DNA of 64,000 nt. Origin: Valencia hispanica. Lineage: Eukaryota; Chordata; Actinopteri; Cyprinodontiformes; Valenciidae. The position numbers and the translations under genes are program-made. Positions 1 through 64,000 of this stretch are shown one piece after another (position 1 is the stretch's first letter; each line of letters begins with the position of its first letter). The DNA is taken from assembly GCA_963556495.2 (NCBI GenBank), contig OY747705.1:27277501-27341500 (forward strand), read 5' to 3'. Under the pieces are notes generated by a model. The model was not told the origin of the DNA. It searched no databases and saw only the letters and a list, made by a program, of their open reading frames with translations.

Positions 1-32
1 ACCTACCTACCTACCTACCTACCTACCTACCT
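1..32. repeat. (CCTA)n microsatellite
   Basis: Eight uninterrupted CCTA units open the window and probably continue to the left. It is a simple tandem repeat with no gene attached. The next 1.3 kb (33-1332) shows no recognisable gene or repeat. Confidence 0.95.
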
Positions 33-1332
33 GGCATTACGTGCATCTGCGTTTTTGTAAGCTCAGAATTAAATACGTAATGGTTTATGCCATGATTATG
101 CGTTAGTGTTGTTGCACTGTTCAGGGGGGTGGGGCACTGTTCTGCAGACTGCGTGTGGGGGAGTGCGCAGTTGAGTGCCGGGGAACTGGTGTGTGTCTGT
201 AAATTGAGCTAGACAGACAACCGGTTTATGTGAGAGTTTCTTTTGATTACTGTTTTGTACGGCGTGATTGCGGCCAACAGCAGTCAGCATTAAAGCATTT
301 GATTACAACCATTGTCTGCATCTATCGGAGAACTTTACAATATTAAAAAAATTCAGTCCTGTAAGGCCCACATCATGTTTTTACAAGTTTTTTTTCCCGC
401 AACCATTTACTGCGTTCCGGGACCTTTGGTCATGCCTGCGCTGTCATGTACTTTGCGTTCCGGCACCTAATGATTTACAAATTAAGCACTGAAGCCACAG
501 CACGTTGAATAACGTGGACGTTCTTCGATCTCCCTGTAGACTGTTAAAGCAATATCACACAAAAGGCAGCGCTGTTGTAGCCTACTCTAACATCAGCACC
601 GATCAGCTCTCATGGAATGTCTCTTGTCCAATCAAATTTCAAAAATTAACACAGCATAAAATCGACCAATCAGAATTTTCGTCGACTCAGAACGCATCGA
701 CCAATAACTCGACCAGTCGACTAGGACTTTACAGCCCGCCCGCCCTGCCTATAACACAGTCCTTTGATTGTCTGATCTCATAAACACTGCAGTAGGTTTA
801 AACGTCACCCCCGCAACAACTTTACACACCGGTCCTCTATTCCGCACAGAGCCTTTTATTAAACACAGTGGTCGTATTTGTGCAAAGAAAAAAACAAAAA
901 GTAAGAAAGACAACCATGACCTGCGGGATGGACTCCATTGTTGTCGTTTCTTCCTGCTCTTCTTCTGTGTTTTTTACGCGTCACCCACGTCCTCGTCCCT
1001 CCAGTATGACGCCGCGCAAGCATTCAGGGTAAACCCCGCCTGCTCAAGGAGAGTTCCGTGGGCAGTGGAAACGCTCCCATGAAAAGTCAGAACCAAGCCG
1101 CACCCTTCTGCTCAGTAGAAACGAGGCTTAAGAGTACCTCAAAAGGTCAACCAATGTTCGTTTGAATAAATCAGCAAACAAGGCCAAGTTCTCTGCCATC
1201 TCACAAACTTCAAGCATTCGACATGCAAGTGTTAATCAGCACAGAAATAGTATCTGCATAAGTTGATCGGTTTTCACTTAGTTACATGCAGAATGAAAAT
1301 TGAAGAAAGTAATAACCATAACACAAATTAAA

Positions 1333-1560
1333 TTATCCATTCATTTTCTATACCAGCTTATATTTTGTAGCAGAGTTGCAGGAGAGCTAGTGTCCATCTC
1401 CAGGGGTCAGTAGATGAAAATCAGAGTACACTCTGGCCAAGTAGAGAAGACTAGGGTACCTGGAGAGGACCCACAAATGTACATGGAGAACAAGCTGACT
1501 CCAAACAGAAAGGCTAGGGCCAAAATTTGAACCCAGAAATTACTTGCAGTGAGTCAAATG
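1333..1560 (-). repeat. Old SINE remnant, antisense
   Basis: The stretch starts with tatccattcattttctat and then runs through degraded text resembling the antisense of the SINE at 44485-44840 (same 3' tail, same order of blocks). It is internally deleted and diverged. The sequence from 1611 to 3305 shows no recognisable feature. Confidence 0.5.
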
Positions 1561-3305
1561 TGGAAACAGCTGTTTTCAATGTGAAGCCCTCAACTCCCAG
1601 TAGCTACCTTTATGTATGTTACATAACTAATAATGGCTTCCCAGGTGGTTTAGCAGTAATGCACGGTATGTACTTTTTCCCCCTACAGAAATTGATGAAA
1701 TGAAATTATCTCTTTATTTTTAAAATGTGTAATTCAGAAAAACAAGTCTTGAAAACTGAATTTAAGAGAAATTCAAATGGAGTTTGAAAAAAGTCATGTT
1801 TTACCATTGGGAACAGGCCCTTATAAGACTTTTAAATCAACAAATTTAACTTGATGTATTGTTTTGTAATCAAGGCACATAATAATCAAAGGTACAGTTC
1901 TTCCACTATGAGAAAAGTTTAGTTGAGGTGTGGGAGGTTGGTCAAGGCTTCCCAATTACTAAGTGATCGACAGCCCTGATTATGTATCTAATACTATCAA
2001 CAAATCACATCTGATCTAAGAAGTCGCTTTCTAATAAAGTTATAAACCTTGAATGATGGCCTATAGGTGAGGTAATGTTTCCATGTGCGTCAGTGTAGAA
2101 TGAACCTAGTGTGGGTGAAAAGGAGAGACGGACCATACACATTCATCTATCCTTGCTGAGGCCAAAATGATAATTTAGAGAGCAATATATCAGTAGCTCA
2201 CTTCATCATGCTGAATATTATTAAAAGAAACCTGGAAGGCCATTTTATTCAAATCAAGAACGTCTCCTACCTAATTTAAAATTGGTTGTTAAAATTCAGC
2301 ACATGAATGATGAGAGTGGAACAGACACATTTGGTAGTACATTATTTGTGAGCTCATGTATTTCATTGTGACCTCACTAGATAAATAAAAAGAAATTGGG
2401 GAAATTGAAAGGTGAACCCTGAATAGTCTTTTAAGAAACCACAAAAAAGCAGTTTCTGTCACCTTTGGGAGAATCTCCAGGCTTCCATTCCCTGTTCTCA
2501 TTCAGGCAGGTAAGATTAGCACCTGTATTTTAATTAGGCTGCTAGTTTTGGCCACATTGTAATTTGTATGGGGTTGAGTGTCCTCATCAACATGTGTGAC
2601 ATCAGTATTAGCTGATCAACATGAAGTCTGTGCCATCGTTCTCTCACTCTCGTCTTTTCTCCAAACAACTAATATCCCTCCTCTAACCAGCAGTGAGCGG
2701 AGCATCGTTAAGAAGGCTTAATTCGTCTCATCGATATTTAAAGAGCCAGAATCATGTTGAATTCTCTAAGAACCCTTCCAGCCTCCCTTTGTACTTATGA
2801 GCTGTAAACTGATTAAAATTGCATCTGTGCATCTGTACAGCACTTTGTATGTGAGAAACATTGACATGTGTCAAGGTTAATTTGTACTCTCATCAAGTTC
2901 CTCCATTGCAGTCAAATAATTTCCACTTTCTGCTTCGCCGGTAACGATATACCTCTCCTAATAAAGTAATAGATGTAAAATGTCCTTTAAGATAACACCA
3001 TCCTCCTGTAGAACAACCTCCTAAAGGTGAGCGCTTTGAGCTGATGGACTGCTGTAAGATGAGAGAATGAACACATGACAGACCACAACTGTCTTTAACA
3101 CTATTATGCATTAACTAAGTGTGAAAAAACTTAAATTAGATAAATAACCTCTGCTTAAAAGATGTGTTTACACAGAAGAAGAACTAAAACAGAAAATCAA
3201 TCACCTGAAGAAAGAGTCGCACTGAAGCCAAAAAATGCTGAGCACCTCTGAAATACTTTCCTCTCATATAGCATGACAAATCCTTTTACAGTCAAGGAGT
3301 AATAT

Positions 3306-3392
3306 CCATCCACAAATCCATCCATTATCTAAACCCGTTTATCCTTGCGGGGTTGCGGGCACTGGTGCCTATCTCCAGCGGACCAAGCAGTA
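3306..3392 (-). repeat. SINE 3'-tail fragment, antisense
   Basis: Contains atccatccattatctaaacc followed by cttgcggggttgcgggcactggtgcctatctcc, here split for length. This is the antisense tail of the family found more completely at 44485-44840. Only the tail survives. Confidence 0.55.
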
Positions 3393-3504
3393 ATATAATT
3401 CCTAAAATTTTAAAGAATTGATTTTATCCTGAGAGGAATTTGCAGTGAATCATCTATCCAATACGCTGGTGTGGATTCTGAGTAACCCAGGACATGACAA
3501 TCCT

Positions 3505-3793
3505 AAGTGCTTAAAAGGAAACTTGACTTATCTTGTTTGTTGAAGATGTTTTGCCTCCTTTAAGTTTTTTGTGAGGTGCCATATCGGACATAATGTATGT
3601 TTTCTTCTCACTCACACCAATAAAATCATGTATAAACCACTAGCAGCATTCTCTCACATACTCAAAATTAATAAAGTCGCACATATATACTACTAAAATT
3701 TCACTCACACACCAAAAAGAATGCATACACACGCTCTTAGGGTTCATACAAGTATATGTGTGGAGTAATACTAGTGCGAATGAGAGACTTGTT
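3505..3793 (+). repeat. Left arm of a long inverted repeat
   Basis: This arm matches the reverse complement of about 8345-8690. Shared blocks in order include ctaagtgctta, tgaggtgc, ggacataatgtatgtt, actagcagcattctctcaca, ttaataaagt, atttcactca and gctcttagggttcata. Identity is high over about 220 bp and weaker at the outer end. The two arms face each other across the L2 at 3835-8095, as the ends of a foldback or long-TIR DNA element would. I saw no transposase that belongs to it. Confidence 0.75.
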
Positions 3794-5197
3794 TATGTCT
3801 GTCTGTCTGTCCATCTATCTTCTCAAAGCATCCAATAACGGAGTGAGAAATTCAAGAAATGCATACTTTCCCAAAATCCTCTCAGATCATAAAAATAATC
3901 CCAAAATAATTTTTTTCCATAATTGACTAAATGTTTAACCATGCTTCTAATGCATTTCAGAAAATCCCGTCACACGCTCTCTGTAAGGAGTTCGCAGACC
4001 ACTTCAGAGGAAAGGTGGAAACCATCAGATGTAATAATTTATGTTTTCAAAGTAACATGGTTTTAGACTGGTCTCAGCATGTGTCTTTACCAGAGGAAAC
4101 ACTGGACAGTTTTGTCCTGGTAGAAGCTAAGATTCTTGATAAAGTTTTCTCCTCCGTGAGGCCCACCATGTCTTTTGGACCCAATTCCCACTTCATTTTT
4201 TAAGCCATTTTATGTTTTTTTTAGTGATGAGATTTTAACCTTGATGAATTGCTCTCTTCCGATGGGGGTCTTTCTTGTCGCCTTTAAAAGGGCGATGGTG
4301 AGACCACAGCTAAAGAAGAGCAACTTGGATTTTAATGATTTTAACAACTTTCGAATGGTATCTAACTTAGGAGTTTTTAAGCATATTTTTTAGAAATGCT
4401 TGTTGTAATTCAACATAATGATCTTATTAATGTACACAATCTCCTTGAGAGTCTGGTTTTAGGGTAAACCACAGCACCGAGATGGCCATTTTGAATATTT
4501 TAAATGATTTCAGATTAAACTATGATGCACAGAGGGTGACAGTGTTGGTTCTACTGGATCTAAGCGCTGCCTTTGATACAGTAGACCAGACTATTCTTTT
4601 AACCCGTTTAAAAGAGATTGGCTTCTCTGATGCTGTTCACAAATCTCACAGAAAAGACTTTCATGGTAGGTTTAGATACCTGCTCCTCTAAGGTCCACAA
4701 CATTACATGTGGTGTGTCCCAGGGTTCGATTTTAGGCCCAGTGCTTTTTAACCTGTATATGCTCCCTCTTGGCAGTGTCATCAGAAGACATAGAGTTCAT
4801 TTTCACATTTATACCGATACACACTTGTAAATCTCTGTCTCCCGATGACACACGGCCAATGGATGCACTTTTTAACTGCATTTTAGACATCAAATCCTGG
4901 ATGACAGACAGGGGCGGAGTGGGGCACTAAAATCCACAGGGAAAATTCTGACCGCACCAGCCCAACCCCCAGCCCACTGGATGAAGACCCAGATTATGTT
5001 GCTTCTTTGTGACTACGCATTTTAGAAGGACTTACGGGATATATGAACCCTGACCACTACATGGCACTAGACAAATGCACATTATTGACAATAAATTGTA
5101 GGTTTAAAGCTTTTATGGGTTTTCCATTAATAAACAGAAGCTGAAATATAACATTTGTATACATTTGGGGAAAGGAACTATGGATAGTTGCATGAAT

Positions 5198-5235
5198 TTC
5201 CCTTTGGGGATCAATAAAGTATCTATCTATCTATG
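5198..5235 (+). repeat. LINE 3'-tail fragment with (TCTA)n
   Basis: Reads aatttccctttggggatcaa then taaagtatctatctatcta, a common fish LINE 3' end. An inverted relative lies at 6405-6450. Both sit inside the hAT element. I cannot assign the LINE family. Confidence 0.6.
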
Positions 5236-5334
5236 TGTATAAATATATATATATTATGGGTCAGTAAATATATTAGGTATTATACTATTGTTATATCATG
5301 TTATATATTACATTATAGTCACATCATATTCAAT

Positions 5335-5584
5335 AGGCTTTAGCTATATGATATATTGTTAATAACATTAGACTATACATTATAGTTACACTCTATTCTT
5401 TATTAAGCTTAGGCTATATGATATTCTATGTAAGTTATATTATAGTTATATTCTGTATTAGGCTTTAGCTATATAATATATTGTTAAATAACATTAGGCT
5501 ATATATTATAGTTACACTCTATTCTATATTAGGATTAGGCTATATGATATTCTATGTAAGTTATATTATATTCAGTATTAAGCT
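5335..5584. repeat. 125-bp tandem duplication, AT-rich
   Basis: The block beginning aggctttagctatatgatat at 5335 recurs at 5460 as aggctttagctatataatat and runs in register to about 5584. The two units are similar but not identical. It lies inside the hAT element. Confidence 0.75.
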
Positions 5585-5717
5585 TTATCTACAGCATGTC
5601 CAATCAAAAGTGTAGATATCTCCTGCTATGTTTTATACCATTTAATTGGAAGACTAAGCTATGTCACGTTAGTTTTCTTGTATTTTTATTGGGTGGGAAG
5701 GAAGGCACTCTGTTTGG

Positions 5718-5755
5718 GCATTGCCCACCCTTGCCCACCCGTAGAGCCGGCCCTG
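5718..5755. mobile_element. Possible second hAT right end
   Basis: The end gtagagccggccctg, preceded by two ttgcccaccc units, reads in reverse complement as CAGGGCCGGCTCTAC, which looks like a hAT terminal repeat. No matching left end or 8-bp duplication of tctccacg was found, so this may be an orphan end from a nested or rearranged element. Confidence 0.35.
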
Positions 5756-6404
5756 TCTCCACGATCATTCTGTGCAGTGCATTCAACCTAATCAGGGTGA
5801 AACAGTCTCACTCACAGGGCTATACCACAATCGACATCCACACAATGACATAAACACCTCAATTTGGATAATACAGAAAATATAGTCGTCTGTTTTTTAG
5901 TACTTTGTAAAAATAAGTAGGGCATATTTAGCATCCATTAAGTGTTTCCTGCCAACTGCCATAAAACAGAAGTTTATTGCTTGTGGTATTAGTTACAGTG
6001 GGGGATTTTTGTCATCAGTTTTAAATGTCCTACGTTTTTGAACTCACCATACATTTCGAATGTTCCTTGAATAGGTCCACATCACACCTGTTCTCACACA
6101 ACGAACAGGTGTGAGATGCAGCATAGTACAGACAAGCTTCTGCCTTAATTCCCGCTGAAAGATCGGTCTTATATACATGCATGTTTATTTTTTACTTTTG
6201 AATTAACATTAACTACCAAACAACTTCGTTTGTGAGTGGATGAAATGAACAGTAAAAGGTTAATGATTGGTCAGTGGACATAGTCTGATCATGCTGCGTA
6301 CACATGTGCAGATCCTTCCCTTTGGGAAGGAGCAAGCGCAATCAATTTATTAGATAAACGCATTCCCAATTCCCAAGAGGCTTTGCTCCATTCTACATTA
6401 GATA

Positions 6405-6450
6405 TATTGATAGACAGATACTTTATTGATCCCCAAGAGGAAATTCAAGA
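6405..6450 (-). repeat. LINE 3'-tail fragment, antisense
   Basis: Reads gatagacagatactttattg then atccccaagaggaaattcaa. It is the inverted counterpart of the tail at 5198-5235 and also lies inside the hAT element. Confidence 0.6.
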
Positions 6451-7856
6451 ACAAACAAACAAATCAAATATCTTTTTTTATTTTTTTTATTTGTGACCAT
6501 GAATATTCTGCAAGATAAAAAACCATAACTATATATAGAGAGTGAACAACCGATATAAATACTGGTTGGACATTTTAGGTACCTTAATTGTGAGTATATG
6601 GCCGCTATTCGCAGTGAATTTAATAACATTAATGATTTTTGAATAGCTCAGAGTCAGGCAGGACGCGTTTGCCTCGCGGCCGCTTAAAATGTCATCCGCA
6701 ACCCTTCAGTCGTCCCGATTGCCACTCCACCTCTGATGACAGAAAATTTTCTCCAGCTCAACCAGGACAAAACTGAAGTTTTAGTCATCTGTCCTGAGGC
6801 TCACAGAGAGAAACTTTTACCAAAACTACAATCACTGTCTTCTAATTCTTCTTTACAAGTGAAGAGCCTGGGTAGGATTTTTGACTCTGAGCTGACCATT
6901 ATCCCTCACTTTATAAACATTACTAAAATTGTTTTTTATTATCTAAAGAACATTGCCAGAGTCCATCCCATTCTCTCTCGGGCCAATACGGAGACACTGA
7001 TGCATGCTTTTATTACCAGTAGAGTTGATTACTGTAATTCCCTACTTTCTGGTCTTCCCAAAAAGAGTATATCAGGTTTACAACTTCTACAAAGATCAGC
7101 AGGACGTGTCCTGACGAAGACCAGGAGGCGGGAGCACATTACACCTGTCTTAAATTCATTGCATTGGCTCCCCTTATGTATTAGGATCGATTTTAAGGTT
7201 CTTTTAATGGTTTTTAAGTGTCTTAATTGTCTTGGGCCTTTTTATCTTTCAGAACTGCTTTTACCATATGAACCTTTGCGGTCTCTGCGCTCCTCTGGCA
7301 GCCACCTCCTTGTCATCCCAAAAGTCAGAACACACACATGGTGAGGCGTCTTTCCAGTTTTATGGCCCTCATCTCTGGAACAGGCTGCCGGTGGACCTCA
7401 GGGCCGCAGAGAACGTTCATGTTTTTAAGAGCAGGCCCAAGACTCACCTTTATAGCCTAGCTTTTAACTGATTATTATTTATTATAGTTTGTTTAATTGC
7501 TCTGCATGGTTTACTTGCTCATATTTTATCATTGCTTCACTACTTAGTCTTATCATATTTCTCCACAGTTTATTTTGATATTTTAGCTTGCTATTTTAAT
7601 CTTCCTTCCAGTGTTTCCTGTAAGGAAGCCCTCTGCCTCACGAGCGGTGGCTGGCTGTGGCTGCTGGGTCCTCTCCAGGTGGAGGTGGGGGTCTCAGCCT
7701 TGCCTCCACTGTGCGCCCTGTGTAGGTGCCTTGGCTGCTGCAGTTGATGTGCTGCCGCCGGTGCAGATGGCTCCTTTGATGGCGTTTCCTTACCTTACCT
7801 GGTTCATCTGTACTTGGCCAGATGTTCTTATTAATGTTGCTCTTGAGTGTGTGGGC

Positions 7857-7975
7857 GCACAAAAAGGGGAGAGAAGCAGGGAGAGAGACAGTCGGCAAAT
7901 ATCCCTGGGCCGGAGTCGAACCCAGGACAACTGCATCGAAGACTAAGGCCTCTGAACATGGGACGCAACACCCGA
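7857..7975 (-). repeat. tRNA-derived SINE, antisense, in the L2 3' region
   Basis: On the minus strand it carries a pol III B-box-like gggttcgactcc (plus coordinates 7912-7923) preceded by gttgtcct and followed by ggcccagggatatttgccga. It aligns by eye with the SINE at 24903-25087, which has gttgtcctgggttcgattct and agggacatttgccgaatgtc. It is inserted antisense in the 3' region of the L2 at 3835-8095. Confidence 0.75.
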
Positions 7976-8186
7976 ATGTCATCAAGCTTTTAAATCTGTG
8001 GGGGAATGATGGGAATGTGGTTTATGTGGGGTCATTTTAATCTGTAAAGCACTTTGAGTTGCAATCTTTGAATGAAAAGCACTTTATAAAGTTTTTTTTA
8101 AATATGATTTGATATACTAGTATGAATGAGTGTGTGGGAGATAATTTTGTCCCAGAGGAGGCGAGACTAAAACTTTGAGATTGTTT

Positions 8187-8366
8187 TCTCACACATAAAC
8201 AAGAACAAACCTCTCATTCATACTAGTATAATCTCACAAATAAACAAGTATTAGCCTCTCATTTACACTAGTATAACCTCACACATAAACAAGTATTAGC
8301 TTCTCATTTACACTAGTATAACCTCACACATAAACAAGTATTAGCCTCTCATTTACAGTAGTATGA
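8187..8366. repeat. 45-bp minisatellite, about four units
   Basis: The unit contains actagtataacctcacacat and aaacaagtattagcctctca and recurs about every 45 bp with few changes. The first unit is the most diverged. It lies at the inner edge of the right inverted-repeat arm. The left arm keeps only a trace of one unit (actagtgcgaatgagag at 3769), so the array probably expanded on one side only. Confidence 0.85.
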
Positions 8367-8690
8367 CCCCACACATGTATATATGAACCCTAAGAGCCTG
8401 TGTGTGCATCAGTTTTGGTATGTATGAGTGAAATTTAGTGGAATATATGTGTGACTTTATTAATGTCGAGTATGTGAGAGAATGCTGCTAGTGGTATAAG
8501 TATGCTTTTCTTGGTGTGAGTGAGAGGGAAACATACATTATGTCCTCTACAGCACCTCATAGTTTTGACTAGAACTTATAAGCCTGTTGCTTCCAACTAT
8601 CTTCAGAAGTGAAGAAGCCTTTTGGATGACAAGTCTTCAAGAAACAAGAGAAGAAGTCCAGTTGCCCTTCTACTTAAGCACTTAGCATCA
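8345..8690 (-). repeat. Right arm of a long inverted repeat
   Basis: Reverse-complement partner of 3505-3793: gaaccctaagagcctg, tgtgagagaatgctgctagt, aacatacattatgtcc, agcacctcat and ttaagcacttag all have counterparts in the left arm. From 8691 to 11662 I see no gene or recognisable element, only an A run at 10421-10440. Confidence 0.72.
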
Positions 8691-11662
8691 GTCCACTAAG
8701 ATGGACATCATGCATCACTGGCTTTTTTTAAACCTAAAATATGGCCAAGGCTGTAACTATATTGTCCTTGAAAATACTCAAACAGCCTTTTTGTTTATAA
8801 AAAAAACACCCCTAATTTGTGTCATTGGACTGTATTTTGTTTAGTATTTTGTAACCAAAACAATATTTTCTGCAGATTAGTTCAGTTGTGTGAGGTAGAG
8901 TTGTAGTCTTTTTAGTTTATAAGACTGAGCAGGTGTTCATGACATAAAAAAACTACAGGTAGGTGTTGTGTGAATATTCCAATGTAATTAGGATTTAATT
9001 AAATATTCTCTGTCTAGTGAATGTACCTAGGGCAAGATGACGAGTTAGGGGAAGCAAGCTTATTGTTCTAGCTTAATGTTCCTGATAAAGATGTGTCAGA
9101 TCAACGGTGAGACGGACGCCGAGGCATCAAGATATCTACAGACAGTCTGACCTGGGATGTGCAGGTTCATGCTTTACTATCAGACTGGCATGAACCAGTT
9201 CTCCAGGAGCTGGGCATGAAGATTGGAGGAGACGTGCTGGAGAGATAAACACTAATAGCTGAATATTACTTAAGTTGTTAGATCAGGAAGGTTGGGTAGG
9301 GAATTCATGGCAATCCTCTTCCCTCCATGTTTCTGGCCAGACATGTTTGAATTAAATATTTTAAAACGCCTTCTGGGACTCAGTCTTCTTTCATTCTGGA
9401 ACCCCGAAGTATTTTCAGCCATTACATAGGGTATTAAAAATAATATTTAAAGTCAAATAAAAATGATGGTAACGACAGTTAAAATTAAAAACAATATCTG
9501 ATCTGACCTTTAAAGCACAGTAGTGATGCCTATAAATCTTTTTGCTACTTTTTCAGCAGTTCCCCAAGTTGTTCTCAGATTTGTTTTTTGATTTTAATCA
9601 TTAGAGTGTAACTTCTGTAGTTAAGATGTACTAGTGTACCCAACCCAGAAGGAAAATGAGCTTAACAAACTTATCTTCATTTTGTTTTCACACATGTTCT
9701 GTTGTACACATGTTTTTTTAATCATTTGACTTCAGGTTAAGTTTTAATGCATTTTCTCATTTATGCGAGTTGATCCTGAACCATAAATCTCAACAACAAA
9801 GGTTGAACTTGTAAAACTTTTTGAAGTATAACCACAGAGCAAAATGTAAATACTTTACCTTGACATGTAAGTAGATTTGCACTAAGTTATGGCAATGTAT
9901 GACTTGTTTTGTCCAAACAAAACATGTTGCATCTTTCATTCCTAAGCAGCAAGATCTTGGAACAAGAAACAGGCAATGGAACAGAAGAAAATAGATTATG
10001 AATGGACCTTGTTGACTTAGTTGGTCAACTGAGAAACAAAAATATGTAGTGCAACCTCGGCTTCGTGGATATGAAAAAAATCCTTTTAACTTGTTTTTTT
10101 ATTCCAATTGAAGCCCCGCTCCTTAAGTTTATTCGCGAGCTGCTCCCGAAGGTAACTGTCCTTCCCCTTCTGGCGTAATCTTCATTCAAAAGTTCAGCAT
10201 TGCGGTACTATTACTTACAAGCTTGCGGGCACTAATGCCACAATATTCTTGTCTTGCTATGGTTCCATGGCACATTAAAAGTACACACCATGCTGGCAAT
10301 ATTACCCCACTATGCGGTCACGGTGTGTCTTTTGAAACAGGCTAGGGAGAGCTGAATTCAGGCCATGTACACACATAGCAGGGTTTTTGTTAAACCAGAT
10401 ATCCTTCCACTTTGATCTAGAAAAAAAAAAAAAAAAAAAACTTGGGTCCACACCACCTCGCTTTTGAAAAAAATAAAAAATAATCCATCCACACCTAACT
10501 GCATAAGTGCATTGTTAAGGATATCCATAGCAAACCTGTAAGTGGTAGTAATTCCCCAAATCCTATCCAAATCAGAAAAACGTTCCATCCCCCTGCGTCA
10601 CCTCCACAAAAGAATTAAACATGTGGACCAATAAGGAGACAGAATTGCTCTTAAATGTAGTTTGAAATATAAAGAGAGAGCAGTAATCGAGCTTGTAAAA
10701 ACAAGCAAGCAAAAAGCGGTTGGACAATCAATAATGCCAACACAGCTCTGAGGGCATCCATGCTTTTTTCTGAGTGTAAACACAGGTTGCACATGTGATG
10801 TCAGAGCATTTTTGTCGTTAGGAGTGACGCTGCAAAACCTAAAACCCTGGTTCATTATGTTCACAAGCATATGCTAACAACGGAGTATTTGCAAATCTTT
10901 ACTTTGAAATGATCATTTTTGTTGCCATAAATCTGCACTGTCGTGTGGATGACAGGCCCAGATCATAGAAAAATACTTTTATTCTGTGAGATATCCAGCT
11001 ATATGTGGACAGGGCTTAAGACTCAGGGTTCTACAACCCAAAAGGAAAAGTCCAGACAATAATCTAAGAGAATTAAGTTCAAATGTACAAGGAACAGAAT
11101 ACAAGAACAAACTAAGAAAACAAAACACAAAAAAATTCATATGGCAAGATATAACGATCAAAAATAAACAAGAAAATGTTCAAAACACAAAAGAAAAATA
11201 AAACCCAAACATCCAAGGATCATGACAGTCTGTAGCTCAGTTACACAGAAAGAAATAAACCTCGCTGTGTTGTTTTAAATAATTTCTACCTGCCATTCTG
11301 ATATGTCACTGTTGCTCCCCATCTTGGTGCTGCCACATTGATATTATGCTTTTTATGAATTTTTACTGTGATATGACATCTTTTTCCTCTTTGTATTGTT
11401 ACCCTGGGTAAAAATAAAGCACTCACAACATTGCTTGTGGTACTGATCTTAAACTAAATAAACCTTCATAAGAGTTTATCAGATAAAGTTAAATAAATGC
11501 AGCTCCCTGAGAGTACTGTGATATTTAATGAAGGTAACAAAGTTTGCTTCCAACATTGGTAAAGTGTATTAAAATGCTTCCCATCGACAAATACATGCAA
11601 GAAACCCAGAATAATAAAGAATGAGCTGTTCTGTTCTTTTATAACATCTCAGAATAAGCATT

Positions 11663-12213
11663 GGGTGCGTTTCCACTATCGGAACTTCAGGGTAATTTTA
11701 GTCTCTTCATGGTATGTTCATGTCTCCACTTCACCAGGCCGGATAGATAGAGACGTTTTCTGGGCAATTTCAGGGACCAAACAAGTACCAGTGTGGGGGT
11801 ATGTACTCGGAAAAGGCCTGGTAGAGTCGCTGGGTGTAAGCGGTGGTTAAGTAATGCTGATTGGTTGTAATTCAGAGGGAAATGAGCAGACGTTACCAAA
11901 CAACCCGCTTTGTAAAATAGGAAGAGTTGCTGGCGAAGCATTTTATAGCAACATAGGAAACAGAAACACTGCAACCATCCCTGCTTCTTCCATCTTGATC
12001 TCTTGTTATTTCTGCTGCTGTGGGGCCTTGTGGCGCCGATGAGTGATGTTACTCTCTGCCGAAAGAGTCGTCATATGCGGATATCTTAGTAAATTTGTTA
12101 TAGGGCCAATTTTGTATGGAGACACGACGGCTGAGAAGAGTGGGCCAACAGATTATCCTGTCAGATAAAGATCAGGTAAAACTACCCTGAAGTTCCAATA
12201 GTGGAAACGTGCC
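11663..12213. mobile_element. MITE with about 38-bp terminal inverted repeats
   Basis: The left end reads GGGTGCGTTTCCACTATCGG then AACTTCAGGGTAATTTTA. The right end in reverse complement reads GGCACGTTTCCACTATTGG then AACTTCAGGGTAGTTTTA. The roughly 551-bp interior has no convincing coding frame. A target duplication is not clear, so the superfamily is open (Harbinger-like is possible). It lies in intron 3, 86 bp downstream of exon 3 in the direction of transcription. Confidence 0.8.
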
Positions 12214-12299
12214 TATTCATTTCATTTCAAAATGCTAATACCATTTAACAGATTATCATATGTATAACCACAGATGTGGAAATACAGTGATGGACTCAC

Positions 12300-12439
12300 C
12301 CGCTGAGGACCACAATGAAATCCATAACGTTCCAGCCATTCCTAAGGTAGGAACCTTTATGAAACACAAAACCCAGAGCGATGATCTTTATCCCGGCCTC
12401 AAGACAGAACATCCCTATGAAGTAAGGTTCTGTCTTCTC
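12300..12439 (-). CDS. cacna1e: CACNA1E-like calcium channel, exon 3
   Basis: Third coding exon of a voltage-gated calcium channel alpha-1 subunit, the pore protein that opens on depolarisation to admit calcium. It is 140 bp, with acceptor ccaacag before GAGAAGACA and donor GTGAGT after AGCGG. It encodes 46 codons plus two bases: [16 protein letters not shown], then [18 protein letters not shown], then [13 protein letters not shown]. This is domain I segment S2, the S2-S3 loop and the start of S3. The opening LEKTEPYF (with the end of exon 2) fits Cav2.3 as I recall it; Cav2.1 and Cav2.2 have LDDTEPYF there. The exon joins exon 2 in phase 0 and leaves in phase 2. No frameshift or stop is present, so it looks functional. 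Teleosts often have two copies of this gene and I cannot tell which this is. Confidence 0.93.
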
Positions 12440-12550
12440 CTGTTGGAGTGAAATGGCATAAAAAATGAAGATAAATTGTTAGCATATAGACTGACATGTA
12501 AAGGCAGGACAGTTAAGCGATGCTTTAGTTTCCATGTCTAAGTGTCTCAC
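12440..12550 (-). other. cacna1e: Intron 2, ordinary GT-AG, 111 bp
   Basis: Starts GTGAGACACT directly after AAGAGACTG and ends ccaacag before exon 3. It is a short major-class intron, in contrast to the very long minor-class intron before it. Confidence 0.9.
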
Positions 12551-12656
12551 CAGTCTCTTGGACATGGGGGTTTTGTCCTCGCCAGGTAGATGCTGCTCCA
12601 GAGCCAAGACGATGCAGTTGGCAATGATGGTAGTGAGGATCATGTACTCGAATGGA
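12551..12656 (-). CDS. cacna1e: CACNA1E-like calcium channel, exon 2
   Basis: Second coding exon, 106 bp: one base that completes a codon from exon 1, then 35 codons reading [20 protein letters not shown] then [15 protein letters not shown]. It covers domain I segment S1, a hydrophobic helix, and the start of the extracellular S1-S2 loop. Joining exon 1 (GAG TGG CC) to this exon (T CCA TTC GAG) gives EWPPFEY, the conserved Cav2 sequence. The acceptor is the non-canonical AC of a U12-type intron and the donor is GTGAGA. The exon size equals that recalled for human CACNA1 genes. The frame is intact. Confidence 0.94.
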
Positions 12657-12677
12657 GTGAAAGACTAAAGTTAAGGA
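12657..12677 (-). other. cacna1e: U12-type branch point and AC acceptor of intron 1
   Basis: On the minus strand the intron ends TCCTTAACtttagtctttcAC. TCCTTAAC (plus 12670-12677) is the consensus U12 branch-point word, and its branch adenosine lies about 14 nt before the splice, inside the usual 10-20 nt range. There is no AG at the junction that keeps the reading frame. Confidence 0.92.
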
Positions 12678-12796
12678 GCTCAACGTTGTGGATAATGACA
12701 AAATTCAGTTTAAGCAAGGCAATATAAAGACTGACAAAAACAATACAAAAAGGGAAGATTTTTTTTAACTAGCCAAACATTTATTTTAAGAGAAGT

Positions 12797-12960
12797 AGAG
12801 TTTCAAATTCCAACCCAGAGGGCAAGTTTCCTGCTTTAGACTCATCCCTGATCCAACACACCTGAATCAAACAGCTGAATGAACTCTTCAGGATGCAATC
12901 TATTTCCACAGATTCATGCTAATGACCTAATTATTTTATACAGTATTGTTAAAGCAGAGA
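12797..12960. mobile_element. hAT-type MITE remnant near exon 2
   Basis: Contains agagtttcaaattccaaccc and, further on, tgatccaacacacctgaatc, words typical of a common fish hAT MITE. A relative lies at 34938-35164. The ends are decayed and I see no target duplication. Confidence 0.55.
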
Positions 12961-13049
12961 TGCATCTAAAAGTTGAAGAACACAGCAACTGTAAGGTTTC
13001 CTTTATAATAGACTAAAAATGATTTGCACCCTTATAGATTTCTCGAATA

Positions 13050-14110
13050 TTTGCTTTCCTGTCACAAAATAACATAACCAAAAAAAGCTATACACATCAA
13101 GTTGCTCCCATATGTGAAAAAGGAATTGCCCCTAAAGCTAATTAGAAAAGCACTCAGAGAGCGCAACCAAACCCCAACCCCCCCACCAGACGGTGATCGG
13201 GCTAACTAACAAGCAAACAACCAAACAAACCCTGGTGGAAACATAACCTCTTTGGCATAAGTGGTTTTGCCTGTCTTGGTGGCAGAAACTGCCATTACAC
13301 CTTTGTCTTTGATCCATTCTTCTTTGCAGAATTGTTTTAAATCAGCCACTTTGGGAGGGGTAGAATAAATGACCTGTTTAAAGTCATGACATGGTATCTC
13401 AACCCGATTTAAGTATGAGCTTCAACTAGTTGAACATAAAGCTTTAATTTTTCGAGCCACTCAGAAATGGACTTGCTGGTGTGCTTTGGATAATTTCGCA
13501 CTTGAGCAAAAGTTACAAACTAATTGTCAAAGATTATTCTTTGGGGTTTTAAGGTAAGAAGCAGAAATCATACTACACAACCTTAGCTCCACAGTGATTA
13601 CCTGTAGGTACGAAGCTCATTTTCTTAAATGCAGTGCAACAGGAGACACACCATCAAAACGGTTCCACTTTTATCTCATCAGTCCACAGCATATTGTCCA
13701 AAACGTATAGGACCCGTAAAATTGAGCTTTACATATTTTTATTCCACAGTACTTTAACTCTTGGTGGTTTAATGGATTGTGCAGTTGTAATTATAGTTGA
13801 CTCATAAACACTGACCATGACTGGGGCAAGCGTGGCCTGCAACTCTTTGGATGTTGTGGGTTATTTTGTGACCTCCTGGATGAGTTTTCAGTAAACTCTT
13901 GAATTAGTTTTGGTAGGCAGTGGAAAATTATCACCTTTGTTGTCTGTTTTTTTCAGTTTGCACTTATTGGCTCTCTTTGTGGTTTGCTGGTGTCTGGAAT
14001 CCTTAAAAATGGCTTTTTGACCCTCTCTACAAAGATTGATGTGAGGGACTTTCTCATCTGGTCTCAACTTTCTTTAGATTGGGACATGATGTATGGCATG
14101 TTGGAGATTT
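13050..14110 (-). pseudogene. Decayed Tc1/mariner transposase, antisense
   Basis: Read on the minus strand, this region keeps scattered pieces of a Tc1-type transposase. The text around 13470-13500 corresponds to the second catalytic Asp region (antisense gctggtgtgctttggat). The text at 13672-13692 corresponds to the first catalytic Asp block (antisense atctcatcagtccacagc). Around 13860-13890 is an N-terminal piece (tgacctcctggatgag). Many stops and indels separate them. It resembles the older element at 50740-53958. From 14111 to 16578 I see nothing recognisable except an A run at 14260-14280. Confidence 0.6.
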
Positions 14111-16578
14111 TTAAGCCTAATTCATGTTGGTATACAGATTGTATTTGAGTTATTAAGGATAATCAACCTGGTAAATTATAAGTCTTGCGACTGAAAGGCA
14201 ATAAGAGGCTGTCTGTACCTTAACTGGGACCAGCTGTAACACAAACATGCAGAAATAGAAAAAAAAAAAAAAAAAAAAAAGAGTAGTTTTTAAAGAGAGA
14301 TGAGAGCGTGGCCCTAAGATATGATCATATAACAGGGTCACCCCTACTGTGAGCAGCACATTGCATCTACTGTGAAAGCTGTACTGGTTGTTGGTTGAAT
14401 TCTAGCTGCTCTTTATTTAATGCTTAGTGTGGGGGATTTCCTCTCACCTGGTTATGTGCAGAAGGCAGCTTAAACCTGATAAGAGAAGAATGTGACAGGA
14501 GGAAGTGATAAGCAAAAGAAGTAAGATGATCACTGGAGGAGATCATGTTATATAGAGAGTAAGATGCTTGCGAAACAGCATGGTGAAGAGGAGGCGAGTG
14601 AAGCGGGACAGATCGATGCTGTGTTGGCATTTTTATCCAGCAGGGTCACTCAGGAACAAATGAGTGATGAGAAGTTAAATAAAAAGAGTAAACACAATAC
14701 TCCTACTAGCCTATAGGGGCTCTGAGATCAAACAGAGCTGCACTACAGATTGGCTGCTGGGAGAACAAAACCACAGTAAATAACAGTAACAAGAAAATAA
14801 GTGTAAAAAGAGCCCCAATGACCTGCTACTGTAAAAATTCACACGTGGAAGGCATCGTTGATTCTTCTACTACACAGGCTCATTTTAAGAAGCTCTTTAA
14901 ACAAGCTATTCACTCCAATAGCAAAATAAGGAAGGAGAAAGCAAAGTGAGTAAATGAAGATGGAAAAACAGGGGAGGAAGGTATCCAAGCAACAGCATCC
15001 TCTTCCAGCCGCTAAAAGTCAGTGTTATAAAACTGTTACTGGGCAGTTGAAGCGTGTGAGTGGAGGCATCTCATGTGTTGGACCCACAGAAGCTAGACTT
15101 AGACAAAGTGCATCATGTTAAATATCACAACTTGCTAAATACTGGTGATAAATAAATGACAAATCCACCAATAACGCAACGAGGATGCTTCTGACTTTGT
15201 CCAATATAGAACAATTAAGTAATCTTCTTTTACTACTCTTGTTATTTTTGGCTTAATCCAGTTGTGCAATGCACAGTTGTTGCTTTTTTTATTTTGATGG
15301 AAACTAAGAAAAATTAAATTATAAATATATGGAAGGTAACAGTAAGCCTGTCAGAGAGGATAGGTTCATAACCAATTTTTCGAGCTAACAGTGCAGATCA
15401 AGCAAGGCTTGAACACTTAGGCTGGCCAGCAGAGATGACATCAAGGCACAGCTTAGATCTGACCAGCAGAAAAAAAACTACACCACTGTTTTTTCCTGCT
15501 AATCTTTGTACCTCTGATAGAGCCTGGTGTGTTTTTGGCCATCTCCATACCATGATACATTACTGCTTCAGCTTTTTGCTGAATTTTCAAACAGTAACAC
15601 TAGCTATATTCATACTATACTACCTCCATGAAAAAGCATTGAAACAAGTAACTATTTCATTATTGGCACACAAAATGTGGTTCATGAAGCTGAAGGCATC
15701 TCTCCGTTTTGTCAGATCGCCAGCATCCAAACATAATGTTATAACGCCTACCCCTGCAGGAAATGTGATGGGTGCTTCTCCACTTTCCACTCAGTTTGCA
15801 GGAAAACTCAACCTTATGCTCCAAACATGAGAAATAGAATTTCATGTGATCATTTGTATATACATTTATATATGTATAATGCCAATTTTATTGCATTAAT
15901 AACAAATAATACTTTAGTGATATCACTTTTTATATTTTATTGTCTTGTGTTGAAACTGTGCAACAACTGATAGTGTAATAATGGAGAACAATGTAATATC
16001 TGCCAAAAACATGCTTTTGGATCATTTTAAATATAATAAAGGCAAAAACATTATACCGTGACAAAATAATACAATTTTGATGGAATAATGTATTAATATT
16101 TTGCCAGTAGTGTAAGAAGTTATGTTAATTGAAGTTACATTAAAAATCATGTGAAAAAATGACAGTGCTGCAAGGGTAGGTCAAATGAGCTCATTGTTTA
16201 CCTGATCCATAACACATTTCAAGTGAGCTAAATAACAGATGTACTAGTAATTATTGAAATACTAAACATGTGAAAATAGAAATTTAAAAATCTACAAGCA
16301 CAACACTTAATTGTCAAATACACTCTTATAACTATAATTCAGGAAAGAGTGCTGCTCAGTATGCATCCTTGCTTAATTAAAAGAAGGACCACGCTGTCCA
16401 TTATACTTATTTTTGATTAGGAAAATAAAGAAAACCCCCAAGATTCTTTTCTTTCAAACAAATGTAGTTCAACTAATGTATCCTAACAGTGATTATATTT
16501 TCTAAATGTTTTAATGCAATAGGATAAAAACTTTACATTCTAGGCCAATGGTATTGTCATTACTTAGATAGGTGTAGG

Positions 16579-17170
16579 CAGAGGTGGATAGAGTACCCAA
16601 ACATTGTATTCAATAAGAGTAGCTCTACCTCAACATATCTGAACTCAAGTAAAAGTAAAAAGTAGTTGTCCAAAAATGACAAGACTAAGAGCATAAAAGT
16701 ATTTTGAAAAAATGCTACTTGAGTACCTACTAACATCTGATTTAATATCTTTAAAATTATGTCAGACAGACAAGAATATAAAGTTATGGGAGATTCTGGT
16801 ACTTTAAAAGCTAAAAAATAAAAAAATAAAAAAAAATTAAAAAAAAATTGATACAAATAAATTACATAATTACAAAATCACATATTTTAGGCAGAAGAAA
16901 TACTTTCAAAATGTTTTCAATATTACACTATCTATCTATGTACAGGGTAACCAATTGATTAATTGGGTAACCAATTGATTAATTGAAATTAATGGTGTTT
17001 ACCATATGATCACTTGAACTCAAAATTCAGTCAGCTTAACAGATAGAAAATTACATTAGAAAAAAAGCTTGTGCAGAAACAGGTGGTCTCCTTTAATAAA
17101 TAGTAGGCGTGTCTATGTGCCTTGTGTATTTGTTAAAACATGTTTGTTCTTCATTCATTCTGTTCTAAGG
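16579..17170. mobile_element. hAT element, left half only
   Basis: The left end reads cagaggtggatagagtaccc and is followed by the repeated aactcaagtaaaagtaaaaa words of a common teleost hAT family. An interior piece near 17074 (gtgcagaaacaggtggtctc) matches gtgtagaaacaagaggtctc in the element at 46411-48160. No right end was found, so the copy is truncated. A 20-bp unit, gggtaaccaattgattaatt, is tandemly repeated near 16946-16985. Confidence 0.7.
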
Positions 17171-17270
17171 AAAAGATGGAAAACAAAGAATAACTCAAGC
17201 TAAGCACATAAACAGAAATGACAAGACCTGCAAACACAGAAGACTAAAAGCCAAACAACCCAGATCCTAA

Positions 17271-17296
17271 CAGATAATAATAATAATAATAATAAT
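17271..17296. repeat. (ATA)n microsatellite
   Basis: Short run of about seven TAA/ATA triplets in AT-rich DNA. From 17297 to 19242 I see no gene or recognisable element. Confidence 0.85.
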
Positions 17297-19669
17297 ATTA
17301 GCTGAAAAACTTTAAAGTAAAATTACCCGATTTATTACAAAATTGGCAGATATGCTATTGACCATTATTACATTACTAGTTGAATGCAGTAAACTTTTGT
17401 GTGCTTATTAAACAAAGATGCTTTTTGATCAAATCTGCAGATGATGTCATATTGATGAGTACAAAAAGTATTTTTTGCTCTCATCTAACAAAAAATCCTT
17501 CATATTTGCTTAAACACACATCATGCCGTCGCAAAGGGGGGGCATAATTATCAGAATTTTTAAGCCTTTTTGAGAAATTCTAAACTTTATGGGAGCTCCT
17601 TAGGGGAAATGTCTGGCTTATTTTTAGTTGGCTATTCTTAGTGTGCTCCTATCTTACTTTCTTCCCACCTTTCCTGCACTTTTAGTAACTAGGAGAAATT
17701 TCCAGCTTCAGTTTTAAGAATAGCACTGTTTATTAATGTGCGAAGTCTTTAATAAAAAAACTCTTTGATGCTGAGGGTAATTTAAATATTTGGCGATAAA
17801 CCTTTGTTGGTTCTTCACAAAGAAGGCAAATAATCAGTCATTTAATCCACTTATCTACTTAATGTTTTGTTACTGTAAAGTATTTAAAATCTCCTTTACA
17901 TACAGAAGAGATTTACTTATGACATCAAACTGAAAAGTAACTGATGCTCTGATTTCTTTTCCTCACTTTTCTCCTTCTGACTAATCGTGGAAAAAAATGT
18001 GTTAACTTTACGCTTAGTTACGAACTTAAGTGTCTCATCAGCCCCTCTTGCTGTTCTGTTCTGGGTGTCAGACGAATCACGACACATATTGCACGTCAGC
18101 TACCAGCTTCAGGAGTGAGGCGTCTCGTGAGTCCTCTGAGTCACAGTGAAGCTGGCGCTCTGCCTCGACTCCTCAAACATGCGTGTAAAAATAGACACAG
18201 AGACATGAGTGTGATGCCCCGTGCATCTGTGAATACGCTCAAGCACAGATTGGATCCAAACCCCAGTGATTATTGTTATTATTTCGAGGTGAAAATCTAA
18301 ATGAAGCAAAGGCATCTGAGCCTGGCTTATTGGAAATCTGTAAATGATCTGAGCCATGTGTCGGAGTATGAGCTGGAGCCTGCACTGAATAAATATACAG
18401 AAGAAAAGCTTTGTAGTCTGATTTTCTAGGGAAATTGTTCTGTCTTTAAAAAAAGAAGAGTAAAATTTTAATTGAGCTGAAATGTCTAAAATATTTTATT
18501 TTGTGATATCTAATATGAATATACAATGTTAAAATATCAGATGTGGCACACAGCTGTGTTAAAGCTTTATCAGCTATATAAACCAACTATTTCAATGTGG
18601 GTTTCATGTCAAAAATGATGACAGCCTTCTTGTTTGAGAAATGTTCACTTATTGATTTGTTGTCTTTTTATTTATCTCTGGAAAAGAGAATTACAGGTAA
18701 AAACACAACATTAAAATTGTTTTGCTCATTAAACAAGATGCATAAAATAATATTTTCTGTCTAAGCAAAAGGATCAGATACCCTACCCCCAATACCTAGT
18801 GTTACCGCCTTTGGGGCGTTTCATGGATCTACCAGTCAGGGAAAGTTTGTCTCACTCTTCACTTTGAGCTGTGAGATGTTTGAGGGGTTTCTTGCATTTG
18901 AGTAATGAGTATTCTCCAAAAAGAAAAACACAATTTATTTTAACTATACAATTTTGAAACACAAGAAATGACAGCAAATTACTTGTTACTTCTCTGTTCT
19001 AAAGATAGTTCTCGGTGTATGTGTGGATCCCAGCAGTTTGGCTAGTTTAGCTAAAAAGCTGCAGAAACATCAAATTTGTGCTAAATGTTCAGTAATGTTT
19101 ACCTGCCCTTCTCAATGCATGTTTTCATTACTGTGAAATTAGGGTCAACCAAGAACTTGTTAACAGCAGTGGGTAAACAAAAGTCTCTCTACTATGCTGT
19201 AAAGACCCCAGTCCTTAGGAAAGACGGTAACAACAAGGAGCTTAAAGGGATAGCTCGCATTTTCTAACATGAAGTTGTATCCCATCCTCACCATCAGCAT
19301 AGTGCATACACACTGACCCATATCTGTGGTCACCTCCTGGTCAGAGCTCTGGCTGTTAAGCCGCGTTCACACCGGTTAGCGCGTCCAGGCAGCAGGGCAG
19401 CTAGATTACATGCAAGTCTATGGTATCTACGCATCTAGTGGGCGTCAAACTGCCAAGCAGCAAGTCCCGCGCGTCGGCGCAGCTGGCATCAGCGCGTCCG
19501 CGCGGCTGATGCCCGGACGCCCCGACGGTCTGTCGGGGCGTCTGATGCTCAAGTTGGGAAAATTGAACTTTCGGGCAGCAGACGCGCGGCGTCAACCAAT
19601 CAGAGCGACTCGTTGTACTGACGTAGTAACTCCTTCCATGGGGGAATCGGCAAATTTTTTATTCAAGAT

Positions 19670-19798
19670 GGAGGACAAACTGATCGTCGCTGTATGTAAT
19701 GTCCGTGAACTGTATGACCCGTCTTAGTCTTTTTACAAAGACAGGAAGAGATCGGATCTGATTTGGAGGAAGATATCGGAGGATATTGGAGTGCCAGG
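19670..19798 (+). pseudogene. Harbinger MADF/Myb-like protein, first exon remnant
   Basis: From ATG at 19670 it reads MEDKLIVAVCNVRELYDPS, a stop, then SFYKDRKRSDLIWRKISEDI and GVPG, ending at a splice-donor-like CAG|GTAAGC. This matches the start of a MADF DNA-binding domain, the accessory protein of Harbinger transposons. The in-frame stop after LYDPS (TAG) breaks it. The rest of the gene is absent. Confidence 0.65.
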
Positions 19799-19829
19799 TA
19801 AGCAGTTAAACATAGAAAAAAATATTTTT

Positions 19830-20020
19830 TCTTTTAACTTTCTTGTTATGTTAGCTAACGCTACGCTAGCTAACGCACACTTCACACACTTCTCCACAAC
19901 TTCGGGGTTGACTTCCAGTCTGCGGTGAAACATTCTCCACTGTGCAGACCAGATCCCGAATGCATCTTCCACCACCAGCCGGGCCCGGGAGAGCCGGTAG
20001 TTGAAGACGCGCTGCTGATC
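19830..20020 (-). pseudogene. Harbinger DDE transposase, C-terminal remnant
   Basis: The minus strand reads NYRLSRARLVVEDAFGIWSA then QWRMFHRRLEVNPEVVEKCV. The RLSRAR-VVE-AFGI block, with its Glu, is the C-terminal signature of Harbinger (DDE_Tnp_4) transposases, and the Glu is probably the third acidic residue. Upstream catalytic Asp blocks are missing because of the internal deletion. Confidence 0.75.
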
Positions 20021-22565
20021 CGACAAGATCCGCCATGTAGTAAACAACTAGCAACAGACAAATCCACGCCCGCACGCTGACGTAATGACGTGACGCGCTG
20101 ATGCCCCGACGCGCCGATGCAGACCACAAGTGTGCAAGCAGCTGGCTTTAGAAGTCTTTCAACAAAGTAGTCCAGGCTAGTTTCGGGGGCCAACAAACTG
20201 TTCCGTTCTGCTTCAGAAAACTATACGTGTTTGAAACCATGACTCATTTGCATCACAAAAAAAACGCCGGCCAAAATTCGTACTTCACTATTACTCAGCA
20301 CTATTTTCATTCCAATCAATTTGCGCTGCGGCGAGCATCAACTGTTGCGCTCCTCCCGTCAGCTGTTCCACTGTTGAATGTCCATAACATTTCTGATTAT
20401 GAAACACCTGATGATGAAACTCATTTTAGCACAATGCCAGATGGATCGGATGAAGAAGAAACTTTTTACCACAACGCCAGAGGGATACCTTTATGAACTG
20501 GAGTATATGGATGCCGAATTTAAAAGCATTTATTAATGTCATATTGTATACTAGAAGATGCTGGTAAGTTATTGGTGTTTACATTCGTATTGTTAGGGTA
20601 GTAAAAGGTGGAGAGAAGGATAAAGAGAATTAGACAGATCTGGCAAGGTGTTGACTGGGAAAAAGCACACAACAACAAGACATTTTGTCTTGGTTTCTGC
20701 TCATGTATCTTGCTTCTTAATTATTATGATCTCCCCTTCTTTGTCTAAAGGGATAGTTCGCATTTCTAGAGCTTTCACATTTCAAGCTTACAGTGTGACA
20801 TGATCAAGTTCTGTATGATTTTTTAAAATCACATGGTGGTGTGGCATTCAACATTAAGCAGGAACCAAGAGCATTCAAAGACATAAAATCTAACCAATAA
20901 CTAAACCCCAGTCATCCTTAAAACGAAACATGAAAATCCATGAAAATAAACCCAGATTTAAGACTAACTGAAACGCCATCGTCAAAGAAAGATTATGCAA
21001 ACTTGTTTAGTTTCTCAAGATTTTAGCCTGTTTTACTGTTTGGAATGATCATATTTATGTAAAAAATTAAGAAATCTGTGCAGAGAAAAAAAACAGCAGT
21101 TTGACATCCACAGTGAAATTAGTTTAGGACACAAGGAACACCAGGTCCGTGAGGATCCTTTTCCTCCTAATTGTCCATTTTTATTTTTCATGCAAGGATG
21201 CAATTTAGTTAGGGGGAAATTAATGATCCATCTGAAGTTTAAGCAGACTCTAGAGGAATATGTATGGAATCTGTAACCCTAATGGAATTTTTATTAAAAT
21301 ACTAATCTGTGTAATTTTAATCTTTAATGGAGCTTAACGAGAACATCCTGAAAATATAATTGAAGACCAATATGGCTACCCCATTGTAAGGTTTTAAACT
21401 TTAACCTCCACATCTGCTTATCAGCTCTCAGTTAATTTCTGTTTGGACTAATGATGAAAAAAACTATTAAATCCAGCGATAAATTATTTAGAGGTACACC
21501 TTCTCAATGGGAAACTTCCCACCGCAGGGAATCCCAGTGGGGATCAGACAAGAGGAGCAGCTGCCAGTCCTCAGCAGCCTTACAAGTCTAACCTGAGACT
21601 GAGTGCTTCATTAAGCCCTGCCTCTTCCCTGCCAAGGCATCATCAGTCTCAATCAGCTACACCCTCAGGCAGCTAAGCTTGGAGTCAGAGTCATGCATGC
21701 ACAAATGTAACCACGCCTTCCTCTGGTGAGGCACCATGGATATTGTCCGTGACACAGTGCACTCGAATAAATCTAAAAACATGTCATGTGATCTTGTAAG
21801 CTTACCCACACCACTCAGCCTATCGCAGAAGTCTCTGGATATTTCCTGAATTGATTATCCTCTGTTAATTGAACACTCAGAGAAGAAAAGAGGCTCCTAC
21901 AGAGAAATGACAGCTGCAAGTTGTGCAGCAAACACAAGGCTGACCTTTATCAGATGTCCTGCAGAGATAAGAGATTATAAAAGAGTGTGTGAATACCACT
22001 CTACAATTAGCTAATGTAAATATCAGTATCTGTTCTCGATTTGCATGGCTCTCACTTATTACAAATATCTATTTAATAAGACACCCTGATGAAAAGTATG
22101 TATGTACCAGCTGTAGCTTGGAGGTTTTCAAATTGTTAAAAGGTTAAAGCCTCAAAATCACTAATTATTATATAGCGAGGCCCCCCGTTCCCCACCTGTT
22201 GCTGGGGCTGTTAGTCAGCTCAGCTGTGTAAATAACTAAAAGAGAAGTAAACTACTGAACAAGAAAAATATGTGAGCTGTTTGTAACATTTTCATGAAGC
22301 AAAACACACATAAGATCAAAGCTTGGCAACCAGAGGAACATCACCCACTACTCTTTCCAATGTGATGCTATAAAGAAACAAATATTTGTAAGAATCTAAA
22401 AGACTTTGTGTGATTTGCTGTAACTCAAAAAGGCCAATAGAGGCTGGCTACTGAAGCAGATGATAATGAAAAACCATTTTGAACAAGAAAAGTCTTTAGT
22501 GTAGTAGTATTATCATTCAGTCCAGCTTGTTTTAAGTCTGTGTTTCTTTCATAAAAAACATTTTT

Positions 22566-22619
22566 TAAGTAAGTTAGTAAGTAAGTGAACAGTATTTATA
22601 TAGCACCTTTCACAGATAA
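22566..22619 (-). repeat. LINE 3'-tail fragment, antisense
   Basis: Reads aagtaagttagtaagtaagt then gaacagtatttatatagcac and ctttcacagat, the antisense of a LINE 3' end (gtgctatataaat plus short tail repeats). It abuts the left end of the DIRS-like element. From 20780 to 22565 I see no recognisable feature. Confidence 0.5.
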
Positions 22620-22913
22620 AATGTTGGGTTACTTAATGTAATCCCTGGTTTTTTTTATAACAGAGAGGTGTTTCACTATGGAAATCGCCTCTGACCTACT
22701 ACGGAAGCTCCAATGATATCACGTCTGTCTGTTACAGGTTACAGGTTGAGCTGTGTCCGTGGCTCCACCTACCATCCTATATCACGGCCAACCTACCCAT
22801 CCCAACTCATTCTAGGCAGGTTTCTTTCCGTGCTCATGCACGAAGGGATGTCTTGGTGAAACACCTCACTCAGTTATCAAAGAACCAGGGATGAGGTTAA
22901 GTAATCCAACATT
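22620..22913. repeat. Inverted repeat at the DIRS-like terminus
   Basis: The left arm (22620-22680: aatgttgggttacttaatgt, aatccctggtt, agaggtgtttcac) is mirrored by the right arm (22855-22913: gtgaaacacctcact, aaccaggg, ttaagtaatccaacatt). Arms are about 60 bp with a 175-bp spacer. DIRS-type elements carry inverted terminal repeats, so this probably marks the 3' end of the element, although a separate MITE is possible. Confidence 0.7.
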
Positions 22914-23601
22914 CTTTTTCCAACTTCACTCGTTGATTCACTAAGGTAGATATGGCCCACTCCCGGATTGCATGTTGACCCCGAAGCCGTACATGGCAGC
23001 TAACCTAATTCCGGCCTCAGCTGGATCCTGTCAACCCCACTCCAAGCATTGTGTGCGCCAGAGATGGCCGGGCCACATCCATCCTGTAAAACCTCACAAA
23101 TTTTTGTGGAGTCACCCAGCTGACAGCTGCACAGATGTCCTGAACTGACACCCCACAGAACAAAGCCCAAGAAGTCACCATGCACTGGTAGAATGGGGCC
23201 TCACACCTTTAGGGGGCTCAGAGCATGCACACTTATTCACCAGAGTTATAGCCTCCACAATCCAGCGCGCTAACCTTTGACGGGAGACAGGTTTGCCCCA
23301 TGAGTAGTGGTCCAAGACACAAACAGTTGGTCAGCCCTTCTAAACCCTGCTGTCCTGTCCACAAGCCCTCAAAGTTCACACTGGACATAAGCAATTAAGG
23401 CTCTGCTCTTCCAATGAAGAGAAAAGAGGTCGATGGAATGCCAGTAGTTCCATTGAACACCTGTAGGACGACTCCATCACCTTGGGCACAAATGCGGGAT
23501 TTGGGTCTCAGGCACACCTTGGAGAGCCCAGGCACCCATGTAGACTGGGGACTGACAGACGGCGTGTGTAACTCACTTACTCTTAGCCGTGGTCAAGGCT
23601 A

Positions 23602-25270
23602 TTCCATTCCATTCCATTTATTTGATAAAGCACATTTAAAAACAGCATGACAGCTGACCAAAGTGCTGTACAGGAGTGGCACAAAAAAACAAATGAAAAG
23701 ATAAAACAATAAAAGCAGGAACTTGAACATAACAGATAAAACAGCAATAGTGATAAACTAACTCGCTAAAATAACTAGGCACTAAAAGCAAGGAAATACA
23801 AGTATGTCTTTAAGCGAGACTTAAAGACTAAAACGGAGGAAGAGCGTGTGATATCCAACGGGAGTTCATTCCACACTTTTGGAATAAAGAATGTAAAAGC
23901 TCGTTCACCACGGAATTTGCAGCGTAGGCTCGGAATCTGTAGAAGATGGAGGTCACCAGAACGGAGCGTGCTGGCCAGAACGTATGGAGTGAAAAGCTCT
24001 GTTATACAAGTTGGGGCCAAACCATTCAAGGCCTAAAAAACAAACCTAAAATTTTTAAAACTTATCCGATAGTGCACAGGAAGCCAGTGAAGTCTTGCTA
24101 AAATCGGAGTAATGTGCTGCTGACAGCCTGTATTTGTCAAGAATCTTGCAGCTGCATTCTGTATTAACTGGAAGCGGGACAAAGCGGCTTTTGAAATACC
24201 AAAAAGAATGGCATTAAAGTAATCCAGCCTTGAGGTAATAAAAGCATGAATGGTTGTCTCAAGGTGGTGCCGTTTAAGAATGGGTTTTGATTTGGTAAGA
24301 CGTCTCAACTGATAAAAACAGGACTTAACCATGTGATTAACATGAAAGTCCATTTTTAAAGCGGAATCCATTTTAATACCAAGATTAAGAACCGTTTGGC
24401 TAATTTTAAAAGGGAGCGCAGAAAAATCAAGAGCAGAACAGGATGAGCCATTGGGGGTAAAAACAATAAACAGTCTTCTTACCATTTAGCAACAAGAAAT
24501 TGGCAGTCAGCCAGTCCTCAACTTCATCAAGGCAGTCAAGGAGCAGTTGGACTGATGTAAGAGCCTTAGGAGGAACATATATCTGGCAATTGTCCGCATA
24601 AAGATGGTAATTTATGTTAAATTTACTAAAAATAGATTCCAGCGGAAGAATATAGATGCTGAACAGAAGGGGGCTAAGGATAGACCCCTGAGGCACACCC
24701 CAGGGGAGGGCAGCAGAGGGAGATGAACAATCTTCCATCCTCACCCTAATGGACCTGTCACAAAAGTAAGAACGGAACCAGTTAAGCACTGATCCCTTAA
24801 TACCTAACTAAATTTTCTAGACGGGACCACAAGATGACCATATCAAATGCAGCTGAGAGGTCCAGCATAACCAAAACAACATGAAAACCAGAGTCAGTGG
24901 GGGCCTTGCATGGCACAGTGGGTTAAGACGGGCGCCCCATGTTTAGTTCTGCGGTTGTCCTGGGTTCGATTCTGGCTCAGGGACATTTGCCGAATGTCTC
25001 ACCCCCTGTTCCTCGCCCCTTTCTGTAAGCCTGTCCACTTTCAATAAAGGCCACAAAACCTTTAAAAAAAAAAAAAAAAAAAAAAAAGGCAAAACTTGAT
25101 TATAAACAGCCTTTTCGAACACTTTCGACATGAAAGGGAGCTTAGAAATAGGGCGAAAATTCCCCTGGACAGTCAGGTCTAGGCCAAATTTTTTCAATAG
25201 CGGTTGAAGCACAGCATGTTTAAAAGACGTTGGTACAATTCCTGAAACAAGGCTGGAATTTATTATGCTA
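23602..25270 (-). mobile_element. L2-like LINE inside the DIRS element
   Basis: Minus-strand L2, 5'-truncated before the RT. It reads LQPLLKKFGLDL and NFRPISKLPFMSKVFEKAVY (25100-25212), then a SINE insertion, then MLDLSAAFDMV (about 24850) and WGVPQGSILSPLLFSIYILP (24640-24710). LYADNC (24590-24607) stands for the catalytic YADD box with the second Asp changed to Asn. HWLPVHYRISF and LWNELPLDI-like text (VWNELPLDI, 23850-23876) follow. The 3' tail near 23602-23650 has the usual cactttgg word and short (TGGAA) repeats. The 5-bp target duplication ggcta and readable long frames suggest a moderately young insertion. Confidence 0.9.
24903..25087 (+). repeat. tRNA-derived SINE with poly-A tail
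   Basis: Starts ggccttgcatggcacagtgg (A-box-like) and has a B-box-like gggttcgattc at 24962-24972. The 3' part (ttctgtaagcctgtccactt, tcaataaaggcc) ends in a run of about 24 A. It interrupts the L2 reading frame after YNQVLPF. I found no clear target duplication, so some L2 sequence was probably lost at the junction. It is the same family as the antisense copy at 7857-7975. Confidence 0.85.
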
Positions 25271-25834
25271 GGCTAGGAGCAGAGCAGTTTCCAAAGAAAG
25301 AAATGTAATACCGATACCCTCAATGGGTTCAAAGGGATAATGGCAAAGGCCCTCCAGTACCAGAGTGAGGTCCCATAAAGGCACCAGACACCTAGCAATC
25401 GGCAGTTGATGCCATGCCCCCTTCATGAAACAGCACACCAAGGGGTGCTGGCCCACACGTTTGTCATCAAATCCCACATGACAAGTTGAGATTGCGGCTA
25501 AATAGACCTTAATGGTTGAAAAGGCCTTACCCTTTTCCAATATGTTCTATAGAAAGCAGAGCACCTCTGGGCCGGACACAAAAAAAAAAAAAAGGGAATA
25601 ATCTGTCTTTCCCCAAACCATTACTCAAAAACCTGCCATTTATCACTGTAAAGAGAGTGAGTAAAAGAAGCCCTTGCTTGCTGTATGGTGTCGATGACCT
25701 CTGGAGGGAGACCTGTCACATTTAAATTCCACCTCATGGGCCAGGCCCAAGATGCAGGACTTTAGAGGCCGAATGAAGCAATAAAGATTTATTTAAATAA
25801 ATAATGAGAAAAATGTTCAATTCATAAATGGACA

Positions 25835-27330
25835 CACGTTAGACTTGGTTTGGACTGGATACGAGTATTTCTGTTGTCACTGATCTCGGGATCTCTGATC
25901 ATTTTCCTGTTCTCTTCACTGTTGAACTACATTGCCATGTGACGAAATAATTTGTCCCAGTGTAGAGAAGAATTTTTAATGATACGGTTGTGTCGGACTT
26001 TTCTGCTGCCTTTACTAACTCTAAACTATTAGAATCTACGTCAGATTGTGTTGAAGACCTGGCAGACTGTTTTAACAGAATATGTTCTAATATTCTAAAC
26101 CATGTGGCTCCACTTAAAATTATACACTCCAAGCCAAAACCTGAGCCATGGCTGAATGACACCACCCGTGCACTCAGACGTGAGTGTAAATGCACCGAGA
26201 GGAAGCGGAAGGACAGGCTGGATGTGTCTCTGCAAATGCTGTGGGAGTGTTTGTCTGCTTTTCAAAACTCTGTAAAATCAGCTAAATCGCAGTTTATGTC
26301 TAACCTTGAATCCACAAACAGTCACAGACCCCAGGTTGTTTTTAACCGTATTGTTAACAGAGATGCAAACTCAATTGATTCTTTACTGAATTGCTTGAAG
26401 GACATTAAACAATTGATGTCTATTAACTTCCTCAAAGCAAATTATTTAAAAACGGAGATTTAACTTTTTGCCAATCCTGATCATTTAAACGATGTCGCTA
26501 GTCCTCTTAGCCCTTGTTCTTGTTTTTAAAAAAAAAGCTGTGTTAAACACCTTGGAGTGTTCTTACATGATTCTTTTAAGCTTCATAGAAAGGTGAGTGC
26601 AGTAGTCCGGTCAGTTTTTATTTTTTTTATCATTTAAGGCAGTTAGCTAAGGTAAAGCCATACCTTCCTGCTGATCTCTTAAGAGTATGTTATCCATCTG
26701 TTTGTTTCCTGCTGGTTGGACTACTGCAACTCCCTCTACCTTGGCCTGGACCAGTCCTCCTTACATCGTCTTCAGCTAGTACAGAATGGCCCGCTTGCTG
26801 ACTGGGACCAGTAAGTGCGACCACATAACTCTGGTTCTGGCCTCTCGCCACTGGCTTCCCGTTTTCTACAGGATCCATTATAATTTTTTACTTTTTGTTT
26901 TTAAATCCCTTCATGGCCTGGCCCAATTTTATATTTCTGAGCTGTTGACTGTTCATGCTCCCACCAGAAACATGAGGTCCAGCTCTCAATATTTTTTTAA
27001 CAGTCCCTAAAACTTGTTTAAAAACCCGCGGTAACAGAGCTTTTTTGGTGGCTGGTTCTAAGATATGGAACAGCCTACCACCTCACATAAGAACCACACA
27101 TTGTTTAAATCAATTGAAATCCCTACTTAAGACACACCAACTTGACTGGATTTTAATGCAGGTTGACTTTAGCATCTTATTAGTTATTTTTATTGTTATT
27201 AATTGTTTAACTTATCTTATCCATCACTGTGCTTGTATCTTCATTTTATTTCTTCTTTGATTGTTACTCTTTGTGTTACATGTCTTGTTCACCACTTTGG
27301 GGCAGCTTGTGTTACTGTAAATAAGCTATA
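25835..27330 (+). mobile_element. L2-like LINE with the RT deleted
   Basis: Begins in the endonuclease C-terminus (GHTLDLVWTG near 25845). It continues through the linker, with ILNHVAPLKIIHSKPKPEPW and LNDTTRALRRECK at 26090-26190, where DVAPLK/PWL words are typical of L2. Near 26345-26370 it jumps from VVFNRIVN to LNCLKDIKQLMSINFL, so the whole reverse transcriptase is missing. The C-terminal domain (LASRHWLPVFYRIHY at 26840, IWNSLPPHI at 27066) and the 3' tail (ttcaccactttggggcagct) follow. A Tc1 is inserted at the tail. Confidence 0.85.
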
Positions 27331-27332
27331 TA

Positions 27333-28902
27333 CAATGGCTTGCAAAAGTATTCGGCCCCCTTGAACTTTTCCACATTTTATCAATTTTATTGGAGTTCCT
27401 CGTGAAACACCAATACAAAGTGGTGTACACGTGAGAAGTGGAACGAAAATCATACATGATTCTAAACATTTTTTACAAATAACTGAAAAGTGGGGTGTGC
27501 GCAATTATTCAGCCCCCTTTGGTCTGAGTGCAGTCAGTTGCCCATAGACATTGCCTGATGAGTGCTAATGACTAAATAGAGTGCACCTGTGTGTAATCTA
27601 ATGTCAGTACAAATACTGCTGCCCTGTGACGGCCTCAGAGGTTGTCTAAGAGAATGCTGGGAGCAACAACACCATGAAGACCAAAGAACACACCAGACAG
27701 GTCAGGGATAAATTATTGAGAAATTTAAAGCAGGCTTAGGCTACAAAAAGATTTCCCAAGCCATGAACATCCCATGGAGCGCTGTTCAACCGATCATTCA
27801 GAAACGGAAGGAGTATGGCAAAACTGTAAACCTACCAAGACAAGGCCGTCCACCTAAACTCACAGGCCGGACAAGGAGACCGCTGATCAGAAATGCAGCC
27901 AAGAGGCCCATGGTGACTCTGGATGAGCTGCAGAGATCTACAGCTCAGGTGGGGGAATCTGTCCATAGGACAACTATTAGTCGTGCACTGCACAAAGTTG
28001 GCCTTTATGGAAGAGTGGCAAGAAGAAAGCCATTGTTAAAAGAAAACCATAAGAAGTCCCGTTTGCCACAAGCCATGTGGGGGACACAGCAAACATGTGG
28101 AAGAAGGTGCTCTGGTCAGATGAGACCAAAATTGAACTTTTTGGCCAAAATGCAAAACGCTATGTATGGCGGAAAACTAACACTGCACATCACTCTGAAC
28201 ACACCATCCCCACTGTCAAATATGATGCTGGCAGCATCATGCTCTGGGGATGCTTCTCTTCAGCAGGGACAGGGAAACTGGTCAGATTTGATGGGAAGAT
28301 GGATGGAGCCAAATACAGGGCAATCTTGGAAGAAAACCTCTTGGAGTCTGCAAAAGACTTGAGACTGGGGGGGAGGTTCACCTTCCAGCAGGACAACGAC
28401 CCTAAACATAAAGCCAGTGCAACAGTGGAATGGTTTAAAACAAAACATATCCATGTGTTAGAATGGCCCAGTCAAAGTCCAGATCTAAATCCAATCGAGA
28501 ATCTTTGGCAAGATCTGAAAACTGCTGTTCACAAACGCTGTCCATCTAAGCTGACTGAGCTGGAGCTGTTTTGTAAAGAAGAATGGGCAAGAATTTCAGT
28601 CTCTAGATGTGCAAAGCTGGTAGAGACATACCCTAAAAGACTGGCAGCTGTAATTGCAGCAAAAGGTGGTTCTGCAAAGTATTGACTCAGGGGGCTAAAT
28701 AATTACGCACACCCCACTTTTCAGTTATTTATTTGCAAAGAATGTTTGGAATCATGTATGATTTTCCTTCCACTTCTCACGTGTACACCACTTTGTTTTG
28801 GTCTTTCACGTGGAATTCCAATAAAATTGATTCATGTTTGTGGCTGTAATGTGACAAAATGTGGAAAAGTTCAAGGGGGCCGAATACTTTTGCAAGCCAC
28901 TG
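27333..28902 (+). mobile_element. Tc1-like transposon, complete, young
   Basis: A 1570-bp element flanked by TA at 27331-27332 and 28903-28904. The ends are inverted repeats: the left begins CAATGGCTTGCAAAAGTATT, and the right in reverse complement begins CAGTGGCTTGCAAAAGTATT. Similarity continues through cggcccccttgaacttttcc. The element carries one transposase pseudogene. The near-identical ends suggest a recent insertion, here into the 3' tail of an L2. Confidence 0.95.
27674..28685 (+). pseudogene. Tc1 transposase, two frameshifts
   Basis: Cut-and-paste transposase of the Tc1/mariner group. The start MKTKEHTRQVRDK (27674) breaks near 27711, where aaattattgag appears to have lost a base or two. 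Frame 2 gives MNIPWSAVQPIIQKRKEYGK, then RQGRPPKLTGRTRR and TTISRALHKVGLYGR, which is the paired DNA-binding domain. A second frameshift near 28062-28072 leads to an open frame to the stop. That frame has all three catalytic sites: WSDETKIELF (first Asp), FTFQQDNDPKH (second Asp) and SPDLNPIENLW (third acidic residue, Glu). The C-terminus AAKGGSAKY is intact. Length is near the usual 340 residues. Two small indels are the only obvious faults. Confidence 0.92.
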
Positions 28903-28914
28903 TATGTAATATGT

Positions 28915-29665
28915 ATCGACTATGACCAATTAATCATTGTGGGGGATTTCAACATCTATACTGACAAGCGGCAAGATAGATCAAAAATATTAAGTGACAT
29001 TTTTCACAAACTTCGGCCTGACACACCACGTCAAACAACCAACACACAATCAAGGACACATTCTGGACTTACTCATCAGCAAAGGTTTTAATATCTCCAA
29101 CATCTTGGTAATTGATGTTGCGTTATCTGACCATTTCTGTGTTATCTTTGAAAGCACCAGCTCTGCTGAACTATGTAGCCACAGTGAGACAGTGACCACT
29201 ATAAAAAAGCATTTTCTCGGGGAAAGTTCAGTTGAAACCTTTAAACAAATTTACTTTCCCACGTCAACCCCATCCCCTTTATACTCTTACTTCAAATTCA
29301 GTAAATAAACTGGTATATAACTTTCTCTAATATTTCAGACGTCATTGATAACATTGCTCTAACTAAAGTTAAAGTAGTCTTGGGTAGAAAACAGTCTCCA
29401 TGGTATAGCGATCCACTGACTTTGAAAGATGCAAGGGAATTGTTCTTTTCTGAAATCATTAACAGAAACATTAATAATGCGCATATTTTATGTGGAACAG
29501 TTGAGAGACTAACTAATCCTCCTGTGACAGTAGCCCCAGCACTAAAGTAGAGGGTCAATCTGACAATGTTGGTTTATTGCTGCTTTATTTTATCCCCTAA
29601 TCACCAAAAGCACTTTGAATTGCCTTGTTGAAAAATGTACTATACAAATAAAGTTGCTTTGCCTA
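28915..29665 (+). mobile_element. L2-like LINE fragment, endonuclease plus 3' tail
   Basis: Encodes part of the L2 apurinic endonuclease: LIIVGDFNIYTDK (28930-28970, with the GDFN motif), HILDLLISKGFNISN (29060) and ALSDHFCVIFE (29120-29150, with the SDH motif). It then loses the RT and joins a 3' end with agcactttgaattgccttgt and actatacaaataaag. Frameshifts break the frame. It follows directly after the Tc1. From 29666 to 31862 the intron shows no recognisable element. Confidence 0.8.
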
Positions 29666-31853
29666 ATAGGAACTGTGTTTATATCAGTTTGTTAGCATGT
29701 TCAGCTAAGCTTAAATACACCGAATGACATCATCTGTGCATTTGCTGTTGTTTAATCTTCTCAGTTTTTTTATAAGAGCTCAGCATCGCACTCTTCAAAA
29801 TCTAATTATCAAACAAAAGAATAAGAACTGGTGAGTTCCGACTAGCTGTAATAGCATGGCGATCAGACATTACATATAATTAATTTTAATTTCTGTTAAT
29901 CAGATACAATGGAGCTCATTCTACGTAATAAGACACTCCCTTCACAAAGCACATTAATCTGGAGATTAATCAGGCTGGCTGCTTCCCTTCTGGTCGTAAA
30001 AGCACCCACAGCTCTTTGATTTGGATGGGGAACTAAAATGTGCTAACAGATGCAGTTATGGTCCACTTTTGTTAATAAAAAAAACAGCAGTCCATTGGGA
30101 AATCTCAGTTCCCAGACTAAAGATTTAAACCCAGAAAAAAAACTATGAGCAGCAGTCATCAACAAAAGACGGCTCGTTCTATTAGCTGCGTTTATAAGCT
30201 CAGCAATGGAGCAGTAAGTCAGTCAGGAAGCTGCTGAATGGAGCGGAACAATAGTCTGTGAACAGGCCACACCTGGCCTGGACACCTGGTGAGCTACGCA
30301 GTACCAGCAGTGGCACAAACATGCCGCCAATTGACACGTGTGTGCCGCGTCCCCTTCAAGAGGCGGAGCAAAACAGTAAAGCTGTTTTGGAAGTTGATTA
30401 ACTAGGTTTATATTAATAACAGTAAAGTAATGAATTTGTCATATAAAACAGGTATGTTGAGTTTTTAGATTTCTTTTTCAAACCTTATAAAAAGAGAAAT
30501 GCAGAAATAATTAATTCATGTATGAACTAGATTTGAATCCTAATCTGGATAAATTGGGTTGAATTAAACTGTACTAAAATCATTTGGATTGCATCATTTG
30601 ATAGATACCGACTATGGTTAACCAGAAGCACCCCAAACTGCTGCAGTTTTGGAGATTCTCTGATCAAGTCATACAGTCATTGAAGTTTGGCACTTATTAA
30701 ACTTCCTCAAACCATAACCCTTGCCACTTATTTACTGCTTCTGACATATCGACTTTAAGAACTAAATGTTCACTTGCTGCCCAATATATCAAACCCAAAA
30801 ACAGGTGCCATGACGAAAGGATGATCAGTGTTATTCACTTCACCTATCATGATATTTATGTTGGTAGTCTTTAAAGTTCCATAAGTTGACCTGTCTTGCA
30901 AATTAAGTGCTTTACAAAATAAGATGACTAATATCAATAATTGGTTGTTTAACCACAGATTTACTTTTATTAGCTTAATTAGCACAATTATCAAGATTGT
31001 AGTTTACTTGGGTAAACTACAACTTGAAATAGTTGGAAACAGCAGCTCACACATTTTTGAGTGTCAAAACAGAAGCAGCAAATGACACCTGTATTAATCA
31101 GGAAAAGTTTCTCACTTCTGCACTTCAACTTTAATATAAAACAAAAACTTGAATACTTTTTAATGATCAGTATTTTTAACTGAACACATTTTTACATGTC
31201 CAAGCTAAATTAAACACTTCTGTTGTAAGAGTGCTATCCATGGTCCTGAAACTTCCTATGTCCCTTCACTACAGGCCAAAAATGTAGGAGAAAGCCTAGA
31301 ACTACCCACGCATTTCTAAGCAACCATAACCTTCTGTTCACTAGGCCTTAGTAAGAGCTCTGTGAACTTTGGGCTGTATTTTGGGCTAGATCAAGCTTTG
31401 CTTTTACTGATGCACTATTTCTGTTATCAGACCACTGCTTCATAAATGTTCACCCAAAAATATGAGGCTTGGTTTTAGTGCTGAGAAAATTTGCAAAACT
31501 TCAATGGTCAAAGAAAAAATATATATAAACAGAACAATTTTTTATACCATCTTGTCGTGAAAGCTACTTTGAAGAAAAATACTATTATTTATATTTAGAT
31601 CAGGTGCTCCAGTGTGGTTTCATGTCTAGCAACGCCCCTGTTAGGTATATAATCCGCTTTATTTTTCTTACATGTGAAACTCTGCAAAATGGTGAAAGTA
31701 ATGAGATGATTCTTGGAGTAGTTCGGGTGTGGATAAACTGTGAAAAACAGACTTTGTTACTCAGTGATTGTTGGTGACAGTTTACCTACCTTTCATATTC
31801 CATTTAGACACTTTGCACACAGGGTTAGTGTGTGATCACCTCTGCAGCATGAC

Positions 31854-31862
31854 AAAGGATAT
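31854..31862 (-). other. cacna1e: U12-type 5' splice site ATATCCTTT
   Basis: On the minus strand exon 1 ends GAGTGGCC and the intron begins ATATCCTTT, a perfect match to the AT-AC U12 donor consensus. There is no GT at the position required by the protein. Splicing here joins GAGTGGCC to TCCATTCGAG and restores EWPPFE. Confidence 0.95.
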
Positions 31863-32128
31863 GGCCACTCAGTGATTTTCTTAGCGTACTTCCTAACCAC
31901 GTTGTCCTCTCCGAAGATGAACAGCGACCTGTTGACGGTAAAGCAGTTCTCCCTGACCGGGATGGGGTTGTACAGGGCCATGGTGCGGGCGCGCTGAGCT
32001 TTGGTCTGCTTGAAAGCCGGGGAGATCCCACCTGTGGACACGGCGGCGCCATCGCGGTTCCGGTTGCGCTCGGAACCTCCATCCCCGGAGCTCAACAAGC
32101 CCGGGATGTCGTCTCCAAAGCGGGCCAT
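31863..32128 (-). CDS. cacna1e: CACNA1E-like calcium channel, exon 1 (start codon)
   Basis: First coding exon, 88 codons plus two bases, encoding the cytoplasmic N-terminus of a Cav2 channel. It reads [18 protein letters not shown], then a variable Arg/Asn-rich stretch, then [38 protein letters not shown] and [13 protein letters not shown]. The KQTKAQRAR and FIFGEDN words and SGDGxS-RNR near the start match CACNA1E as recalled, rather than CACNA1A or CACNA1B. The ATG at 32128 has A at -3 (gacagaATGG) and begins the conserved MARFG. The frame stays open past the exon only by chance. Regulation cannot be read from the exon. The R-type channel acts in the plasma membrane of neurons and endocrine cells. 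Confidence 0.95.
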
Positions 32129-32900
32129 TCTGTCGGGAAGACGGGGTTAAGGAGGGGAGAAGGAAAGCGGGTTACTGAGCTGTAGTCTTCCACAAATCAG
32201 GGCGCGGTGCCACAATCAGAGTGTCAGCAGCGCGGTGAAGAAATCCTGTTTGGTTTCAGTAATTTGTGAAAACATAATGCTGATAAACTTCAAAGTTGAA
32301 AAGCCAAACCCCAGAAAACGATCTTCCTATTTTTAAGTCACACAAATCCAAAAAAAGTAAGTCAACTCCTTTTTATTTAGCGATCCGCCGTTTAAAATGA
32401 ACCTGTTGGCACTTATTAATTAAGCCCCGTTTGTTTGTATCCATCCGACCTATAAAGTCTGGAAAATAACATCTGCAACAGGTCACATCTCCAAAGTGGG
32501 GAAGAGGCAGCTCGATCCGTGGATGTTAAATAAACCAGCAACACGCCACCGACTAACTGAGAGCGGATCTCTCCCCTCTCCTCTGCTCTGTTGACAACCT
32601 GATCACCATCCTACCACAGAGGACGACGGAAAAAGGAACTCAAGTATTTTCCACAAGGTTTTCCCTCGAAAACGACGCGAACAAAACCAATCTGTCAACA
32701 AAGAGGAGAGAGAAAACAAAAAAGGAAAGCCTCAATCTGTTTTGTCTGAGGGAAGACAATAAAGAGAGCGTGCCGATTCCCCGCAGTGTGTGAGAGCAGT
32801 AGGAAAGGACACAACTGCGACAGGATCAACACACCTCACCTAACCTCTGTCCAACCTACATCTGACAGAAAATAAGGAGAAGGAAAACAATTAGCTATAA
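32129..32900 (-). promoter_or_regulatory. cacna1e: 5' leader and probable promoter region
   Basis: Directly upstream of the start codon the sequence is richer in G, C and CpG (for example agcgcggtgaag, aaaacgacgcgaac and gtgccgattccccgcagtgt) than the surrounding intron and flank. It has purine/pyrimidine-rich blocks near 32570 and 32700. I see no TATA box at a convincing place and cannot fix a start site. An upstream non-coding exon is possible. From 32901 to 34937 I recognise nothing. Confidence 0.4.
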
Positions 32901-34937
32901 TTGACCAAACAAGGCGGATTTTGAATCCACATTTCAGAAAATTATTAAATATTGAGCCTAATGCAAATCAAACAGGATATAGGTAATTACAACTTTGATT
33001 TTGCTGAACATCTATGACGTCTTTAGGTCGTGAATATTTATGCGTTTTACATATAAATTGGTGTCACACAATATTAATTTGTTGAGCCTGTGTGGTCACG
33101 CCTCAGGGCAGACAGCGTTATGCTGGTCATGCATCAGATCTGAAGGATGGGTGGGAAGGTGGAGGGAGTAAACACCTGTTGCGGAACATCTAGTGACCAA
33201 AAAGCCACTGAGGAGGACAGCAGCAAGCATCTTTGGCTAATTACAGGCTTCAACGACTGTCTTTGGAGTGAGCTGCTGCTGTGTGCTGGCTGCAAATGAT
33301 CGTGCCAGAATCCTTTTTGAATGTGGTGTTTTTCCGGTATTGAGGGGGGGAGAGAAAAGCTTGTTAAAGATGATTCTGGTGTAACTTTATAGTCCTCTTT
33401 CTATAAAGTTACTGCAAGTAAATCTAATGCCTAGGCCAAAAGCAACCATAAACTCATTAAAGATGCATCTGTATCAAAAAGCTTCTTCCTCTGTGTCATA
33501 AACTTCCATTACAGACACTAAAAGCTGCAGCCCCTGAAGAATGAAATCATTGTTTAACAAATCTACTGAAAATGATCTGAGGTTAGACATTATCCAGAAT
33601 GTGCATTTAGAGCTGGATCCAAATATATTGTGATTGAATTAATGACAATTTGTTGAACTTTAAAATGATTTATGATACAAGTCCTTTTCTTAGAGAGCTA
33701 GGGTTCACTTGTTGGATGAAGAGCATCCAGGTCCTCTGCAGAGTGGCCAAACAGTCACAAGGAAGGTCATCCAGTAAAGATGTGTGAAAAACCTTAAAAT
33801 AAATTCCTATTTTCTTCAAGTAGCAGAATCTTAAAATGAAATATGTAGTAAAATCAATACTTAAATTTGAGTACCTTTAGTTAGGTTTTGAAAAGGCGTT
33901 GAAAATTTGTTACTGTACTGTCTTACTCTTATCTGACCATAGCACATGACTCCAGTTAAAGTCCTATGGTAGAATATGGCAAACTCAACATATTTATGTT
34001 TGTCATGGTTTAACAGAAATATGTTTTTCAGCATCACTCTGTAAACAATAGTCTAATAATGGAGAACTGGGGACCCCAATATACGATACTTTGCTGCAGT
34101 TCTTTTTAACATTTAGCTTTTTACCTTCTTCACCATCCTGCTCACTCTACTTGGTGGCAAGACAGACATGGGTTTTTGTTCAGCCAGTGGCAAGTCATAT
34201 TTATACCTGAGGGAACAAGTCATGGATCACTAAAAGTTCCTAGACACTGATCAACTTTAAAATGTAAATAAATTTTTTTTGATTAGAGTTATTGCATGTT
34301 ATTTGAATAAATATTAATTTATATGGGATTTTATTCTCCACATTAAATAAATGTACTCAAATTAAAGACTAAAATAAAGTTTTTGGTTTTCTTTTGTGTT
34401 TTGATAATTTCCTTGTGGTTTATTTATGTTTAATAGATCTTGCCATATTCAGTTAATTTCCCTGTGTTCATTATTCTTAGAATGGTGTTGCCATAATTAC
34501 CCTGCTCTCTTTCTGTCACAGGTGTACCACATTATGTGGAAAAGGTTTAACAACCTTATCTGAAAACTAGCTCCTCCTCAGAAGCAACAGAAATCTTTTA
34601 AAGACCACACTGTAAAAATCAAGATCACAAAGGGAGCCAAGTTTAACTGTATAAAAATATGCAAGCATTTTCTAAACTACTATTAAACTCTAAACAAAAG
34701 GTTTCAGAATTCATCTCAAAGTAAAAACAAGCAGATTTTGTTAATAGAAACAGGAAATTATGCGTGTGCACATGAAAGCATGTTTGTCTTGAAAAAGAGA
34801 TATGATGAAAAGTATTAAAATAAAACCTGTTTTAAATAAAATACAGTATTTGTGGAAAAATAAAGAACAGATATCTCACCTGTAAAACCTCTGTTTGTGC
34901 TATCATGGTTCAGGTCAGTTTTGATCTTTTTGCTTTT

Positions 34938-35164
34938 CAGAGGTGTCAAACTCCAGTCCTCTAGGACTAGTGTCCTACAAGTTTTACAAGTGTCCTTTGT
35001 TCAGCACCCCTGGAATCAGATGACTGTATTACCTCCTCAGCATGCAGTCCAGTTATATAGAGCCCGGAAAATGACCTAATGACTTGATTCAGCTGTGTTA
35101 AAGATGAGACACATTAAAAAGTTGCACGATACCGACCCTTGATGCCTGGAGTCTGACACTTGTC
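34938..35164. mobile_element. hAT-type MITE
   Basis: The left end cagaggtgtcaaactccagt is mirrored by the right end ctggagtctgacacttgtc (15 of 19 matching after reverse complement). The interior has cctcctcagcatgcagtcca and ttgattcagctgtgtt, words of a common fish hAT MITE. The expected 8-bp target duplication is not clear. The relative at 12797-12960 is more decayed. Confidence 0.7.
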
Positions 35165-35229
35165 CTTTGAATGATACATGTAGTCAGCACCATTTTTTTA
35201 AGAGAAAAAGTACATGTTGCTGACTTTCC

Positions 35230-36665
35230 CATTTTTGCCTTGTACAACAACAAACTGGAACATATCAGCAGATTATGAGACAGAGCAACACAATGTAGAG
35301 CGAAATTCTGAAGTGGGAGAGAATTTTTTTTCCACATTTTATTACAATTAAAAGTCTGTGTGTACATTTGTATTTCCTCTGAAACGTCTAAATAAAATCC
35401 TGTGTAATCAGTTGCCTTAAAAAATCAGCTAATTAATAAAGTCCACCTGTGTTTAATTTAATTTCAGTCAAAATTCCACTGTTTAGTGAAGACCTCTGAG
35501 GTTTGCTAGAGAACATTAGAGAACAAACAGCTTCATATAGATCAAGGAACACATCAGAGAGGTCCAGGAGGAAGTTGTGGAGAGCTTTAACTTTGGCTGC
35601 AGGTGATAGCATTATGGCATTGCAGCAAAACCATTCTAGGTTCTAATCCCAACCTGGGTTTTTCTTTTCCCATGCATGCAAGCACGGGTACTCCACTTCC
35701 TGTTAGGTTAATTGGTTATTCTAAATTGTCTTTCGGTGTGAGAGTTTGAATGCATAGTTGGTTGTTGTACGTGTCTTTGTTTTGCCCTGTGATGGACTGG
35801 CAACCTGTTGATGGTGTACCCTGTCTCGTGTAACCATCATGCAAACATAGAAATGTAAAAATGCTACGACTGCAAACCGACCAAGATGGCCATCCACTTA
35901 AACTAACAGGCTGGGCAAGGAAAGAATTGTTCACAGAAGCAGCTAAGACAACCAAGGTAACTCTCAAGCTGCAGAAATCCACAGCTCAGGAAAGGAGAAA
36001 AGTCACACTTTTTTTTTTAAAGACATCTGTAAAAAGTCCTGTTTGCAATTCGACACAAACCATAAACAGAACACAGCAAAAATGTGGAAGAAAGTGTTCT
36101 GGTCAGATAAGACCAAAATTGAACTTTTAGCCAACATGCAAAGCATTTTGTTTAGTGGAGCTATGTGGTCTCAACATAGTAAGCTAAATGGAGGCCAATC
36201 CTGGAAGAAAACCTGTTGGAGAATGCAAAAATGTTCAGTCTGGGCACAGGGCTATTTTAAGGCAGGGCAGTGGCATTTAACAGGCAAAGCTACAATTAAA
36301 CGGTTGAAATCAAAGAATACAGAAATTAGAAATGTATTTCAATATTTTATTAATTTTAGCCACTCAGTTCACTGAATAAAACACATTACACAGATTAACC
36401 TTAATTTCTGTTAATTATGATTATTTTCCATTTACAGCTAATAAAAAAAACACGACATTAAGATTAGAATATTAAATCCAACCAATAAAAAACATTTCAA
36501 TACAGAAATGTGGGCATAATGCAAAGCATGTTAATACCTGCTTAAAGTTTGTTATTTTTAATCTGACAAGAGCCTCCTTGGAACACATTTTAATTTATTG
36601 AATATGACTGTATTAGGCCTTAGAATGGCCCAGTCAGTCTTGACCAAAATTCTGATTGAGGAATT
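35230..36665 (+). mobile_element. Decayed Tc1 with SINE and AT-rich insertions
   Basis: Tc1-like 5' region (aagtccacctgtgtttaatt, gaggtttgctagagaacatt) followed by a broken transposase: GHPLKLTGWARKELFTEAAK at 35887-35945, then FWSDKTKIEL at 36093-36125, where the first Asp survives but the next Glu is Lys. It is interrupted by a SINE at 35600-35826 and by about 300 bp of another Tc1 family's terminal sequence (36325-36620). The text resumes at 36624 with aatggcccagtcagtct, the region before the third catalytic block. All frames are broken. Confidence 0.75.
35600..35826 (+). repeat. SINE inside the Tc1 remnant
   Basis: Has a degraded tRNA-like head (gcaggtgatagcattatggc, ggttctaatcccaacctggg) and a body with gttaggttaattggttattc and ccctgtgatggactggcaac. 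The same family appears in antisense at 44485-44840, where its tail ends in ATGG repeats. Confidence 0.75.
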
Positions 36666-37689
36666 AGACTTGCCAACCAAAAAGGTGGCAGAGACATTTA
36701 CCAAGACTGAAAACTGGTTTCAACTCAGTGTATAAATATAAATGTTTGCCACACATTTTACATTTTTATTTATAAAATTTTTTGAAAAGCACAGACTTTT
36801 TTCCTTCTTTTTCACAATTATGCTCTACTTCATGCCGATCTACGTCATAAAAACCAATCAAAATGCCTCGAAGTTTGTAAGGAATCTGCATTCTGAAGTA
36901 AAAAACAGCATGTTGAAGAGACTTATGGTTATAATTTGTAAAGAAAAATTTGGTAAAAATTAGGTTCAAAACTGAAAAGAGTCCAGACAACAAAAACTAA
37001 GTATTAAGAAACTTAACAAAATTATTCTTTTAGTTATTTTGGTTGTTATTTTTTCAGATCTCATGATCATGAGACAAATGTACTAAAACATAACGTTCCT
37101 CTTTTTAAATGAGACAAGGCTCTTGAAAGCCATTGCATGCTGTGCAACACATGAGACCAGATTTATAATTAAACAACATTAGACTTCCTCACAAGCATCC
37201 CTTTAATGGCACGACTAGGAGGGTGAAAGCAGAATAAAATCCAGCAGCTATCACCACTTCATTTAACTGGGAGAGAAAACTGGTGATGATGGAAAAGAGG
37301 ACAAGAAAAAGGGGAACCTAACCACAGGAAAGAGAGTGAACCAAACCACCGGCACTGATGAGGATTTTGTTGATGGCAGTATGACGAAGGCAGTGATCAA
37401 TGGCGTGTGGCCTCCGACTCATTAGAGCTCTAACACATTACAGGAAATATAAATAGAACAGATGGAAAAGTGTCAAATTGGACATCTCCTGCTGAGGACA
37501 CCAACGAACTCTTATTGAGTTATGAAGAAAACATAGATTCTTTAAATTTGTATTATTTCAGAAGCAGAGAGTTGTAATAAAGTAAATGTTACTTTTCCCT
37601 TTTGTTTTGTGCAATAGTAACTGAGTTACACAGTGTTTCTCGCAGAACAAAATGTGGACAAACCTTTACCTGAGAGGTAAAAGGCTAAT

Positions 37690-37880
37690 TAGGTAGTTTT
37701 CACACCTGATAGTCCAGTAGACTTGGTTCGATTGGGAACCAAAATTGCAACTTTGTTGCTTTCATTTAAGCTGATGTGGTTCACCTTCACACTGCACTTT
37801 GTCAAATAACAACCTTTTGACCAACATACTTACCTATTCACATGTAGTGGAACTGCACCAAGAACGACTGAACACAGGCA
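37690..37880. mobile_element. MITE-like fragment
   Basis: Reads ttttcacacctgatagtcca then gtagacttggttcgattggg, resembling a common fish DNA-transposon end. No opposite end or duplication was found. The flanks 36721-37689 and 37881-38744 show nothing I can identify. Confidence 0.35.
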
Positions 37881-39112
37881 CACTTCCTGTTTCATGAAAT
37901 GTAAACTAACATGGAGTGGCATGAGATTTTAGCAGTTTTAGGACTGTTCTGTTGTCTTTGGCAAATGTGCCAAACAAATATGATGCAGCAATGGGATCAG
38001 CATGATCAGATAAGGAAGCAGAGGACCACGTAGAATGATGTTTTTCACATGAGGAGGCTGAGACGACTCCGTAAGAGGTGCCGTGGACAGACTAGGGCGC
38101 ATACAACTTCATAGCGGTCAGTAAGTTTACATGCTCAACTAAATCTAGCTATGACAATCATAGTGTTAATACCTAAACCAGAATGGGAGTCAGAAAATCA
38201 AATTATTGAATTAACTATGTTCGACGCCGCAACAGTAGGTGGCGCCTTTTCATGTTGGCATTCTTAGAGCGTCACGCAAATAGTAAACAAAAGCTGCCGG
38301 CAGTGAAGCAGATGCAGTAAAAGCAGGATATGCACAATGAGTGAAGAAATGGATGACAAAAACGAGCGAAGACACAGGTGAGCCAGGAGCCAGACTACTG
38401 TCGGACATGGAAGGGGAACAAGAGCTTATGGAGAAGCTGGAGAACGGACTGGTAACACAGCGTGGTCATGGAAGAACCTTGAAAGGAGCACAAGTAGGAT
38501 TAACTCAGGTAATTCACAAGAAATACTTTTAACTAGGAAAAACAAGGAGGGTTAGGTTGGTTACCACGGGGATGCAACACTCTGGCAAAGAAGATCTGAC
38601 AGCAAGCTTTCTTTATACACCCGCTGATGAGACTCAATGAGGTGCAGCTGCGATCAGCTGCCAGGCACAGCTGGAAGAATAAAGGCTTTTAAAAATATCT
38701 AAGTTCAATTCTAAACAAATATGGCCTGCTTTTATATGCAACAAACTGCCTTAAGAAGTTTTCCACCTGTATTATAATGTCAGTATAAATGCAGCTGTTC
38801 TGTGAAGGCCTCAAATGTTTGTTGGAAACCACTAATGAGTAACGAGCATCAAGAATACCAGGTAACGCAGGCAGGTATGGGAAAGAGTTGTGGAGAAGTT
38901 TTTCGTTTCGTTACAGTTTAAAATAATATACAAAGTTTGAACATCTAACAGAGCTCTGCGCAACGCATCACATAAACTTACAGGCCAGGTGAGGAGAGAT
39001 TTATCAGAAGCAGCCAAAAGAACCATGGCAACTCTAGAGGAGATGCAGAGATCCAAAGCTCAGTTGCGAGAATTTGTTGACAACTATAAAATAGGCACTC
39101 TGCAAACTGGCC

Positions 39113-39545
39113 TTAAAGGCATACTGCGCAACTTTTACGCCTTAATATGTTTTTTTCAAAAGTTTTGGTGGAATGTTATCATCTATTATGTTCATTTTTA
39201 GAGTTATCACCACCTTACAGGGGTCCTAGGCTTTTTTCTGCACTATAGAACTTTTGAGCGGCGACCCGCCGCCAGAAGTACCGACTGACTTCTGCTTTAC
39301 GGCAGAGTCATACGGCCTCGCTGTTTAGAGACTGTAGAGATGGCTGATCCACCAAAGAGACCGAGAAATCCCATATCAGAAGAAGCTAGTAAAAGAAAAA
39401 GAGAACGTGATAGAGAGAGAGCAAGGACCAGAGTATATATTGGGCCGGCTTTTTCTCGTTGGAGAGTTCTTTTGGAACAAACGTCATGTACTACGGACGC
39501 TGAGTTAGCCGTGCTGCTAATGGATAGGTAAGTAATAATCAATGA
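39113..39545 (+). mobile_element. TTAA-type transposon left part with a coding exon
   Basis: Begins TTAAAGGCATACTGCGCAAC inside the Tc1. At 39340 a start codon in good context (gtagagATGG) opens MADPPKRPRNPISEEASKRK, a basic stretch, then RTRVYIGPAFSRWRVLLEQ, TTDAELAVLLMDR and a donor-like G|GTAAGT at 39529. This layout looks like the first exon of a multi-exon transposon gene. Similar RW-L...TDAE-A-LL proteins occur in fish genomes, but I cannot name the family. The right end of the element was not identified. It may lie before 40136. Confidence 0.55.
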
Positions 39546-40105
39546 TTTCACCGGGGTTATAGTGTTTAGTCTGGCATGATGTTGTTATACAGTCCTGAGA
39601 AAGCCATTTAGTCAATGTGTGGAGGTGGATGAACATAGTTTGCACGGTATGCCTTACAGTAGTAATGTGAATTAGACAACCGAGTTGATCCCGTGTAAGA
39701 CTCTGTTCTGTAGATAAAGCTGCGAACTCCGTCGTACTCGCTGTATTTCAGTATATAAGTCAAACTTTTTTCTTTTGGTTTTGTTAAGGTAGTGATTTAT
39801 ATTTTTGTTGTTTTATTTTTTTCCTAAAACACCTAAAGATGTAGGCTTATTCTACTGTCGGGAGGTGTTTGCAACGTGGCACTTAGATGTTCTCTGTGTC
39901 TAATCCCACGGTTTTTCCAATTACCCCGACCTCCCCCACAAACTGAATACCTAGCTGTGAGGTCTTTACTCTAAATTATCCCGATTGTTACAGTTGAATT
40001 GCAAACTGAAACGGCGCTTGTTTGTTTTTGGGCAAGCGATTTGGAAAGCAGCCACTGAAACATGCCTCTTAAGAGCGACAGAGAGATTTTATTTTACGAC
40101 AGTGA

Positions 40106-40138
40106 TGCCCATCTAGGGTTCAGTCCCTAGATGGGCAA
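40106..40138. repeat. Perfect 13-bp hairpin
   Basis: TGCCCATCTAGGG, loop ttcagt or close to it, then CCCTAGATGGGCA: two perfect 13-base arms around a loop of about six bases. It sits at or next to the junction where Tc1 text resumes. From 40431 to 43203 I see no gene or recognisable element. Confidence 0.9.
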
Positions 40139-43100
40139 AAGTGGTAGACCCATACCCCAAAAGCCTTGGAGATGGCATCGTAGTGGTCGGTGGTTGTACA
40201 AAGTTTTGACTCAGGAAGACAGATTACAAATTCGCCCCCCATTTTTCAGATTGTATCTGTAACCTTGTATCCTTTTGCATTCAGATTGTAATTGTGTGCT
40301 ACTTTATGTTGGTCTGTCGCATAAAATGCAAACAAAATTTGATATAGTTTGCTGTTGTAGTGCAACAAAATACAAAAAAAGAAAATAATTCAAGTGCTAA
40401 GAATGGTTTTGCAAAGTCCTGCAGATTTGACTGAATGACCATTATTTACCCATGACACAACAGCGACAGAAGGTAGATATTCTTTAAAACTGTCATCTCG
40501 TGTTGTGAAATCCAGCACAGGAATGCAGGGTTACCGAGGTTAGCTGCTGTCATGAGCTCAGGTTATGGTAATAGCACTTACTACTGCCACCGGACTGAGG
40601 AATAAGATTCAAAAATAGAACGACAGGAGATACCTGACAAGCTTGTACCTGAAACCTGGTAATTACTCTCCTCACATGTTCTAGCTAAACTTGCTAAAAA
40701 AAACACAATAAAAACCTACATGTGTATGCAACACGTGTATTTACACTTTTGCACATCATATGCGATCGTGGGAACATTTTATATTTTTGCCAGATAACAC
40801 ATTCACATGTTCTGAATTCCTGGCCTTTCACAAAGCGCAGCCCCTTTTGTGTTACTGGAGTGACTATTTTTAACTACCCAATCAAAACTATCAAAAAAGA
40901 TTTTTACTTCTCAACCAATCCTCTCTATCAAAAATGATAATGCATTGAAATTCTTGCTGGCTGCTGTATAATTTTTTCAACATGCAAAATTAAAATATGT
41001 TCAAAACTACACCCAAAAACTACAACCATTCAGTTCCAAGTCAGTGAGAATTACATAGTTAATAATATATGGAAGTGAAAGATACCAGAATTTCCTTTCT
41101 GTCTTTTGATGCTCTGAAACTATAAAAGAAATTAGGCTCAGTAAAACTATTTGTTAAACTGCAGTCACTTTTTTTATTATTTGAGAAAGCTCCTATTTCT
41201 TTAAATTAAAGACCAATATCGATACAGTTATGTCAGGTATATTTTCATCTTTAATAAATAATCAAAGAGAATGCTAGAAGCAGGAGGTATAGGCGGTTTT
41301 CACTAAATGTTCAGAAACCTGTAAAAACTGCAAAAACTTTTGAAAAAATCATAAACAAACCCAGCTGGTTGTAAAACACAAAAACAACCAAAAGTCTTAG
41401 ACTATGCTTCATCTTATAAGATTCCTCTAAGAAATGTTAAGTTTAACACAATATTCAAGATGGTAAATTTTTTTTCAGGAGAATCTTTTTTTTCTTTTTT
41501 TAAAACTACTCACAGTTTCCCACAGGATTGTGTATGTGGTAAATTTGAAAGTAAAGGTTTGACCCAACAGCTAATTTGAAGCAACTAAAACACATTATTC
41601 ACACTTTGTTTCAAGTCCAATAGCCAGACATAAGGAATCAGAGTGTGTCTGAGCTCAACACATCAACACATTTTCATTAGTGCGGAAAATGCTGCTGGTG
41701 ACAGCTATGGGTGGGCCTTTAATTGTGCAGTTACAAATGAGAAGATCAAAACACATTTAGGGAGCGGCAGGATCACACCATGTCAACATCCTTTGAGAGT
41801 TTCATAATAGTTTCTTCAGTGGTGATCTTATTACTTCATTCCCTTCATTGCCACATTATCACAGAGCTTGAATCAGCTCAGTTTTAATGAACTTCAGCAG
41901 GTTTAGGAGAATTGAAATCTCTGAAAAAATCAGCATTATGAGCAGATTACTAGATTTAGCCACAAAGCTAGTTTCCATTCATAGTCCTTGGCATTTTAAT
42001 GGACAACTTAAAAAAAATGACTCAATAAATTATACAATACCATAACAGACAAAGATAGTGAGCATAAAAAGACAAAAACACAGAGAAAACAAAGATCTAG
42101 GAAATACACTGAAGTTATTATGTTTGAATGATTCAGTTCTAATTTCTTTTCCAAAATCTCTCTCTTTGATTATGTATTTATTTAATCTAACTTCATATTG
42201 TTTTTCTCCCTATGTGGATACGTGTTTCACAGTGAACAGGTATTGCAGTTTCACATCATTCTTCTGTTTACATTAACTGCGATTAAGAGAGACAGGAGAT
42301 TATGAGCGCAAAACCTGAGGGAAAGTACCCAAAACAATATACTGTTACTTTAGGTCTCTGTTAAAAAAGAGAAATAACCATCCTCTACTGTAAGCCAAGT
42401 TACCTTTGCATTACAGCACAACATCAACAGTAACTTTACAGCAGAATGTATTTCTGAGTAATGAAACAGCTGCAGACATCATCTCTCTGTTGTTGGAGCC
42501 ACAGGCAGATGGATCATCCTGAATCATAATGTATAAACCTGAGTCCAGATGTGAGTAAGAAAGCCTTAACATGATGAACTGTAATGATGCGCTTTGCAGA
42601 TTTTCACCAACCTTGGAGAGGAAGATAAGTTAGACTATAATGATGCTGAGATATTTTTATAAAGGAATCATGAGTTTGTGGACTTATACATATCCATGCT
42701 AAATATCTAGGAGGAGCAAAACTATAATTATTTTACAAAGAAATATTTTCTTAAGAACACACAACAGAAATTGAGATCATCATTGACCAAATTGTTGCAC
42801 ATAGGACAAACAGTGGGTTTTGGGTTACTGATATTCTTTTTTATGTACCATGGTAAATATTTCATTGTATAAACACATTTATTTCCTTGTTTATATACGT
42901 GAGCCCTTATCGCCAACTAACTAATTTAAATCTTGACATTAATCTTGGTGATCACCAAAATAAAGCTTTAATTACTAATACACACATACACATTATTGCA
43001 TGATTTAAGAACAAAAACATGGGGGATATCATAAAAAGACTGAAAAAGGAGAGTTTTGCTTGAAATCTGTCAGGCATTCAGTTGAATTTGAACAAGATCC

Positions 43101-43203
43101 ATTGCAACATTAAAAGCATTTAATTGTTCACTGCTCGCAAGATGACTGTTAGAACTGATGAGATCTAGGTGCACACATATTTTTGTTTTAGTAGCATTCA
43201 AAC

Positions 43204-43385
43204 TTCAACTGGGGGCGTTGTGTGGATAAGTGGGCAGAGCAGCTGCACCATGTACTGAGGCTGTCATCTCTCAGTACAGCTGTCCCTGGTTTGACTCCCG
43301 GCCCGGGTTATTTACTGCATGCATTCTCCTTCTCTGCTTTCTTTCCTGTCTAGTAGCAACTGTCAAATAAAAGCCACCAGTGACA
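43204..43385 (+). repeat. tRNA-derived SINE
   Basis: The head ggcgttgtgtggataagtgg (A-box-like) is followed by tccctggtttgactcccgg (B-box-like, 43285-43303), and the end is tgtcaaataaaagccaccag. It has the same general layout as the SINE at 24903-25087 but is more diverged. No clear target duplication was seen. Confidence 0.65.
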
Positions 43386-43410
43386 CAAAATCTTGCTCTA
43401 AACTCATACT

Positions 43411-43480
43411 TAGGGCTGGGTGATAAAAAGGAAAACACACAATTTCAATAATATTGTTGGATTTTGCATTAGCGAAATCA
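43411..43480. mobile_element. Possible DNA-transposon end
   Basis: Reads tagggctgggtgataaaaag, a word often seen at the end of fish hAT-type MITEs. No partner end was found. The next kilobase (43481-44484) shows nothing recognisable. Confidence 0.3.
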
Positions 43481-44484
43481 ACTCAAAACAACACACACAC
43501 TCTCACTCTTTTCTTTCTTTTCAGTCATCACCGTCAGTGAGCTTTGGCATCCAGGCTACTGTCACCTACATCAGGTTTAGGTATACAGGGTATGCAGTGT
43601 CCATCAGGCCAAATATATTACTGGTATGCATAGTGTACATGCATGACACTTGGAAAATAAGAAACAAAGAACTTAGTGAAATTCAAACATTCTTTGTAAC
43701 TCAAACATTGTTATTTCAGTGATTGCAGATTAAACCTAATTCCAAGCCGATAATTATTAACCAAGGTCTGAATCTTACTTGGTGCTGCAACAAAACTGTG
43801 CTGAGTTTTTAGCTAAGTAGGTGTTCCACCTCTCTAAAACAAAGTGATTAATAATGGCTCATTTCTCACACATAGAGATGATTAAAAGCTACAGTGCCAA
43901 TTAGCTCTCTTTAGGGGAAGACTGTTACTGCATTGAACATAAAAATCAGACAATCACAAATGTTTTTACTTCACAGCCCGATAGGTCCTAAAATTCTCCT
44001 ACAACAGGACAGTCAGACGCCAATATAACATAATGAACCAACCTTGTGATTCCAGCTTTTTGAACACCTTCCTTATATTTTATTTTCTTAGACTAGAAAG
44101 CATGAATTATGTGGGGCTTGTGGTCAAAGATCTTGCAAACTGGTATTTCTGTATTTATGGTATTATTGCACTAACAAGAGACGCTGGTGTTGGATTAGCA
44201 TCATCAATAACTCAATGTGTTCAAGCACTTCCATCTGCACAACAGATGCTGCCTGGAAAATCTCTAAATGACAAACTGATTAATATGGAAGAAAATATTA
44301 GCAACATGGCAAACACAGTCTAGTGCAAATGATTTTGTACCTCCTTAACTTTTTTTTGTCATATTACAGCACATAATTGTAATAAGAAAGCATACTTATA
44401 AATTGCTTTTTTACAGATAGAAATCTGATCTTAACACACACGGTTCATTATACTGCAGAACAACTTGCAGTACACTGAAGCTGT

Positions 44485-44840
44485 TGCCCTTTCTGTCCAT
44501 CCATCCATAGCCATTACCTGCTTCTTTTTGCAGGGCAACGGCTGCCTATCTCCACCGATCACTGGTTGAGAGATGTGGTACTCCGTGGACAGGTCACCAA
44601 TCTATCACAAGGCAACACAAATACACAAAGATGCACAAATACACTCACTCCTAAGGGTGACTTTGGAGAGACCAATTAACCTAACAGTCAGGTACTTGGA
44701 ATGTGGGAGGAAGCCTTAATACCCAAAAAAATGCACGCATGGACATGGAGAATATGCAAACTCCATGCATAATGACTCCAAGCTGGGATTCAAACCCAGA
44801 ACCTTCTTGGTGCAAGTGCTAAAAACTGCACCACCATCCA
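44485..44840 (-). repeat. SINE, antisense, nearly full length
   Basis: On the minus strand: ggtggtgcagtttttagcac, ttctgggtttgaatcccagc (B-box-like), ttaggttaattggtctctcc, gccttgtgatagattggtga, and a 3' tail with ATGG repeats at 44500-44516. It is the best copy of the family also seen at 1333-1560, 3306-3392 and 35600-35826. Confidence 0.8.
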
Positions 44841-44913
44841 GTCCCGGTTGCTCGTTCTTTGTAAACAAGCTCAAGCTCAGCCATCTTGAGTGCCTGTGGA
44901 GATCTTTTTTTAA

Positions 44914-45646
44914 AGGGGGGGTGGCATGTAAAATCCACGTTTTAAAGCTTTTAATCACCTTCTTATGCCATTCCCTCCTTAAAAATATGCCTAAAGTGTT
45001 TCTTAGGTTAATTTATGTTTGTCTGAGTGATATTTATAAACTTTCGCGGCCACCATGTTGAGCACTGAACGCCAGGGTCTTCCTAGGAACGCCCTAACGT
45101 CCCAGCAACGCCCCTTAATTTTGATTATCGCCCACGTCTCTCCACAGCCCTCCCTCCCCCGCTCCCAGAGCACTAAGGCAGAGCGTCGTCAGCAGCAATC
45201 AGGTAGCACCTGTGGAAAGTAGTAGCTCTTGAACGAGCCACTGAACGCGCTCCGGTTCATCCACTATTTCACTTTCAGGGCAAGAGACGGGATCAAATGC
45301 ATATGCTTGTACCATTTCCTGCGTGGCCATAGTAAACCGAAAGATATGCCTGTCTTTCAAAAGACCGGTGCACCAATGCTACAATACTGTAATGCTTTGT
45401 CCCCATGCGACTGGAGAATGTTGTGATGACGTTGACGGCCGCGTGTTGAAAGGGGCATGTCCGAGACTCTTAAAGAGACACGCAGCTAATTTCAAGGTGT
45501 TCAGTGCGGACATGCTGTGAGTGCAAAATTTCAAATAGGTAGTAAAAATCATTTATTGAACTTACAGATCTATTTCAGGTAAAAGTTGTGATGTACAGGA
45601 CCTCAGAATTGCTCTTTCTGCATAAGAAGAACGTGCCACCACCCCT
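44914..45646. mobile_element. TTAA-flanked non-autonomous DNA transposon
   Basis: TTAA lies on both sides (44910-44913 and 45647-45650). The ends are inverted repeats: AGGGGGGGTGGCATGT on the left and, reverse-complemented, AGGGGTGGTGGCACGT on the right (14 of 16). The 733-bp interior is GC-richer than its surroundings. It has an acceptor-like ctttcag near 45271-45280 followed by short open frames, but no transposase. TTAA targets fit Kolobok or piggyBac types. The right flank lies in Tc1 sequence. Confidence 0.8.
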
Positions 45647-45650
45647 TTAA

Positions 45651-46250
45651 GTTTTGCCACAGATTCCTAACTGGATTTAGGTCTGGACTTTGACTGGGCC
45701 TATCTAACAACTATATATGCTTTGATTATAAACCCCCTCTTTGCAGCTCTGGCCATAGTTCACAGTCCTCACCCTGCTGGTAGCTCTGCCCAGTCTCAAA
45801 TTCGGCACCCTCTAAAAGGTTTTATTTCATGATGGCCCTGTATTTGGCTTCGTCCTTGTTTCTTGGTGGAAAAAACCCCCATGATGCTGCCACCACCAAT
45901 GTTTCACAGTGGGAATTTTGTATTTGCTCAATGTACAGTTTCATCCAAGCAATACGTCTTCTGTATCTTTGCTGTTTGCCCTGCATGGCTTGTAGTAAAC
46001 TTCAAACCACACTACTTTAGGCTTATTTTCCATTCTTACATAAAGGCCAAATTTGTGGAGTGCACTACTAACAGTGCTGCTGTCAAAACTTTCTCCAACC
46101 CGAGTTGTGGATCTCTAGAGCTGGGTGTATACTGAAATTAAAGTCTACTTACAATAGAAGTGACTTCTACGAAAAAGTGGTTGCACTCTATTTTATTCAG
46201 GAGTGTCAGAATAAAGGGGTCTGAAGACAAATGCAGAACTACTGTACTGT
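45651..46250 (-). pseudogene. Decayed Tc1 transposase, antisense
   Basis: Antisense Tc1 text: ttaggtctggactttgactg (before the Glu block), gatggccctgtatttggctt, atgatgctgccaccaccaat, aaaggccaaatttgtggagt and, at the right, terminal-type sequence (tgacttctacgaaaaagtgg). Stops and deletions are frequent. The catalytic middle is largely missing. Confidence 0.7.
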
Positions 46251-46410
46251 GTCCCAGTGTTCTCGGCAAGAACAGACTTACAACTGTACTTACCAAGGAC
46301 ATACTCGCCAAGCACACAAGAATGTACTTGCGTACTTGGGTATTGAGAAATGGCCCAGAGTGGAAGTCAGTAGGTCTGTGGGTCTAGTTTGTTTATTTAT
46401 ATGATACCAG

Positions 46411-48160
46411 GTGAGGTGGGTAGAGTAGCCACAAATTGTACTCAAGTAAAAGTACCACTACTTCAACATATTTTTACTCATGTAAAAGTACCACTACTTC
46501 AACATGTTTTTACTCAAGTAAAAGTACAAAGTAGTTATCTAAAAATTATTCAAGTAAGAGTAAAAAAGTATTTTGGTAAAAAGGCTTCTCAAGTATTAAG
46601 TATTTCAGTACTTGTCTTGAGCTCATAACATATAATTTAATATTTCAAAATTATGTAACTGGGCAAAATAAAGTTATGAGCAAATTCTACCATAACAACT
46701 TTATTTATCTAGCGCTTAAAACACCCACAGGAGTGAGGTGCTGTAAACAGAACAAATAAAACAACAAAATGAACAACAGAATCAATAAAACCTAAAATAA
46801 ATAATACAGCCCAAAATGAAGATGTTTAAACAAGCATACAATCAAACAGGAAGAAGAATCAAACTAATAAAAATGCATTTAAATAATAAAAACAATTCAA
46901 AACCTATTTAAAAGTCAGCATCTCAGATGGTGTCAAAGGCCAGAGAGAAGAGGTGGGTTTTAAGAAGCAATTTAAAACCAGACATTGAAAAGGCCTGTCT
47001 GATTTCCAAAGGAAGCTCATTCCACAATTTAGGAGCTGCTACAGCAAAAGTGCAGTCTCCTCTAAGTTTACGCTTCATCTTTGGGACATTCAGGCGTCAC
47101 TTATTCCTTTGCAAAATCCATTACAGTAATCTGGTTGAGTTGTAACAAAGGCATTGATTTGTTTCGAAATGCCTCTGGGAAAGAATTTGCTTTGTTGTAG
47201 CCAGCTGCCTTTAATAAAAAAAAGCTAGATTTTACACCTAATCTAATGTGATTTTCTAACTTTAGTCCGGCATCCACTTTGACCCCGAGGTTAATAATAG
47301 TTGGTCTAGTGAACTGGGCCAAAGAACCAACTTCTATGTGGGATGGGGGGGGGTCTTAGTGGAGCTTCCAAACACAATCACCTCGGTCTTTTTCTCTTTA
47401 AACTTTAAAAAATTATCAGCCAACCAAGCTTTTATGTCATCCAGACATGAAAACAGGGCTATCAGAGACCTTGAGTCCATTTTCTGGGGAAATAGTGGGA
47501 AATATGTTTAAGTATCGTCCGCATAACAATTGAAACTTTCTAAAAATATAACCGAGAGGGAGCAAGTACAGTGTGAACAGGTGGGGGCCGGAAACCGAGC
47601 CCTGCGCAACCCCACACTGGAGAGGGGCAGAGGAGGACACATGGTCACCAAGCCAGATGCAGACGAAAAATAAAAAAATTGAAATAAATAGAAATACATG
47701 ACATAATAGTAGAATAAAAAAATTTGACAAGAAGATAATTTTTTCCAAATCTATTTTTTCAAAGTAAGACTAATTAAACCAATACTCACAGTAGGTAATG
47801 TATATATGTTAGACCAGGGTGTAAGGTACCCCCACTTGACCTCCAAATGGCAGACCAGCGTCAGCAGATAGAAAATAATGTTAAAATGATGAAGTTTGTG
47901 TAGAAACAAGAGGTCTCCCTTCAACATAAACTCTGTGTGAGACTCGTGCATTTTTGGTTAAACAAGCAATAAGTTTCATTCAGTGAAGTTACTCGCAGTG
48001 GGTAGAGTACCCAGAAACTTTACTCAAGTAAGAGTAGCGATATTTTATAACAATTTAACTTAAGTAAAAGTAAAAAGTATGGTCCAGTAAAACTACTCCA
48101 AAAGTATAAATAACTGATAAAAATAACTGAGTAAATGTAAGTAGTTACTACCCACTTCTG
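46411..48160. mobile_element. hAT element split by an L2 fragment
   Basis: The left end gtgaggtgggtagagtagcc and the right end (reverse complement cagaagtgggtagtaactac) belong to a common teleost hAT family rich in actcaagtaaaagta words. The flanks gataccag (46403-46410) and aataccag (48161-48168) agree in 7 of 8 bases, fitting a decayed 8-bp duplication. A second left-type end, cagtgggtagagtacccag, starts at 47996, so the structure may hold a smaller copy nested at its right side. An L2 lies in the middle. Confidence 0.75.
46690..47670 (-). mobile_element. L2-like LINE fragment inside the hAT element
   Basis: Minus-strand L2 pieces: QCGVAQGSVSGPHLFTLYLL (47560-47625), CYADDT (47511-47528) with an intact YADD catalytic box, NLGVKVDAGLKLENHI (47240-47290), and the C-terminus LWNELPLEI and LLLKTHLFSLAF (46950-47030). 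The 3' tail is at about 46690-46750. The 5' part is missing and frames are broken. Confidence 0.8.
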
Positions 48161-48174
48161 AATACCAGTATTAA

Positions 48175-48241
48175 TTTTTACAAGGACAAAGTGAAAAAGG
48201 AGAAGCCTTGGGCAGAGATATCTGCAGTTTTGGGAATGGAT
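48175..48241 (+). pseudogene. MADF-domain exon fragment (Harbinger-type)
   Basis: Reads FYKDKVKKEKPWAEISAV then LGMD, ending at a donor-like G|GTGAGT. It resembles the end of a MADF domain, with the W-EIS-LG pattern shared with IWRKISEDIGVPG at 19780. The upstream part is lost; the hAT at 46411-48160 ends just before it. This points to a second Harbinger remnant, but no transposase was found here. Confidence 0.45.
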
Positions 48242-48299
48242 GGTGAGTTTAGGATACTCATTAACATATAATTATTTTTTTGCATACTACCAATTCAGC

Positions 48300-48586
48300 T
48301 ATGCAATTGGAATTCTTTTGTGATTTCATGATCTCCCGGGATCAGCAGGGTGGAACGCATTTGGAGGTGATACACATCTAAAACGCTCCCGGTGGGAGAA
48401 GACGTGCTGCTGAGCTTGCGGGGAAAACGCGTCTATTACGTTACATACGTTACACATACTTCTGGTTTTATTTTGGATTTATAGGGGTTTTGTTGGTTTT
48501 TATTGTACTGTTTGCTATATCTGTATGGTTTTGACGTGTTCAGTGCTTTGGGTGCCATTTAGCCACTGAAAGCGCTATACAAATAA

Positions 48587-48643
<57 letters not shown>
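48300..48643 (+). repeat. LINE 3' end with (GAT)n tail
   Basis: Contains gtgctttgggtgccatttag and aaagcgctatacaaataaag, a LINE 3' terminus, followed by about 18 GAT triplets (48589-48643). The upstream border is uncertain and no protein was seen. Confidence 0.65.
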
Positions 48644-48644
<1 letters not shown>

Positions 48645-48689
48645 CACCGCTTCCACGTCCGGTGGAAAGCAGGGGATAGATAGTTTACA

Positions 48690-48785
48690 ATTTGAAAATC
48701 ACACATTATTTTCCTTCCACAGCACAGTCACAAACTGTGGAGTCGCTTAAGGGAGTATAGATATTTTAGCAAGGCACTGTCATTT
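48690..48785. mobile_element. Tc1 terminal fragment
   Basis: Ends with tagcaaggcactgtca, close to a Tc1 inverted-repeat end, after cttccacagcacagtcacaa. Only the end is left. From 48786 to 50739 I see no gene or recognisable element. Confidence 0.35.
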
Positions 48786-51271
48786 TTAAAACTAAAAGAG
48801 GGCACTTAATATTTTTCTGTGGAAAAAAAACATACTATAGTCTACAGAAACAGCTATAATGAGTGCACATCCAAAAAACTGTTTACTGTTTAGAGTCTGC
48901 TCTTTGTTTTCAGCAGCTAGTGTATAGGTTCTGAATAGTGTCACATCTCCAAAACCCAAAATAAAACCGAGTGAGTTACCTAAAAATAACAGCAGTGTTG
49001 GGTCAGCGTGCTTTCGTCCAGAGTGTACATTTGAACATGACACAGAAAAGTTTGGGCAAACAGAGAGAGACCAAGGGAGGACAAAGCCAAGCCTATTGAT
49101 GTCGGTGGATGAAGAGGCCAGGGGACTGGACTATTTTTAGCTTCATTGAGATGTTAATAGTGTAAACATGAGAAGACCAGTGTGTGAGTCGCTGGTTGTG
49201 TGATAACAATGCTCTATAAATGCATCACCAATTGAATATGTGGGCTTTACACTGAAAAAAGGTTTTTGATCACATAAACATGGGTTATTATTTTAAGATT
49301 TGCTAAAATCAATACTCATCCGTCCCTAACAATACATTGAAATAAAAGCATCTCTGCTATGATCAGGACCCAAAGGAAATAATGACATGAAACAAATTTA
49401 AACCTGGACAATTTTCGCTTTTTGCCTGTCTTACCCTTCCTCTGTCGTCTTTCTCTCCAGCTGTCTTAACATCCCTCTACCCCTCTTTACCCAACCCAGA
49501 TTTCTTCAACTGTTGTCTTTCCCTTACTTGTTTCCTAGCAACAGAACTGACATGGCCCCTATTCACAGCCCTGCAAAATCTGTGGTTGTAACTCTGGATT
49601 TTATAGCACAGCCTATATAAATCATGCTTCCCCACAGGGGGCTGAGTTATGTTCATTGTCTGCAGACAAACACCTCCGTTCGTGTGCATGCTGCTGACCT
49701 GGTATTCTTCAGATTAAAAGTTTAAAGTTTCCAATGCAACAATTGGACGGTGACCAATGTTCATTCGTCCATTGTTAGGGGAAATGAGGAGCTCTGCTGT
49801 TTTATGTTGTCACCTAAAATTAACCAAAGGCAAACAGCAAATCATTCCAGGAGGTCCCAGACAGCTTCTGGAGCCAAATACAGTTGACATGATAACACTG
49901 CAATGCAGTTATTGGCACTGACGCTGCCCAAAACATCCCTTTCGAATTCACATTCCTCACCAGTGTGCTTTGAAGGGTCGCTGAAACAATTTTAAAGATG
50001 GAAATATTCTAAAACAGTATGCATATAATTAAATATGGGTACATTATTTATATAAATATTCGATTTACAGGTTAAGTGTTTGTGTTTTTAATCATTTCTT
50101 TTTTCTAAACTGCTAGTTGCCCATTTTTCCATTAGTTTTGCTAAACCAAGGACGCTTAAAGTCTAATATCCTCAGGGTACATAACTATTTAATTTATGAA
50201 AACTGGTATGTCAATCAGATTAATCAAATCTGCAAAGAGAACACAATTCTACAGCTATTTATAGTTTTGTCCTTGTGTGGTTAATGATCTGTGTTAAATT
50301 TGAAGGTATTAGTTCCACATTCATAATGTTTCCTACAAATGTGTAACTATCTGAATTCCAAACTCAACCCCACATTGTGTAACTTTTTGTCTGAACTGAA
50401 TTAAATTAAGAGCAGCTCCTCAGAGAAGCGGAAATACAATTTCGAAAGGCAGCAGCTGCCATCTGCTGACAGGCAAGATGTACTGCAATATTCAATGGGA
50501 TGAAGGTTTCCTCAGTTTGATATGGTATCTAGTATATGGGCTGTACTGTATCTGTTGGTGATTTATTGTGTTCTAATGTTTTGACAGGCTGCACATCTAT
50601 TTTCCACTAGGCAGCCAAAGCATAATAAAGTTGAATATTTTATTTCATTTTATATGGGGGGAAAACCCTTCAAACCAACCTTGCCCAAAGTGTGTACTTG
50701 CCCATTCTTGTTAAATAACAAATTAATTGAGCTTAGACAGATGTTTTAGAAAGTTAAGTTCAATTTAACTAGACACACCCAAGGTCTGATCATTGCCTTC
50801 CCTTTAGAATAAAAAACCCACCTAAATAGAACCTGTACGGCAACATGAAGGAGGCTAAACATCTTTAAAAAAAATCACAGATCATGCTCCAACAAAGTTG
50901 TTGACATTGATCAGTCTAAAAAGGATCCCAAAGCTATTTCTAAGGTTTTGGGATCTAAGCCACGTGGAAGAGCCATTATCCACAAACAATTCCTAGCATT
51001 AGCCAGCCCACTAAAATTACTTCAAGACTGCATTGACAACTCCCCAAGGAGTTCTAAAAAAAACCTAGAATAATGTCTAAAGCATAAGATTCAACAATAA
51101 GAGAGAGACGGGTTAAAATAGCTCTTTGAAAGTTCTATGACCAAAAGCCCTGTTGGCCAAAAATTTTGCAAAGATTCATTTGAAATTTCTCCAAAAACAT
51201 TTTCCTGTTCACCAAGGCTTTTCGGAAATCATTCTCTGGGCTGAAAAAAGTGTGGCTATGTGGAAGGGCTA

Positions 51272-53013
51272 CAGGTCCTTCTCAAAAAATTAGCATATTG
51301 TGATAAAGTTCATTCTTTTCCATAATGTAATGATAAAAATTAAACTTTCATATATTTTAGATTCATTGCACACCAACTGAAATATTTCAGGTCTTTTATT
51401 GTTTTAAAACTGATGATTTTGGCATACAGCTCATGAAAACCCAAAATTCCTATCTCAAAAAATTAGCATATTGTGATAAAGTTCATTATTTTCTGTAATG
51501 TACTGATAAACATTAGACTTTCATGTATTTTAGATTCATTACACACAACTGAAGTAGTTCAAGCCTTTTATTGTTTTAATATTGATGATTTTGGCAAAAA
51601 AGTAAAGAAAAACCAAAAATCCAAAAAAATTGCATATTTCTTCCGACCAATAAAAGAAGTGTTTTTAATACAAAAAAAGTCAACCTTCAAATAATTATGT
51701 TCAGTTATGCACTCAATACTTGGTCGGGAATCCTTTTGCAGAAATGACTGCTTCAATGCGGCGTGGCATGGAGGCAATCAGCCTGTGGCACTGCTGAGGT
51801 GTTATGGAGGCCCAGGATGCTTCGATAGCGGCCTTAAGCTCATCCAGAGTGTTGGGTCTTGCGTCTCTCAACTTCCTCTTCACAATATCCCACAGATTCT
51901 CTATGGGGTTCAGGTCAGGAGAGTTGGCAGGCCAATTGAGCACAGTAATATCATGGTCAGTAAACCATTTACCAGTGGTTTTGGCACTGTGAGCAGGTGC
52001 CAGGTCGTGCTGAAAAATGAAATCTTCATCTCCATAAAGCTTTTCAGCAGATGGAAGCATGAAGTGCTCCAAAATCTCCTGATAGCTAGCTGCATTGACC
52101 CTGCCCTTGATAAAACACAGTGGACCAACACCAGCAGCTGACATGGCACCCCAGACCATGACTGTGGGTACTTGACACTTGACTTCAGGCATTTTGGCAT
52201 TTCCTTCTCCCCAGTCTTCCTCCAGACTCTGGCACCTTGATTTCCGAATGAGATGCAAAATTTGCTTTCATACGAAAAAAGTACTTTGGACCACTGAGCA
52301 ACAGTCCAGTACTGCTTCTCTGTAGCCCAGGTCAGGCGCTTCTGCCGCTGTTTCTGGTTCAAAAGTGGCTTGTAGCCCATTTCCTGCACACGCCTGTGCA
52401 CGGTGGCTCTGGATGTTTCTACTCCAGACTCAGTCCACTGCTTCCGCAGGTCCCCCAAGGTCTGGAATCGGTCCTTCTCCACAATCTTCCTCAGGGTCCG
52501 GTCACCTCTTCTCGTTCTGCAGCGTTTTCTGCCACACTTTTTCCATCCCACAGACTTCCCACTGAGGTGCCTGGATACAGCACTCTGGGAACAGCCTATT
52601 CGTTCAGAAATTTTTTTCTGTGTCTTACCCTCTTGCTTGAGGGTGTCAATGATGGCCTTCTGGGCAGCAGTCAGTCTTACCCATGATTGCGGTTTTGAGT
52701 AATGAACCAGGCTGGGAGTTTTTAAAAGCCTCAGGAATTTTTTGCAGGTGTTTAGAGTTAATTAGTAGATTCAGATGATTAGGTTAATAGCTCGTTTAGA
52801 GAACCTTTTCATGATATGCTAATTTTTTGAGATAGGAATTTTGGGTTTTCATGAGCTGTATGCCAAAATCATCAGTTTTAAAACAATAAAAGACCTGAAA
52901 TATTTCAGTTGGTGTGCAATGAATCTAAAATATATGAAAGTTTAATTTTTATCATTACATGATGGAAAAGAATGAACTTTATCACAATATGCTAATTTTT
53001 TGAGAAGGACCTG
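51272..53013 (-). mobile_element. Tc1-like transposon with long inverted repeats
   Basis: A 1742-bp element flanked by TA (51270-51271 and 53014-53015). The ends are near-identical inverted repeats of about 200 bp, starting CAGGTCCTTCTCAAAAAATT. The phrase ctcaaaaaattagcatattg occurs at the tip and again at 51454, so each repeat carries two copies of the same block at its outer and inner edges. It carries one transposase pseudogene on minus. Confidence 0.95.
51713..52684 (-). pseudogene. Tc1 transposase, frameshifted, first catalytic Asp lost
   Basis: The minus strand opens at 52684 with MGKT, loses frame within a few codons, then reads AIIDTLKQEGKTQKKISERI, GCSQSAVSRHLSGKSVGWKK and RATVHRRVQEMGYKPLLNQK, the paired DNA-binding domain. 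The catalytic domain begins KVLFSYESKFCISFG, where the expected SDE is SYE: a GAT to TAT change at 52270-52272 removes the first catalytic Asp. A frameshift near 52160 follows, then GAMSAAGVGPLCFIKG, FIFQHDLAPAHSAK (second Asp present), NSPDLNPIENLW (third residue, Glu, present) and the C-terminus ISAKGFPTKY. The length is normal, but the protein could not work. Confidence 0.93.
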
Positions 53014-54544
53014 TATGTCCTGGAACATTATACGCAAAGCTAGCACAGCATTCCAGAAAAAGATCATCAAACCTAAATTTAAACATGGCTGTTGCTAATA
53101 CTATGGTCTGGGGCTGCATTAGTTCTTCACGGGCTGGACAACTTGGAATTAGTAATAAGGCCATTTTGCTCTCAACCAGAAATGCTAAGAATCAAAGCAC
53201 AAGAGAAAATCCACCTCTGAGTGGCTCAGAAAACAAAGAAATGAATCAGAATTAGCTATAATGGGTTTTTGACACCTGAAATGTAAAAAAAAATATATAT
53301 ATATATAAATGTGGTGGGAAATACATTTTATGAGTAATAAAAATATATATATAAATGTGGTGGGAAATACATTTTATGAGTAATCTTGTACTATGTTGAA
53401 TTGCAATGTCCCTATCAAATAAATGAATAAAATAAAAAATAAAAATAAGTGGAAAAAAGCATAGTATTGATTCCTAGCAGAGTCAATGAGCACTCTGACT
53501 GTTCAAGGGGAAAGAAGCTGGGTCTTCATCTAAGCAGTGTCTGAAGAGAAGGTTTAAATTGGCCTAGTCAAAGTCTGTGATTAAATACATTCAATAGAAT
53601 GGCCTTAAACATGCCGTCCCTGCTTAAAAACCCTACAATATGACTAACTTAAAACAAATCTGCAAAGAACAGGACAAAATTCCTGCACGGCGATGTTCGA
53701 CTGGCCAGTTATCAGAAACACTGGATGGGAACTGTTGACGCCAAGTGTTGCTCAACCAGTTACTAGGTTTAGGTGGCAACTACTTTTGCATATAGGGCCA
53801 GACTGATTTGAGGGGTTTTTCCTCAAAGAAAATGAAGTCATCATTTGATGCTGCATATTGAATTTTCTCTAGTTATATTTGTCTAATCTTAAACTTAGTT
53901 AGATTGTCTGAAAAAAATAACTGTGGAAGGGGGGAAATACTTTCTTTTTCAGCAGTGGACAAATAAGTAACTTGATTCATAACTTAGGTAGGAAAACTCG
54001 AGATAACTTGGTAACATGTCCTTCCGTTTTGCATTATTCAACTTTGCATTCCCCTTCCAACAAGTTCAGAATAAAACAAGTATAAAAAAGGGCAATTATT
54101 CATAAAATTCTCAAGACTTTTTCAAATGAAATTAGAAAAATACAATACTTTCAGGTCATTATTGGTCTTATGAGTCATATGAGTCTTTTTTCTATCGGTC
54201 CAAGGAAACTGAATTTTGTTGGTAATAGAACCGTTGCTTTCATTCAATCATCTTTGGCAATGAAAGTGGTTTTCTGTTTTTTTGTTTTTTTTGTAAAAGC
54301 AAAATTGTCAAACTTCATATGAAGTTCCAGAAGTTTTTTGCTGACAGGATAAAAGCTTGTAATAAGCTGTTGGTTTGAGGAATATTTCTATTACTGCTTC
54401 AAAGGTCAATGGTGTGGCGTTATTTTATAATCAACACGATGCAATAGTACAAAAAGGAAAATCGGAACATTGTGTATTTTTTTTTATATATACACACATA
54501 TATATATATATATATATAGGCTATAATAAATTGCCATGTCCGCA

Positions 54545-55161
54545 CTGTGAGACGCCTAAGACAGTGCTACAGGGAGACAGGAAGGACAGCTGATCATCCT
54601 CGCAGTGGAAGACCACGTGTAACAACACCTGCACAGGATCGGAACATCCGAATACCACATCTGCGTGACAGGTACAGGACGGCCACAATAGCTGCCCGAG
54701 TCACACCAGGAACACACAATCCCTCCATCAGTGCCATGGCCAGCGAAGAGCCCGGATCTTAATCCCATTGAGCACGTCTGGGACCTGTTGGATCGCAGGG
54801 TGAGGGCTAGGGCCATTCCCCCCAGAAATGTCCAGGAACTTGCAAGTGCCTTGGTGGAAGAGTGGGGTAACATCTCACAGCAAGAACTGACAAATCTGCT
54901 CCAGTCCATGAGGAGGAGATGCACTGCAGTACTTCAAGCATCTGGTGGCCACACCAGATACTGACTGGTACTTTTGATTTTGAGCCTCCCTTCATTCAAG
55001 GACACATTATTCTATTTCTGTTAGTCACATGTCTGAGAAACATTTTTAGTTTATGTCTTATGGTGTTGACTCTTTTAGTGTTCATAAAAATATTTACACA
55101 CATTAAGTTTACTGAAAGTAAAAACAGTTGAAAGTCAGAAAGTCTTTTTTTGCTGAGTTTA
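54545..55161 (+). pseudogene. Tc1 deletion derivative
   Basis: Reads DHPRSGRPRVTTPAQDRNIR and HLRDRYRTATIAARVTPGTH (helix-turn-helix region, 54590-54720). It then jumps near 54735 to PWPAKSPDLNPIEHVWDLLD and ELTNLLQSMRRRCTAVLQAS and GGHTRY, ending at 54962. The central part with the first two catalytic Asp residues is deleted. The Glu block NPIEHVW is kept. The 3' end text finishes tttttttgctgagtttata near 55161. The left end is missing and replaced by a TA-rich tract (54485-54523). Confidence 0.85.
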
Positions 55162-55175
55162 TATATATATAAAGC

Positions 55176-55224
55176 TGTATATGTTGAAAAAAGGGTCGAA
55201 CAGAATGAATTCACAACACTACTG
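55176..55224 (+). repeat. Inverted-repeat arm A (49 bp)
   Basis: Reads tgtatatgttgaaaaaaggg, then tcgaacagaatgaattcaca and acactactg. It matches the reverse complement of 55859-55905 almost perfectly (a two-base A run difference and one substitution). A (TA)n run follows at 55223-55250. Confidence 0.9.

Positions 55225-55250
<26 letters not shown>
55223..55250. repeat. (TA)n run
   Basis: About 13 TA units directly beside arm A of the inverted repeat. A similar tract lies at 54485-54523. Confidence 0.9.
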
Positions 55251-55259
<9 letters not shown>

Positions 55260-55858
55260 CACTACAGTATGGTTCTGGTACTTTAAAAATCAAACCAGCC
55301 TTTTCATAAATCACGTTGGCTCAAGATTTCAGTGAATAAAAGGAGTGGTACTAATCACACATGGAGTCACAGATCAATACTATCAGCACAGGCAGCTGTA
55401 AATTAACAACAGGGCTTTGCAAAGCCTAACCATAATATGGTTAGGAAAGGAGGTGTGAGGAAAGAAAAGGTGTCTAACAAGCCCAAAAAATATTACAAAT
55501 ATTAAAACTGAAACAGAATCATCTGATTTTAGATAGTTGCTTCAAGAATAAAATGTGTATGTGTGGTTGATTTTGCTCTGATTAGACCCACTATCCCAGC
55601 AGCTACAGATTAAGCAGGCTTGATTTTTCACTCCACAGGACATTACATCCCCACATCATTACCTAATGGCTTCTTAAGTGGCAGCTGCTCCAAACTAGAA
55701 AGCCTACCGTGCAGACGAGCTTGACTCAAGCTGCACTGAATCACGCCGTCTGGTGGGTCACACAATGCTAGGGGTTCTGGTGTGCTAAAGCAAACCAAAC
55801 AAGAGCTTTAAATCAAAAATATGAATGTGTTGTCCTAACAAAAATCACTTTGTTATTT

Positions 55859-55905
55859 CAGCAGTGTTGTGAATTCATTCTGTTCGACCCTTTTCAACAT
55901 ATACA
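55859..55905 (-). repeat. Inverted-repeat arm B (47 bp)
   Basis: Reads cagcagtgttgtgaattcat, then tctgttcgacccttttcaac and atataca, the reverse complement of arm A 634 bp away. The CAG start and CTG end could be hAT-like outer tips facing inward, or inner tips of a MITE. No target duplication was recognised. From 55906 to 57299 I see nothing else. Confidence 0.9.
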
Positions 55906-57298
55906 CCTATTTATAACAAATGTTTGCCTCAAAGGCAAGAACAAAATTCATATGCCTCATTAATGCATGCATGAGTCCCAATGTGTGTAGTGGGCAGTTC
56001 TTAGTAGCTCCACTAGAGTTCGCAGTCATTACACCATGAACTCCAGTGCTCCCACTCTGGATATTGATGACGTTTCCATTTGCTTAGCCAGCATCATTCT
56101 TTCTATTTGTCAGAAAAGCTCCCTTCTGGCACAACATAAGTCATGCAGCCGCAAAAGTTGGACTCCATCTGGTTTGTGGAGTCAATTGGATGTGATGAAT
56201 GTCTCTCACATACACTTCAGGTGTGTTTCTGGCTTGTTTTTTTGCACATTAGTCTCTATAGTGTAGATATCGATGCTAACCCCACAATTACTATGCCCAT
56301 CACTGAACTGTAATCTTAAAAGAAGGGCCAAAAAGCAATTTAGAAATAGCTAAGGCTGCACGCAAAGCTCAATTTGGCTTGAAAGGATCAGTGTCTGAAA
56401 GAAATCCTGTTGCACAACAAAGTAAGCTAACAGCACTGAACTCTCAAAGCACAACACGGTCATCTTTGATATTTTAATCAAGAGCTTTGAATGAGTGAAT
56501 GGGGAGAAAATTCAAGGTCTGCAGCAGAGGGGATGGTCGTTCATTCATTCATTCAGCCCCCCGCCCTGGTGTGTGAGGACTTTAATGTCCAGGGGAGGAC
56601 ACAACAGCCAAAGTAACAGCATGTATGCACCCATAAACACACAGATGTACATACACTAATGACAAAAGTACTTAAAAAAAACAAAACAGATATAATAACT
56701 CTGGAGGAAAAATTATTCTAGAAAAATTTTAGGGGTTTTCTTCTTAGAGAACTAAATTTAAAAATGTGTCGGGAATGTGTTTTGCATTCAGAGATTTTAT
56801 ATTCTTCGAATTAACAGAGGAATTTCTGACCACAATTACTTTGCAATAGCTTTCTTCTGCATCATGAATCCTGCAAGTGGATGTCGTAGGAACAGTTTTT
56901 TCTTGCTTCTATAGTTATTTAGTCAGCTGCAGTGAAAAAAAGATCTGTGTAATATGTAAAGGTAAATAAATTATTCTTACCCAGCGTTGCACCAAGGAGA
57001 GATTTTCTGGCTGATTTCTGATCAACAACTTTGTAATGGTCTGACCTGTCCTGCTGATTTTAATGTTGCATGATCTCTCCTTAAAAGTTACAAATTATAA
57101 TTAAAATCTTGTGTTTCTGCTTCAAAAAACTCTCTACAGTAAAATAAGACAATTGTTTGTCAAAAACCACTCAAATTGAAGAGCCAAATTTCTGGAAATC
57201 TACAATTACAGAAAGAAAGTCCTCCAGGTTACATGTGACAGAGACATCTATAATTAAAGTCCAACTTAAATGAATTACAAAATATCTCCCTTGTAATC

Positions 57299-57422
<124 letters not shown>

Positions 57423-59219
57423 AAAGAGAAAGAGATCTGATCATGATGTAAAATTGCACAATACCACAATGTAATTTTTATAAGATACATGAAAAGATAA
57501 TAGCTGTGTGAGCTTAGATTTTATCAATCATTTATTAATGTAATGTGACTATGCAGGGGCTTTAAGAAGCCTGTTTTCCATGACAGATCTTTGATTAATC
57601 TTATAAGTAATGAATGATTGTTCACCACTTTAGCAGTTAATATAAAGATTATCTACTAAAGTTTTACTACCTGTTGTGACAGCCCGTATCAACAGCCAAT
57701 GTGCCTTCCTCAGAATCTTAGCACCTCACTGATACTAAAAAGAAGCTAGCTGAGTCTTTATTTCACAGTACCAATGTCCACTATGAACAAAGTGTCGTCA
57801 GTTTGCCTATTAGCACATGGAATGGTGCGTTCAATGAGTGAAAACCAATGACAATTTTACTTTTTTCCGTTATCATAATCACAGAAAATACCACAAAATA
57901 TTTCAATAAAATTGTACATCCAAATCGCTCATTAGTACTTCTTGGTTTGACTTTAAAAAGGGACACTTGCTGTAGACAGAACATATTCATATAATAAAAG
58001 GCTGAAAGATATAGGTTGTAAGTGAGTTTGCTTCCCAGTGCTCATTGAATATAAAATGGATCATAAATGTCATGAACGCCTTCCTAGGGTACCTGAACTC
58101 AGGCACATAGCAGAATGTTTATTGGTAAGCATCCTCGTGTTTTTGAATTTGAATATGCACTAGAAAATGAGGGAGCATGTTGCTGTCATGTGATGTTAAA
58201 TGGTGTTAGAAAGCATTAGCTCTATTGTGATCTTTGTTACCTCTTGTGTAGAAGAGTGATTTATTGTACTTATCTAGTTTTTGTTTTGTTTTCTGATTTT
58301 GGTCAACTCAAATATTCCCTTTCAAAGTGTTTATTCTGAAGAACAACTCTGGTCACTGGTCAAGGAGGTCTGCCTACAATAAAGCTCTCTTGTAGGGTGT
58401 GTGTGTGTTCTCTCTTGATTAAATAATTGAGTGGAAGTGATTTAGAGGTAGAAAGGTGAATAATGAGGGTTGTATAAATGTATTTGTTTCTTTTATTGAG
58501 TTTGAATTGTTAATTCATTAATTGTATAACTGAGCATTCAGATATTTCCATATATAAACATGTTCTGTTAATAATTTTGTTAATTTTTACTTTTTCAGAA
58601 GTGCACCGTGATAGGCTACCTAAACTGGGAGGGTGGTGCCTCATGGTGTATGTGTGTGTATATATAGGAGGTGCTTAAGAGCAATTTGTCCCTTAGGCTA
58701 CACAGGAGGAAGCTGAAATGTTTGTGTGTAGACTGTCCAAATAAATGGAGGAAGAGTTTCTACTTTACAAAACCTGCAAGTGGTCTTATTCTTCTTTTGC
58801 TCACATGTCGTCTTGGCACAAATGGGCTGAAGCAAAGGCTTTATTTCACAGGGTTTTCTCGGGGGAGGGAGCTGGTTCCAGCAAACCAGGGCATGTGCCT
58901 ACATATATGCATGATTATGACAATTAAAGGTATGCAGGCCTGCAATAATAGAGCTTAAAGAATGGGGAGACAAGCAACATATTCCTTTGGAAAGAGGAAT
59001 ATAGGCCATTATCGTTTTGAACAATTTTATTTTAGAGTGTAATTACCAAAATGAATAACAGTCTATTGGTCTGCTACTTTGACTATGCCCAGGGTGCAAA
59101 CTTTCAAGTGGCTATTTAAGAAGTGGAATGTGATTAATATCTGTTGATATTTAAGATGCAACTTGAAAAATATCTACTACTACAATGGTAGATTTTCAGG
59201 CTGCACATTTACCAGTGTA

Positions 59220-59995
59220 TTAGTAGATATTTAGTTTGCTACCTAAATATTTAGTTTATAAACTAAATAAAAACATTTAGCTTATAAACAAAAAATTAGT
59301 TTACAAATTAAATATTTAGCTCCAAACTAAACATTTAGCTTGTCAACTAAATATTTAGTCTACAAACTGAATATTTATGTCATGATCATTGTACCCTGTT
59401 ATGTTTCCTGCTCGCGCTCCTTGCCTCAGCAGCTGATTGGTCATTGTCTTCACTTGTGCCACTCCCTATATAAACACCTGCTCTCCTTCTGCTCAGTGTG
59501 AGATTTTCTGCTGTTACTGCCACAGTAACCACTAAATCCTTGACCCTGCCTGCTTTTGGCTGCTGCCATTGCATGATCCTATCTGACTCTTGTAAGCTGC
59601 CTCTCCTGTAACTGAACCACGCCTGTTACTGACCCTGATTCAAGTTTACAGGACTATGGATCCGTTTGCCAAGCCTCTTTACAACCCGTATATTACCCTG
59701 GCATGACCGTGGCTCACAAGAAACTGGATTCTGTGTGTTTATCTTCCAGACCAGCCAGCTGACCCAGTGGTTTGCAGACCTCTTCTTCCAGCATCGCTAT
59801 CACTTTAAATAAATCTTTGTAACTTTCTGGGCGTCTTCACTGTGTTTTGGGTTCTTGCTCTATTTATTTAGATTTTCCCTAAATATTACAATTTAACTTT
59901 CAACTAAATATGTATTTGGGAAGCTAAATATTTAGCTTTGAACTCAACATTTAGCTCAAAACTAAATACCTAGCTAATATGCAAATTTACTTGCT
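59220..59995. repeat. Degenerate ATATTTAG minisatellite
   Basis: Repeated words aaatatttagctt, aactaaatatttag and aacatttagctcaaaactaa recur roughly every 20-22 bp at 59225-59377 and again at 59880-59980. The units are diverged. The array is split by the LTR at 59378-59861. Confidence 0.75.
59378..59861 (+). mobile_element. Probable solo LTR (Gypsy-type)
   Basis: About 484 bp starting TGTCATGATCATTGTACC and ending near ttgctct, flanked by attta at 59373-59377 and 59862-59866. It has a TATA-like tccctatataaacacctg (59463-59480), then a GC-richer leader-like stretch, then tttaaataaatctttg (59804-59819) as a polyadenylation signal. No second LTR or gag/pol was found. The expected CA at the right edge is not present, so the exact border is uncertain. 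Confidence 0.65.
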
Positions 59996-61207
59996 GATAA
60001 GTGGACTACCCAAATAAAAGCTGGGTCTAGGGTATAGGTGTCTCATCCACAAGAAGTTGGCGTTTCAGAACACCATAAACGATCATGTCTGAAACTGGGT
60101 CCCAGAGTGGAGAAATCTCACAATGCCAGCTAAGTTGTGAGCTCTCCCGCATTTATTCTGAGGGGATGATGTGCAACTCTGTGATAAAGCAAACAAACAT
60201 GACACTGTACGGTGTTGTGGTTCTATAAAGCAAATGATGACCTTATAATGGATCCTAGAATACAATTTACTGTCCCTCTATCACCAACAGCAAAATATGG
60301 ATCCGGAGAACCACAGACATCATATGCTTTTGAATAAATCTCTCATTTGAAGCTAGATTTGTTGTGTTTGACACGAGGTTGACTCCGCATGCTCAGTGTT
60401 CTTTTCTGTATTTCTCTGGCAGTGTCACAGCACCATCAGTAGGCCCAGCATATGTACTGTAGCATTCTAAGCCGGTTTGTGTGAATCCATGTGGACAAAG
60501 GTTTGAATTATTGTGCTGCCGTTTTTACAGACTCTGTTTTTGAAACTGTAGCCATTTTGTGTCCGTGTAGAGCAGGTCTAAGTAATAGCTTCTATCTTGA
60601 AGCACATATCTTCTGAAACATCCAAGTCAAATGCTTATGAATACCTGCACAGACACACAAACTTGCACTTTACCCATGTAAAAAAATCACAAATGTTTCA
60701 TTTTAAGGTACATAATTAGCACATTATTTACCATCTTTCTTATTGTTGGAAAAATTGTATATAAGTTATCATTGATTTATGTAAAACTGCTGTTTGCTTT
60801 ACTGAGTGACTAATGTACTGGGGTCACAACTGAGTTAAAGAAGTCTTTGATGACATGTGAAGCTTTAAACTAATCACACCTACAACTGTTGAATGATCTT
60901 TGTAGTCTAATAAAAGGCAGACGTAGAAACAGCATTGGTGGAGAAAGCACTGAGCATGCTTGGTGTTTTTATCCCCTTGCCAAATTATCCAAGGTGCAAG
61001 TAAAATACGGAAGGTGTTTTTGTCTTTCCTCATTCTGTTCTTTGTGTTCTATGGTACTATTTACCTAACACTTATGCTTCTATGGACATTGTGCTATTGT
61101 TTTTATATTATATTTTTTTCAGTTTGTATCATTTTGTGTGTCTTGCTTCACATGTGGCAATATTACTGAGCTATTTTAATGCAGAAAGGAAAGCAAGAAT
61201 TTGATAG

Positions 61208-61475
61208 CTGTTTTAAACTGTGCTGTGCCTTACAAAAGTATTCACACCAGATCATGGCTGTAGGGTCTCAAACCAGGATTATTAAATAATATCCCAAGCT
61301 TTGCACAACATACAGAGCACTGCTCTCCAAACCTGCCAAAACATTGTCGTCGAACTATAATGACAAGAAGAGCACTAATCAGAATAGCAGCAAAGAGGCC
61401 CATGGCAGCTTTGCAGGCTTTTCTTCACAAGGGAGAGGTGAAAGTCAGAGTTAATGAAAAAAAATGCAAAGTTGG
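61208..61475 (+). mobile_element. Tc1 remnant
   Basis: Starts with gtgccttacaaaagtattca, a Tc1 end. It has tatcccaagctttgcacaac, gagcactgctctccaaacct and cagcaaagaggcccatggca, pieces of the paired domain region. All are broken. The flanks 59996-61207 and 61476-63018 show no gene or clear repeat. Confidence 0.65.
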
Positions 61476-63018
61476 CTGCTTTGGATAAAAGTATTTTAGG
61501 GGTCATGATAGCTCAGTCAATGCATATATCTAAGTCCAAAAGAGAATAGGTTGCAATAACTGTATTAGTGTATGCTGGAATATTAACGGTATCACTGTGA
61601 GCACTGAAATTACAGCACCACTGTGCCTTTGTCTTGGTTTTTACAATGGATTTCCTCCTTCGTCAGTAGAGACAGCAGTGAGTGACATGATTGTTGGGTA
61701 GAAGGAAGAGGAGGTATGATGCAACAAAGACCTCAAGCTATTACTGAACAAGGAGTCTTATGAAAATGCATCTAACATTTGCATTAGGTAAACAAATTTT
61801 GCAAACCAGAATAATTGCAGAAATCAATATAGTTTTCCATCCTAAAAGAATATGTGGAAACAAACCAGCTGTATTTAAACATAGCAAAACAATCTTGTTT
61901 ATTATTATTAATGTTTTTGCTGTTCTCCTCTTCATCACTGCACTACTCTGCTCAGCACGCCGAAGTAATATTTAGACATCGTCTCCTGACAGATCTGACA
62001 TCTTTGGAAGTTATGATCTCCATCTCTGTGATGGTGATCAACAGTGTCAGCTTGCAACAAATTGTCATTCAAACACAAGAAGACAAGGAGCAAAAATAAG
62101 AAAAACAAATACAATATGAGGGTAATTGAGAGTAGAAATGCAGGGATGAATCATTTGATCTAAATGCAGTACAGAAAGGTTTTGTCATGAATAAACTCAG
62201 CAGCTTGAATGAAGTGAAATAAATGCTGTGTAGACAAAGTGAGAAAACATCTTTTAAACAACTTTGCCTAATGGCCCTCAATGACACTGCAATCCTTATT
62301 CTCCGTTTTGCTTGAGAGACGCACTGTTTTGTGGCAACGAAAGGGGCTTTTCAGCGTGTCATCATTAATAATTCAAATTTGACAAACTGCTCTGACATTT
62401 ACACTGCACTGGGGTGTCTGTCTGACACTGACAGAGGGACAATAATGAAGCAAAGGGAGACCAGCTCTGCTGCAGCTGTGTGCTGATGCAATTAGAAAGG
62501 TTTAGGCTTAAAAAAAAGTGTCCAACCTTCACTGTTAAAACACTAATGGTTGAAGCTGTGATGACCTTTAGAGAAATCATCTAGAGTCCTTTAGTGGAGA
62601 TTGAGCTGCTTACAGCAGATACAACAATAGGTCACATCCTGTCAGCTAAAACGAAATGGATATGAATCACCAAAACGGGTTATTTAACGGTTTTAGTTTG
62701 CTTTTCTGCAATGTCTCTGTTTAGAGCTTCACACACTTTTAAGAGATGAAAGTGATTGTGCGAATGAGCAGCAAACAGACTTGGGTTTTAAAAATCTTGA
62801 GACCTGCAGTTCAGAAGGTTGTGAGCAAACTGATGAGTGAAAGTGTCAGAGGATGGCTAAGTGCAGAAGCTGTCGGAGCTGCAGATTTTTGCTGAGAGAT
62901 GCAACAGATTGTGGAAAGAGACCGTGTCAATGTTTTCCTGACCAGATTAGTACTGAGCCATATGTGGAGCATAATGGGAAAAAAAGAAAGACATAGGAGT
63001 CACATGTTCTGCTAGGAA

Positions 63019-63462
63019 GAAAGGAAGGAAGGAAGGAAGAGGAGGGAGAGAGGAGAAGAAGAAAAGATGCGAGGCAGCAGATAAAGAAGAAAGGTATGAA
63101 GGAAGGATAGAAGGAGGGACACGAAGGAAGGAAGGAAGGAAGGAAGGAAGGAAGGAAGGAAGGAAGGAAGGAAGGAAGGAAGGAAGGAAGGAAGGAAGGA
63201 AGGAAGGAAGGAAAGAAAGAAGGAAGGAAGGAAGGAAGGAAGGAAGGAAGGAAGGAAGGAAGGAAGGAAGGAAGGAAGGAAGGAAGAGGAGGGAGAGAGG
63301 AGAAGAAGAAAAGATGCGAGGCAGCAGATAAAGAAGAAAGGTATGAAGGAAGGATAGAAGGAGGGACACGAAGGAAGGAAGGAAGGAAGGAAGGAAGGAA
63401 GGAAGGAAGGAAGGAAGGAAGGAAGGAAGGAAGGAAGGAAGGAAGGAAGGAAGGAAGGAAGA
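63019..63462. repeat. (AAGG)n polypurine block with a 247-bp duplication
   Basis: Pure AAGG runs at about 63021-63038, 63123-63285 and 63369-63462 are separated by two apparently identical unique segments (63037-63123 and 63284-63370) carrying gatgcgaggcagcagataaa. The period is 247 bp. The whole 440 bp is nearly all purine on the plus strand. Long open frames on minus (repeats of LPSF) come from the repeat and are not genes. Confidence 0.97.
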
Positions 63463-63729
63463 CAAGTAATTTTCTTTGCAAAACGTTAACATTGTTTGAA
63501 GCTTTTAAGTTCCTTAGGCTAAGTTTAAAAGTGTGTGACGTTTCTTTTGAAAACAGTACCACCGACCATGAAAAAATATGTAATTAAACAACTTTTCACA
63601 AAATCTACTGAACTGAAGATGTTAGAGAACAAAAAGACTGTTTGCTCTGATAAAATAAAAATATTTTCCTCTTGGGAACAACAAGAACAATTGAAACACT
63701 GATGTCTAGGTCACTAGGTCTTGCAATAA

Positions 63730-64000
63730 ATGCCAACTTTTTTTACTGAAAAGATTCTGACAATTAGAGGGTCAATCTGTACATCCGTACCAAACCCATT
63801 ACCAATGTCATTACCCCTCGATACCAATGTAGAAAAAATGTCTGAATTCCAAAAACTAACCCAGACAAATCTTGATGAAATCATAAACCAGTTAAGCTCC
63901 TACAGTACTTGGCTGGTTTGAGTCTTACCTAAAGAACAGGGACTTCTTTGTCAGAACAGACAGAAATCACAAGACTCCATCCTGGTTTCCCCTCCTATTT
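63730..64000 (+). mobile_element. L2-like LINE, runs past the window end
   Basis: Reads FFTEKILTIRGSICTS (63733-63785) and FQKLTQTNLDEIINQLSSY (63850-63905), the L2 stretch before the RT. It then jumps to WFESYLKNRDFFVRTD (about 63909-63960), which normally lies after the first RT motifs, so an internal deletion is present. It continues beyond 64000. Confidence 0.75.

Follow-up and report, generated by a model that had tools for sequence, protein, structure and literature searches.

The AT-AC first intron of CACNA1A is said to have been noted in 1996; in mammals the same intron as the one analyzed here is likewise long. Cav and Nav channels carry a U12-type AT-AC intron within IS1, at a site conserved across the channel family according to the text and figure legends of PMC6259924. 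Minor introns are also described in mammalian or human calcium channel alpha genes, all ten in human, in the sections considered of PMC2831892, PMC6865273 and PMC8767276, and Cacna1e is listed among the calcium channel genes with minor introns in the relevant part of PMC6558932. Intron 1 of CACNA1E is not named as such in the portions of the literature on minor-intron channel genes covered here.

The locus examined lies in a window of 64,000 nucleotides from Valencia hispanica (contig OY747705.1), which is the whole stretch of DNA that was analyzed. Its long AT-AC intron shows no substantive difference from the domain I S1 introns of Cav1, Cav2, Cav3 and Nav genes in PMC6259924: the family is the same, as are the region where IS1 starts, the ATATCCTTT donor, the TCCTTRAC branch and the AC end, and the present orthologue simply has its own length and transposon load. 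This likeness is drawn from the text and the legends of Figures 5 and 6 of that paper and applies at the level of IS1, not of the codon.

The gene is read on the minus strand. Exon 1 (coding part 31863..32128, 266 nt) is open from the ATG and ends in phase 2 (CC|), its coding end reading ...ACT GAG TGG CC. Exon 2 (12551..12656, 106 nt) begins TCCATTCGAGTACATG at 12656; it is followed by intron 2 (12440..12550, 111 nt, GTGAGA...CAG), of the major class as judged by its ends, and by exon 3 (12300..12439, 140 nt). Joined, the three exons (266 + 106 + 140 nt) form a single uninterrupted frame of 512 nt (...KKITEWPPFEYMILTTIIANCIVLALEQHLPGEDKTPMSKRLEKTEPYFIGMF...). The N-terminus so obtained aligned without gaps to the R-type alpha-1E channel Cav2.3 (PDB chain 7xlq_A, residues 1-136). 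Among the 14 PDB sequences matched by its 137 aa, Cav2.3 (242.6 bits, E 9.6e-72) scored above Cav2.2 (213.4 bits, E 1.1e-62) and Cav2.1 (202.7 bits, E 2.1e-59). A CACNA1E-like identity, as an earlier note on this DNA had proposed, is supported by this gapless match and by an N-terminus that appears nearer to Cav2.3, the best-scoring Cav2 type, than to Cav2.1 or Cav2.2. A search for channel relatives in viral and prokaryote contigs gave 2 and 17 pattern matches respectively, none of which was confirmed, and an Rfam scan of the whole window at gathering thresholds matched nothing.

The AT-AC intron occupies 12657..31862 (minus strand, 19,206 nt); its position at domain I S1 and its U12 class follow the description in the text of PMC6259924. 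It opens ATATCCTTTG... right after exon 1 and closes ...GAGCTCCTTAACTTTAGTCTTTCAC at 12657. The 5′ splice site ATATCCTTT (31854..31862, minus strand) corresponds exactly to the U12-type consensus, and the donor of the AT-AC subtype, ATATCCTT(T), abuts the end of exon 1. At the other edge lies the branch site TCCTTAAC (12670..12677, minus strand); counted from its second A, the last intron base is 14 nt away, and 13 nt follow its final C. This distance is at or slightly past the optimum of 11-13 nt given in the relevant part of PMC3584512, depending on the counting convention. Since a C precedes TCCTTAAC, the nonamer CTCCTTAAC agrees with TTCCTTRAC at 8 of 9 letters. The 3′ end is AC, as the AT-AC subtype requires. 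The join falls in phase 2 and splits EW-P|P-FEYM, with an ambiguity of 1 nt at the junction: the mRNA is identical for CC|AT..CAC|T and C|CA..CA|CT. When the two ends were displaced in parallel (13 equal shifts, from -6 to +6), AT..AC was the sole canonical pair preserving the mRNA and EWPPFEYM, and no GT..AG pair was found. The intron coordinates in the earlier note proved exact, and its ATATCCTTT start, AC end, branch site about 14 nt from the splice and frame-restoring join were confirmed. Its assignment to the AT-AC U12-type class with intact signals also stood, donor, branch octamer and AC end being present at protein-defined edges.

These signals would mean little without their placement. 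ATATCCTTT occurs once on both strands of the 64 kb, the exact copy at the donor, against 1.04 copies expected from shuffles, and TCCTTAAC occurs 4 times in the window against 2.67 expected. As both counts are near expectation, the motifs alone carry little information and it is their location at protein-defined edges that counts. The joint chance of donor, branch octamer and final AC at the exon edges is ~7e-11 when the minus strand of the window is modelled as a first-order Markov chain and the branch may take any of 7 spacings (10-16). An exact donor nonamer together with an exact branch octamer at such edges cannot be put down to chance.

Signals and reading frame are thus directly observed, and we infer from them splicing itself and the use of the minor spliceosome. 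We hold it almost certain, judging from sequence, that the first coding intron of the CACNA1E-like gene belongs to the ancient AT-AC U12-type family of domain I S1 and is removed by the minor spliceosome. Base pairing of U11 and U12 with ATATCCTTT and TCCTTAAC would lead to excision of the 19.2 kb by the minor spliceosome, which would thereby join ...EW-P to P-FEYM.

The 19.2-kb span might also be removed in steps, or contain inner exons or acceptors that are used alternatively, and would then not invariably act as one splicing unit; we regard this as unlikely. In its favor, a loose rule (branch site with at most one mismatch, AC or AG at a spacing of 8-18 nt) gave 29 branch-and-end combinations in the intron including the true one, 13 of them with AC, and 91 on the whole minus strand. 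Exact TCCTTRAY with AC or AG 8-18 nt on was found in the intron at 12677 (the true site) and likewise, with an end in range, at 24542 (AG, 14 nt) and 14159 (AC, 12 nt). The latter belongs to a U12-like acceptor, TCCTTAAT (14141-14159, minus strand), with a spacing better than that of the true site, and makes a fair decoy. Alternatively spliced minor introns are moreover longer than others, as stated in the part of PMC6717393 considered. On the other hand, 19 kb is expected to yield loose matches, and exact RTATCCTT donors on the minus strand occur only at 31862 and 10524, leaving the intron without a second one. Concerning inner exons, nothing within the intron matched a hand-entered human Cav2.3 probe in tblastn at better than E 2.

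Excision by the major spliceosome, as for the sodium channel AT-AC introns with a G at +5, seems to us extremely improbable. U2-type AT-AC introns are indeed known in sodium channel genes (relevant section of PMC2831892). U12-type introns are described in PMC3584512, in the part used here, as having no distinct polypyrimidine tract, and such a tract is not clearly lacking here because pyrimidines make up 10 of the 13 nt past the branch site (by visual count). The base at +5 is however a C, as opposed to the G of U2-type AT-AC introns, and a full U12 donor and branch octamer are present. That the locus is a retrocopy or a broken pseudogene, with the signals as relics, is scarcely credible: introns 1 and 2 are present, as is the beginning of intron 3, with their signals intact, and the 512 nt of exons 1-3 join without stop or frameshift (the rest of the gene lies beyond the window). 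Nothing was found in favor of such a reading.

The interior of the AT-AC intron is ordinary intronic DNA in which transposon remnants leave the splice signals untouched. A Tc1/Sleeping Beauty-like DNA transposon (~27331..28904, plus strand, antisense to the gene) has flanking TA on both sides (by eye). Between its arms (27327-27518 and 28689-28908) the inverted repeats fall into three stretches (57, 103 and 42 nt, 92-95%). The transposase matches in Pfam, HTH_Tnp_Tc3_2 and DDE_3, are divided between two frames. LINE sequences are present in both orientations: a remnant in broken pieces in gene sense (23802..25272, minus strand), with RVT_1 at 2.5e-12 in 24430-24807 and tblastn similarity to LINE pieces elsewhere in the window, and a 3′ part antisense to the gene (26683..27260, plus strand). 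The stretch upstream of the latter, 25966-26460, may tentatively be assigned to the same LINE from one weak LINE-piece match (8.6e-4); Pfam does not aid this reading, as its sole match there is Med28 (0.0047, below the family cut-off). A DDE_Tnp_4 transposase fragment (19736..20047, minus strand, Pfam 1.8e-9) is one that we take to be PIF/Harbinger-like. By motif, 25271-25546 is presumably recombinase-like and 28994-29305 presumably LINE-endonuclease-like; Pfam gave no match for either. The Pfam sample comprised 13 of the 21 ORFs wholly in the intron, 5 of which had a match at E 0.01, and 7 ORFs from elsewhere. Outside the intron, another Tc1-like element (51270-53015) carries 215-nt inverted repeats 97.7% alike with transposase matches in two overlapping frames, and looks young.

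The better-supported transposon stretches amount to 3,800 bp or 19.8% of the intron (the Tc1-like element counted as 27330-28906). Addition of two doubtful stretches, 25966-26460 and 28994-29305, brings this to 4,607 bp or 24.0%, with 25271-25546 in neither figure. The share of ~20-24% covers recognized remnants and is a lower bound. The intron may have grown by transposon insertion, as suggested in the earlier note; the insertions are real but recognized in only that fraction of it.

The length of the intron agrees with published trends, as far as the parts considered of these sources go. The mean length of U12 introns correlates with genome size (r 0.87), zebrafish shows two comparable length peaks for both intron classes, and the data do not indicate a size limit for U12 introns (PMC7367187). 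Median lengths of major and minor introns are correlated (rho 0.903, PMC10639083), and in the black soldier fly the medians are 4019 bp for minor versus 105 bp for major introns (long-minor-intron literature: PMC7367187, PMC10639083). The parts considered give no length for the present CACNA1E-like intron in PMC7367187 or PMC10639083, and nothing on that length in PMC10228655, PMC4829307, PMC2952598 and PMC8819188.

Within the gene, too, the AT-AC intron does not stand out, even if intron 2 measures only 111 nt. Intron 3 begins GTGAGTCC at 12299, with a GT start, and extends to the window edge; when positions 1-12298 were searched for exon 4 with the hand-entered human Cav2.3 probe (tblastn), nothing scored better than E 5.6, hence a length of at least 12.3 kb. 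It contains LINE pieces around 4.2-4.8 kb and 6.7-7.5 kb, around which lie inverted repeats of ~220 nt, 84% alike and 4.5 kb apart (3572-3789 and 8343-8559). Intron 3 also carries ATATCCTTAAC (10514-10524, minus strand), an exact U12 donor octamer overlapping a branch octamer, probably by chance.

The AT-AC intron was presented in the earlier note as a clear example of the amount of unrelated DNA that a minor intron can accommodate. This claim is weak, since in the sources above minor introns scale in length with the genome and with major introns, and intron 3 is itself at least 12.3 kb long. Conservation of a minor-class intron at this site of the channel family, also put forward there, is correct and already published (PMC6259924, text and legends). 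An AT-AC intron at this position of a channel gene is therefore already described and ordinary, and its significance had been overstated. The locus adds one more orthologue in which the signals of the channel AT-AC intron are kept around a long transposon-bearing interior, and has little weight beyond annotation; there, gene finders accepting GT-AG alone would be expected to miss exon 1 of the CACNA1E-like gene.

We also considered the sequence around the start of the gene. CpG observed/expected was 0.69-0.90 in four 500-bp windows starting at 31,750-32,500 (exon 1 and just upstream). The other 9 of 13 such windows (31-34.5 kb) gave lower ratios: 0.30-0.62 in the four at the shoulders, 0.06-0.16 in the five farther away. 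The peak over exon 1 fits a gene start, as expected. Directly before the ATG (32130-32165, minus strand) lies a pyrimidine-rich sequence resembling a 3′ splice site, with TCCTTAAC at 32153-32146 and CCGACAG|AATGG, which may mark a 5′UTR intron. A second intron of minor or hybrid type directly before the start codon is nevertheless highly doubtful: the CCGACAG end is 17 nt past the second A of TCCTTAAC, a long spacing, and upstream (32129-64000, minus strand) there is no exact RTATCCTT donor, only ones with one mismatch, e.g. at 32812 and 32980. Were it real, U12-type signals would lie on either side of the coding exon 1. Further upstream in the CpG-enriched stretch, AG|GTGAGG near 32840 is a candidate donor for a 5′UTR intron (by eye). 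Finally, a long imperfect AGGA tandem array of ~110 copies is located at 63014-63461.
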